From positions 24,029,400 through 24,093,399 of the forward strand of contig CM049322.1 of NCBI GenBank assembly GCA_026874595.1: a stretch of DNA of 64,000 bases. The letters are read 5' to 3'. A program made the position numbers and the translations under genes. Position 1 is the first letter of the stretch, and each line of letters starts with the position of its first letter. Below the pieces are notes generated by a model. The model was not told the origin of the DNA. It worked only from the letters and a program-made list of their open reading frames with translations, and did not search any database. This DNA comes from Sipunculus nudus. Lineage: Eukaryota; Annelida; Sipuncula; Golfingiida; Sipunculidae. Positions 1 through 64,000 of the stretch are shown here, one piece after another.

Positions 1-194
1 ATAAAATGACTATAAAACTAAATACATTAATAAAAGCTTGCATTCAAAGCAGTTTTTGATTTATTAAGATAACTATCTCTTTTCAAAAACCAATATATAT
101 TTTGATAATTTTATCTGCCATTTCTGGTTTTCTGCCTAATTTCTGCCATCAGCAGGGCAGAAATACCTTTCTGCAGTATTTGGATTATTACTAT

Positions 195-1005
195 TTACGT
201 GGATTATTTATATAAAAGGACTCTTGTTGAGCTGTGACAGTGGTGTTATCCATGCAGAAATCAAAGCCTAGGATCCGGACACTCTGGCACTGTACATTTT
301 ATTGTTATACTATGTAATTGTATTGATTTAGTGTGTTGAAATGTTAGGATTGTTCTAAGAATAAATTATAATTATTTGTTAGCACAAGGGACCCATGGGT
401 CACGGCGCTCAGCTGTTATATATGATAAAAAATATGATTTTGAAATGAGGCACATGCTATTTTTGTGTGGAAATAAATATAAGCTGTATTATGAGTTGTT
501 GGTGTTTAGATTATGTATGATTTTGATAGTTTCTTTGGAGACAGGGAAGAGATTTATATCATTTATTTTATTAACAAATGGAGTGCTATTGTCATACAGA
601 TTTTGACTTGGTCAGCACATATAAGATAAGAGTTTAACTATTTATTAAAATTTAATAACAAATATTGTGCCAAATAAAATTTTTTATAAAAATAATAAGA
701 GAATCATATGATTTTTTAATAAAATATAACTGAAATGATTATTAAAATAATATTATAGAATATATTCATGAATGCATTCATGAATACATTTTGAAAGTAT
801 TTGCACTGGTATTCAAATACTTTCATTTTTACCTGAATTCCCATTTTATGAAAGAAATTTTACAATGGAGTACATATTCATATTCGTTTTCAAATACATT
901 TGCAAAGTATTCACACCATGTCTGGTATTTATTCAGTTTTAACCAAACAATGATGTTGAGAATCCAGAATATAAAGAAAGGACCCATGGGTCACAGGGCC
1001 CAGCT
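195..1005 (+). repeat. Interspersed repeat, copy related to 5148-5760 and 48935-49180
   Basis: Bases 195-415 match the reverse complement of 48935-49180 (shared blocks aaagactcttgttg, aatcaaagcct, ggatccggac, ttaggattgttct). Bases 387-1005 match 5148-5760 (shared blocks ggacccatgggtca, gagacagggaaga, ttatgtac..., caccatgtctggtatttatt). A GACCCATGGGTC palindrome lies near 390 and another near 981. No gene. Confidence 0.65.
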
Positions 1006-1840
1006 TAAGTTTTAAATTTTTGCAAATGCAAAATATGAAAAATATTCTATTTTAATGTTTTTCATTTATATAAGCATATGAGAAGCTAAGAGGAAAGATG
1101 CCCTCCTACTTGGTTATAGTAAAGTTCTAAATATATGATTGCAAACTAATACTCTGAGAAGACTGTCATGAAGGAAAACAGTAAAAATTTTGAGATACTG
1201 TGAGGCATATGAAAAATTTACAGATGGACAGGCATGTGGACCAAATGGACTAATACCTTTATTTCACTTTCAAGGGAATAATGCATTTAAGTTTATATAT
1301 AAGCCTATTTTTTTTTAGCATATCCTCTTTTTCCATTAATAGTTTTTATCTGACTCATTTTTTTTTTATTTACTAGTGTTATAAATTTGTTAAAAAAAAT
1401 GAAAATATAAGTTAAAATATTAGAATTCTAAGTTTGCACATTGGAGTTTTCAATACATGCTTAATTTTATTCACCAAAATAAAATAAAAGATTCAGTAAA
1501 TTTGATAAAATAAAAACATCTTTTCAAATAAAGTATACACACTGTTGGTTGAATGAGGGACAAACAATATCATTATGCTAATTACAGTCTCAGCTATAAC
1601 TAATTACTGGAATTAATAGTCAATTTCACACCTGGTGAAGTTTTACTCTTCTGAAGTAAAGCATTACTTATCTGATGAACTTCCACACTTTCATAGCAAT
1701 ACATCACTGTGTGGACACAATTAAATGTGCACTTTAATCATTGTACCCCTGGTGGTACAATACAAAATCTAAAATGTAGCATAGCCAAGAATAAAATAAA
1801 ATACAGTTAATTATAACATTCATCTAGTTTATGCATCAGC
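1006..1840. other. AT-rich intergenic DNA
   Basis: No coding frame, splice-bounded exon or recognised repeat was seen. Short poly-A and poly-T tracts only. Confidence 0.5.
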
Positions 1841-1842
1841 TG

Positions 1843-1861
1843 GGGGGTGGGGGGGGGGGGA
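1843..1861. repeat. Poly-G tract
   Basis: A G-rich run, ggggggtgggggggggggg, in AT-rich DNA and followed by a GC-rich patch to about 1950. Confidence 0.85.
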
Positions 1862-1969
1862 GTGCAGGGCAGAGGGGAAGCCTGCTGCTTGTGGCCAAGC
1901 TGACCCAAGGCAAGCTGCCTGGGGTGGGTTACATAATGCAAGTGAAGGCTGTACTACTAGGTGGGCTAG

Positions 1970-3405
1970 TTGTAAACAACACTTGACATGGTGTATGAAA
2001 ACATGAATAAAAGCTATTCTTTTCAATTAATTTCTTTGAAATTTCAGATTTTAAAAGATTAAATCCCTATGTATATATGCTGTGAAAATTAAATCAACAG
2101 TGCCAAAGTTGGACAAAATTTAAGGTATTGATTTTTTATTTATGCTAATAACTTGAAAAATTTGCAAAATTCAGATCTAATTTTGGGTAAACAATTGAAT
2201 CTTGATTATATAAAGTTATATTCCTGAAAAAAAGTCTCTAGGTTCAGCAATTCTCATGTTAGGTGAGTAAATATATTTCCTAATTTTTAAACAAATTGCA
2301 TTATGTTTTGGCCCATAACTTCAAAATAATACCAAATACTGACCTAATTTTTGGGATGTTCATAGAAAATGTATGAAAGAATGTGAATACTAAATACGAT
2401 CAAAAAAAGATCAGTGGTTTTGATATTAGGCAGCCTTGAAGTGTAACAATGGCTTTTTTTTAATGAAAAACAGAGTTTTTTTCCTTAATATCTCAAAGGA
2501 ACAAAGTCCTAATGACCCAATTTTCGGTATGGTAGGAGATTTTGGGGACATATAAAATTATGCCAACAGCTTGGGGAGCATAGAGATGTGCACTAAATGA
2601 CCTACAGTCATCAAAGTGGACTGCTTGACAATGACTAAGGGAATACAACAAGAGCCTCCAAAAAATTCAATAACTAGCCTAATTTTGCAGCTTTTTATTT
2701 TCAAATTTCAGATTTTAACAGATTAAATCCTTGTGTATACATGCTGTGAAAATTAAATCCACAGTACTTACAGGAAAAAAATGTGCCGTGGCCAAAGTTG
2801 GGCAAAATTTAAGGTACCAATTTTATATTTTTGCCAATATTTAAAAAAATTTAACAGAATTTTGATCTAATTTTTGGTATATACAATTAAATTTTGATTA
2901 ATTAAAGTTGTTTTACTGGAAAAAAGTCCTACCTTTAACACTTTTGGTCTTAAGTGACCAAATATCTTCCTGATTTTTTTACAAAGTCCATTATGTTTGG
3001 GGCCATAACTTTTTATAATTATATAATACTGACTTAATATCTGGCATGTACATAGGAACTACTTAGAGGAATATTTATGGTAAATATGAAGAAAACCAGA
3101 TGAGTGGTTTTGATATTAGGCGGTCCTGAAGTGTGATAATAGATTTCTAATTAAAAATTGAGGTTTTTCCTTAATATCTTGAAGGAACGAAGTCCTATTG
3201 ACCCAATTTTCGGCATGGTAGGAGATTTTGGGGACATCTAACAGTATGCCAAATTTCAGATTCGTAGGTCCAACGGTGTCGAAACGTGCCAGTCTTACGG
3301 ATGGACATCCAGACAGATGGACTGACGGACAGACAGATGGACGGACGGACGACGGACAATGGACCACGACTATAGCTCAGATGACTTAAAGTCAGCTGAG
3401 CTAAA
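1970..3405 (+). repeat. Interspersed repeat with two ~670-bp internal units (copy 1)
   Basis: Two related units (about 2033-2690 and 2693-3370) share cagattttaa.agattaaatc, tgctgtgaaaattaaatc, aaagttgggcaaaatttaag and gtggttttgatattaggc. The end is ggacggacgg simple sequence, then the palindrome tagctcag...ctgagcta at about 3373-3402. A second copy with the same double structure lies at 6785-8166, and partial copies at 11290-12030. Confidence 0.75.
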
Positions 3406-3560
3406 AACACTGACTTCTTTATTCATTCCCCTATACATTTTACACTGCCTAGTGTTACAGAATCTGTTTTTTTTTATCTCTGTAACAAGATTTGTGCTGG
3501 TCATGATGACGTGATCTGTTGTTATTAGGTTCCGTAACAATATAACAACCTTTGAACACA
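3403..3560 (-). repeat. Interspersed repeat fragment matching 46594-46760
   Basis: The reverse complement shares with 46594-46728 the blocks gttacggaacctaataa, aacagatcac, attctg.aacactaggcag and gggaat...aagaagtcagtgttttta. Both lie directly outside the TAGCTCAG palindrome. Confidence 0.65.
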
Positions 3561-5147
3561 CCGTTAATTGTTATATTTTTTTCATATTTAATTTATATAC
3601 ATGTTTATATATAATTTCAATGAGTCAGTTTCATTTGGAATTAAGGTTTCAAAATCTTTAACACAGTTCCCAATGTGGTGAGTGAAGCAATTTGATTCAG
3701 ATTTTTTTTTTCAAACTAATTGTTCCCCATTTTATTATAAAAAAATATCCTCTCAAGTGAATATAGAAAATATCTTTTTTATTCAACAGGATAAAAAGAA
3801 GTATTGCTGTTATTGTCTTTTTCATACATGCATCATTAAAAATGACTATAGCTAACAAAAAAGTGCAGACAGTTACTTGATATATGTCTATTCCAAAGGT
3901 ATGTTAACAATGGAAAAAGTGAAAAAAATTAAGTGCATTTAAAAAAAGTCATCTCCAAAACAAAGACTAGTAAACACCATACTATAAATTAAGGGATTGT
4001 ATGACTTTCCAGACTTCTTTAACTCAGTAATTTTTCATAATACTTTTATCACTTATTGACAATAACAAAGTAAGAAGAATGAGTAAGCTAGGGCATTATT
4101 CTGTTGGTCTTATTAAATATATTATTGATATATATATTAAAATGGTAAAAATGTCATCAAAATAAATATGGATGCAGATTCATTGCCATCAACTAAGGTC
4201 ATGATTGAATGCAACAGATATAGATTATATGCTACTGCCCAAAAGGGGTGATATGTAGTACGTGCTGTGAAGAGAAGAGACTGACCAAAAATCAGAAAGC
4301 TGAATTATTAATAAATTGCAAAAATGATAAACAAAACTGTTACTTTTAGCTTAGTTGCATATCTTTTTTAGCAATAAAATTAAATGTGCTCTGTTAGACC
4401 CAAAAATTAGCCTTAATTACTTCACCTTTAGTGTAAAAGGGCCCTTGTATGCAAAGAAAGAACCTGAACACACTTTAAATTGTTATGTGGTATCAGGGAC
4501 ACTATTGTTTATGTTCTTTCATAATTTACATGGGGCAAATATATTCATGTAAACTACAGATGACACACCAGATGATTTGTTATTGTAATAACTTTATAAG
4601 ATTCAGAAGCCACTACATGTACTTGTTTGAAAAGATTTTTTAACAAATCATGACAGTATTTTTAAACCATATTTGATTAAATTCTTTTAATGGTATACCC
4701 AATGTGTCGACCTGAGACAGCAGATTGAATATGTTTGCCAAATGGCAGTACCATGAGGTATTTCAAGATACAGGGATCAAGAATGAAGGGCTTGGTTTCG
4801 TTAGGGGTGTTTGGTCCAGTTGAGAATCTACCTGTATAGAGATTTTGGTGGAAAGGGGGCTTGTATCGGCAAAGTTAATAGAGTGGAATAACTCATCCTT
4901 TAGACCACACCCTAATTCTCAACTTAGAGCAGGATGTATTTATTAACAAAGAAATGATATTTAAACTACAACTGATAGTTTAAGTGAACAACAAAGCAAA
5001 TGTAGAAGGTATAAAGGAAATGAGACAAAAAAAAACTCAACATATTGACCTCATATATAAAACAAACCCTGTAAAATCAGGAATGTTCATGATTTTATTC
5101 GTTTGGAAATCGATTCAGCATGTTCTAATACCTGGGATTAAAATCAA
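3561..5147. other. AT-rich intergenic DNA
   Basis: I see no gene, exon or recognised element. Frames at 4355-4552 and 4984-5244 have no domain features, and the latter enters a repeat. Confidence 0.5.
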
Positions 5148-5760
5148 GGGACCCATGGGTCAAGGGGCTCAGCTGTTATATTTGATCACAAAATATGATT
5201 TGGAAGAGGAGGTAGGAAAAAGCTGGTTTTGTGAGGTAATATAAGCTCTATTATGAGTTGATGGTGTTTAACTCAAGTTATGTAAGATTTTGATAATATC
5301 CATGGAGACAGGGAAGAGGATTGATATCACTAATATTATGTACAGTTGGAAATATTTTGACTTGGACATAAAACTTTACTTACATTGCAGCAGAATTATT
5401 TGAAAAGTTAAATTATTTATATAAAATTAATAAAAAATAATGTGTCAAGTATAATTTAAATTAAAAATTATAAAAGTATCATCTGTTTTTGTTTTCATCA
5501 AAGATTTTTTTCAACAATATTATCGAAAAAAATGATTATTAAAATAATATTATAGAATATACTCATGAATGCAGTTGTGTTCAAATACCTTCATTTTTAC
5601 CTGTATCCCTATCCTTATACATGAAATTATGGAGTGCATATTCATATTTGCATTCAAATACATTTGCAATGTACTGCACCATGTCTGGTATTTATTCTGT
5701 TTCAACAAAACAAAGTTCTTGAGTATCGAGAATAAACAAATATCACAAATTTAAATCATG
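5148..5760 (+). repeat. Interspersed repeat, second copy of the 387-1005 sequence
   Basis: It begins gggacccatgggtcaagggg..gctcagctgttat and keeps gagacagggaagag, ttttgacttgg and caccatgtctggtatttatt in the same order as the first copy. Moderate divergence and several indels. Confidence 0.65.
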
Positions 5761-6600
5761 ATAAGAAGTACATGGTTTTATGAATTTTATTTATATTAAA
5801 AAAATAAAACTATGATATTCCCTTTGGACTACCTTCACATCAATCTATGAATTAGACATAGCAAGAGTCTTATGACAATTATTAACATTACAGAAATCAT
5901 AATGAGAACTTGTCTAAGATCTGATTTTTTATCATATTCAATTTTTTTATTAAAAAAAAATGTATCAGAAAAAAATTTGAAGTATCTCAGCCATTATGTG
6001 TAAAAAATAAACAGAGGATAAGAACACCCTATAAATTATACAAGGAGAAAACTAAAGATGGGCAAGTGAAATTTTATTAACTGAAATATAGGAACCAGTA
6101 ATGTAAATTTTGATTATTTACATAGTCTTGTGACAGCTGTTACAGCCAAATGTCTGAATGTCATAAGTGAAACATATTGTTTTCTTAATCAGTACTTGTT
6201 TGAGTAATATTCAAAAATTTTGACATTTTAACTCTTTTTATAAATTTTGAATTAAATATAAATAGACAAGCTGAAACGCTTGGAAAAGACCTGGGAATTT
6301 AATTTATATTATCAACTGCATCTTTGTCAACCATTAATTTCCTTCATATTATCCCTAATAGTATAGAACAATATAATTAATTTTTTTTATTATTAAAATT
6401 GAAAAGAAAAATACTATAGGTGACTCAATGGTGTTATTTGGAATACATTTTCATCAATCCATACAAAATCCATAAAACATCAGTAAGTGTAAGTTAATTC
6501 TCTGTTACTCATCAACTGTCAAAATCCTTTTCTATTGATTATTTTTAAAGTTGTTACTATAGACCTATAAAAATTTATTGATTCATTGTTTATCCTATGC
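5761..6600. other. AT-rich intergenic DNA
   Basis: Nothing recognised. Confidence 0.5.
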
Positions 6601-8166
6601 TGTTGGTCTAAACAACTAATAGATGAGCTGGGTTGGACACCTGGATCAGCTGTGGCCAGCAATAAGCTGCCCAGCTGCAAGTATATGCCCCATGTCAAGC
6701 GTGCATAATTGGCCTGAAAGGTCAAGTAGAGGACATACAGGTGACTGAAGAGGGGCTGGGTAGAGCCTGGGTCTGACATGGTCTCATAAAAAACTTTAAT
6801 AAAAGCTACAGTTTTTGGCCAATTTTTTCAGCTTTCAAAACTAACAAGTTGAAATCCTTATTCCTGCATGATATGAAAATTATATCAACAGTGCTTACAG
6901 GAAACAAACATGCCATGGTCAAAATTAGGCAAAATTTAAGGTACTGATTTGATATTTATACTAATAACTTATAAAATTTGAAAAATTCAGAACTAATTTC
7001 AGGTATACAATAGAATCTTGATTAAATAATGTTATATCCCTGACAAAAAAAAAGAAATCTCTAGCTTCAGCAATTTTCATGTTATTGGAGTAAATATATT
7101 TCTTGTTCACAAAGTGCATTATGTTCGGGCCAATAACTTAAAACAATTTCGCAATACTGATATCATTTCTTGCATGTACATAGCCAATGTATAGAAAAAT
7201 ATGTATATTATATATCATCAAAGTCAGATCAGTGGTTTTGATATTAGGCAGTCTTGTGTAACAATGGGTTTTTAATGGAAAAATGAAGTTTTTCATTAAT
7301 ATCTCGAAGGAATTAAGTCCTTGTGACCAAATTCTTGGCATGATAGGGGATTTTGGAGACATCTAACTGTATTCCAAATTTTAGGAACTGAGAGGCGAAG
7401 CTAGTGAGCTGAGCTCTAGCAAACTGCATAACACTAGCTTGAATGTAAACAATATATGGCATGGTGCTTGAAAACTTGAATAAAATCTACAGTTTTTGAT
7501 CAAATGGTTTCAATTTTTTGTGTTAACAGATGAAATACTAACAAATACATGCTGTGAAAATTAAATCCACAGCAGTTACAGAAAAAAAATGTGCAATGGT
7601 CAAAGTTGGGAAAAATTTAAGGTACCAATTTTTTTTTGCTAATATCTAAAAAATTTAAAAGATTTTGATCTTATTTTGGATATACAATTTAATTTTGATT
7701 AATTTAAGTTATATTACTGGAAAAAAAGTCCTTAGCTATACTATGATGTTAAGTGATCAAATATCTTTCCTGATTTTTTTACAAAATGCATTATGTTAGG
7801 GCCCATATCTTTTTTAAATTATATAATACAGACCTAATTTCTGGCATGTACATAAGAACTATATGGAGGAATATTTATGGTAAATATGAGGAAAACAGAT
7901 GAGTGGTTTTGATATTAGGCAGTCCTGAAGTGTGAAAATAGTTGTTTTAATCAAAAATTGAGGTTTTTCCTTAATTTCTCAAAGGAACGAAGTCACAAAG
8001 ACCCAGTTTTGAGCTTCTTAGGAGATCGTGGGGACATCTAACATTACGCTGATTTTTGTATTCCTAGGTCTTACGGTTTCAAAACGTGCCTGTTTAATGG
8101 ACGTACGGACGAACAGAAGACAGACAAAGGACCACGACTATGGTCTTATAGTCAGCTGAGCTGAAA
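6601..8166 (+). repeat. Interspersed repeat with two internal units (copy 2)
   Basis: Same order of blocks as 1970-3405: two units containing tgctgtgaaaattaaatc, aaaatttaaggtac and gtggttttgatattaggcag, then a short gacggac-type segment and tcagctgagct. The left part (6617-6780) is more GC-rich and is unrelated to the tandem units. Confidence 0.7.
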
Positions 8167-9545
8167 AAATCATTAAAATTTGATGAGACATGTTTTATTA
8201 CCAAAAGCCTGATCTGAAAGTGGTAAATGGCAGCCATCTTGAAAATTGCCACCATCTTTAAATTTTTGTTGGCTTAAGTTCCTTATGAAAAAGATAGGCC
8301 CTCTGGATTACACATACCAAATTTAGTGCTTCTGTCACCAGCTGAAGTATTCTGCACCTATCAGCTGGTCTAAAAGATATAAATAGATCCAGACTTAACT
8401 TTGGTCTGTTACCAAATTGAAATAGTTGGCAGTCTTCAAAGCTACTAATAGATACAGACACAATCTGGCATGTTGGGTAATCTTTTTAAACCTACTGAAA
8501 GTCTTTGGCTAAAAAGTTTTATTTAACCTGACAAAGATTATCATATCCATCAATCATATCGGATTTTTTTATCAGAATGTTTAAAACAATAAGCGGTCCT
8601 TTCATTGTTAAAGATCCAATAATTCTGTCAATAATCATGAGTGCTCATTCAGGCACAAAGTTTATTGATCTTGTTGTTTTTAGGGAATATATACTGTAAT
8701 TAACCCCCACCTAATGTTTAAAAGATTGAGAACTTTAATGTTTTTCATCACCAAAAAAATATTTACATTCTTATCAATTACACCAGGTTATAATGCCATG
8801 GCCATTCACTTGAAATCCAAATAAACATTTACTGCAATTAAGGCAGTTTACATGATCGAAAGGAATAATTGCCCAGTAAAACCTATCTGGCTGCTCTGCC
8901 TTACCACATGACATAGTAAAACTCATAATTACTCATATTTCATTTAATTATGGAGCAAATCCAACCAATTCTTAACAAAACTGTAAGTTGTATACTTGTG
9001 CAAATGTAACAGAACACCTGTATAGTAACACTTCTTACACACCAGTGAAAATTGAAATGTATTAAAATGATTTGCTACTTTTTGAATTGTGAATTGAATT
9101 TGAATTGAATAAAAAATTATTTGAATTCAATGGGAAATGATATTTTTCTCCAGCACACTGAATCAAATTGAATTGGAATTTAAGATTCATAAAAGTTCTT
9201 AAATTGGAATTGAAAAATTTGCATCGATCGACACCAGGTCTGCTTATTTGGCCAAATGCTAAAGTACACAATAAGGTAACATGGCCAAAATTCATCAAAC
9301 CCACACCATTTGGACAACTTAATAGAGCTCATCTCTGGGATCATTTCTGTGAAATATTGGACAAATTGGCTGAATGTTTTCTGAGAAGAAGATTTTCGAA
9401 GTTTTTTTTGTAAGATGATGAAGGTGGCACCACAAAAACTCAATCGATCCAACAACATTTGATATGTGACAGCTTTTTCTATAAAATTTGGGGATGCTAG
9501 CTCCTGCCATTCCTGAGAAATTTTGGGTTAATGTACTGATGACCA
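8167..9545. other. AT-rich intergenic DNA
   Basis: No gene was found. Around 9075-9210 the sequence is a loose repeat of gaattgaatt-type words on both strands, which gives overlapping short frames without meaning. Confidence 0.5.
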
Positions 9546-9559
9546 ATAAAACTCATACA

Positions 9560-9740
9560 AACTGGGTACCCTTGGGTCTCAACGCTCAGCTGAATTTGTC
9601 TATGATATTTTTTTTCAGAATGACAGTCTTGACCTTAAACAATGACCTTGTGACCTTATTATCCTTGAACTTGCAGCATTTTGATTATTGTTACAATCTT
9701 TTTTTAAAACAAGTGACCCATAGGTCATGATGCTCAGCTG
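9560..9740 (+). repeat. Two GACCC(A/T)TGGGTC / GCTCAGCTG repeat ends
   Basis: gggtacccttgggtctcaacgctcagctgaa (near 9565-9595) and gtgacccataggtcatgatgctcagctgactgg (near 9712-9745) are members of the motif family found at 387, 981, 5149, 30222, 32128 and 48940. Confidence 0.65.
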
Positions 9741-9954
9741 ACTGGGAAGAGATTCGCAAGATTTTGTTGATATACATCTTCACTGATGAAATAAAATTCC
9801 AACAGTGAATCCTTTTAGAGATATCCTGCTCAAAAGGTAAAAGTTAATAGACGCAGGATGGCCTGACTCCGGACGGACAGACAGACAGACGGACAGAAGG
9901 ACAGCTTGGGTGACGACAATAGCCCATCAGCCTATTAGCTGAGGGCTAAAAACG

Positions 9955-10510
9955 GTTGTACATGTACATTTGTCATGAAAATTTATATTTTTCATGAAAT
10001 TTTCTATGTTTAGGAGCCGTTAAACAATCAAAAGTAGGTCAACCGGGACGAAACGCAAACTCCATCTGTAACTGGTCATTTTCTGCCCACACACCAAAAA
10101 TCTGGCTGTATCTGCAGTCATTGCGAAAAAAAGTCAGTACATGTGCACTTGCCATGAAAATTTATATTTTTTATGAAAATTTCTATGTTAGGGCACCGTC
10201 AAATGGTTAAAAGAAGGTCAACTGAGACGAAACTTAAACTCGATCTGTAACTGGTCATTATCTGCCAAAACACCAAAAATCAGGCCAATATCTGCAGGCA
10301 ATGCAGAAAAAGTTGGTACATGTTTATTTGTCATTAAAATTTATATTTTTCATGAAATTTTCTATGGTCAGGAGCTGTAAAACGGTCAAAAGTAGGTCAA
10401 CTGGGTCAAAAAGTGAAACGTGAACTCGATCTGTAACTGGTCATTATCTGCCCACACACTAAAATTCAGGCCAATATCTGCAGGCATTGTGAAAAAAACG
10501 TCCGTACAAC
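9955..10510. repeat. ~180-bp tandem repeat, three units
   Basis: Each unit has tgtacat.t.catttgtcatgaaaatttata, ttctatg, a..gtaggtcaac, cgatctgtaactggtcatt and ctgcccacacac in order. ttctatg recurs near 10001, 10181 and 10361. Confidence 0.85.
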
Positions 10511-10554
10511 TATTTGATTTTGGAATGATGGAAGGACGGAATGACTGACATGGG

Positions 10555-10950
10555 TAAAACTATATGCCCTAGCCACTTAAAAATAAAGGTGGCAACACCT
10601 CTTTTCTGGAACTGACCTAACTAGTCATGCTCAATATTCAAGGCAAGATTCATAACAACCCATGCATTAATTATCAAGATATTGGGATTTTGTAGCAAAT
10701 TAAGGATTATTCTGGGGTGTACTTTCAAGCCTTATAGCTCGGAGGATATAGGTCACAGTGACCTTATTTCAGGTTTTCAGGGAGATTTTTTATTGACCTC
10801 CCTGGATGTTCACTTAGAAGATCCAAGGACCAGCAGTTACAATTTGTACCCTGCTAAGAAGACTGGAGCCGGGTGGCTGGACCCCTGCACCGAAGACGGA
10901 CAAAGCGCCATTCTTATACCCAAGTTGACTTAGTCAACCAAGCTAAAAAA
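10555..10950 (+). repeat. Single ~340-bp monomer of the family tandem at 46.8-48.8 kb
   Basis: The segment matches 33270-33560 closely in the same orientation (gtggc..cacctcttt, ctagtcatg.tcaatattcaa, ctcggaggatataggtc, ttattgacctcc) and the 46.8-48.8 kb array in reverse. It ends in gacggacaaagcgccattc. Confidence 0.7.
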
Positions 10951-11289
10951 GCTTGAAGCATGTGGTAACACCAACACCGCAATTTCATAAATTTGCATAA
11001 AAATATTGTAAAAAAAGCTGTTTCTGATGTTGTAATTTTAGTATCTATTTTGGCAAAATTACCAAGTTCAGCTTCCTGTAACTGAGCCAGTATTCATCAG
11101 AAAACTGGAACCATTCAAACAAACCTGACAGATGGTTTTATGAAATATTTCTCTGAATTTATATTAAACAATTTGTCTAGACAGTTTCAGAGAAGAAAAT
11201 TTTTAAAGGTTTTATTAGCTTTTTTCCAATAAAAGTAAATATAAAAAAATAAGCAAAATCAAGTTTTTTAGATGACTGATTTTGCATAA

Positions 11290-12030
11290 AATTTGGTTAT
11301 GCTAGCCAGCTCTTAATGAAATTATACTTAACAGACTTAATTTCTGGCATGTATATAGGAAATATATAAGAGATTACTTCTGGTAAATATTAAGAAAAAC
11401 AGATAAGTGGTTTTGGTATTAGGTAGTCCTGAAATGCAATAATAGATTTTAATTGGTAATTTGGAATTTTTCCTTAATATCTGGAAGAAACAAAGTCATA
11501 CTGACCCAATTTTAGGCTTGGTAGGAGATTTTGGGGACATCTAACAGTATGCCGAATTTCAGATTCGTAGGTCCGACGGTTTCAAAACGTGCCAGTTTAA
11601 CGGACGGACGGATGGACAGCCAACGGACAAAGGACCACGACTATAGCTCAGATGACTTATAGTCAGCTGAGCTAAAAATTAGCAATAATGAACTAATTTC
11701 TGGCAAGTACACAGCAAATGTGTAGAGGAAAATGCATATTAAAATGATCAGGGTTAGATCAGTGGTTTTGATATTAGGCAGTCTTGAAGTGTAACTAGGA
11801 AAATTAAGATTTTCCTTAATATCTCAAAGGTATCAAGTCCTGGTGACCCATATTTAGGTATGGTAAGAGCTTTTGGGGACATCTATATGGGGATATGCCA
11901 AATTTGGGATTCATTGCTTCAACGGTTCCAAAACATACCCTGATAATGGACGACTGGATGGGTAGCCGGACCAGCAGCTGACAAAGGACCATGACTATAG
12001 CTCAGATGATTATAGTCAACGTCGCTAAAA
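11290..12030 (+). repeat. Two partial copies of the 1970-3405 family
   Basis: Each copy has ttaatttctggcatg or ctaatttctggcaag, gtggttttg.tattaggcag, gacatcta...atatgcc and then a GGACGG segment and the palindrome ctatagctcagatgactt...gtcagctgagctaaaaa (11641-11677; decayed at 11994-12030). Confidence 0.7.
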
Positions 12031-12228
12031 ATGTAACTTTTCTTGCTCCTGTGCATATTTGTTTCTTTCATAAAATAAATATGACACTTATTGGGATATA
12101 ATAGTATCTTCTTATATGAATTTTACAAAAACCTCACAAATGTTTTGCTCATTTAATGCAGAATCCTTATAGCACTGTTACAGGGAGAAAACAATTGTTA
12201 TTCTTACACAGTTCATACATATTAAGTG

Positions 12229-12375
12229 TTCATAGGAATCTTATGGAAAACTTTAACAAACTTACAGAAATACTGTGCAACTTAAAGTTTTCAATAAGAT
12301 TCCTGTGAATACTTTATTTTGATCAATCTAACAAACTTACAGAAATACTGTGCAACTTAGATCGATCAAAATATG
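12229..12375. repeat. Two adjacent palindromes sharing one 29-nt spacer
   Basis: The 29-nt spacer starting aacaaacttacagaaatact occurs at 12255-12283 and again at 12330-12358. The first copy sits between near-perfect arms of about 26 bp (ttcataggaatcttatgg... and its complement). The second sits between unrelated arms of 14 bp (attttgatcaatct and its complement, one mismatch). The spacer is therefore conserved while the stems differ. No known element was recognised. Confidence 0.6.
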
Positions 12376-12542
12376 AATTATTACCATGAAAACACATACC
12401 ATACAAAAGACTGTTCATCAGATGTCACTTTCAATGTTGTTACAACTGAAAAATATAAACTGTTTGACATGCCATGCGTGTCAATGAGTGTGTTTGAGTG
12501 GGTGATAAATCAAGCTGATACTCTGAAAATGACAAAATATCC

Positions 12543-13786
12543 GGGTCTGTCTAAAACCCAGAGAAACCGCGGAGAGATGGAGAATTCGCGGAGAATTTGT
12601 GGAGACTTTGAGGACAGTTTTTATATGCAATGATCCTTTTAAATGCACATAAAAATCATTTAAAATCTCCAACTATATTACTCTTAACATATTTGCGCAC
12701 TGTTAAATGACCTAAATAAGTAAAAAATCTGTACATAATTAAGGATTTTACGCTCAACAATGTAGACTCACTGACGAGTGAATGCGGTAGGCCTACGCAA
12801 AATTTAACACCCATCTATATCACCAGCTGATACTGACAGATCATTAGACGAAACTGCAAAACACCTCATATTTGGACAGTTTATTGTGCAAACCTTAACA
12901 AAACCACGAACGTGTATAAAATTTATAAGGGGTGAATGAAAAATATAATATAATAAATAAATCATAACTTTACCTACATTTATTGTTAGATAATGGCACT
13001 ATCACCATTTATAGTATATATAGACCCAATTTACACCACACTTCTTTCTGATCATAACAATACAGAGTATAATAATAATAATAAAAAAAAGAGAAAAATA
13101 TAGCACAATGTACACATATATACAGCAATAGTACAATAATTTATTTGTACAATCTTCACAAAACCATTTCATTAATTGTTTTATTTATTTTTAAGACAAA
13201 TGCACATTTAAAATGAAACAACTTATTACAGTTTTTTTCTCTCTTTTTTTTTATTACACCCAATCATGTCCTCAAATACATCTTCTATCCCACATTCACA
13301 TTTAATCCCAATGGTTACAGTTGCTTTATATTTAGGCTTTGGTATTCTGGGAGAAAGTTTTGTTTTAGGAAATAGTGTATAAATGCCTGAACTGAAACAA
13401 GAAACTAAGTGTTTTGCATTAATCCTTGGTTAAAATGTTCAGTTTGTTTAATTTCTGGATTGGAACAAAGATCAGCTGCATTTGCAATCGCCAATAGCCC
13501 ACAGTCTCCTGATGCTATTCGTTGTCTCTTGCGTGGCACAAAAAAAATCTTAAGAGAAGAGCCCAAGCAACTTAGAGCTGAATTTTAAATGAATGTACAG
13601 ATTTTTAATTATTTCTGTCATTTAACAGTGAACAAATGTGTTAAGAGTAATATAGTTGGAGATTTTAAGTGATTTTAATGTGTATTTTTAAAGTATCATT
13701 GCAAGTAAAAACTCTCTGCAAATTCTCCACGAATTCTCCGCGAATTCTCCATCTCTCCGTGGATTCTCCGCGTTTTAGACAGACCC
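12543..13786. mobile_element. Mutator-like (MULE) DNA transposon, 1,244 bp, non-autonomous
   Basis: The element begins GGGTCTGTCTAAAAC and ends with the matching GTTTTAGACAGACCC. The terminal inverted repeats are about 194 bp each (12543-12736 and 13593-13786), with indel-poor divergence. It is flanked by an exact 9-bp duplication, aaaatatcc, at 12534-12542 and 13787-13795. A 9-bp duplication with GG-starting long inverted repeats fits the Mutator superfamily. No transposase frame remains. The interior carries AT-rich filler and a decayed peptidase-like frame on the minus strand. Confidence 0.8.
13250..13560 (-). pseudogene. Relic of a transposon-borne Ulp1/C48-like thiol peptidase frame
   Basis: Reading the minus strand from 13538, the translation contains SGDCGLLAIANAADLCSNPE, then FNQGLMQ and, one frame on, HLVSCFSSGIYTLFP. 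After this come KPKYKATVTIGIKCECG and EDMIGC. Animal transposon proteins carry the same order: DCGLFAIAfA, then fdQ..MR.HL..C, a basic FP segment and a Cys-rich PHD-like tail. The switch of frame between MQ and HL is explained by one missing base. The order and spacing support a common origin; the assignment to the C48-like class is an inference. The copy is too short and broken to be functional. Confidence 0.5.
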
Positions 13787-13795
13787 AAAATATCC

Positions 13796-14640
13796 TTCTT
13801 TTAACCATAACCTAGACCAGACACTGAATCTTGTTCTTTAATAATGACTATTATGGGAATGAGGGTAATAGTGCCAGAAGCCTAAAGTCTAACAGAATTA
13901 AGAGTTTACGATTGTAGTAATATTTTTTAGTGTTAATTTGATAGTGGTGTCTACATGCATGCAGCCACATCTGTTGCTAAATTATTCATTTCTGGGACAA
14001 TTTCATTCTTTAAACCAGCTCACATACCAGGATTAGTAAATATACATCAGCATAATTTTACTCTTTAAATTTTGTTCTCTGTCCTAATTTTTCCGTACAA
14101 TTATAAAAACAGCTTCAAACTTTTTTCATTATAACTATACTGATCATCAATGTAAGGCCGTCTGTTTGTACAGAGACCTTGATATGCTTAAACTGGAGTT
14201 TCTTTAACTGATTTAGTGTGACACCAGATCTGTAATCAAGAGGCTTACAATTGGTGTCTCTCCTATTTTTTAAGTGTTTCTGGGATATCAAAAAAGCAAA
14301 AGATTGGACATCTGGTCTTGCACTCTTAACACTCTTAACACCATTGTTAAGTACAGTCATTGTCATTATGTTTATACCACCATTGTCACTGTTGCAGGGT
14401 TTTTAAATTCCCAGGAAATCAGCAAAATTCTCAGGACAATGGGAATTCCCAGGATTACCCAGAAAATACTGGGAATTATATAGATAATAGTCTCACCTTT
14501 CAGAATATTTCATATACCAGTATGTCTAACAATTATTACTACTATGCAGGTAACTCCTCATGTCAAATTTCTGAATTTACCTTTATCAAGAGTCCCATTC
14601 TTACCTTATTTGTGGTAATTATGACAGGAAAAATGAGCTA
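13796..14640. other. Intergenic DNA
   Basis: No gene recognised. A small ttcccagg..gggaattcccagg repeat lies at about 14400-14475. Confidence 0.5.
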
Positions 14641-14644
14641 TTGA

Positions 14645-14890
14645 CTAATGTGGACATCCAGCACCACAGAGGGTCTGAGAGTGAGACATCTCATTATCTA
14701 ATATTATGATCGAGTGACCATGGCTGGATCATGGCACTATGTAGTGGGTAAGGTTTGAGAGAAACCCTAGAAAACCATGGACTTTGGACAGGCCACTATT
14801 ACCCAATTTCATAAGCCACACCTGGAATTGAACCTGGGTGGCCAGTGGAGAGGGCCAAGCATTTGACCACTCAACTGTCTGGGCTCATGA
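14645..14890 (-). mobile_element. tRNA-headed SINE
   Basis: On the minus strand the 5' part has an A-box-like region AGTTGAGTGGTCAAATGC (near 14860-14877) and a B box GGTTCAATTCC (14824-14834), spaced as in a tRNA gene. A non-tRNA body (gggtttctctcaaacc, atccagccatgg) follows. The ends do not pair as an acceptor stem, so it is not a tRNA gene. Boundaries are approximate. Confidence 0.6.
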
Positions 14891-15607
14891 AATTTGGGGC
14901 TTATTTCGGGCAATTCCATAAAAATCTCCAGATAACAATCAAATATGATAATATATTAGGTAAAACTATTACCTCTTTGTCTATCTCTACAAGCAGTACA
15001 ACCCAGTATGATACCATATTGATCATCAGACAGAATTGTTCAAATATGTTTGGGCACATATTTCTTGTGCAGCAGTAAGACACCATATAACCCATACATA
15101 TTTTCACTGATGCAGATAATTAGATGTCATTCAGACAGAGACCAAAGTTACTGCAGAACAGTTAGTATGAACAAAATTATGGTCACTGAGTTTAAATAAA
15201 ATGAGAGATAATGAGGGAATATATCCTCAAGACCTAGCTGTTTTTGCAGGGGTAAGGGTTCATTTGCACAAAATTTGCATTAATTTCCTACTGGACCTGT
15301 CCAACGATCCACAAGTTAAACTGTCATTGCACATGGTTGTGTTCAATAATAATTTTACCAAATTTTTACCAGATTTTACCAACTGCCCATCCTGCATGCT
15401 TGCGCATGTTATGTGAGGGGATGTGAGTGTGTGTGTGTGTGTATGGAGTGGGGGCAGGGGGATGGATTGTCAGCAAAGTGTAAAAATACATGCTACAACA
15501 CAATCTGGCTCTTTGATAAATTTGATACCTTTATGAAATAGCATGTCATACCATGTTCATAACAGGATCTTTATTATTAAACTAGATATTTGGTGCTATA
15601 GTATCCC

Positions 15608-15640
15608 CATACAATTAACCCCCCCCCCCCCTCCCCCCAG
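15608..15640. repeat. Poly-C tract
   Basis: aacccccccccccctcccccc-type run. Similar C or G runs are at 16960-16972, 28305-28314, 33397-33408 and 45035-45048. Confidence 0.8.
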
Positions 15641-15799
15641 CCTCAAAGAATAGGATCCCATCTTGAATTCAGATGCAGAGACTGACACTTGGCAAGCCAC
15701 CATGGTTTCTTATAAGTATGGGCATATTTAAGGTAAAGATCACCCTCGAAGGAGAGGTCATGATCCAAACTGAAATCTCATTCCGTAACCCATGTCTAT

Positions 15800-16870
15800 A
15801 TACATGATAAGAAAGAAATCTGTCCATTAGTTTTCAACTTATCAGGCTCACAATGCTGTGAAGTGGCAATGGTGGGGTATTACAAGGAGCGAAAGCAAGA
15901 AAACGACACAAGGTGGCACCACCGGTATTCTGCAGAAGACAAAATAACCAAGATTAAAAAAAAAAATTTATTTAATCCATCTATCAACTTAAAAATATAA
16001 GTATGGGAATATCAATTTAGCATTATCACCTGTGTGACCTTGAAATATACATCAAGGTCACCCATATTTTAATCTAACATAGCCCTTGATAAGATGCATC
16101 AAAGCCGTTGGTTTGGTGACTGTATCTCAAATTCTTTTGAAGTTATTGCGTTAACATCATTTTAACAAGAAAACGACACAACATGTTGCCACCTGCATGT
16201 CTTCTGCAAAAGACAAAGCTCTCCAAGATCTTCAGTCAATTTGAGTTTTGGATTATTCCATGTATCCCTTACTGAGATATTAAAGACTCTGTGTGAATTT
16301 CACCAAATATGGAAATATTCAAGGTCAAGTCCACTCTCATAGGAAAGGTCATGACCCCAATTTAACTAAACACTATCCCATAATCCAACCAACCAAACAA
16401 ACCAAAAGAGGTATATGCTCATCGAGCAGCTACCGGTTGCTGTGGTCAAGACCTCAGCCCTTTGCGCTCCTTTAGCATGTTCTCTGAGCCAACGGTCACA
16501 GTGCCATGCCAAGCCAAGCAGAGATCCGCAGAGGCCGCCTCTGTCCATCTCAAGCATGTGACCTTTTTAGAAAGCTACAGCATCCACAGCCACATAACCA
16601 GAAGCAACCCACATCCCCTCTACCGATCCCAGCAGCGGAAACCCAGCCATGCCATTCGAGAGCTGAACTCGATCTTGTGAACAACACTGTTTAGAGATCC
16701 ATAGCCCTTGTACTTGCGGTTTTTGGCCATGTGGACCATATTATGGGGGTTTTCCAGTATATATGCATAATATAAAAGAAATCTGTCCATTAGTTTTTTA
16801 CTTATAATGCTCACAGTACTGTCAAGTGGCAATTTTTGGGGTATTAAAAGGCACGAAAACAAGTAAAGAA
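15800..16870. repeat. Dispersed repeat, two related copies split by a GC-rich insert
   Basis: The blocks agaaatctgtccattagttt, cttat..tgctcac and gg.gtatta at 15808-15890 recur at 16766-16850. The block aaaacgacaca..gttgccacc near 16168 repeats that at 15898. Between the copies, 16395-16700 has clearly higher GC content and different sequence. Confidence 0.6.
16395..16700. other. GC-rich 300-bp island, identity unknown
   Basis: The segment stands out by composition and CpG-containing words (catcgagcagctaccgg, cggaggccgcc-like) inside an AT-rich repeat. Short frames exist on both strands, but no domain, start context or splice pair convinces. A SINE-like insertion or a retrocopied fragment are both possible. 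Confidence 0.35.
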
Positions 16871-16899
16871 TAACAGGTGGGCCACCAAAGAATTCCGGT

Positions 16900-18480
16900 C
16901 ACCAACTCAAATTTATATTCATATTTTGAACAGAAAATTCACATGTTAATCCCAAACCCCCCCCCCCCCCCCATTTAAATCTTTACAGTTTTCCCCTGGC
17001 AATGGGTATCAGAGTTTGAATCGAGATACGCTTAATTCAAAATATTGTTAAGACATTATGAAATGAAACAGAAATGGGTCTAATTACCCCAACAACCCAA
17101 ATGGACCCAAAACAGTCCCCCCCAATGGACCCAAACGGATGTGACTGGTGACCCTAACAGACCAATATAGGACCCAAAAGTTCAAATTATTTATTTCAAT
17201 TTACATTACTCACATATAACAAACCCTTACATTTTTCTCAGATTAAACCAAATGTTTGAGATTTTTTTTTTGTGCATTAACTTTGACGTTAACAAATCAA
17301 ATACAAGAGCAAGGCAAACATGCATAATACGCCTGTTGTGTATCTGATGAACCCTGACCCCATTGAATATTTGTGAAATTTGATGAGAATGTAATTCAGG
17401 GTAGAAACTCTATTAATAAATATGTATAATGAGTTCCATGAAAATCCATATGATTTTTGGCAAGTCACCAAAGTGCAGTGGTCTGATCTCATAAAATACA
17501 TATGGATTTTTTTAAGAAAATCAAACTTTGGTGAGTTATTATATTAACATTTCTGATGAGTTTTATCAAAATCCCTCATATTCTCTGCATGTTATCACAG
17601 CAAAACCACAAAGTAGCATAGTGACCTTTGAACATAATAAATACTGCCCATCATCCAACTCAGGTGAGATAATCTGTTGGTATGTAGTTATGGTGAGTTT
17701 GATGAAAATCCATCAAAGCCCTAGTAAATTATTCCAGCGACACTAATAGTTAATGGACAGACAGTGGGAATACCAAAATACTCCCATCATATGATGGGTG
17801 TATAATAAAGAAAAAAATGTTACACTTTTTATTTTTTTAATTCAAGCTCATACATAAATCATGCACTATAAAATATGATGAGGTTTAAGTATTGCTTTTG
17901 TAGTCATGGCAATAATTTTGGTATGAATTCAGCTTCGTGTTTAGTTTTAATAGGTGAATTTTAATATTTAAAAGTTATAAATATATTGAAACTTCTGTGT
18001 GCCTTTGCAGTGTGCAGTTGCCATAATATACTAAACACCATACTTTTAAAGGTGTCAGAGCAACTCTTCACCCCTTGAATTATTGAAAAAATAATCGTTT
18101 ATTCACACATATGCATACATACTTCACTACATCAGGTTTTTTCTTGTACTTCTGGCAGGCTTGCTAAGACATTAATTTTTGTATGGAAATTTAATTATAA
18201 ACTAAATACTATTCCAAAATATTTAATTTACTTTTTTATGTATTTTACACATTTTATTTACTGTGATAATTTACATTTCTAAAACATGTGATTAATTCAT
18301 TAACAAGCTTGCAATGAGTTTGCACAGCTAAACATAATTTGCTAAATCATTCAGAATTGCCTCAAAAAGTTTTTAGACTTGTTTTTCTTGTCATATGATT
18401 TTCCTTGTTTTCTTGAATTAAATATGTAACTTTCTCAGGAACATGGTATTATAAAAAAGGCATGCAAATGAGCTAAAAAA
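16900..18480. other. AT-rich intergenic DNA
   Basis: No supported gene. A C-run lies at 16960. The 17290-17760 stretch has loose repeats of gatgag.tt.atcaaaatcc. Confidence 0.45.
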
Positions 18481-18495
18481 GATTTAGGGACATAC

Positions 18496-18597
18496 TTGTA
18501 TCAGCCACCACTGATTTCTGGCAATTTCAGCTGCCAGCTCAAGTGAGCCACAGACGGCTATTGACTCTTGTCTCAGTTTTCTGGTCAACCATATCGG
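18496..18597 (-). CDS. Possible 102-bp internal exon, gene unknown
   Basis: In a patch of about 50% GC inside AT-rich DNA, the minus strand has an acceptor cacactgcag|CCG at 18597 and a donor TACAA|GTATGT at 18496/18495. One frame is fully open across the 102 bases (KLRQESIAVCGSLELAAEIA is part of it). This frame is open for about 65 codons in total, extending upstream of the acceptor. Joined in phase 1 to the exon at 19741-19789, a different frame is used and stops after about 19 codons, giving a 35-residue product. Neither reading can be confirmed here, and an unrecognised GC-rich repeat is an alternative. Confidence 0.25.
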
Positions 18598-18659
18598 CTG
18601 CAGTGTGAACTGGAGAGTACCATTTGGGCTCTGGTTATGTGCAGGGCCCTTTATCACTA

Positions 18660-19734
18660 AGTTTACAAAGCCTGTCAGTTATAACTGAATATGTTTGGCT
18701 CTATTTGCCTTCATCTATTAAAGAAATGAGGGTGACTTTTCATTATAATGTCTAGAAACTTTCATCAACTTTGAATGTTTTGTTCTGCTAGTATTTTCTT
18801 TCTGCCATTTCTATCAAGACTAATTTTTCACAGACACAGGTATCCATTTTGATATTATATTTTTAACTTACACATATACTAAAGGGAAGTGCTTATTTCC
18901 ACTTCCCCCTCCTTGAATTGAGATAAAGAATGCTTAAGTATTTCCACACCCAATATATTATATAAAATTTATATGTTTGTAAGTTTAGAAAGTAATTTAC
19001 ATCAGCTCTGCATAGGATTGCATGGGTCAATATAATAGAAGATGGTTATTTGTCCTACCATTAATATCCAAATTGGTGACAACAGTCCTACCATTACTCT
19101 TACATGCATCCTATATGTTTCTTTGTAGTTCTGGTTTTTCTTTTACTTTGAACAAAGTTACATATTTTGACACTATAGTCATGTCATTCAAATTGTTCTG
19201 GATAAATTAGGTATAATTAGGTATATATTCGCATGGTTGATAAGTTGTTATAGTAGGCCTACTATAAAGTACTTAATTCTAAAAATATTTATTTATTAAT
19301 ACAATTTTCTATTTTCTTGCGTTGTCACGGTTATTTTCACACTAGGTAATTAGGCCTATAGACATGTATTTGATGTCTGCTTCTGAAATCTTAGGGGTGA
19401 AATATTCGGCTCAGGCAGTTTCATGATAAATTTAACCTGTCATAAATATTTTCTCTCTTTAAAACAAATTGATGTTAGGGCCTGTTTAGGTCAATCTTCA
19501 CGTCCCTTTGTGTCCATTTGGATCAATATTTAAGTCCGCCTTTTAATCAGACCCACATTAATTATAAATAACACACGTGAGCGATAATAAAGGCATAAGC
19601 GATAACCTAACGCATTCACCGAAAATAATGACATTATTTTCATCTGAAGAAAACTGTTAGTGGGTGGCTTTATAATGTTTTAAAGAAGAATCACAGTGAA
19701 TATGTTATGTTATTCTATATGGCCAGAAATATGC
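18660..19734. other. AT-rich DNA between two candidate exons
   Basis: Nothing recognised. If 18496-18597 and 19741-19789 belong to one gene, this is its first intron. Confidence 0.4.
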
Positions 19735-19740
19735 ACTTAC

Positions 19741-19789
19741 CGAGTACTTGCCACTGCCGGATTTCCTGCCCCGCTTCACGCTGGTTCAT
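19741..19789 (-). CDS. Candidate first coding exon of an unidentified minus-strand gene
   Basis: An ATG at 19789 opens 16 codons plus one base (MNQREAGQEIRQWQVL, then G) and meets a near-consensus donor CTCG|GTAAGTG at 19741/19740. It lies just downstream of an E2F-like, a CCAAT and a CRE site (19792-19840), which is a typical TATA-less promoter arrangement. Local GC content is far above the AT-rich flanks. The exon ends in phase 1. The next exon would lie at lower coordinates; the segment at 18496-18597 is one candidate. I do not recognise the protein. If the ATG is not used, this is a 5' untranslated exon. Confidence 0.45.
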
Positions 19790-19791
19790 TT

Positions 19792-19840
19792 CTTCCCGCC
19801 AAAGCTAGGTGAACGATGATTGGTCAAAATCGTGACGTCA
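19792..19840 (-). promoter_or_regulatory. TATA-less promoter: CRE, CCAAT box and E2F-like site
   Basis: Read on the minus strand, a full palindromic CRE TGACGTCA (19833-19840) is followed by CCAAT (19819-19823) and TTTGGCGGGAAG (19792-19803), a good match to the E2F/DP consensus. The ATG-containing exon follows at once, with a strong splice donor about 50 bases beyond the ATG. In known animal promoters this set often drives cell-cycle or replication genes; that role is inferred here, not seen. Confidence 0.5.
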
Positions 19841-20205
19841 GATAAATGACAATATTTGTTCAGAAATGGTTCTCTGAAGTTTATTAACTGACAACTAAAC
19901 CGTGTTAGCTGCTTGTTAAAAAAATAATAGGCCTAGAAATCGGACGAGGACTAAATACTAGTATGTGAAGGTTTCAGTTTAATTTTAATTGTCTTTCAGA
20001 TTCAAGACGTTATCGTTGTTCAATCTGAACACCAAATATAGGCCTTATTATAACAGCAATTGAAACGTGTTTATTATAATTCGACTCTACAACTTTATCA
20101 GACCTATAGGGAAATATATATGTATATATGCTCTATCTATATCTAAATGGAGAGAGAAATACTGAGCGGAAAATGCTGTACAAAATATCCAACGAACACC
20201 ATGAA

Positions 20206-20210
20206 TAAAT

Positions 20211-20278
<68 letters not shown>

Positions 20279-20300
20279 ACACATTTCCAACATCAGTTAA
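20206..20300. repeat. (TA)n microsatellite with downstream tag, copy 1
   Basis: A long tatatata run ends in aaacacacatttccaacatcagtta. The same tag (acacttccaacatcagttta) follows a second (TA)n run at 20682-20745. Confidence 0.85.
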
Positions 20301-20676
20301 CAAGAATACCATAATGCAAGTAAAAAAAGCCAGGATGACTGGCAGAACAATGGGATTCTGGTAGGTACATACAGGTCATACCCCCAGTATATAGCAAAGG
20401 ACAGCATTGACTCAGCCGGTCCTATGCATGCATCACTGCTTTCTTTAACCCGTCATCCCTCCCTCCCTCCTCCATGATTGTTTTTATGTCTCTTATACAT
20501 GTACATGTTTGTGTATGGCGGTTACTCCACCATACCTGGGTTTTATTTCTTATATGATATTATTTTGTCTTTTTTGAGGTGCGGTATAATTAATAAAATT
20601 ATTGGCCCCAGTGGGGTCCAAGATCAAACAACTGACATCTCATGTTTTTTTATGGGTGTCTGGGCCTGAATGTGAC

Positions 20677-20681
<5 letters not shown>

Positions 20682-20727
<46 letters not shown>

Positions 20728-20745
20728 TTCCAACATCAGTTTACT
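20682..20745. repeat. (TA)n microsatellite with downstream tag, copy 2
   Basis: About 22 TA units followed by cacttccaacatcagttta, the tag also found after the first TA run. This suggests one duplicated unit and not two independent expansions. Confidence 0.85.
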
Positions 20746-20949
20746 GGAAGAGTATACTGCAGACATTCATTTTCAAACCTAGATATAGACCAGGTTTGGC
20801 TCGATTATAAATCGATTTTATATAGAGCCCGATATAAGTCAAACCTAGATGAGCTGGCAAAGCTATCTTAAAGAAAGCTTTGAACCCTATGGCTGATAGG
20901 CCGTAAATCATATGCCCGCCTGTGTGTGAGAGAGGAGTGTGGTGATGAA

Positions 20950-21012
20950 GGTGGGGGGGGGGGGGGGGGGAGGGGGAGGGGGGGGGGGGAGGAGGGGGGA
21001 GGGGTGGGGGGA
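20950..21012. repeat. G-rich purine tract
   Basis: A run of G with scattered A and T (gggggggggagggggagggg and similar), about 60 bases long. It has several G-runs and could form a G-quadruplex. Confidence 0.85.
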
Positions 21013-21329
21013 GCTAGGGAAAATGTCACCCCGTTCTATCAAATTTAATGTTGTCTGTGCTACTACCTGAATCATAACTTGATAACTTGTCCGATTATAC
21101 CCCGTTTTCAACAATTTATGCAGAAGTAAACAGTTCCACAATAAATTAAACTTATTATGTTCCCATTATATAAATAAATAGTTCAAGGGAGCCGGAACAA
21201 ATTAGAGAGTTAGCAGTGCTTATGTTGAAATAATACCACTAATGTCTTGAACACACATAAAATGTAGAAATAACAGTGCATAAATCAATAAATTAAATTA
21301 TATCACACATCATCGGATCTGTGGTTTTA

Positions 21330-24300
21330 TACTTTTCATATGAAGTGTCGGATATACGTTTTCGGTTAAATAATTAATCCTTATACAGACCATAATGATA
21401 CACTCAGTTTGCATTTAAGAAAGGACAAGGTAACTTGGGGTTTCATTTTTGTTTTCATATAAAGTATCAGATACATAGTCCACTTTAATGAAAACATTTA
21501 TTTTCAAGCAATTTATATCTGGGAAAATTTAAATAATTGCAATGTTTGCTTTGACGTTAGAAAAATAAGAAACCAACATTAAATGAAATTTGATTAATGC
21601 TCGAAAAACATAAAGAACGTGTTAGCATGCATATATGGAATATATATAAATACGCTCAATTGAATTTAAAAAAATCAAGGTTAATATGGACCTTATCCTT
21701 TAAGTTTTAGATACATATCTAACAGAAGAATAAATTTATTTTCATAAAATATATATATGGACAAAGTAACATTAGAGCAATGTTTGCCTGGCGTTAGAAA
21801 ACAATGTTACATAGTATTATTAAATAACATTCGAACAATAAACGGATAACGTTCGGAAAAGGTTAAAAATACACGGAATAAGCATTTAAAAGAAATGACA
21901 AGATAAGTTTTGGATTTCAATTTTTGTTTTTATGAAGTATCCAATACATTCCAAACCAGTGAATACATTTATTTTCGAGAAATATAAATATGGAAAACAT
22001 ACGTTAAGGCAATGTTTGCTTGACGTTAGAAGATGTTATATAGTAATATTGAGTAACATTCAAACAATACTCAGATAACGTTTGGAAAAGGTTAGTATGG
22101 GTCAAAGTAAATACAGTCTACGACAAGGTAACTCTGGATTTTACTTTTGTTTTCATAAAGTATCAAAAACATTCGCAAATAAAGATTACATTTATTTTCA
22201 AGAGAGATATATATGTGGACAAAATAACATTGGAGCTATGTTGTCCTGGCGTCAGATAAAAATATTATTCCAACAATAAATAACATCTGATTGATGTTCG
22301 GGAAACATTAGGAAAATATAAGCCGATGGAAAAATATAAATACGCTCAATTTCAAAGAAACCTCAGAATAAATTCGATCTTATCTTTGTTCTAATACTTT
22401 CATAACAAAAGAATACATTATTTTCATGAAATGTATATATGGATATATATTAACATTAGAGCAATGTTTGTCTGGCGTTAGAAAAAAATGTTATATAGTA
22501 ATATTAAATAACATTCGAACAATAATCAGACAACGTTCGGAAAAGGTTAGCAAAGTTCAAAGTAAAAATACACTGAATTTGCATTTAAAAGAAATGACAA
22601 GACAATTATTGGATTTCATTTTTGTTTTTATGAAGTATCCAATACATTGCAAACCATTGAATCCATTTATTTTCGAGAAATATTAATATGGACAAATTAA
22701 CATTAGAGCAATGTTTGCCTGGCGTTGGTAAAAGTGTTATATAGTTATATATTTAATAACATTCGAACAATAGTCGGATAACGTTCGGAAAATGTTAGCA
22801 AAGGTCGAAGTAAAAATAGACTGAATTTGCATGTTAAAGAAATTACAAGATAAATTTTGGATTTCATGTTTTATTTTCATGAAGTATTAAATACATTAAA
22901 AACCAGTGAATACATTTATTTTCGAGAACTATAAATATGGAAAACATACGTTAGGGCGATGTTTGCTTGACGTTAGACAAATGTTTTATAGTAATATTGA
23001 GTAACATTCGAACAATAGTCAGATAACGTTTGGAAAAGGTTAGTATGGGTCAAAGTAAATACAGACTACGACAAGGTAACTCTGGATTTTACTTTTGTTT
23101 TCATAAAGTATCAAATACATTCGCAAATAAAGAATACGTTTATTTTCAAGAGATGTATATATGGACAAAATAACATTGGAGCAATGTTGTCCTGGCGTCC
23201 GATACAAATATTTCCCCAATATTAAATAACATCTGATTAATGTTCGAAAAACGTTCGAAAAATATTAGTGTATGGAAAAATATAAATACGCACAATTTCA
23301 AGGAAAACCTCAGAGTAACTGTGATCTTATCTATTTTCTAATAAGTTTTAGATACATTCCTAACAAAAGAATAAATTTATTCTCATGAAATGCATATATG
23401 GATATAATAACATTAGAGCAATGTTTGCCTGGCGTTAGAAAAAAAGGTTATATAGTAATATTGAATAACATTCGAACAATAGTCGGATAACGTTCGGAAA
23501 AGGTTAGCAAAAGTCAGAGTAAAAATACACTATATTTGCATTTAAAAGAAATTCAAGATAAATTTTGGATTTCATGTTTTATTTTCATGAAGTATTAAAT
23601 ACATTAAAAACCAGTGAATACATTTATTTTCGAGAACTATAAATATGGAAAACATACGTTAGGGCGATGTTTGCTTGACGTTAGACAAATGTTTTATAGT
23701 AATATTGAGTAACATTCGAACAATAGTCAGATAACGTTTGGAAAAGGTTAGTATAGGTCAGAGTAGATACAGACTACGACAAGGTACCTCTGGATTTTAC
23801 TTTTGTTTTCATAAAGTATCAAATACATTCGCAAATAAAGAATACGTTTATTTTCAAGAGATGTATATATGGACAAAATAACATTGGAGCAATGTTGTCC
23901 TGGCGTCCGATACAAATATTTCCCCAATATTAAATAACATCTGATTAATGTTCGAAAAACGTTCGGAAAATATTAGCGTATGGAAAAATATAAATACGCA
24001 CAATTTCAAGGAAAACCTCAGAGTAACTGTGATCTTATCTATTTTCTAATAAGTTTTAGATACATTCCTAACAAAAGAATAAATTTATTTTCATGAAATG
24101 CATATATGGATATAATAACATTAGAGCAATGTTTGCCTGGCGTTAGAAAAAAAGGTTATTTAGTAATATTGAATAACATTCGAACAATAGTCGGATAACG
24201 TTCGGAAAAGGTTAGCAAAAGTCAGAGTAAAAATACACTATATTTGCATTTAAAAGAAATTCAAGATAAATTTTGGATTTCATGTTTTATTTTCATGAAG

Positions 24301-25800
24301 TATTAAATACATTAAAAACCAGTTATACATTTATTTTCGAGAACTATAAATATGGAAAACATACGTTAGGGCGATGTTTGCTTGACGTTAGACAAATGTT
24401 TTATAGTAATATTGAGTAACATTCGAACAATAGTCAGATAACGTTTGGAAAAGGTTAGTATGGGTCAAAGTAAATACAGACTACGACAAGGTAACTCTGG
24501 ATTTTACTTTTGTTTTCATAAAGTATCAAATACATTCGCAAATAAAGAATACGTTTATTTTCAAGAGATGTATATATGGACAAAATAACATTGGAGCAAT
24601 GTTGTCCTGGCGTCCGATACAAATATTTCCCCAATATTAAATAACATCTGATTAATGTTCGAAAAACGTTAGGAAAATATTAGCGTATATGGAAAAATAT
24701 AAATACGCACAATTTCAAGGAAAACCTCAGAGTAACTGTGATCTTATCTATTTTCTAATAAGTTTTAGAGACATTCCTAACAAAAGAATAAATTTATTTT
24801 CATGAAATGTATAAATGGATATAATAACATTAGAGCAATGTTTGCCTGGCGTTAGAAAAAAAGGTTATATAGTAATATTGAATAACATTCGAACAATAGT
24901 CGGATAACGTTCGGAAAAGGTTAGCAAAAGTCAAAGTAAAAATACACTATATTTGCATTTAAAAGAAATTCAAGATAAATTTTGGATTTCATGTTTTATT
25001 TTCATGAAGTATTAAATACATTAAAAACCCGTTAATACATTTATTTTCGAGAAATATAAATATGGAAAACATACGTTAGGGCGATGTTTGCTTGACGTTT
25101 GACAAATGTTTTATAGTAATATTGAGTAACATTCGAACAATAGTCAGATAACGTTTGGAAAAGGTTAGTATGGGTCAAAGTAAATACAGACTACGACAAG
25201 GTAACTCTGGATTTTACTTTTGTTTTCATAAAGTATCAAATACATTCGCAAATAAAGAATACGTTTATTTTCAAGAGATGTATATATGGACAAAATAACA
25301 TTGGAGCAATGTTGTCCTGGCGTCCGATACAAATATTTCCCCAATATTAAATAACATCTGATTAATGTTCGAAAAACGTTAGGAAAATATTAGCGTATGG
25401 AAAAATATAAATACGCACAATTTTAAGGAAAACCTCAGAGTAACTGTGATCTTATCTATTTTCAAATAAGTTTTAGATACATTGCTAACAAAAGAATACA
25501 TTTATTTTCATGAAATGTATATACGGATATATTAACATTGGGGCAATGTTTGCCTGGCGTTAAAAAAAAAAGGTTATATAGTAATATTGAACAACATTCG
25601 AACAATAGTCGAATAACGTTCGTTAGGGAAACGTTATCCAAATATTATATAACATTCGACAAAACGTTCGGAAAACGTCCAGAAACTGTTAGCATAAGGT
25701 CAAAGAAAAGGCACGCTCAAATTGTATTTGAAAGAAACCTCAAGGTTACATTGGATCTGATATTTTTTTTTATACTTGGTATCGGTTGCTTTTCCAACTG
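21330..25800. repeat. Hierarchical satellite: ~235-bp monomers in ~708-bp higher-order units
   Basis: The landmark gcaatgtttgcctggcgtta or a close variant recurs about 18 times between 21.54 and 25.55 kb, on average every 235 bp. Three monomer types follow each other (gcgatgtttgcttgacg, gcaatgttgtcctggcgtcc, gcaatgtttgcctggcgtta). The first type is repeated every 707-710 bp (ttcgagaac/ttcgagaaa at 22921, 23629, 24336 and 25046). Similarity is very high across these 708-bp units and lower at the left end. Many AACGTT-type palindromes occur in each monomer. No supported coding frame. Confidence 0.9.
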
Positions 25801-26416
25801 AATATACCCCTCTTAAATCATAACTCTTCACCGTAATTCGGTAATCATTGATTCGCAAGAGAATTAATAGCTAGTTTTTTTTACTACGGGAATAAACGAA
25901 AATAAAGATAAATATAAGCTGATTGAAATATTCACAACGCATAATTTACGTGTTTAAATTGCCAGTGAATATAAATTCTTTAAATAAGTTTGTACAACGT
26001 TTTCCCCACCTATAAAAATAAAGTGTCTTTCAAAACCATCTGACAACCATTAAGCATTGCTCACCAAACGTTGCCTGGATGTTGTGAAAACATTTTAGTG
26101 AAACTAGACGAAGGGCAAATTATTACATTAAATAACATTATATAATATTTGAATAGGAAAAATATGACGATATATATTATTCTAAACTGAAATTAAAGAA
26201 AACTTTCACGTGATATTTATATTTCCATACGACATTGGGAAAATGTTTCTGTAAGGTAAAATACTAAACGTTTTTCCGATAACGTCTATACACCATCCGC
26301 CGCTTCCCTTTTGCAGCCTGTTCATGTTGCTACAACGTTGTGACACTGTAATGTTGTAGCATAACTTTCTGTCAACTTTATCATGAAAGTTGCGGAAACG
26401 TTATGTGTTAGCTGGG
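25801..26416. other. AT-rich flank between satellite and minisatellite, with a hairpin
   Basis: No gene seen. The segment continues the AACGTT-rich style of the satellite. It contains a hairpin (tgctacaacgtt, loop, aatgttgtagca; about 26328-26362) and ends in acgttatgtgttagctggg, directly against the first 51-bp unit. It may be the end of the element from which the satellite grew. Confidence 0.4.
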
Positions 26417-27160
26417 ATGGTCCTTGGTTCTCTGTTATTGCTCTATAGAGAGCTGGTAAATATCATTATGGTCCTTGGTTCTCTGTTATTGCTCTATAGA
26501 GAGCTGGTCAATATCATTATGGTCCTTGGTTCTCTGTTATTGCTCTATAGAGAGCTGGTAAATATCATTATGGTCCTTGGTTCTCTGTTATTGCTCTATA
26601 GAGAGCTGGTAAATATCATTATGGTCCTTGGTTCTCTGTTATTGCTCTATAGAGAGCTGGTCAATATCATTATGGTCCTTGGTTCTCTGTTATTGCTCTA
26701 TAGAGAGCTGGTAAATATCATTATGGTCCTTGGTTCTCTGTTATTGCTCTATAGAGAGCTGGTAAATATCATTATGGTCCTTGGTTCTCTGTTATTGCTC
26801 TATAGAGAGCTGGTAAATATCATTATGGTCCTTGGTTCTCTGTTATTGCTCTATAGAGAGCTGGTAAATATCATTATGGTCCTTGGTTCTCTGTTATTGC
26901 TCTATAGAGAGCTGGTAAATATCATTATGGTCCTTGGTTCTCTGTTATTGCTCTATAGAGAGCTGGTCAATATCATTATGGTCCTTGGTTCTCTGTTATT
27001 GCTCTATAGAGAGCTGGTAAATATCATTATGGTCCTTGGTTCTCTGTTATTGCTCTATAGAGAGCTGGTAAATATCATTATGGTCCTTGGTTCTCTGTTA
27101 TTGCTCTATAGAGAGCTCGTCAATATCATTATGGTCCTTGGTTTTCTATTAAGGAGAAAA
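26417..27160. repeat. 51-bp minisatellite, 14 full units plus a partial
   Basis: The unit starts atggtccttggttctctgtt and ends ggtaaatatcatt. Fourteen full units occupy 26417-27130, and a fifteenth breaks off after ttggttttct. Units are almost identical, differing mainly at one position (ggtaaat or ggtcaat), so the array is young. Since 51 is divisible by 3, a frame of 17-residue repeats (MVLGSLLLLYRELVNII) stays open; there is no other sign of coding. Confidence 0.95.
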
Positions 27161-28344
27161 CGCAAATATGTACCTTCTTTATCGCGTCAGTGTGCTAACA
27201 TCTTGTATTTCTGAGGTCCGTGACCGTTCACTTTGTATTGTATTATACAAGCACATATGTGTTTAAGGTGAATAGATATATATGTTCAACACAGTGCTAG
27301 TAAAGTTGGTCTATATGGCGGCGTTTATGGGGAGTAGTGTAAGCAAAAGTTCTCATGAAAATAAGTCACAGATTCTTTTACATAGGGTACTGAGTTAATA
27401 TTCATAAGCGGCTGGCTGTGTGTACGGGAAGGCAAAGCAATATTTTGTTATTCAGTAGTTTGGCCTTACGAGGGGAATTTTGTCTCGTAAGGGAATGTCG
27501 GGTCAGTGATCCCCTCTTGGCCTCCACTGTTGTTTCCACCGAGACTGCATGTGTATTTTTAACTTAGCAAAAAATAATAATAATAATAAATAAATTACCA
27601 GTATACAAGTGAAAAGGCACTCGGTGTCGTTGTCGGTGTAAAAGTCATTAAAATGGCCCTGAAAAAGCCAAAGACACCGAGTGCTTTATTAGAACCATTC
27701 TAGCGTAAGTGAATCTGTTCCTGTCATTTTATGGAAGAAAACAGCAGACTCTCTGGTGTATCTTACACGTGCAGCTTATTAGGTGACAAATCAGCAGAGA
27801 CGTTCGATCAATCAAAATCTTATCATTATGAAATGCCACTAAATCATTTTTTTTTTCTCTTAAAAGCGTGCCAGATATATATTAACCCTAAAATACCCCT
27901 GTGTTAGTACACGCAAGTATCCTCTAACGGCCATAGCGACGTCCCTTACCTTTGAGCCGCGTGGACCGTGTACCTCCTTGTTCTGGCGGACTCGAGAGTT
28001 ATGACAGTGACGGACAGTCAAGGGCTCTCTCCCTGAATGTTTATAGAGGACTAGAGACATTGTGCCCCGGGCTTACGTACACTAACATTCACCGCATGTA
28101 TATTTGACGGCAGAGTCACCGCAGTAAATCCTCTCTGTACAACACATTACCATAATAGATCTGAAGTGAGGAACCTCTTCACTAACAAGTTCAAACGGCT
28201 CTGAGTGTTTATACTCCCTCCGTGGGCACGCTCTGCCTGTTGATTGTTCTCATGCTGTATGTCCTCCGGGCATATCTTTTGTATCACCCAATGAATTATT
28301 ATTCCCCCCCCCCCAATTATTTCACTTCAACTGAGATATGTTGG
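27161..28344. other. Mixed-composition DNA with promoter-like features
   Basis: No confirmed gene. Features seen: a plus-strand ATG with GC-rich context and a GTAAGC donor (27315-27346), a hairpin at 27617-27684, and on the minus strand a TATAAA near 28040 followed by a donor CAAAG|GTAAGG at 27950/27949. CpG content is raised between 27.9 and 28.2 kb. Confidence 0.35.
27617..27684. repeat. Hairpin with perfect 12-bp stem
   Basis: gcactcggtgtc at 27617-27628 and its exact complement gacaccgagtgc at 27673-27684 enclose a 44-base loop; pairing extends weakly outward. It may be a structured RNA or a transposon footprint. Confidence 0.6.
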
Positions 28345-29548
28345 ATAGTTTACAACACTTAATACAGACAAGTTGGACAGATGTCTGGTGGTTATCAGGT
28401 TTACAACACTTGCTGCCAGATGCCTGATGGTAATCAGCTTTACAACACTGAATACAACCCAGTTTGGCCGTGTGCCTGGTGATAATCAGGTTTACAACAC
28501 TTAATCCAGACGAGTTTGGCCCTGTGCCTGGTGGTAATCAGGTTTACAACACTTAATACAGCCCCGTTTGGCCGTGTGCGTGCCTGGTGGTAATGAAGTT
28601 TACAACACTTAATCCAGACGAGCTTGGCCATGTGCCTGGTGGTAATCAGGTTTACAACACTAAATCCAGACGAGCTTGACTGTGTGTCTGGTGGTTATCA
28701 GCTTTACAACACTTAATACAGCCCAGCTTGGCCGAGTGCCCGGAGGTAATCAGGTTTAATACAGCCCAGTTTTGCCGTGTGCCTGGTGGTAATCAGGTTA
28801 ACAACACTGAATACAGCCCAGTTTGGCCGGGTGCCTGGAGATAATCAGGTTTACAACACTAAATACAGCCCAGTTTGGCTGGGTGCCTGGTGGTTATTAA
28901 GTTAACAACATTTAATAAAGCCAAGTTTTGCCGTGTGTCTGGTGGTAATCAGGTTTACAACACTTAATACAGCCCAGTTTGGCCGTGTGCCTGGTGGTAA
29001 CCAAGTTTACAACACTTAATACAGCCCGGTTTGGCAGGGTGCCTGGAGGTAATCAGGTTTGATACAGCCTAGCTTGGCTAGGTGCCCGGAGGTTATCAGG
29101 TTTACAACACTTAATACAGCCCAGCTTGGTTTTGTGCCTGGAGGTTGTCAGGTTTAATGCAGCCCAGCTTGGCCGAATGCCTGGAGGTAATCAGGTTTAA
29201 TACAGCTCAGCTTGGCCGGGTGCCTCGAGGTAATCAGGTTTAATACAGCTCAGCTTGGCCGGGCGCCTGGTGGTAATGAGGTTTAATACAGCTCAGTTTG
29301 GCCGGGTGTCCGGAGGTTACCAGGTTTACAACACTTAATACAGCCAAGCTTGGCCGGGTGCCTGGAGGTAATCAGGTTTAATACAGCCCAGTTTGGCCGG
29401 GTGCCTGGAGGTATCAGGTTTAATACAGCCTAGCTTGGCCGGGTGCCTGGTGGTTATCAGGTTTAATACAGCCCAGCTTGGCCGGGTGCCTGATGGTTAT
29501 CAGGTTTTATACAGCCCAGCTTGGCCGGGTTCCTGGTGGTTTTTAGGT
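28345..29548. repeat. ~52-bp minisatellite with 42-bp short variants, about 24 units
   Basis: The unit reads acaacacttaatacagccca, then gtttggccgtgtgcctggtg, then gtaatcaggttt. In the right half, many units lack the acaacactta part, giving 42-bp units. GC content is higher than in the surroundings. Short frames here have no meaning. Confidence 0.9.
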
Positions 29549-31470
29549 TTATCTTCCGTGCGTCCAATTAAAGTCTGGAACCGGGAGACCTCAAACGATC
29601 AAGGAACTTTCCGATCACAATCGTTTCTAGTTTATAAAATAGCTGTTAAATGCGTTTTGTGGACGACTGTGTCATGCGCAGGAGGTGCTTGAAGTCAACC
29701 CCGTTCACTCAACAGCCGCTGATTAATTATCCAGTTTCTCATAGCTATAGTGTCGATTTCAGTCTTTAAACTCTGAGAGTAGTTGTCCATCAGAGTTGTC
29801 CTCAAAAGGAGGTATATTTCACATGTGACAATGACTGATTGTCACAAGTTGGTTGTTACAAGTTTAGCTCACAAATAATTGACTTAAGTTAAATGTAGGT
29901 TATTTTCGTTTGACATTGTGATGATACAGAACAAAGGAATTAGTTTAAGTCGCAAATCTGCTGCAACAATCTTTATTCTATAGCTCTTAGTTACGGGTAT
30001 TTCTTCGTTTTAGATGTCAGTGGGTGACAGTGCAAGCACAACAAAGACTTGCAGGTGTCGGATATTGTGTGGTCGGTTGTCATTTTTCAAAGATTGTTAA
30101 GATAATCTAAATGCTGAACGTTCAAGGATAGTAACTTCTCAAAATTGTGGTCACAAAGGTCATTGGTTAGGTCACAGGAACAAAATTTTGAAAAGCTCAT
30201 AAATATCCTTACAATCAAATTCAGCTGAGCGTCGAGATCCATGGGTCCCTAGTTCTGGTAAAGGAGTTAGAGAAAGGGCATGCAATAATTCTGCCTTGTA
30301 ACTACCATGGGGTCACATTAGACTGTATTGCTGTTTCATGTAGGTGCTCCGCTGCTTGCGTTAACACTCATAATAAAAGATCAGTTAATAGGAAAACAAG
30401 GAGACTGGGGAAGAAGAAGAACGACAAACCACAACAGCACCTACGACAACTTACGTCACCCAATGACAAACCACGACACAACCAGTAGAAGTCAGGCGCT
30501 CATCGGCGTCAAGCAGGCTGCCATTGAGAATTTTGAACTTTTTTAAAAACCTGTGGCGACCGTAGGAGGCTACGATTCTTTGGAATTTAGACTACTACAG
30601 ACCATACAGGCGACATACTGACGACTTTGTGGCATTGTGGCGACAGCCTGGTTGCTTGTATAGTCGCCTGGAGAGTTTCCTAAGTGGGACAGGCCCATTA
30701 TTTTGAGATCCTGTGGCGTAATCTTTTGGTTGGATTGGACTTCAAGTGTTAGTAGAGCGCCGACTAATGATAAGACAAAACCTGCTCGTTCTCTCAACGC
30801 CTGTGCGACATGTTTAAAGCAGGTAAATTCCTGGATCACGTGATATGACCCGGGATGGATGATTGTAGCGTCGGCTTGCTTAAGATCGTGTGATTTCGTG
30901 ACGCCATAGCCTTGTCAGTCTTGTTGTGTTAAGGTCGCTTACTCGATTTAGTGGTCCCTGAACTATATATTAGGCGCGAGCGAATAATCGTCATTTGTAA
31001 AGAACTGCATTAATTCGCTACAGGAAGACAACCAGCCATAAAACCTTAGTTTATTCGTATTATCAAGGAACTCCATGGTGGTATTATTGTGTGTACTAAG
31101 TGTTTTTTACATCGCGCATATCTCTGTTGAATATGATATAACTTTTTATGACCCGGGGGACCTGTAAGCACTTTTTTTAAATATATATAATTTTTTGTTT
31201 AAAACAATTGTATTGATTGTTTCCGCGTGCATCCACTAGTTGACGGTCTCTAACTTGGTCTTAGAACTGAACGAAAGAACATAATATTGTGACACTCATG
31301 GACAGTAAATTCGCCATCTTGACTTATGGTATTTATTATTCAGTTAGTTGTGTACGACGAAGCGACTTCAACGAACTATGTATATCTTATGGAATCTTAT
31401 GTTTAAAAGCGCCACCTGGGTGTGTTTACTCGTTTATGCGATAGAGTTCGAATTGGCCTTATTAAATAAT
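29549..31470. other. Intergenic DNA with one repeat end
   Basis: No gene supported. At 30222-30250 (minus) there is a GGGACCCATGG..CTCGACGCTCAGCTGA repeat end. 30550-30850 is rich in tggcgac/gtcgcc words on both strands, probably an old foldback-like repeat. Confidence 0.45.
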
Positions 31471-31474
31471 TAAA

Positions 31475-31940
31475 TTAAATATGTCCATACAGATGCATAA
31501 GATTTCTCAGCAATGATTTAACATATTTGCGAGACAAGATGTACTCTTGTCTGAGACCATATAAGCGGCAAAACAACAAAATTGGCGCCTCCTTAAAACC
31601 TATATGACTTTCGGTACAGGGTTTTCTGTTTTTTTCCGTAGTTAAATTAGCCCAGTCACAGTTCAGTATAACAATGTGTGATTGACCAAATGTATTCATA
31701 TCGTGAAGAAGCCTTCTGAAATGATTCGACGCAATCCATTTATATTTCCCACTTGCTCTAAAGAAATGTCGACGATGCTTAGCAAGTCAATGTCATGATT
31801 TCCATAGCCTAAGCGGCTGTTGAAACTTGAGATATTTATGGCGCCATCGCATTTGTTCCCAGAGAGCAATAAATAGGAACTCTCATGACTGCTTCTCAAT
31901 ATTTCAAAGTTTTCAACCCGAGAGTGACTGGTGCCCAATG
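31475..31940 (-). other. Two abutting minus-strand open frames, identity unknown
   Basis: Frames at 31696-31938 and 31475-31699 follow each other in slightly overlapping arrangement and have higher GC content than the flanks. The first contains SSHESSYLLLSGNKCDGAIN and GYGNHDIDLLSIVDISLEQV; the second NTFGQSHIVILNCDWANLTT. They look protein-like but match no domain I know. An antisense reading of another decayed gene is possible. Confidence 0.25.
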
Positions 31941-32124
31941 GCCGTACTGACCATCAAAGGCAATCTCTATATATCCCAGACAATTTTCAATCAGTTGAAC
32001 AAAACTTCCGACCACCTCGCACACATTTTTAAACCCTCACGTGCCAGACAATGTAACATATACAACGGAACATTTAATAAGACTTTTAAATTAGGTTTTT
32101 ATATCATTGTACACTGTATTATGC

Positions 32125-32975
32125 AATTAGGGACCCATGGGTCTCGACGCTCAGCCGAATATGTCTATAAGGATATGTTTATGATTTTTTTTTCAAAATA
32201 CGAGACCTGTGATCAGTTTGAAGCCAGCCTTTCTACCCAAACTGGAGATACCATCCATAAACTAATTTGTGAATGGATGGGTCCTGTGACCTTGACATAG
32301 TGGCCCTAATCAAAAGGAAACTTGCTCTTTTGGCAGGTTCACCACATGTGGAAGGTTTGCAATGAAAAGTTTGAATTAAAATGCATCCACAATCTTTCTT
32401 AAGAAGTGAGTCCTGTGACCTTGACCTTGGGTCTCATGACCCCGGAGTTCTTACTTTGGGCCATATATAAGCCAAGTTTGAAACCAATATTTCAATCCAA
32501 AATTGTGTTATCATCTGGAAACTATGTGGATAGATGGCCCCTATGATACTGACCTTTGACCTTGTGACCCCCAAATCCAGAGGTTTCTACCACCATTGGA
32601 AGGAGATCGATATCTGGAAGATGGAAGGTTTTGGATGAAACGTTTGACTTCAAATACATCAACAATCTTTTTAAAAGAAGTGGGTCCTGTTACCTTGACC
32701 TTTGACCTAATGACCCCAAAATGAAAAGGGTTCTTACATTTTATATGGGTCATATAAATCAAGATTGAAACCAATATTTTAATCGAAACCGGAGTTATAA
32801 TCCGGAAACAAATATGTGGACAGATCGCCTCTGTGACCTTGACCTTATGACCCTAAAAACAATCAGGTTCTTCCCCGTTGGTAGGTCAGCTATATGTGCA
32901 AGAAGGGATATACAGAAACGATGGACGAACAGACGGACAGACAGCGTGATTAATAAGGGGCATCCGCTTATTCAA
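32125..32975 (+). repeat. Dispersed repeat with ~280-bp internal period
   Basis: It begins with gggacccatgggtctcgacgctcagc. The blocks gtttgaa.ccaat or gccagc.tttc, atc.ggaaac.a.tgtg and gtgaccttgacctt recur near 32215, 32475 and 32765. It ends with gacgaacagacggacag and rich tgaccttgacc words. Confidence 0.7.
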
Positions 32976-33009
32976 GCGGGACCCTAATAAACACACAAGG
33001 ATTCAGGAC

Positions 33010-33570
33010 AGAGATGAAACCACAGTTGCAAATATAATAGCATCAATATAGTTTGGCAGTCTCAAAATAAAGGAAAAATGCATCAATAACAGAAGAAATA
33101 CAGGTGGCGCCACCTGTCTTCAGGAACTGTAGAAACCAATCATAATCAATAAACACACTTGGTTTCAGGACATTGGATAAAACCACAGGTGAGAAAGTGA
33201 CATAACTGCTGTCATTTGATGGTCTCAAAAACAAAACAAAAAATCTTTAAAAATTAGAAAAATATACATGTGGCACCACCTCTTTCGGAAACTGACAAAA
33301 CTAGTCATGGTCAATATTCAAGGCAAGATTCATGGATATCCATGCATTAATAATCAACATGCTGGAGGTTATCTATCAAATTTTTAATCATTCTGGGGGG
33401 GGGGGGGGGTACTTACAAGCCCCAAAGCTCGGAGGATATAGGTCGCACTGACTAATTTCAGGTTTCCAAGAGATATTTTATTGACCTCCCCAGATGTTCA
33501 TTAAGGAGTTTCTAGGTCCAGCGGTTACGATATGTGCCCTGCTAACGGACTACAGACAAAGCGCCATTCC
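33010..33570 (+). repeat. ~340-bp monomer family, about 1.5 units
   Basis: The right unit (33265-33560) matches 10555-10880 block by block; the left unit shares ggtggcgccacctgt and caggacattggat-type words. A G-run interrupts it at 33397. Confidence 0.65.
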
Positions 33571-34813
33571 AACTGTTACACAACAGAAACAAAACAAATT
33601 TGTTTGTAACATTTTATTTTGGTTTTGTAAATACGATTTTAAACAACAGTTTCACGTAAGTAAAACTATACAGGTCAAGTTTCATTATGAACAGAGTCGA
33701 TGTACGCCACAGACGACGGTGCAACACCAATCACCGTGATGCATGGTGTAACACGACTGGTGTTTAGTGACAATCGTTTAAGTGATTAAACTTAAGAAAG
33801 TCTGTATATTGTCATTGTCAAATAGATGTAATGACGTGTTACAGTGTCAAATACATGTATATTTTATTTCAAATATCATAACATACTCATATCAAACATT
33901 TGGTATGTAATCACATCAAATTCTATATATACAATTTATACAAAGCACATCTCCTGGATATTATTTCAATTATAATTCAATAGTTCAAAGTTTGTACAAT
34001 TCACATACAATATATACATATTCTAGTGATCCTCAAACAATACAAATATTTCCGTTGTTATTGCATTTCTATTATAAAACTCCTAAAGTTACGAACTATT
34101 ATAATTTTCTTTTTTTATTTTGTCCCATTTTCCAAATGTGTAGCAATATCACATTTCTGTTTTCATATTATATGCTCAATTTTTATTTATATATTTTAAT
34201 CTCCTTATAAAATCTTACATTACATTACTTGTGACTTTATTTCGTTCTACCACAGATTGCTCAACTTTTGAATATAATGAACCCCTAATTCATTGAAATA
34301 TTATTCTTAATTGTAAATCATCCGAACAGTGAGGTTTTCACGGTTAAAGTGACATGAACACTCCATTAGAATTCATCAAATCTACAACTCTAAAACATAA
34401 ATTGTTTGCTTAAAAAAATCATAAAAAATGTTTTCCCTTGTCTCGGATTCTGTAAAGAAATACCAACATCGGTAGCTTTCAATTTACTCCCATTTATTTA
34501 ATAAATTATTGGTTGGCGAATAATTATGGAATATTTTAAATAGAATTCTCTAGAACACATGGATAGCTCCAAAATATCTCTGAGAGTAAACATTGTCATT
34601 CTTAATTGTATCTCTTAATTGAACCAAGGATAAGGGGGCAGATGATTTCTGTTCCACTAATATACTATAAACATATATAGAAGACAAAGATAGCATATAT
34701 GAAGAACCCTTAGTCGTTCTTATAGTACATTCCCCTGATAAATCACTTCATATTTTGATTTCTCACCTTGTAATAAATTTAGCAAATCTCCTGGTATTGC
34801 AGCTAATTCGATA
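33571..34813. other. AT-rich intergenic DNA
   Basis: Nothing recognised; the frame at 33992-34210 is low-complexity. Confidence 0.5.
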
Positions 34814-37800
34814 TAACTATACGTATACTAATCATGTGTTAACACTTCATAACTTTGCGTATACTAATCATGTGTTAACACTTCATAACTTTGCGTATAC
34901 TAATCATGTGTTAACACTTCATAACTTTGCGTATACTAATCATGTGTTAAACACTTCATAACTTTGCGTATACTAATCATGTGTTAACACCCCATAAGTA
35001 TACCTATACTAATCATGTGTTAACACTTCATAACTATACGTATACTAATCATGTGTTAACAATTCATAACTTTGCGTATACTAATCATGTGTTAACACTT
35101 CCTAACTTTGCGTATACTAATCATGTGTTAACACTTCCTAACTTTGCGTATAGTAATCATGTGTTAACACTTCATAACTTTGCGTATACTAATCATGTGT
35201 TAACACTTCATAACTTTGCGTATACTAATCATGTGTTAACACTTCATAACTATGCGTATACTAATCATGTGTTAACACTTCATAAGTTTGCGTATACTAA
35301 TCATGTGTTAACACTTCATAAGTTTGCGTATACTAATCATGTGTTAACACTTCATAAGTTTGCGTATACTAATCATGTGTTAACACTTCATAAGTTTGCG
35401 TATACTAATCATGTGTTAACACTTCATAAGTTTGCGTATACTAATCATGTGTTAACACTTCATAAGTTTGCGTATACTAATCATGTGTTAACACTTCATA
35501 AGTTTGCGTATACTAATCATGTGTTAACACTTCATAACTTTGCGTATACTAATCATGTGTTAACACTTCATAACTTTGCGTATACTAATCATGTGTTAAC
35601 ACTTCATAACTTTGCGTATACTAATCATGTGTTAACACTACATAACTTTGCGTATACTAATCATGTGTTAACACTTCATAACTTTGCGTATACTAATCAT
35701 GTGTTAACACTTCATAACTTTGCGTATACTAATCATGTGTTAACACTTCATAACTTTGCGTATACTAATCATGTGTTAACACTTCATAACTTTGCGTATA
35801 CTAATCATGTGTAAACACTTCATAACTTTGCGTATACTAATCATGTGTTAACACTTCATAACTTTGCGTATACTAATCATGTGTAAACACTTCATAAATT
35901 TGCGTATACTAATCATGTGTTAACACTTCATAACTTTGCGTATACTAATCATGTGTTAACACTTCATAACTTTGCGTATACTAATCATGTGTTATCACCT
36001 CATAACTTTGCGTATACTAATCATGTGTTAACACTTCATAACTTTGCGTATACTAATCATGTGTTAACACTTCATAACTTTGCGTATACTAATCATGTGT
36101 TAACACTTCATAACTTTGCGTATACTAATCATGTGTTAACACTTCATAACTATACGTATACTAATCATGTGTTAACACTTCATAACTTTGCGTATACTAA
36201 TCATGTGTTAACACTTCATAACTTTGCGTATACTAATCATGTGTTAACACTTCATAACTATACGTATACTAATCATGTGTTATCACCTCATAACTTTGCG
36301 TATACTAATCATGTGTTAACACTTCATAACTTTGCGTATACTAATCATGTGTTAACACTTCATAACTTTGCGTATACTAATCATGTGTTAACACTTCATA
36401 ACTTTGCGTATACTAATCATGTGTTAACACTTCATAACTATACGTATACTAATCATGTGTTAACACTTCATAACTTTGCGTATACTAATCATGTGTTAAC
36501 ACTTCATAACTTTGCGTATACTAATCATGTGTTAACACTTCATAACTATACGTATACTAATCATGTGTTATCACCTCATAACTTTGCGTATACTTATCAT
36601 GTGTTAACACTTCATAACTTTGCGTATACTAATCATGTGTTAACACTTCATAACTTTGCGTATACTAATCATGTGTTAACACTTCATAACTATACGTATA
36701 CTAATCATGTGTTATCACCTCATAAATTTGCGTATACTTATCATGTGTTAACACTTCCTAACTTTGCGTATACTAATCATGTGTTAACACTTCATAACTT
36801 TGCGTATACTAATCATGTGTTAACACTTCCTAACTTTGCGTATACTAATCATGTGTTAACACTTCATAACTATACCTATACTAATCATGTTTTAACACTT
36901 CATAACTATACGTATACTAATCATGTGTTAACACTTCATAACTTTGCGTATACTAATCATGTGTTATCACCTCATAACTTTGCGTATACTAATCATGTGT
37001 TAACATTTCATAACTTTGCGTATACTAATCATGTGTTAACACTTCATAACTTTGCGTATACTAATCATGTGTTAACACTTCATAACTATACCTATACTAA
37101 TCATGTGTTAACACTTCATAACTATACCTATACTAATCATGTGTTAACACTTCATAACTATACGTATACTAATCATGTGTTAACACTTCATAACTTTGCG
37201 TATACTAATCATGTGTTATCACCTCATAACTTTGCGTATACTAATCATGTGTTAACACTTCATAACTTTGCGTATACTAATCATGTGTTAACACTTCATA
37301 ACTTTGCGTATACTAATCATGTGTTAACACTTCATAACTATACCTATACTAATCATGTGTTAACACTTCATAACTATACCTATACTAATCATGTGTTAAC
37401 ACTTCATAACTATACGTATACTAATCATGTGTTAACACTTCATAACTTTGCGTATACTAATCATGTGTTAACACTTCATAACTTTGCGTATACTAATCAT
37501 GTGTTAACACATCATAACTTTGCGTATACTAATCATGTGTTAACACTTCATAACTATACGTATACTAATCATGTGTTATCACCTCATAACTTTGCGTATA
37601 CTAATCATGTGTTAACACTTCATAACTTTGCGTATACTAATCATGTGTTAACACTTCATAACTATACGTATACTAATCATTTGTTAACACTTCATAACTT
37701 TGCGTATACTAATCATGTGTTAACACTTCATAACTATACGTATACTAATCATGTGTTAACACTTCATAACTTTGCGTATACTAATCATGTGTTAACACTT

Positions 37801-38076
37801 CATAACTATACGTATACTAATCATGTGTTAACACTTCATAACTTTGCGTATACTAATCATGTGTTAACACTTCATAACTATACGTATACTAATCATGTGT
37901 TAACACTTCATAACTTTGCGTATACTAATCATGTGTTAACACTTCATAACTATACGTATACTAATCTTGGTTAACACTTCATAACTTTGCGTATACTAAT
38001 CATGTGTTAACACTTCATAACTATACCTATACTAATCATGTGTTAACACTTCATAACTATACGTATACTAATCATG
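34814..38076. repeat. 36-bp satellite array, about 90 units
   Basis: The unit is tatactaatcatgtgttaac followed by acttcataactttgcg, carrying palindromes around gtatac and gtgttaacac. Variants are arranged in order: a run of about eight cataag units (35280-35510), a 252-bp (7-unit) block with a ttatcacct unit at 36963 and 37214, and alternating tttgcg/tatacg dimers at the right end. Because 36 is divisible by 3, long open frames arise automatically; they are not evidence of a gene. Confidence 0.95.
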
Positions 38077-38429
38077 CCAAAGGTTCCATCAATGTGAACA
38101 GTTTACAATATACATAATAATAAAAATTTTAACAAATATATGCATTTCATATTTGTTCAAAGATAAACAATCTTGGTCACAAAGCAAGTACTTATAGCTG
38201 AATTCAGTAATAATATAATATAATATGTAGTACCTAATATTTTACAGTTTCTAGTACTCATATTTGTTCTGTAAATGAATCAATGACTCTTGTCTACAAC
38301 TCCTTCATTTTATATGCAAAAATCAAATGAACAAGGTAAAATAAAATGAAAAAAATATATGTTATAAAACAAAAATTTACATACTTTACTGGAAATGTCT
38401 GTGTGTAATTTGAGCAATAAAGAAAGTGG
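38077..38429. other. AT-rich DNA between satellite and LINE 3' end
   Basis: No gene. It may contain the LINE 3' untranslated tail; no clear poly-A or repeat terminus was seen. Confidence 0.4.
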
Positions 38430-39945
38430 ATTTTTAAAATATATTTCTTAAATATTTTGTTTCTAAATAATGATTTCTTTTATTAAAAGTATGGTATATA
38501 AATGCTGAAACATGGTTGATTAAAATTGGGTTTACATTGGACATAAGTTTAACAAATGATGATTTACCAAATCTTACAATATATTCTTTTCTAAGCATAT
38601 TATATAATGGAAAATTAACAGAAAGTTTCTTCAATATATGCATAATATACAGCATCTTTGCTCCCAGGGTATTTAATTATGTCTTCCTATTTCTACCTGT
38701 AACTGGTGAGCAGACGTTCAAAATCTGGCCAGACTTTTTCTATATCTTTCACTCTTGATCAGCGTTAAATATTTTTCTCCACATATCATTGAATTAAATG
38801 TGGCACAAGCTTTTCATTTGCCATTTCTTTTGACATAACTCAACAAATTATGTGATAAACCATCAGGCAACCTTTTTTAAAAAGTAAATAGAAATAGACT
38901 TTCATCTCCAACATCTTGCAAAATCCAAGAATACTCAAAACCAAGAGAAAACAAAATATTCTTAACCTTTGTTGCCAAATTAATTTTTCCTATTTCAGCT
39001 GAAAGATATAATTTGTTATATAGTCGTTTTGGATACCTATTATCTTGCATCAAGTATTTTTACCCAGTAAGATACACATTTTGACATGTAATTAATTTTC
39101 AGTGGTAAAGAAGCACATTCACAAAGGACAGCAGCGAAATTACAAAAGCTTTTAATTTTAAACATTTAAATATGATCTCTTCTGATATGACCCATAACTC
39201 ACTACCATAGCAAATTTATGGCATCAAAGTTTTGGTTTTGTCAAATAAAAAAAAAGATTCAATTACTGTCAGATATTGATAGTTTGAGATTAACCATTAA
39301 TAACCATTAATAACTTCAGGATTTCAACCTTTATAATACCATTTTGCATACCTTTTAGTAATTCCACCCTTTCTAAAAACCATAACGTTGGTTTTATCAA
39401 AATTAATTTCATTACATATTGATTACAAAACTTTTCGACTTTGTTAATTTGTCTTTGTATTGCTCCCACTGTATCCCCAAAACATACATCATCTGCGAAC
39501 ATTAACATGGATAAAGAAGTTGCTTCTGGACCTAAATATATATACTGCCTGATTTAATGGTTTCATAGTATAATATAGTTCATTCACTGAGAAAGTGAAA
39601 AGCACTGGTCTTATCATGCACCCTTGCCTGGTGCCTACAATACATCGAACCATATACTGTCAACCCCTCATTTGTTATAACACATGAAACTAATTTACTG
39701 TACATTAACTTAAGTATATGTAACATTTTACCATGAACTTCATATTTCTGTAACACATAAAAAGTATTTTATTTGGGATGCAATCGAACGTTTTAGAAAA
39801 ATAGATAATAATAGCATAAAATCTCCTTTTCTGTCGCGTTTTATGTTTCAATAACTGCCATAAAAGTGTGGCGAACCCCCTAGATGCGGCTTGACTTTCG
39901 TACGAATCCAGTAAGGTACGATGTCGCACATATTAACGAATTCGT
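38430..39945 (-). pseudogene. LINE (non-LTR retrotransposon) relic, reverse transcriptase palm and C-terminal part
   Basis: Minus-strand translations, across several frameshifts and stops, show the blocks of a non-LTR reverse transcriptase in order: FYAIIIYFSKTFDCIPNKIL, then GTRQGCMIRPVLFTFSVNEL, then LMFADDVCFGDTVGAIQRQI with the catalytic FADD near 39487. After these come VEKFCNQY, a Tyr-Gly-Ser-Glu-Leu-Trp segment, GKINLATKVKNILFSLGFEY, VGDESLFLF and a C-terminal SAHQLQVEIGRH block near 38.7 kb. This order is that of LINE ORF2 proteins. Many stops make it dead. I do not assign a clade. Confidence 0.85.
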
Positions 39946-40046
39946 TCAGTTAAGGATGACTGGGTAGAGAAGGCTTAAAGATCCAGGCACGCGTGTGGTG
40001 GTATTAGGAATAACAGCAAGATAGACTGAGAGCCAGCGTGTCACAG

Positions 40047-41611
40047 CCATGTTAACTGTTCATCATTATTGGGTATGTACTCTGAGGACTGTCTTGGTAT
40101 GACATGTTAACTGTTCATCATTGTCGGGTATGTACTGAAGACTGTCTTGGTATGAAATGTTAACTGTTCATCGTTGTCGGGTATGTAGTGAGGACTCTCT
40201 TGGTATGACATGTTAACTGTTCATCATTATTGGGTATGTACTGAGGACTGTCTTGGTATGACATGTTAACTCTTCATCATTGTCGGGTATGTAGTGAGGA
40301 CTGTCTTGGTATGACATGTTAACTGTTCATCGTTGTCGGGTATGTAGTGAGGACTCTCTTGGTATGACATGTTAACTGTTCCTCATTGTCGGGTATGTAC
40401 TGAGGACTGTCTTGGTATGACATGTTAACTGTTTATCATTGTCGGGTATGTAGTGAGGACTGTCTCGGTATGACATGTTAACTGTTCATCATTGTCGGAT
40501 ATGTATTGAGGACTGTCTTGGTATGACATGTTAACTGTTCATCGTTGTCGGGTATATAGTGAGGACTCTCTTGGTATGACATGTTAACTGTTCATTATTG
40601 TCGGGTATGTACTGAGGACTGTCTTGGTATGACATGTTAACTGTTCATCATTGTCGGGTATGTAGTGAGGACTGTCTCGGTATGACATGTTAACTGTTCA
40701 TCATTGTCGGGTATGTACTGAGGACTGTCTCGGTATGACATGTTAACTGTTCATCATTGTCGGGTATGTAGTGAGGACTGTCTCCGTATGACATGTTAAC
40801 TGTTCATCATTGTCGGGTATGTATTGAGAACTGTCTCGGTATGACATGTTAACTGTTCATCATTGTCGGGTATGTAGTGAGGATTGTCTTGGAATGACAT
40901 GTTAACTGTTCCTCATTGTCGGGTATGTAGTGAGGACTGTCTCGGTATGACATGTTAACTGTTCATCATTGTCAGGTATGTACTGAGGACTGTCTCGGTA
41001 TGACATGTTAACTGTTCATCATTGTCGGTTATGTAGTGAGGACTGTCTCGGTATGACATGTTAACTGTTCATCATTGTCGGGTATGTACTGAGGACTGTC
41101 TTGGTATGACATGTTAACTGTTCATCATTGTCGGGTATGTAGTGAGGACTGTCTCGGTATGACATGTTAACTGTTCATCATTGTCGGGTATGTACTGAGG
41201 ACTGTCTCGGTATGACATGTTAACTGTTCATCATTGTCGGTTATGTAGTGAGGACTGTCTCGGTATGACATGTTAACTGTTCATCATTGTCGGGTATGTA
41301 CTGAGGACTGTCTTGGTATGACATGTTAACTGTTCATCATTGTCGGGTATGTAGTGAGGACTGTCTCGGTATGACATGTTAACTGTTCATCATTGTCGGG
41401 TGTGTACTGAGGACTGTCTCGGTATGACATGTTAACTGTTCATCATTGTCGGGTATGTAGTGAGGACTGTCTCGGTATGACATGTTAACTGTTCATCATT
41501 GTCGGGTATGTACTGAGGACTGTCTCGGTATGACATGTTAACTGTTCATCATTGTCGGGTATGTAGTGAGGACTGTCTCGGTATGACATGTTAACTGTTC
41601 ATCATTGTCGG
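40047..41611. repeat. 53-bp satellite array, about 29 units, inside a LINE relic
   Basis: The unit contains catgttaactgttcatcatt, then gtcgggtatgta, then ctgaggactgtct. Over much of the array, units with tactgagg and tagtgagg alternate, making a 106-bp higher-order dimer. The array lies between two conserved blocks of reverse transcriptase sequence. Confidence 0.95.
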
Positions 41612-41704
41612 GAAAAGAAATATTGGCCTAGTTTTTAAGTTTTCAATTTCATTACCACCCGAATTACGCACCCGCGGAGCGTTGGGCTATAGAGCGCAGG
41701 ATCG

Positions 41705-42065
41705 CTACAAAAGTATATGTTATCTACAGCAATATATTTTCTTCGGTAACTTGCTTGCTCTTCAATAAATTTTGAAGTTCTTCAGCCCATTTCATAAGTC
41801 TGTCTTTAAAAGTTTTGGGAAGAGTTTATTATTGTATATAAAAAGGGCAACATATCTCTGTAACTATTGGGATTATACGACCTTACTCATGTAAGGGAAA
41901 TATGATGGCTTTGGACCATTCCTCAGGGAATTCTCCAGCAGCACAAAATTTATTAAACAGTTTTTCTAACATTGGAATTAAAATCTCTGATTGTCCTTTA
42001 TGAATTCAAAGCCCATGTAGGCTAGTACCGCTGAATTGCCTTTTCCACCACAAGGTAAAATCTCA
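41705..42065 (-). pseudogene. LINE relic, N-terminal part of the reverse transcriptase
   Basis: The minus strand encodes, in shifted frames, GFEFIKDNQ, MLEKLFNKFCAAGEFPEEWS followed by KAII, then KWAEE and IEEQASYRRKYIAVDNIYF. These match the usual LINE order N-EFIK, FPxxWSKAIIxPIHK, RLxxWAEE and EEQAGFRxGYSTxDNIF. The block continues biologically into the relic at 38430-39945, from which it is separated by the 53-bp satellite and about 100 bases of other DNA. Confidence 0.8.
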
Positions 42066-42633
42066 TAATGAGTAACAAAACGTTGCAAAGTAAATGATAT
42101 ACGAATATAGTCTACGTAGTGTAAAAAGCGTTAAGCTCCTTCAAGTAGCCCCATTAATAGTAGTCGCTATATACAACATAGAAACATAATGATTCTGTTC
42201 ACGGAGTCAACTGTCTTATATATATATGTCGGGTCACCTTCATGAGCGTGCATAGAAGAGAAACAGAATTCCAAGTCTCCTAACCAAATAATATATGGCA
42301 CTGATTTTTACAAATCCAACAGCTCCCTGAAACCTTGGTCCTTCCTGAAAGAGTGATCAGTTACTGAGAGTATAATATTTTATAAATATTTTGTTAGTAA
42401 AAGCGACTAATAAGAGTAATTTGATATGTCATTTGACATAGAATTTCTCTCTTTTTTTATAATTGCTATTTTCCTATCAAAGTGTCTCAAGAATGGACCT
42501 ATATGTCATATCAAAGCGTACTTAATTAAGCAAACTAGTGTAGAGTTTACTTCTGTACATCGGTGGTTATTTATTCGTAATTTATTTATATGAACAAATG
42601 TTGGAGATCTGATGTAAGATAAAGGTGTGTGAT
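42066..42633. other. AT-rich DNA 3' of the PAN-gene terminal exon
   Basis: On the minus strand this follows the stop at 42634 and would hold the 3' untranslated region; no clear poly-A signal could be chosen. Otherwise featureless. Confidence 0.4.
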
Positions 42634-42980
42634 TTAGCTGAGGGTGAGGTGATCGGTTCCTGGTAGATCAGGCACCACATAGTAACACCGCCCGTTAACC
42701 TTGAGGTGCTGCGTGGGGTCCTCCAAGTAGTAAGCCACCATCACCTCACGCTGTTTGCAGATAAACCAGGCTGTATCTCCCCCTTCCAATTCCACATACA
42801 TTTCAGCTACCATACCATCAGCGTCCAAAGCTGCTACAACAACGGTTGATTCTAGTGTGTTCTCTGACATGCACATCCCATCAACCCCAGTACCATTCGG
42901 TTTGATGCTGCCGTACTCGAATTGGCACGTGCCCCGCAGCCTCGTTGTGGCGGATGACGATGTCAGTTGTTTGTCTCTCT
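42634..42980 (-). CDS. Exon 4 (terminal), C-terminal domain and stop
   Basis: The acceptor tacatgtag|AGAGAG at 42980 starts the exon in the same x|AG phase as exons 2 and 3. The frame stays open for 114 codons to a TAA at 42634-42636. After a short Ser/Thr-rich lead comes a compact domain beginning CQFEYGSIKPNG, with about four cysteines, acidic and Gly-rich middle segments (ELEGGDTAWFICKQ) and an aromatic end (GRCYYVVPDLPG). GC content is higher than in the flanks, as expected for coding DNA. I do not recognise the domain. With exons 1-3 the model gives about 307 residues: signal peptide, PAN-like module, two linker repeats, C-terminal domain. A secreted or extracellular role is an inference. 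Confidence 0.6.
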
Positions 42981-43226
42981 CTACATGTACAAGTGAGCAT
43001 GTAGAACGTGAAGGTACAGTAAAGCCCTACTTATTTAATTACTTAAATATTCAGCTCACATGTAAATCTATCGAACACAGTGTTAGAGAAAAGTTCAATA
43101 AAAACAGTCCTCTCTCTGTCATTTAAACCGATAGAAATGTTAAATGTTTAAATTTTGTTGAGTTCCGATATACATTCCCTGCTTAAATATATACATGCAT
43201 GTTGTATGTATGTATGTATGTATATA

Positions 43227-43403
43227 CAGTCGAACCTCTCCTTACGGGCACCTCTATTATAAGGATACCTCATATTTACGGCCACTTACAGACAGTCCCT
43301 TAAAAGTAGGTTTAGAAATCTATAACCTCCCTACTAAGGGCACCTCTCTGTTGCAGGCAAACTTTCAGGTGCCGTCAGTGTCCGTTATTCGGGGGGTCTA
43401 CTG
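43227..43403. mobile_element. pogo/Tigger-like MITE, 177 bp
   Basis: The ends are CAGTCGAACCTC and GGGGTCTACTG, flanked by TA on each side (43225-43226 and 43404-43405). The inside has ttacgggcacctc and gtgtccgttattcgg. The TA duplication and CAGT..GAACCTC terminus fit small Tc1/pogo-derived elements. Confidence 0.65.
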
Positions 43404-43440
43404 TACACACACACACACACATACATATATGTGTGTGCAA
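43404..43440. repeat. (CA)n microsatellite
   Basis: tacacacacacacacacata directly at the right end of the MITE, followed by tatgtgtgtg. Confidence 0.8.
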
Positions 43441-43868
43441 GGAATCCGTGGGGAGGGAAACACTAATACCTTGCTTCCTGAATGCATCTGAACCCTATTA
43501 ATGTTCGTGAAAAAAAATAGTAGTGTTTCCATTTTTGCGTATATACGTATTTGCTGCCAGAGGTAATATCGATACAATGGATCTAGCACCACTAGTCCCC
43601 TAAAAAAATACAAAATTCATTTATCCAGAATCCTTACTTTCACGAAGACCCTACAGCGATTTTAATGCATATTGACACATCCGGACATATGGGAACACCA
43701 TAGTTAAAAATCATATGAGAGCTTGTTTCCCTCATATACGTACATACGCGGACATTGAAACACTACAGCTTTATACGTTCTGGCATTTCCAGTCTAGCTT
43801 AACAAATAAATAAGTATATTTTCGTAAGCTTCTGCTTCCTGTAAAAAAATTCAGTAGAAATATCTTAC

Positions 43869-43982
43869 CAGTGCTGTGACCTCGAGCAGAATTTGGCCCG
43901 TCTGCGGTGTCCGGGGGCGTCGTGGGCCGGGGGTCCTTGCTCAGTGGTACAGTCAGCAACTCTGTCTGCTCAGACACTGGCT
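43869..43982 (-). CDS. Exon 3, 114 bp, Pro/Thr-rich linker (paralogue of exon 2)
   Basis: The acceptor is tgatgtag|AGCCAG at 43982 and the donor CACTG|GTAAGATA at 43869/43868. The exon is 114 bp and phase 1-1, the same as the exon at 50181-50294. The encoded motifs line up: QTELLTVPLSKD with QTELVNIPLSTD, and NSARGHSTG with PSARGRITG. Their separation by about 6.2 kb and their protein-level divergence indicate an old tandem exon duplication. Joining the preceding G to AG gives GAG (Glu), so the frame is kept. Both exons could be included together or used alternatively; the sequence alone does not decide this. Confidence 0.6.
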
Positions 43983-44099
43983 CTACATCAATATACAAAC
44001 ATGGCGTAGACACTGTAGATAATTATAGTTAAAGGACTTTGAGTCGAAACATAAATTGTATCCATACCATGTTCAAAAGCATGGAGTATGTAAATTCTG

Positions 44100-44100
<1 letters not shown>

Positions 44101-44148
<48 letters not shown>
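44101..44148. repeat. (TA)n microsatellite
   Basis: Uninterrupted tatatata run of about 46 bases. Confidence 0.9.
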
Positions 44149-44149
<1 letters not shown>

Positions 44150-44511
44150 TTTATACTAGGGGTCAAATTATTTACTAGGTATTCGATGGCTGGGGTAATA
44201 GAATTCGCACTTTTCTAATGAATAAACCCTGATATACTTGATAAAATCTTGAAAATGTTAATACTCTTTGTTCTTGCTTAATAAATTATATTTGTCACCA
44301 GGGAACTGTGACGTTGTTGTTTTATTCCATAATCAAGTAAGGACTACAAACAGATGAATGTTTCTGTAATTTGTTGTAAATTGATATGGAGTATCATGTA
44401 CAGATGTTTTTTTAAGGAAAGCCTGTCAGTGGCACTGTCTGTTAATGAGGATGCAGGTATCCATGCAATAAGAATTATATGTAATTATTAAGCTTTCTGG
44501 ATTTCAGGTTT

Positions 44512-44712
44512 CAGAAGCGGATCCAGGGGGGGGGGTCCAGGGGGTCCGGACCCCCCCTTTTTCACCCGAAGCAACCTTTTTTAAGGGGTTTTAGACGTAA
44601 TTTTGCGGCCTGGACCCCCCCTTTTCCAGAACTGATGACCTTTTTTTTTAGGAATTTCATTAGTCCTCCTAGGTTGGACCCCCCCTTTTCCAAAATCCTG
44701 GATCCGCCCCTG
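44512..44712. mobile_element. hAT-like MITE, about 200 bp, C/G-tract rich
   Basis: The left end is CAGAAGCGGATCCAGG and the right end CCTGGATCCGCCCCTG, imperfect inverted repeats. Inside are three ggaccccccc blocks with ttttcc. The CAG..CTG ends fit hAT-type MITEs; a clean 8-bp target duplication was not found. Confidence 0.6.
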
Positions 44713-44895
44713 GGTTTTATACGCACGAGGTTAGGGATAATCCTGAAGTCATAACCTGTGGTTAAGACATTAGAGTGAATTTCTGAGGTTCTATAACGAG
44801 ATTTCAACATTATGCCATTGAGGCACCGGCGGGGTTCGAACCGGGGACTTTCAGCACCGAAGTCAAACGCCCTTACCACTAGGCTACGTCCTACC
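44713..44895 (-). mobile_element. tRNA-headed SINE
   Basis: On the minus strand there is an A-box-like TAGCCTAGTGGTAAGG (44871-44886) and a B box GGTTCGAACCCC (44831-44842), followed by a body with gaaatctcgttatagaacc. The predicted acceptor and T stems do not pair, so it is a SINE head and not a tRNA gene. It abuts the neighbouring MITE. Confidence 0.7.
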
Positions 44896-45146
44896 CCATC
44901 ATGTATAGATATTAGCGTGAGAACTTAGTTTGGAGAACCCAGGTGTCATATTTGATGTAGGTTTAAGACCCATGTCTTGACCGTTCCTGTTGTAATTATT
45001 TATTTCAAAGGCAACGCATCTGCAAACTTGATTCCCCCCCCCCCCCCATGTTTTTCACTGGAAGCGTGTCCATTTTAGTATTCATGCAATTAATGACAGG
45101 CCGCGTAGCAGTGTGAGAAGATAGGCCAAAAGGCGGTCAGGATGTG

Positions 45147-45823
45147 TGACGTCAGCAGGCGTATATAACCTGTGAATGCTGGAAGGACTTCACAATCGCC
45201 TAGGTCAGCCCGTGATTGTCCGTGTCTGATCAGCTGAAAGACGATGTTCCTGAGCGTAAAACGTCAGTGTCTGAGGACGGCCTCGTAGATACCTCTCTAA
45301 CGGACTTGAAAGTGGGTATCGTATTAACAGGACTTGTGAACTGCGATGTGATTCTACAGTGATGGGGGTCCAGTAACAGACCAGGACAATATAAACGCGA
45401 ATCGTGAGTGGTAGTGACTATTATCGTGCACGGTGGCATATTCAAGTACATAGTGCTACATGGATCCAGGAGTATTCTGCTCTGTAAGACATTTCTCAAG
45501 TGTTCTAACAGAGAAGGCTGTGAGCCTATTTGTTAGTGCTTTCAGGATTTTGCCTTGAATGGCGAGCGCGTACTTCAGTGGAGAACTGAGTTGTTTAGTG
45601 GCGTGAAGCGCTGGCAAGTTTGTGGATAGACTGAACTGATAGCTGACATTTTAAAGTCACGTGTGCGCGTAGGTCGTGTGACCAAAAGCCGTGTAAACAA
45701 GTGGAAATCTCGTGTGTATAATGTTCATTCAGGAATAAACCGGACTTAGTGACCTTATGTAATTATGTGGACTCTTGTGATCATCAGTACATATGTGTGG
45801 AACGCCTCTCCAGAGAAGTGTAA
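45147..45823 (+). promoter_or_regulatory. Possible CRE/TATA promoter and untranslated first exon
   Basis: tgacgtca (near 45147) lies 15-20 bases ahead of gtatataa (near 45163). A transcript starting about 30 bases later would run through GC-balanced sequence to a consensus donor AGT|GTAAGTTTG near 45820. No long open frame lies between, so it would be a non-coding first exon or an LTR-type promoter. Not linked to any plus-strand exon. Confidence 0.3.
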
Positions 45824-46593
45824 GTTTGCTTTTAAAATATTTATTATTTAGTTTACTCATGTCTTTTTCACCTTTTTGGGTGTATGTGTGAGTTTCAGCC
45901 GGTTTAGGACACTGTTAAAAGAACCTGGACGTCCATTCATTCAGGGGTGTGACAATTATTTACTCGTCTTTATACTTATATACAGTTTGTTGATATATAT
46001 TGTAGAATTTGAGTCTTGTGGAAAAAGAAAGCCATTTTACAGCCACCATTACTTAATAACTTAATATCCAGTCAATACTAAATTACAAAAGCTACATACG
46101 TTCAGTGCCACTTATTTTAGACATGCAGTATTTTATAATGTATAATATATCAGACTGGCCCAGCACAGTGTGAATGAGCAACTCTACTATACGTGTGAAT
46201 GTATGTTTGTGCATGTACAAGAGAGGCTGTTGAGGTATCTGGCCATTGACATTTCAGCCCGCCTACAGTCTTATAAGAGGAATCATTGTTTTATGGTACG
46301 GAATTTTTAACTTCCACTCTTCGCTGAGGTAGAATACAGCAGCTTTCTGTGGTTTCGTCTGCCGTCGAGGTCTGCCATGAACAGTGTAGACTAAAGTTAG
46401 GGTGGGTAGTCCAGATGAAAATTTTGACAAATCCTGTTCCAGGGCCGGCCCGCCATTCTTCGAAAAGATATGTGTCTGAAAAATGGTAGCCAAAGCACGA
46501 AGACACTTTGACAATGACAACTTGGTGAAATATGACCAGGATCTTAAGTGCCAATTTGTCCCACTCTGGCCTGATGTACTCTGCATGTCAATA

Positions 46594-46760
46594 ACGTGTT
46601 ACGGAACCTAATAATAACAGATCACGATATCGTGACGAGCACAAACCCTTGTTATGGCGACAAAAACATTAGATTCTGCAACACTAGGCAGCGTGAAATG
46701 TCTAGGGGAATAAAGAAGTCAGTGTTTTTAGCTCAGCTGACTGTAAGTCATCTGAGCTAT
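46594..46760 (+). repeat. Interspersed repeat end with TAGCTCAG palindrome
   Basis: The palindrome tagctcagctgactgtaagt...ctgagcta occupies 46729-46759. The part before it matches the reverse complement of 3403-3560. Confidence 0.65.
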
Positions 46761-46835
46761 AGCGATCACCCTTTGTCCGTCGTCCGTCTGTCTGTCTGTC
46801 CGTCCGTCCGTCTGTCCGTCCGTCCGTTTACCCGA
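46760..46835. repeat. GTCC/GTCT simple repeat
   Basis: A run of gtccgtctgtctgtctgtcc-type tetranucleotides follows the TAGCTCAG palindrome. The same sequence in inverse complement (gacggacagacag) precedes the palindromes at 3373, 8140 and 11644. Confidence 0.8.
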
Positions 46836-48830
46836 CACAAATCGTAACCGCTTGACCTAGAAACTTGTAACTTGACATTCTGAGAGGTCCATGAAAAATC
46901 TCCTTGGAAACCAGAAATGAGGTCTCTGTTACCCATATCCTTCGAGCTATGGGGCCCGAAAGTACTCCCCAGAATAGTAAAAAAATTCATACAAAAACTT
47001 CAATATCTCATTAACTACATCACTGATGGTCATGATTTTTGGCATACATATTGATCATGAAATGTTCCATCAGTTCCTGCAGACTGGTGGCGCCACCTGT
47101 ATTTTTCGATTTTTTACGAAATTTTTTCTCTATTTTTTAGACCTTTAAAAATGTGAACATCTGTTAACAGGGCACAAATCGTAAAGACTGGACCTAGAAT
47201 CTTCATTCTTGACACATTGAGAAACCTATGAAAAGTCTCCATGGAAATTAGAAATTAGGTCTCGGTTACCCATATCCTTCAAGCTATGGGGCCCCGAAGT
47301 ACCCCCCAGAATAGTAAAAAATTTCATACAAAAACTTCAATATCTCATTAACTACATCACAGATGGTCATGATTTTTTGCATACATATTGATCATGAGAT
47401 GTTCCATCAGTTTCTGCAAACTGGTGGCGCCACCTGTATTTTTTCAATTTTTTACAATTTTTTTTCTCTATTTTTGAGAACTTTAAGGATGTAGTTATCT
47501 GTCAACAGGGTACAAATCGCAACGACTGGACCTAGAATGTCATTCTTGACACAAAAGGATACCCATGAAAAGACTCCATGGAAACCTAAAATTAGGTCTC
47601 TGTTACCCATGTCCTCTGAGCTATGGCACTCCAAAATACAGCTCAGAATAATTGAAAATTTGATACAAAAGCTGAAGTATCTGAACAACTAATGCAGAGA
47701 TCACCATAATTGTTTGCTTGGATATTGGTCACTGAGTGTTTCATCAGTTTCTGCAGACTGGTGGCATCATCTTGATTTGTTCGAGTGTTTTTACGATTTT
47801 TTTTCTCTATTTTTGAGACCTCTAAAGATATGAACATCTGTTAACAGGGCACAAATCATAACAACTGGACCAAGAATATTCATTCTTGACACACAGGGAG
47901 ACCCATGAAAAGTCTCCATGGAAACCTGAAATTAGGTCTCTGATACCCATATGCTTTATGCTGTATGGCTCCAAAATACCCCCCAGAATAATGAAAAATT
48001 TGATACAAAAACTGCAGTATCTCAATAACTACAACACTGATCTTCATTATTTTTGGCATACATATTGATTATGAGGTGTTCCATCAGTTTCTGCAGACTG
48101 GGTGCACCACCTCTATTTTTTTTTTATTTTTTTACGAATTTTTTTCTCTATTTTTTGAGACCTTTAAAGATGTTGTTATCTGTCAACAGGGTACAAATCC
48201 TAACAACTGGATCTAGATTCTTCATTCTTGTAATGCAAGGAGGCCCATGAAAAGTGTCTGTGGAAACCTGAAATTAGGTCTCTGTTTCCCATATCCTTCA
48301 AGCTATAAGACTCCGAAGTATCCCTCAGAATAATGGAAAATTTGATACAAAAGATGAAGTATCTGAACAACTAATGCAGAGATCACCATGATTCTTTGCA
48401 TGGATATTGATTACGGAGTGTTTCATCAGTTTCTGCAGACAGGTGGTGCCACCTATATTTTATTCAATTTTTCGAATTTTTGTCTCTATTTTTGAGACCT
48501 TTAAGGATGCTGTCATCTCTTAATGTGGAACAAATTGTAACAACTGGACCTAGAATCTTCATTCTTGAATGCAAGGAGACCCATGAAAAAGTGTCTGTGG
48601 AAACCTGAAATTAGGTCTCTGTTACCCATATCCTTCAAGCTATAGGACTCAGAAGTATCCCTCAGAATAATGGAAAATTTGATACAAAAGCTGAAGTATC
48701 TAAACAACTAATGCAGAGATCAACATGATTCTTTGCATGGATATTGACCATGTGTTTTATTAGTTTCTGCAGACTGGTGGAGCCAGCTGAATTTTTTTAA
48801 AGTTTACGCATTTTTTCTCTATTTTTGAGA
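46836..48830. repeat. ~338-bp tandem repeats, about six units
   Basis: The landmark acagggcacaaatc or a variant recurs near 47167, 47505, 47844, 48186 and 48520. Each unit also has tccatggaaacctgaaatta, ctgttacccatatccttc, cagaataatg and ggtggcgccacctgt. Related single or double units in the opposite orientation lie at 10555-10930 and 33250-33560, so this is an interspersed family that became tandem here. Confidence 0.85.
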
Positions 48831-48889
48831 TATATAAATACAGACACAATCTTGGCCTGTTGGTTAATCTGTGTGCTGCTACAGGTGAA

Positions 48890-49500
48890 TGGGTATATAC
48901 TACCATTCAGATGATAAAATTTCCTTTTACGAATCTCTTCCCAGTCAGCTGAGCGTCATGACCCATGGGTCACTTGTTTTGTCAACAAATAATTATTATT
49001 GTTATTTTTAGAACAATCCTAACATTACAATACACTAAATCAACACAATTTGCAGTATTTAAGACAGAACAATAATAAAAATATACATCACCAGAGTCCG
49101 GATCCGAGGCTTTGATTCCTGGATACCACAAATGTCTCAGTCCAACAAGAGTCTTTTAGCACAAATAATCCACGTGATCAGTTCAAGTAAATCTTCCCGG
49201 TGAAAGGCCAATTAAATCTCGAAGACAATCTGTTGTAATTCAGAAGTTCAGTTCAGGTAAAATCCCAAAGACAAACTGACGACAATCTATATAAAATCTG
49301 TATAAAGTCCATAGAATATCTGTAACTATGCAATTATCGATGTAGATCCCAAGACTGACGAGAAAGTCGCACCCTTTTGTGTCCGCTGATATTTTCCTTC
49401 TACTCGGCAAACACAGCCCCTATTTATAGCCTTTTTCCCCGAAGTCCAGAAGCTTCTAGTCCGAAACATTCCAAAGAACAAACTCGAATCATTTAGACTA
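48890..49500 (-). repeat. LTR- or promoter-like interspersed repeat
   Basis: On the minus strand a TATAAATAG box near 49420 follows a GC-balanced stretch, and about 250 bases on the sequence joins the family shared with 195-415. It ends in gtgacccatgggtcatgacg then ctcagctgactgg. This looks like the promoter part of a retroelement terminal repeat, but no partner repeat or primer site was found. Confidence 0.4.
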
Positions 49501-49784
49501 CAACGAACACGCTGTCTTTACACTCTGCGTGTAACCAGAGTTCAACAAGTGCGGTTCCCATAGCAACGCACAGGGCTGGCGCCTAACACGAATCAGAACG
49601 CGAGGCACATGTCAAGCCATGCTAATTCCTGCGCATAATAAACAGATACATATAGCAAACGTACTTGGTCATTCGAGACCTAATGGTATGTGATAAGTTC
49701 CACGATATTCGCTTCTAAATTTCTTTTCATGAGGTTATTCAGAGCTGATCACAGAATCAGTGAGATCAATGAGAATTCTGGAGC

Positions 49785-49892
49785 AGTGAGTTGTATCAGT
49801 CATATATTAAATACCAGTGAGTCGTATCCGTCATGTGTTTAATACCAGTGAATTGTATCAGTCACGTTTTAATGCCAGTGAGGTGTGTCAAA
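49785..49892. repeat. ~31-bp tandem repeat, about 3.5 units
   Basis: The unit is ccagtgagttgtatcagtca followed by tgtgtttaata, with base changes between copies. Confidence 0.7.
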
Positions 49893-50180
49893 CATTTACG
49901 TTTCCGTAGTTTAACGGATCCTGTCAGTCATTCTCTGTGCGTGTGTGCGAAGATCATGCGACTTGTATCGATGGATTTACATGTCTGATGCCTTGATCCT
50001 TGAAGTGTGCATAATCCGTCACAGTGGCCCATAAATTAAAAATTATATGGCCAAGGAATGTGTGCTTTCCCTGATGTGACCATAATAGGTGGCATGTTAA
50101 AGAATATTTTGCAAATGGTGTATCATGACAACTGAGGTTTTAACTTATTTTTTCTGACATGCTTATTTAATTTATCTTAC

Positions 50181-50294
50181 CGGTGATGCGTCCTCGAGCA
50201 GACGGCGGTCTGTCCGTGGTAACCAGGACAATGGAGGGCGGCGTGTCCGTGCTCAGTGGAATATTCACAAGCTCTGTCTGCTTTAAGGGGGACT
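50181..50294 (-). CDS. Exon 2, 114 bp, Pro/Thr-rich linker (paralogue of exon 3)
   Basis: The minus strand shows an acceptor gtgtgcag|AGTCC at 50294 and a strong donor CACCG|GTAAGATA at 50181/50180. The exon is 114 bp with phase 1 at both ends, so it can be skipped or repeated without changing frame. It encodes 38 residues with the motifs QTELVNIPLS and DRPPSARGRITG, rich in Pro, Thr and Ser, and probably an extended linker. The acceptor lies directly against a (TG)n tract. The same length, phases and motif order recur in the exon at 43869-43982, so the two are duplicates. I do not recognise the domain. Confidence 0.6.
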
Positions 50295-50339
<45 letters not shown>

Positions 50340-50340
50340 A
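50295..50340. repeat. (CA)n-(TA)n microsatellite at an exon border
   Basis: About 16 CA units followed by atatatata. On the minus strand this is a (TG)n tract immediately before the exon 2 acceptor. Confidence 0.9.
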
Positions 50341-50350
50341 ATAGTGGTAC

Positions 50351-50694
50351 TTAGGCAAAAAAAAATTAAAGGTTTGGTTCTCAGGCACCGCCCGCATCAA
50401 TTTTAAACCCCCGCATCAAAAATTTTTATTTTGATTTTCAATAGAAACTTATCAATTTTGAGCTGCATCCGCTCGGACATTTCTTTCAAGAAGATAAAAT
50501 CATACAATTTCCTTTATTATGTAGTGCTTTTACTTATTTAGCCAAATAAATATGTTATTATCATGCTTTTCCCTTATAATTTGACATTTTTATCGAAACA
50601 TACCAAAAAAATAAAATAAAAAAAAACCGCCCGCCCGCATTGATTTTCTGAAAAAAGTGCCTGAGAACCATACCTTTTTTTTATTTTGGCCTTA
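50351..50694. mobile_element. MITE-like inverted-repeat element, about 344 bp
   Basis: Left arm ttaggcaaaa...aaaggtttggttctcaggcac; right arm gtgcctgagaaccatacctt...ggcctta. Both arms are followed inward by cccgcatcaa or its inverse. The interior is AT-rich. No target duplication could be fixed. Confidence 0.6.
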
Positions 50695-50769
50695 GTCATC
50701 ATATTTTGCAAAAAACTGATGGCAGGATCTCAGTGGCTAACCAGAGCATTTCTATTTTATGTAGAAAGA

Positions 50770-50975
50770 ACTAAATTAAGTTTTTTCCCAGGCATTTTTT
50801 ACTAATTAATTTCATACCACATGCTCAGAGCGTGTGACATTCTTCAGATGATGTAGCCTAATACAGTACTAGTATTAGGCTATTAGGCTACTTCATCTGT
50901 AGAGTGCCACACGCTCTGAGCATGTGGTACAAAACTAATTATTAATTAATTGCCTGGAAAAAACTTGATTTAGTG
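50770..50975. mobile_element. Nearly complete palindrome (foldback MITE), about 205 bp
   Basis: The arms actaaattaagttttttccc... and ...ggaaaaaacttgatttagtg pair over about 95 bp, including accacatgctcagagcgtgt and its complement; the centre is near 50870-50880. It is followed by a (TA)n run at 50988-51035. Confidence 0.75.
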
Positions 50976-50983
50976 TATTCTTC

Positions 50984-50987
<4 letters not shown>

Positions 50988-51035
<48 letters not shown>
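50988..51035. repeat. (TA)n microsatellite
   Basis: Uninterrupted atatatat run next to the palindromic element. Confidence 0.9.
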
Positions 51036-51039
<4 letters not shown>

Positions 51040-54000
51040 TAAAGAGAACATTATAATGAAAAAAAAAACAAGAACCTGTTTTTTTTTTCAAGTATATGTC
51101 GTACTTCTGCTCAAGAGAAGTTGTTTAATGTGCGAGGTCAGATTTCTTTATGAATATTAATATTAAATTTATCATCGAGGGGGAATAAATTATATAAAGA
51201 AAAATTGCGTTACAAAACACGTGTTACCTTCCTTCCTTTTTGACTTTTTCCTTTTTTCTTTTACCTGACGACGGACTGAAAAACACGGTAAACGACTTTA
51301 ATCTTCCAGTTGATCGATTGTATTATATCATCATGTGTATTTTAATCACCAGGATTCAAAATTACGATTCTTTTGTTTTAAGGTATAGAATACATAATGG
51401 TCGTCCATCAAAGAAATCAAATATCGTATCAAACAGGTCAGTCCTTAAACGGTGCATTAAAGAGAGTGATTCACGTCATAAAAGTGAGTCATTAAACGGT
51501 GCAATAAAGACAGTGATTTACATAATACAAGTCATTCATTAAACGGTGCCATAAAGACAGTGATTCACTTAATACAAGTCATTCATTAAACGGTGCCATA
51601 AAGACAGTGATCCACTTAATACAAGTCATTCATTAAACGGTGCCAGAAAGACAGTGATTCACTTAATACAAGTCATTCATTAAACGGCGCCATAAAGTCA
51701 GTAATTTACATAATACAAGTCATTCATTAAACGGTGCCATAAAGTCAGTAATTTACATAATAGAAGTCATTCATTAAACGGTGTCATAAAGACAGTAATT
51801 TACATAATACAAGTCATTCATTAAACGGTGTCATAAAGACAGTGATTTACATAATACAAGTCAGTCATTAAACGGTGTCATAAAGACAGTGATTTACATA
51901 ATACAAGTCATTCATTAAACGGTGTCATAAAGACAGTGATTTACATAATACAAGTCATTCATTAAACGGTGTCATAAAGACAGTGATTTACATAATACAA
52001 GTCATTCATTGAAAGGTGTCATAAAGACAGTGATTTACATAATACAAGTCAGTCATTAAACGGTGTCATAAAGACAGTGATTTACAAAATACAAGTCAGT
52101 CATTAAACGGAGTCATAAAGACAGTGATTTACATAATACAAGTCAGTCATTTAACGGTGTCATAAAGACAGTGATTTACATCATACAAGTCAGTCATTAA
52201 ACGCTGTCATAAAGACAGTGATTTACATAATACAAGTCAGTCATTAAACGGTGTCATAAAAACAGTGATTTACATAATACAAGTCAGTCATCAACCAGTG
52301 TCATAAAGACAGTGATTTACATAATACAAGTCTGTCATTAAACGGTGTTATAAAGACAGCGATTTACGTCTTACGTAATTAAACAGTGGCATAAAGACAG
52401 TAATTTACATCATACAAGTCTGTCATTAAACAGTGTCATAAAGACAGTGATTTACGTCATACAAGCCAGTCCGTAAACGGTGTCATAAAGACAGTGATTT
52501 ACATAATACAAGTTTGTCTTTAAACGGTGTAATAAAAACAGCAATTTACATCATACAATTCAGTCATTGATCGGTGCCATAAAGACAGTGATTTACGTCA
52601 TACAAGTAAGTCATCAAACAATGTCGTAAAGACAGCGATTTACATTATACAAGTCAATCATTAAATGGTGTCATAAAGACAGTGATTTACATCATACAAG
52701 CCAATCATTAAACGGTGTCAAAAAGAGAATGATTTATATCATACAAGTCTGTCATTAAACAGTGTCATAAAGACAACGATTTCCATCATAAAAGCCAGTC
52801 CTTAAACGGTGTCATAAAGACAGTGATTTACAAAATACAAGTCAGTCATTAAACGGAGTCATAAAGACAGTGATTTACATAATACAAGTCAGTCATTTAA
52901 CGGTGTCATAAAGACAGTGATTTACATCATACAAGTCAGTCATTAAACGCTGTCATAAAGACAGTGATTTACATAATACAAGTCAGTCATTAAACGGTGT
53001 CATAAAAACAGTGATTTACATAATACAAGTCAGTCATCAACCAGTGTCATAAAGACAGTGATTTATATAATACAAGTCTGTCATTAAACGGTGTTATAAA
53101 GACAGCGATTTACGTCTTACGTAATTAAACAGTGGCATAAAGACAGTAATTTACATCATACAAGTCTGTCATTAAACAGTGTCATAAAGACAGTGATTTA
53201 CGTCATACAAGCCAGTCCGTAAACGGTGTCATAAAGACAGTGATTTACATAATACAAGTTTGTCTTTAAACGGTGTAATAAAAACAGCAATTTACATCAT
53301 ACAATTCAGTCATTGATCGGTGCCATAAAGACAGTGATTTACGTCATACAAGTAAGTCATCAAACAATGTCGTAAAGACAGCGATTTACATTATACAAGT
53401 CAATCATTAAATGGTGTCATAAAGACAGTGATTTACATCATACAAGCCAATCATTAAACGGTGTCAAAAAGAGAATGATTTATATCATACAAGTCTGTCA
53501 TTAAACAGTGTCATAAAGACAACGATTTCCATCATAAAAGCCAGTCCTTAAACGGTGTCATAAAGACAGTGCTTTACATCATACAAGTTTGTCTTTAAAC
53601 GGTGTAATAAAAACAGCAATTTACATCATACAATTCAGTCATTGATCGGTGCCATAAAGACAGTGATTTACGTCATACAAGTAAGTCATCAAACAATGTC
53701 GTAAAGACAGCGATTTACATTATACAAGTCAATCATTAAATGGTGTCATAAAGACAGTGATTTACATCATACAAGCCAATCATTAAACGGTGTCAAAAAG
53801 AGAATGATTTATATCATACAAGTCTGTCATTAAACAGTGTCATAAAGACAACGATTTCCATCATAAAAGCCAGTCCTTAAACGGTGTCATAAAGACAGTG
53901 CTTTACATCATACAAGTTTGTCTTTAAACGGTGTAATAAAAACAGCAATTTACATCATACAATTCTGTCATTAAACGGTGCCATAAAAACAGTGATTTCC

Positions 54001-56591
54001 ATAATACAAGTCTGTCGTTAAACGATGTCATAAAGACAGTGATTTACATCATAAAATTCCAGTCATTAAACGGTGTCATTAAGACAGCGATTTACATTAT
54101 ACAAGTTAATCATTAAACAGTGTCATAAAGACAGCGATTTACATCCTCAAAGCTAATCATTAAACGGTGTCAAAAAGAGAGTGATTTACATCATACAAGT
54201 CAGTCATCAACCAGTGTCATAAAGACAGTGATTTACATAAAACAAGTCTGTCATTAAACGGTGTTATAAAGACAGCGATTTACATCTTACGAGTCAGTAA
54301 TTAAACGGTGTCATAAAGACAGCGATTTACGTCATACAAGTCTGTCATTAAACGGTGTCATAAAGACAGCGATTGACATTTTACAAGCCAGTCCTTAAAA
54401 AGTGTCAGAAAGACAGTGATTTACATTAAACAAGCCAGTCCTTAAACGGTGTCATAAAGACAGTGATTTACGTCATAAAAGTCAGTCATCAAACAGTGTC
54501 ATAAAGACAGCGAATTACATTGTACAAGTCAGTCATAAAACGGTGTCACAAAGACAGCCATTTACATCATACAAGCCAATCATTAAACGGTGTCATAAAG
54601 AGAGTGATTAATATCATACAAGTCTGTCATTAAACGGTGTCATAAAGACAGCGATTTACCTCATACAAATCTGTCATTAAAAGGTTCCGTAAAGACAGTG
54701 ATTTATGTCATACAAGTCAGTCCTCAAACGGTGTCATAAAGACAGTGATTTACATTATACAAGCCAGTCATTAAACGGTGTCACAAAGACAGTGATTTAC
54801 ATTATACAAGTCATTCATTAAACAGTGTCATAAAGACAGCGATTTACATCATACAAGCCAGTCATTAAACGGTGTCATAAAGACAGTGATTTACATCATA
54901 CAAGTCTGTTATTAAACGGTGCCATGTAGACAGTGATTTACATGATACAAGTCATTCATTAAATGGTGTCATAAGGACAGTGATTTACATCATACAAGTC
55001 AGTCATCAACCAGTGTCATAAAGACAGTGATTTACATAATACAAGTCAATCATTAACCGGTGTCATAAAGACAGCGATTTACATCATACAAGCCAGTCAT
55101 TAAACGGTGTCATAAAGAGAGTGATTTACATCATACAAGTCTATCATTAAAAGTTTCCGTAAAGACAGAGATTTACGTCATACAGGTCAGTCCTCAAACG
55201 GTTTCCATACAGAGAGTGATTTACATCATACAAGTCTGTCATTACACGGTGTCATCATGACAGTGATTTGCTTCATACAAGACAGTCATTAAACGGTGTC
55301 ATAAAGACAGCGATTTACATCATACAAATCTGTCATTAAAGGGTTCCGTAAAAACAGTGATTTACGTCATACAAGTCATTCCTCAAACGATGTCATAAAG
55401 ACAGTGAATTACATTATACGAGCCATTCATTAAACGGTGTCATAAACACAATGATTAACATTCAACAAATCAGTCATTAAACGGTGCCATAAAGACAGTG
55501 ATTTTCGTCATTAAAGTCAGTCATCAAACAGTGTCATAAAGACAGCGATTTACATTGTACAAGTCAGTCATTAAACGGTGTCATAAAGACAGCGATTTAC
55601 ATTGTACAAGTCAATCATTAATCAGTGTCATAAAGACAGCGATTTACATCATACAAGCCAATCATTAAACGGTGTCATAAAGAGAGTGATTTACATCATA
55701 CAAGTCTGTCATTAAACAGTGTCATTAAGACAGGGATTTCCATCATACAAGCCAGTCCTTAAACGGTGTCATAAAGACAGTGATTTATAAATATCATACA
55801 AGTCTGTCATTAAACGGTGTCATAAAGACAGCGATTTACATCATACAAATCTGTCATTAAAAGGTTCCGTAAAGACAGTGATTTATGCCATACCAGTCAG
55901 TCCTCAAAGGGTGTCATAAAGACAGTGATTTACATTATACAAGCCAATCATTAAAAGGTTCGGCAAAGACAGCGATTTACGTCATACAAGTCTGTCATTA
56001 AAAGGCTCCGTAAAAACAGTGATCTGCGTAATTCAAGTCAGTCCTCAAATGGTGTCATAAAGACAGTGATTTACGTCACATAAGTCTGTCATTAAACAAT
56101 GTCATAAAGACAGCGATTTACATTATACAAGTCAATCATAAACATTGTCATAAAGACAGCCATTTACATCACACAAGCCAATCATTAAACGGTGTCATAA
56201 AGAGAGTGATTTATATCATACAAGTCTGTCATTAAACGGTGTCATAAAGACAGCGATTTACATCATACAAATCTGTCATTAAAAGGTTCCGTAAAGACAT
56301 TGATTTATGCCATACAAGTCAGTCCTCAAACGGTGTCATAAAGACAGTGATTTACATTATACAAGCCAGTCATTAAACGGTGTCATAAACACAGTGATTT
56401 ACATTCAACAAATCAGTCATTAAACGGTGCCATAAAGACAGTGATTTACGTCATAAAAGTCAGTCATCAAACGGTGTCATAAAAACAGCGAATTACATTA
56501 TACAAGTCAATCATCAACAGTAACATAAAGACAGCCATTTACATCATACAAGCCAGTCATTAAACGGTGTCATAAAGAGAGTGATTTACAT

Positions 56592-58992
56592 GGTAATTGT
56601 GCAAAATAACGGACCCATATTTCTCTCTCTCACAAATAAGTGTGACCTCATTTCACTGATTTTTTTTTTTTTGCATGATAAAGTTTACGATCCGGCGCAT
56701 CTAATGATATCATATTTTTGTATGTTATTTATATATTTTTTTTGCTACAAACTGTCGAAAAAGTGTAGTTTGCTGAAAATACCCAAAATGACGTCGTTTC
56801 AAAGACATTCTGAGCCGACGTCATTAATCCACAGTAATATACATATATACCATGTTAAACATTTAGATGATGTCTTATAAAATTTACAGTCAATATATAA
56901 TATTACCCATTTATGTTTATACTTTTTTTACCTCTTTTTATCCACATTTCACTTGATGTACGTTCAAGGTGACGACGCCCTGCCGCCAGAACGTAAACAA
57001 ATGTTGAGTGTCACGTGACAAGTCATGCACTTAAAATCAAGAGAGACACGGGAGAAACATGTTGGTCCGCATTATTTTACAACATATTTTGTTATACTAA
57101 CATAATAATATCCTTATTTTTAATAAAATAATTATAAAGGGTTACAACATTTATTAGTTATAATTAATGACATAATTAAGGTGTGATCTCTTTTTTATAA
57201 ACTGTGTGACCACATATAGTAGTTAGAAATAGTAAAAAAAAGGTGGTGTGACCACATTTAAATATATTCTTACATCATCATATCTCTTATTTTTTTCTAA
57301 ATTTAATCCTGAATTTTTTTCAAACAAAGGCCATATTTTTTACCAATAAAAAAAGTGTGACCACCTTTTATTTGACCAGCCATATAAGTTTGTATAATAT
57401 AAATAATATTTTAAAATCTGGTCACATATGGTGTGACCACATTTTTAAAAAATAAATTTTGCCAAAAATAAGTTGTGACCACATTTTACTTGACCAGCCA
57501 TATAAGTTTGTATTATATATAGAATATTATAAAATGTGGTCACATATGGTGAAATATCACATTTTTCACCAAAGAATATTGACTAAAATAAGGTGTGACC
57601 ACATTTTATTTGACCAGCCTAATAAGTTTGTATTATATATATAATATTATAAACTGTTGTCACAAATGGTGTGACCACATTTTTCACAATAAATATTGAT
57701 AAAAATAAGGTGTGACCACATTTTATTTGACCAGCCATATAAGTTTGTATTATATATAGAATATTATAACATGTGGTCACATAAGATGTGACCACATTTT
57801 TTACCAATAAATATTAACAAAAATAAGGTGTGACCACATTTTATTTGACCAGCCATATAAGTTTGTATTATATATATATATATATATTTAATATATTATA
57901 AAATGTGGTCACATGGTGTGACCTCATTTTTTTACAAAAAATATTCACCAAAGAATATTAACAAAAATAAGGTGTGACCACATTTTATTTGACCAGCCTT
58001 ATAAGTTTGTATTTTATATATAATATTATAAAATGTTGTCACATATGGTGTGACCACATTTTTCACAATAAATATTGACAAAAATAAGGTGTGACCACAT
58101 TTTATTTGACCAGCCATATAAGTTTGTATTATATATATAATATTATAAAATGTTTTCACATATGGTGTGACCACATTTTTTACAATAAATATAAACAAAA
58201 ATTAGGTGTGACCACATTTTATTTGACCAGCCATATAAGTTTGTATTATATATATAATATTATAAAATGTGGTCACATATTGATGATATGCCCAACATGG
58301 TCCCGTGTTTCTCCCGCGTACGTCTCGATTTTAAGGGCTACCGGTCTGTTACTCGTGGGGAGGGGATGTTCCCATCTGATTGTCCTTACATAAAGTAGTC
58401 TAACAGGACAAAAAAAAATAAATAAAATAAATGACATGTCTAAAATGAAGTCTTTATACTCTGTCCACAAAAATGACTGTTTATTACACAATTTATATTA
58501 ATTTGACATATAAAACGTACATAGAGGCAAAGCTGAATAGAGCAAGAGTTAACGTGATCAGTCGAATACACTTACAGACGACAGTTGCATGTTTATGTTT
58601 TTGGCGGCACGAAGTCGTCAAATTTATTAAATCTTGGGAAATATGGATATTTAGAGGTAAAATTGTCTCTCTATCTATGCATAAAAAGATATATTGACTG
58701 TAAATTTTGTTAGAAATCATCCTTTTGTTTAACATGGTATGCACGTACAGTACTGTGGATTCATGACGTCGGCTGAGAACGTCTTTGACACGACGTCAAT
58801 TTGGGTATTTTAAGCAAAAATCCCTTTTTCGACAGTTTGTAGCAAAATATATTAATATCTAACATACAAAAATATTGTATCATTAGATGCGCCGGATCTT
58901 CAACTTTTACATGAAACAGTTTTTTCATTGAAATGTGGTCACACTTTTTTGTGAGACCATGTAAGATGGGTCCGTTATTTTGCACGATTACC
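56592..58992. mobile_element. Foldback-type DNA transposon, 2,401 bp, inserted in the 47-bp satellite
   Basis: The ends are GGTAATTGTGCAAAATAACG and its inverted partner ...GATTACC, with terminal inverted repeats of about 305 bp (56592-56898 and 58690-58992). Both arms keep similar translations because they are copies of each other. It is flanked by atttacat at 56584-56591 and 58993-59000. The satellite monomer contains this octamer, but its phase on the right restarts exactly 8 bases back, which is what an 8-bp target duplication would give. A second, broken inverted stretch (near 57030-57065 and 58284-58336) suggests the arms were once longer. No transposase is present. An 8-bp duplication would allow hAT, Merlin or P types, and I cannot choose among them. 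Confidence 0.8.
57290..58275. repeat. Internal array of eight ~118-bp repeats in the foldback element
   Basis: The landmark TGTGACCACATTTTATTTGA recurs near 57355, 57473, 57593, 57711, 57829, 57971, 58090 and 58208. The one longer unit (about 142 bp) is explained by a TA expansion. Most units contain a palindrome: AATGTGGTCACA, a 5-base loop, then TGTGACCACATT. Short minus-strand frames here merely repeat with the unit. Confidence 0.85.
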
Positions 58993-60670
58993 ATTTACAT
59001 CATACAAGTCTGTCATTAAACAGTGTCATAAAGACAGCGATTTCCATCATGCAAGCCAGTCCTTAAACGGTGTCATAAAGACAGTGATTTATATCATACA
59101 AGTCTGTCATTAAAAGGTACCGTAAAGACAGTGGTTTGCGTAATACAAGTCAGTCCTCAAACGGTGTCATAAAGACAGTGATTAACATTATACAAGTCTG
59201 TCATTAAACGTTGTCATAAAGATAGTTATTTACGTCATACAAGTCAGTCATCAAACAGTGTCATCAAGACAGTGATTTACATCATACAAGTGTCTTTAAA
59301 CGGTGTTATAAAAACAGCAATTTACATCATACAATTCTGTCATTAAACGGTGTCATAAAGACAGTGATTTCCATAATACAAGTCTGTCGTTAAACGATGT
59401 TATAAAGACAGCGATTAACATTAAAAAATTCAGTCATTAAACGGTGTCATAAGAACAGCAATTAACATCATACAAGTCTGTCATTAAACGGTGTCATAAA
59501 GACCGTGATTCACATCATATAAGTCTGTCATTAAAATGTTCCGTGAAGACAGTGATCTGCGTAATACAAGTCAGTCCTCAAACGGTGTCATAAATACAGT
59601 GATTTACCAAATACAAGTCAGTCCTCAAACGGTGTAATAAAGACAGTGATTTACATAATACAAGTCAGTCATTAAACGGTGTCATAAAGACAGTGATTTT
59701 CATCATACAAGTCTGTCCTTAAACGGTGTCATAAAGAGAGTGATTTATATCATACAAGTCTGTCATTTAAAGGTTCGGTAAAGACAGCGATTTACGTCAT
59801 ACAAGTCTGTCATTAAAAGGTTCCGTAAAGACAGTGATCTGCGTAATACAAGTCAGTCTTCAAACGGTGTCATAAATACAGTGATTTACCAAATACAATT
59901 CAGTCCTCAAACGGTGTCATAAAGACAGTGATTTACATTAAACAAGCCAGTCCTTAAACGGTGTCATAAAGACAGTGATTTATATCATACAAGTCTGTCA
60001 TCAAACGGTTCCATAAAGACAGCGATTTACATTATACAAGCCAGTCATTAAACGGTGTCATAAAGACAGTGATTTATATCATACAAGTCTGTCATCAAAC
60101 GGTTCCATAAAGACAGCGATTTACATATGACAAGTCTGTCATTAAACGGTGCCATAAAGACAGTGATTTACATCATACAAGTCTGTCATTAAACAGTGCT
60201 ATAAAGACAGTGATTTACGTCATACAAGTCAGTCATCAAACGGTGCCATAAAGACAGCGATTTACTTCATACAAGTCTGTCATTAAACGGTGCTATAAAG
60301 ACCGGGATTTACTTCATACAATCAGTCATCAAACGGTTTCATAAAGACAGCGATTTACATATTACAAGTCTGTCATTAAACGGTGCCATAAAGACAGTGA
60401 TTTACATCATACAAGCCTGTCATTAAAGATGCCATAAAGACAGCGATTTACATCATACAAGCCAGTCATTAAACGATGCCATAAAGACAGCGATTTACAT
60501 TATGCAAGTCAGTCATTAAACGGTGTCATAAAGACATTAATATATTTTTATTAATATCATTAATATATTATTTATGGTGAATGTAGTTATCTCTAACACG
60601 AGCATATGATAACGTGGATTCGAAGGAATTACACCAGGTACAGAACATAATTATAATTAAGAGTACTGAC

Positions 60671-61019
60671 TTTGATAAACATTGCTTCCTTTTTCCCGCT
60701 TGTAGCGGCACGTGTTTAGGTTTGTACAAGGGGAAGTGAGAACACAGATCAGTTTCCGGTCATCGTCTGTGTAAGAGAATCGCGCACAGTCACGATGGGC
60801 GGCACACAGGAGGGCGCACTCCGAGTAATCGTCTACTTGTTTTGCTGTCAGCACGTGAACCTTGACGTATTCCACATCACTAGGCAGACGCTGGTAAATG
60901 GCACCTGATGTCTGAGACAGTGTGGCCACTACAGGTCCACAGGCGGCGACGTATACAAGTATCGTCTCAATCAACACCATGCTGACCAATTGTCTGACGG
61001 TGGGTTTATAGATAAACAT
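60671..61019 (-). CDS. Exon 1 of a secreted PAN/Apple-like domain protein (candidate 4-exon gene)
   Basis: The frame opens at an ATG at 61019 and has a second ATG at 60980. The second is followed directly by a hydrophobic stretch (MVLIETILVYVAACGPVVA) that reads as a signal peptide, so translation may begin at residue 14. Residues about 65-110 look like a PAN/Apple module: ECALLCAAHRDCARFSY, then a further Cys-Val-Leu and a Cys-x6-Cys pair. Known PAN modules are disulphide-rich ligand-binding domains of secreted or surface proteins. The open frame itself runs on to a TAA at 60657. I end the exon at an AAA|GTCAGT donor (60671/60670), because that gives phase 1 and joins in frame to the two downstream 114-bp exons. 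The C at donor position +3 is unusual, so a single-exon 120-residue protein remains possible. Ligand and tissue are unknown. Confidence 0.65.
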
Positions 61020-61786
61020 ACGGATGCCGATCTACACTCCTAAACGCCGTGTCCGGCCCAACCATTCAAATCATTACTACTATCATTAACATTGTATTCA
61101 ACTTACATTCTCGTCCTGTATGACTAAAAGTGTAAAACGGATCTGTTTGAAGCCAGCTTTGTACATTAGATTAAAGCCTGAATTCTATTGTGTCCCAAAT
61201 ATAAAACACTTTTCTATTAAACTTATTCCTTCCAGTTTTACAGAATTAAGCTGCTGATTGTAGAGATGGGACCATGACATTATTGATATTTTAATGCCAT
61301 TACAGAAAAGATGATCAGTGGGCGGCGCACGATGCCCTGCTAATGTAGTTATTTAAATGTGGACCGAGTTGTGAATACGCGGCATTTAATATAGAGGGAT
61401 CAAACAATGATCATGAGAAGAAATACAAACATTTATGATATATAATAACAGATAACACGACAATCTATACGTGTGATGAACGGTTGCCTGAGTAAAGCAG
61501 GAAGTCTTTTTATTCTAATTATATTTGAAATGAATTCCAGTTTAAGTTGCCAGATACGCTGATTTAAATATCTTTTACCGTGCGCACCGTGAGCCAATAA
61601 ACTACCCTTTCACAATATTTCAATGAAATTCATTCAATATGTTGAGACACATATTACAGAAAAAAAGTGAAAATAGAAGATAATATAGGAATTGAAAAGC
61701 GAGAAGGCGCATCTAGTTGACAAAGCAACCATTGTTCAGGCTTGTCAGTCGTGTGAGAGTGCCTCAGCATGATAAACATTGATATG
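61020..61786. other. Upstream region of the PAN-domain gene
   Basis: No gene. This should hold the promoter of the minus-strand gene; no convincing core element was identified. Confidence 0.4.
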
Positions 61787-62568
61787 ACATATATGCAAAG
61801 CAACAGTAGTCTGTGTTAGTACCAATTTAAATTACTTAATCACAAACTATACAGCGTATATACGTTACATATATGCAAAGCAACAGTAGTCTGTGTTAGT
61901 ACCAATTTAAATGACTTAATCACAAACTATACAGCGTATACGTTACATATATGCAAAGCAACAGTAGTCTGTGTTAGTACCAATTTAAATGACTTAATCA
62001 CAAACTATACAGCGTATACGTTACATATATGCAAAGCAACAGTAGTCTGTGTTAGTACCAATTTAAATGACTTAATCACAAACTATACAGCGTATACGTT
62101 ACATATATGCAAAGCAACAGTAGTCTGTGTTAGTACCAATTCAAATGACTTAATCACAAACTATACAGCGTATACGTTACATATATGCAAAGCAACAGTA
62201 GTCTGTTTAGAACCAATTTAAATGACTTAATCACATACTATACAGCGTATACGTTACATATATGCAAAGCAACAGTAGTCTGTGTTAGTACCAATTTAAA
62301 TGACTTAATCACAAACTATACAGCGTATACGTTACATATATGCAAAGCAACAGTAGTCTGTGTTAGTACCAATTTAAATGACTTAATCACAAACTATACA
62401 GCGTATACGTTACATATATGCAAAGCAACAGTAGTCTGTGTTAGTACCAATTTAAATGACTTAATCACAAACTATACAGCGTATACATTACATTTATGCA
62501 AAGCAACAGTAGTCTGTGTTAGTACCAATTTAAATGACTTAATCACAATCTATACAGCGTATACGTTA
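61787..62568. repeat. 78-bp minisatellite, 10 units
   Basis: The unit starts acatatatgcaaagcaacag and contains tagtctgtgttagtacc and ctatacagcgtatacg. Unit starts are near 61787, 61867, 61945, 62023, 62101, 62179 and every 78 bp after that. The copies are almost identical. The open frame over the right half follows from the length being divisible by 3. Confidence 0.95.
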
Positions 62569-63235
62569 CCCAGTAGTTTACAGACTAAGGAAACGTACCG
62601 ATACTTCCAATATTACCTCTCATTAGTAATAGTTTTTCAGACAAACTTGACGATATAAGTAACGTTTTTGCCTCAGTAAAATTGATGGGTTCTTATGGGA
62701 TGTTACTTTTGTATCGGACAGTTCTGCTGTTTCGTTGTTATGATCTTATACTCGTCATCCACATTAGCCCAGACAACACGAGTCAGTATAGGCACTTATA
62801 TTGGGCGGTAAGCCTTACTTGAGTTGTGATACAAGCCAAATCGAGGAATGCATTGCAATGGTTTTCCATCATGTTGCATTCATATCATGGTAAACAGCCC
62901 ATAACATTTACATTATGCTACGAATAATGAATTAACACAAAATAATACATTTGAACTCACAACCAAAACTGAAACTCCGTCTCTATGGTGACGAATCTTT
63001 TCCTTTTTTCGCGTATACAAGTTGGCTGCATCCAGTAACCCGTGGGAGCCATGCTTGTGTTCATGCGGTCAGAAACACAACAAACATGCGGAGAGATTTA
63101 CCAATTTGCTTAATTAAAACGGAATTTTACTCGTTCATGTTATATTTAAGTGTGTATGTGTGTGTGTTGTTAGAATGTACACAAAAAAGCTACCGATTGG
63201 TCTCGTTTGTGTCAAGTGACAGTGTACTGGTATAG
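62569..63235. other. Intergenic DNA
   Basis: No domain or splice-bounded exon was recognised in the short frames here. A (TG)n stretch lies near 63150. Confidence 0.45.
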
Positions 63236-63239
63236 GCCA

Positions 63240-63900
63240 TGAGGCGTTGTCAAATACAACGGAAATGTTTACATCCTCAGAGAGCTTTAAAGTGCCTTCC
63301 TCGCTGAAGGATGTTTCCTGTTGACCTGGAGATAGATTCCTCAAATCAGACTGACGTTCAAGCGGCAGCTGACCTCGATTCAATTCGGCGGTGTTCTGAA
63401 TAACGTCCTGACTCATTCGAGGGCCAATCGGAAAATTCCGACTACATTCGAGCCGCATTCGAGCGACAAATCAAAAGGTTCCTACGTAGTTACGGCATTC
63501 CAGCTGAATTCTTTTACTATTTAAATTCTGGTATGAATTGAAGTGGGTTGCCGTTTCTGTTCTCCCTCAAATGCGATCAGAATATTTTGAATAATATTGG
63601 AATGCAGTAAGAATATTTAGAAATGCAGTCATAGTTGCAGTAAGAATAATCTTTGAATGCCGCCCGACATTTCTCCACTTCGAATGCACCTCGAAAGTTT
63701 TGAGCATGAGCAAAACATTCTGGCCGGCCAGAAGAACCGGCCTGAATGTTTGGAATGTACTCAGAATGCAGTCATGTCAGAATTTTAAGAATGCACTTCG
63801 AATATCTAGGAATATACAAAGAATTTTTCTTTCGACAGCATTCCGGCTGATTCCGCCTCTAGTGTGACGGGGGTTTAAGCTATACCTTATGTACGGAATG
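63240..63900. repeat. Interspersed repeat rich in gaatgcagt/agaatatt words
   Basis: Many variants of gaatgcagtaagaatatt and cattcgag occur on both strands, with an inverted pair around 63440 and 63830, and the segment ends in ctagtgtgacgggggttta. It looks like a decayed DNA-transposon repeat; boundaries are uncertain. Confidence 0.45.
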
Positions 63901-64000
63901 TGGGATGCGGATAAAATCGGTTATTGACTAAATAGTCAGGAGCACAGACCTGGCTAAAGGGTCGTCGTTCAACCAACCACACATCAAAGGTCTGACTTAA

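Follow-up and report, generated by a model that had tools for sequence, protein, structure and literature searches.

A probable four-exon gene for a small secreted protein in repeat-rich DNA of Sipunculus nudus

The locus considered here lies in a window of 64,000 nucleotides of Sipunculus nudus DNA, and the question that it raises is whether four distant segments of the minus strand, at 60671-61019 (exon 1), 50181-50294 (exon 2), 43869-43982 (exon 3) and 42634-42980 (exon 4), belong to one gene. The best reading of the locus is a single secreted modular gene: with a probability of about 0.7, a gene of ~18.4 kb specifies a small protein for secretion, made of a signal peptide, a disulfide-bonded PAN-like module, two homologous spacers and a C-terminal four-cysteine module, a tandem array being spliced out of its transcript.

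Gene model and its rivals

A sequence-only reading had already proposed these segments as one gene, and its coordinates, GT/AG borders at all introns, phase 1 at all three junctions, two 114-bp exons, stop-free joined frame of 307 residues and stop at 42634-42636 are all borne out. Each internal exon has phase 1 at both ends, as is typical of modular extracellular genes, and the GC content is 49-63% in the exons versus 32.5-39% in the introns. The 3-base periodicity of the joined frame is 3.50, a value equalled in 5 of 2000 random four-segment sets, every one of which was given the best of 27 frame combinations; this control is lenient, because its segments were not selected as open frames. 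By periodicity the model frame ranks second of 27. The top-ranking one (3.55) displaces exons 2 and 3 by a single base; in each of their two alternative frames, one or both of these exons carry a stop. The frames of exons 1 and 4 are consistent with each other (periodicity 3.02 versus 1.31 and 0.45). Taken singly, only exon 4 has a significant periodicity (p 0.029), the values for exons 1 to 3 being 0.083, 0.147 and 0.260.

Splice sites were scored with donor and acceptor matrices. The donors of exons 2 and 3 reach 5.0 and 5.2 bits (top 0.23% and 0.21% of the 3878 minus-strand GTs), and the three acceptors are mediocre, with 12.5-18% of 3007 AGs scoring as high. Exons 2 and 3 are homologous (see below), hence most likely parts of one gene, and in the best reading this homology, together with the strong donors and the consistent phase, would tie exons 2 to 4 together. 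The donor of exon 1 (AAA/GTCAGT, 60665-60670, minus strand), with C at +3, is indeed the weak link that had been suspected: it scores 1.25 bits, a value that 4.5% of the 3878 GTs reach, and is the sole site above 1 bit in 60610-60799. The earlier claim of one transcript is partly supported: it is probable for exons 2 to 4, and for exon 1 we infer the junction from its phase and strand and because no better first exon stood out in the frames examined, with the weak donor against it.

The alternative that survives best, although we regard it as unlikely, is that exon 1 stands as an independent gene, encoding a short secreted PAN protein that ends at the stop at 60657, and that exons 2 to 4 form part of another gene, whose first exon has gone unseen. 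The frame of exon 1 does pass its donor, so much weaker than the other two, to reach that stop a few codons on, and an AATAAA lies beyond it at 60552, so that a short read-through form is possible. However, the only donor-like site of exon 1 has phase 1, matching exon 2, and the PAN match ends shortly before it; of the other minus-strand frames of at least 80 codons from exon 2 up to the end of the window, two (57932-58201 and 58493-58795) lie inside a mobile element and the third (63135-63470) has no Pfam match. It is far less probable that we see a pseudogene, decaying or lineage-specific, in which open frames persist with no protein expressed: neither exon 1 nor exon 4 has a further copy (in the 1.43-Gb source genome the single match of each at E 0.01 is the present window), the donor of exon 1 is weak, exons 2 and 3 are loosely constrained and the surroundings are repeat-dense, but 307 codons are free of stops and frameshifts, cysteine counts are even in the modules and coding periodicity is present.

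Modules of the predicted protein

In the single-gene model, exon 1 encodes a leader, hydrophobic by hydropathy, and a PAN-like module, and ends in phase 1. Its first ATG is at 61017-61019 and its second at 60978-60980; the latter, with A at -3 and G at +4, has the better context and is the likelier start, which would give a protein of 294 amino acids. Six cysteines lie in the PAN-like part (68, 72, 78, 92, 98 and 104) and one further in the leader, and a single-sequence model, with a mean pLDDT of only 43.9, places a helix at 62-74 and strands at 79-84 and 89-94. This arrangement of cysteines, helix and strands would fit the pattern of the PAN/Apple family. Matches to PAN_4 (PF14295; E 1.4e-4, 22.2 bits, curated cut-off 27) and PAN_1 (PF00024; E 3.1e-4, 21.0 bits, curated cut-off 21.4) are significant yet fall under the Pfam cut-offs; of the signal peptide and PAN-like exon claimed earlier, a hydrophobic leader is seen and the PAN domain is marginal. 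Among PDB sequences exon 1 matches micronemal protein 4 (4a5v, E 7.5e-4). Foldseek with the poor model (pLDDT 43.9) found nothing at E 0.001, nor did it name a PAN/apple chain among the best 50 of 491 matches; since the single-sequence models are poor (mean pLDDT 33.8 and 43.9), this search is uninformative. When 41 of the 63 open frames of at least 80 codons were scanned against Pfam, three families were found at E 0.01, in one frame each and all in exon 1: the PAN_4 and PAN_1 profiles and one for coronavirus NSP4 (E 0.0074), which is taken for chance. As in secreted PAN/Apple proteins (PF00024, PF14295), a leader is followed by one PAN-like module with a phase-1 intron border, and a C-x3-C in a predicted helix by strands bearing cysteines; unlike them, the present gene scores below the cut-offs and adds a C-terminal module with no recognised family. 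The PAN module would bind extracellular partners, either proteins or glycans.

The C-terminal module, of ~100 residues with four cysteines, is encoded by exon 4, which closes with a TAA. Exon 4 has no Pfam match above chance (MsrA_helical, E 0.027, is far under its cut-off) and no match at E 10 among PDB sequences. Two AATAAA signals (42570-42586, minus strand) start 48 and 59 bases past the stop and are weak by themselves, given 1.6 such signals per kb on this strand. Besides the single genomic match of exons 1 and 4, it speaks for the single-gene model that tblastn at E 0.5 showed no second copy in the surrounding 280 kb. Viral contigs gave 12 and 7 pattern matches, and for exon 4 prokaryote genomes gave 118, with no relative confirmed in either or, again for exon 4, in phages, as expected of collections that are not animal. 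Rfam, at the gathering threshold, and tRNA scans gave no matches.

The spacer exons 2 and 3, each of 114 bp with phase 1 at both ends, are homologues of each other, with 50% protein identity (E 1.4e-6, tblastn within the window) and the same base at 75 of 114 positions; at the DNA level the similarity (71.8% over 110 bp) stops 8 bases beyond the donor. They are rich in Ser, Thr and Pro, which make up 39 of 90 linker residues, and are free of cysteine. Constraint between them is weak (dN 0.42, dS 0.65, NG86; frame score p 0.16). Both 38-residue spacers would stem from duplication of one symmetric phase-1 exon, a history in which the duplicated exons were retained and the introns diverged, and they would keep the two folded modules apart, O-glycosylation being probable. 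Near 45.4 kb, the remnant of a third spacer exon was considered and not accepted, its 20-base match having p 0.004 against exon 2 and 0.368 against exon 3 in simple base shuffles and the tblastn match in the window an E of 0.70.

Because they are symmetric, exon 2 or exon 3 could be skipped without a frameshift. A (TG)16 run of the transcribed strand (50298-50329, minus strand) directly precedes the CAG acceptor of exon 2, and as (UG)16 occupies the expected site of the polypyrimidine tract, exon 2 would be likelier skipped than exon 3. CFTR exon 9 is an exon controlled by a UG repeat and TDP-43, with the UG run directly upstream of the acceptor as in exon 2 here (PMC3985631); the present exon differs in being symmetric, so that skipping would be frame-neutral.

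Tandem arrays and a mobile element in the introns

Intron 1 (50295-60670, minus strand) measures 10,376 bp, and two blocks of a 47-bp tandem repeat, at 51428-56589 (107 copies with at least 31 of 47 bases matching) and 58999-60545 (32 copies), cover 6,709 bp or 64.7% of it. The description of the first intron as mostly satellite is therefore correct, whereas that of satellite-filled introns in general fails beyond it: arrays of at least 300 bp make up 32% of intron 2, where a third array, of 337-bp units, lies at 46836-48830, and 0% of intron 3. Tandem arrays also make up 18% and 13% of the flanks; they are local background and no special feature of the gene.

The two blocks are split by a terminal-inverted-repeat element of 2,401 bp (56592-58992). 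Its inverted repeats, of ~410 bp, are 78% alike, start with GGTAAT and match at 24 of 25 terminal bases, and 8-bp target duplications, ATTTACAT, flank it at 56584-56591 and 58993-59000; these are the marks of a terminal-inverted-repeat transposon. Its removal gives an exact empty site that restores a monomer of 45 of 47 bases. That site, the same orientation of the blocks and an identity that is alike within and between them (0.833, 0.817 and 0.822) rule out two separate arrays. The 47-bp array would be a local minisatellite that expanded within intron 1 and was later split by the element, and it would be spliced out with the remaining intron; the exact empty site dates the array relative to the insertion. 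Long inverted repeats, an exact 8-bp duplication and no transposase-sized frame (the longest has 101 codons) are shared with non-autonomous TIR DNA transposons with 8-bp duplications, from which the element differs in its GGTAAT ends and internal tandem repeats of 117 bp. The surrounding 280 kb showed no further copy of it.

Tandem arrays within non-coding stretches of coding genes are described for the oyster, as satellite-like arrays carried by Helentrons (PMC7492417), and for the introns of Drosophila kl-3 and kl-5 (PMC6508621). The unit is of 47 bp in the present gene, and the Drosophila introns, megabase-sized in what is termed intron gigantism, contrast with the 10.4 kb of intron 1.

Selection on the array as a transcribed intron, by purging of splice-signal variants or because the array aids splicing or chromatin, is very improbable: the monomer consensus is free of AG on the transcribed strand (11-21 AG per kb in the blocks versus 49-52 expected from base content) and GT-creating variants are rarer there (21 seen versus 81.5 expected in 136 monomers, permutation p 0.005) and not on the other strand (49 versus 33), but GT is the most extreme of eight dinucleotides examined, which leaves a marginal p of ~0.04 after correction, monomer copies are not independent, a few common variants dominating, new AGs are not avoided (99 versus 87 expected), so that a purge of cryptic acceptors has left no sign, and tandem arrays are common elsewhere in the region.

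Meaning of the locus

A bolder extension of the single-gene model, which we hold to be doubtful, would make exon 4 a lineage-restricted cysteine module of no known family, present in a single gene and brought together with the PAN exon, via the duplicated spacer, through phase-1 exon shuffling; exon 2 a cassette set by (UG)n at its acceptor, varying the spacer length; and the 47-bp array a sequence whose transcription as intron has led to the purging of new donor-like GTs from the transcribed strand.

In our judgement the locus is an ordinary gene in a repeat-rich genome, its parts are familiar, and general understanding is left unchanged. What it provides is a plausible gene model where dense repeats may lead automatic annotation to divide the gene or overlook it, and two small histories that can be read cleanly, one of a tandem exon duplication and one of a minisatellite dated relative to a transposon insertion.

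Exon model, reading frame and predicted product

Four minus-strand segments, namely exon 1 (60671-61019, 349 bp, ending in phase 1 and followed by GTCAGT), exons 2 (50181-50294) and 3 (43869-43982), each of 114 bp with AG before and GTAAGA after, and exon 4 (42634-42980, preceded by AG and ending in TAA), join into 307 residues plus a stop; the coordinates, AG/GT borders, 114-bp exons, terminal stop and single frame of the sequence-only reading were all recovered. Position –3 is C for the first ATG (61019) and A for the second (60980), which is also followed by G at +4; a start at the second ATG makes the hydrophobic stretch the extreme N-terminus of the product. Because of this stretch and the context of the 60980 ATG, judged by the start-context rule, a predicted product of 294 residues is preferred to one of 307.

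The period-3 signal of the joined frame (3.50) was reached by 5 of 2000 random control sets, each of four non-repeat segments scored at the best of 27 frame combinations, a lenient test because the control segments were unselected for open frames. Among the 27 combinations the model's own ranks second, and the top one (3.55) would read exons 2 and 3 in a frame that a stop codon interrupts in one or both. Taken singly, only exon 4 passes the 5% level. GC content is 49-63% in the exons versus 32.5-39% in the introns.

When exon 2 was compared with the whole window, the matches were itself and exon 3 (E 1.4e-6, 50% residue identity). The two share 75 of 114 bases without gaps. Their local DNA alignment ends 8 bases beyond the donor, and the model's frame is the only one of three open in both. 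Their dN of 0.42 and dS of 0.65 point to weak protein constraint, and their frame score against shuffled columns is non-significant (p 0.16); such weak constraint would fit a spacer role. Ser, Thr and Pro make up 39 of the 90 linker residues. The PAN part has six cysteines, exon 4 has four and the leader has one; the spacers have none.

Within the full model, exon 1 matches the Pfam profiles PAN_4 (E 1.4e-4) and PAN_1 (E 3.1e-4), both under the curated scores, and, among PDB sequences, micronemal protein 4 (E 7.5e-4). Exon 4 matched no PDB sequence and, in Pfam, nothing beyond one chance-level profile. Searched at E 0.01 against the genome (1.43 Gb, 153 contigs, the window being C17:24029400-24093399), the exon 1 and exon 4 proteins found only themselves (two candidates and one scored, respectively; distant copies could escape), and no second gene copy was found in the surrounding 280 kb.

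Arrays in the introns and the surrounding DNA

Intron 1 (50295-60670) spans 10,376 bp, about 65% of it in 47-bp blocks (51428-56589 and 58999-60545; 107 and 32 copies in identical orientation), which bears out the claim of a 10.4-kb first intron made mostly of a 47-bp satellite. The wider description of satellite-filled introns holds for intron 1 only: the array share in intron 2 is 32%, and intron 3 has no array. Between the blocks, 56592-58992 is occupied by an element of 2,401 bp whose inverted ends, about 410 bp long, are 78% alike. Since ATTTACAT stands on both its flanks and its removal restores a monomer matching at 45 of 47 positions, the two blocks are one array interrupted by a non-autonomous DNA transposon, whose 8-bp duplications would fit hAT-, Merlin- or Mutator-like groups. 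The 47-bp monomer may consist of two diverged halves, and TRF also gives periods of 25, 22 and 26 bp.

Within the window, arrays of at least 300 bp take up 29.5% of the sequence, compared with 18.4% in the 100 kb on its left and 13.1% in the 116.5 kb on its right. When windows as long as intron 1 were slid across the region, those overlapping intron 1 included, 5 of 541 attained its share; the array is thus unusual in density but of a kind common locally. A search of the 280 kb gave no further occurrence of the 47-bp unit. On the gene's strand its monomer contains no AG; there, AG-creating variants are not avoided (99 observed versus 87 expected by permutation) and GT-creating ones are scarce (21 versus 81.5, p 0.005), and the opposite strand has no GT depletion. 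Because GT is the extreme among eight dinucleotides, copies are non-independent and common variants dominate, this scarcity no more than hints at transcription of the array as part of an intron.

Other arrays lie at 34813-38076 (36-bp unit, about 91 copies that are 95% alike, one frame staying open across 695 codons at 35887-37974; a repeat and probably no gene), at 26417-27151 (51-bp unit, 14.4 copies, 98% alike, inside a plus-strand frame of 275 codons that is probably spurious because the period is divisible by 3) and at 21398-25622 (long and imperfect, periods of about 237 and 700 bp, self-match 87% across 3.5 kb). By eye, reverse-transcriptase-like fragments were seen at 39290-39553 (minus strand) and, on the contig containing the window (G000:C17), at about 24180400-24182050; both carry SLSMLMFADDV and for that reason probably belong to one LINE family. 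Left of the window (G000:C17, about 23932100-23946900), minus-strand frames of 592 and 309 codons that resemble leucine-rich repeats preceded by a leader were likewise noted by eye, the 309-codon one beside an Ig-like-looking frame; they may represent neighbouring genes for secreted proteins or receptors, clustered locally.

Splice sites and possible alternative forms

On a donor matrix, the exon 1 donor scores 1.25 bits versus 5.0 and 5.2 for the other two, so that GTCAGT is indeed the weak link suspected earlier; 4.5% of 3878 minus-strand GTs score at least as high, and it is the sole site above 1 bit in 60610-60799. On an acceptor matrix, the acceptors are mediocre: 12.5-18% of 3007 AGs reach their scores. 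A short form, in which exon 1 is read through the donor to a stop at 60657, is possible, and this stop is accompanied by AATAAA at 60552.

Immediately before the exon 2 acceptor stands (TG)16. UG runs are bound by TDP-43, and skipping of CFTR exon 9 is associated with a run of this type (PMC3985631). Exon 2 could be skipped through the UG run, by analogy, and the frame would be preserved because the exon is symmetric. Judged from its sequence, the four-exon locus is likely an ordinary secreted-protein gene with a putative exon 1 junction.
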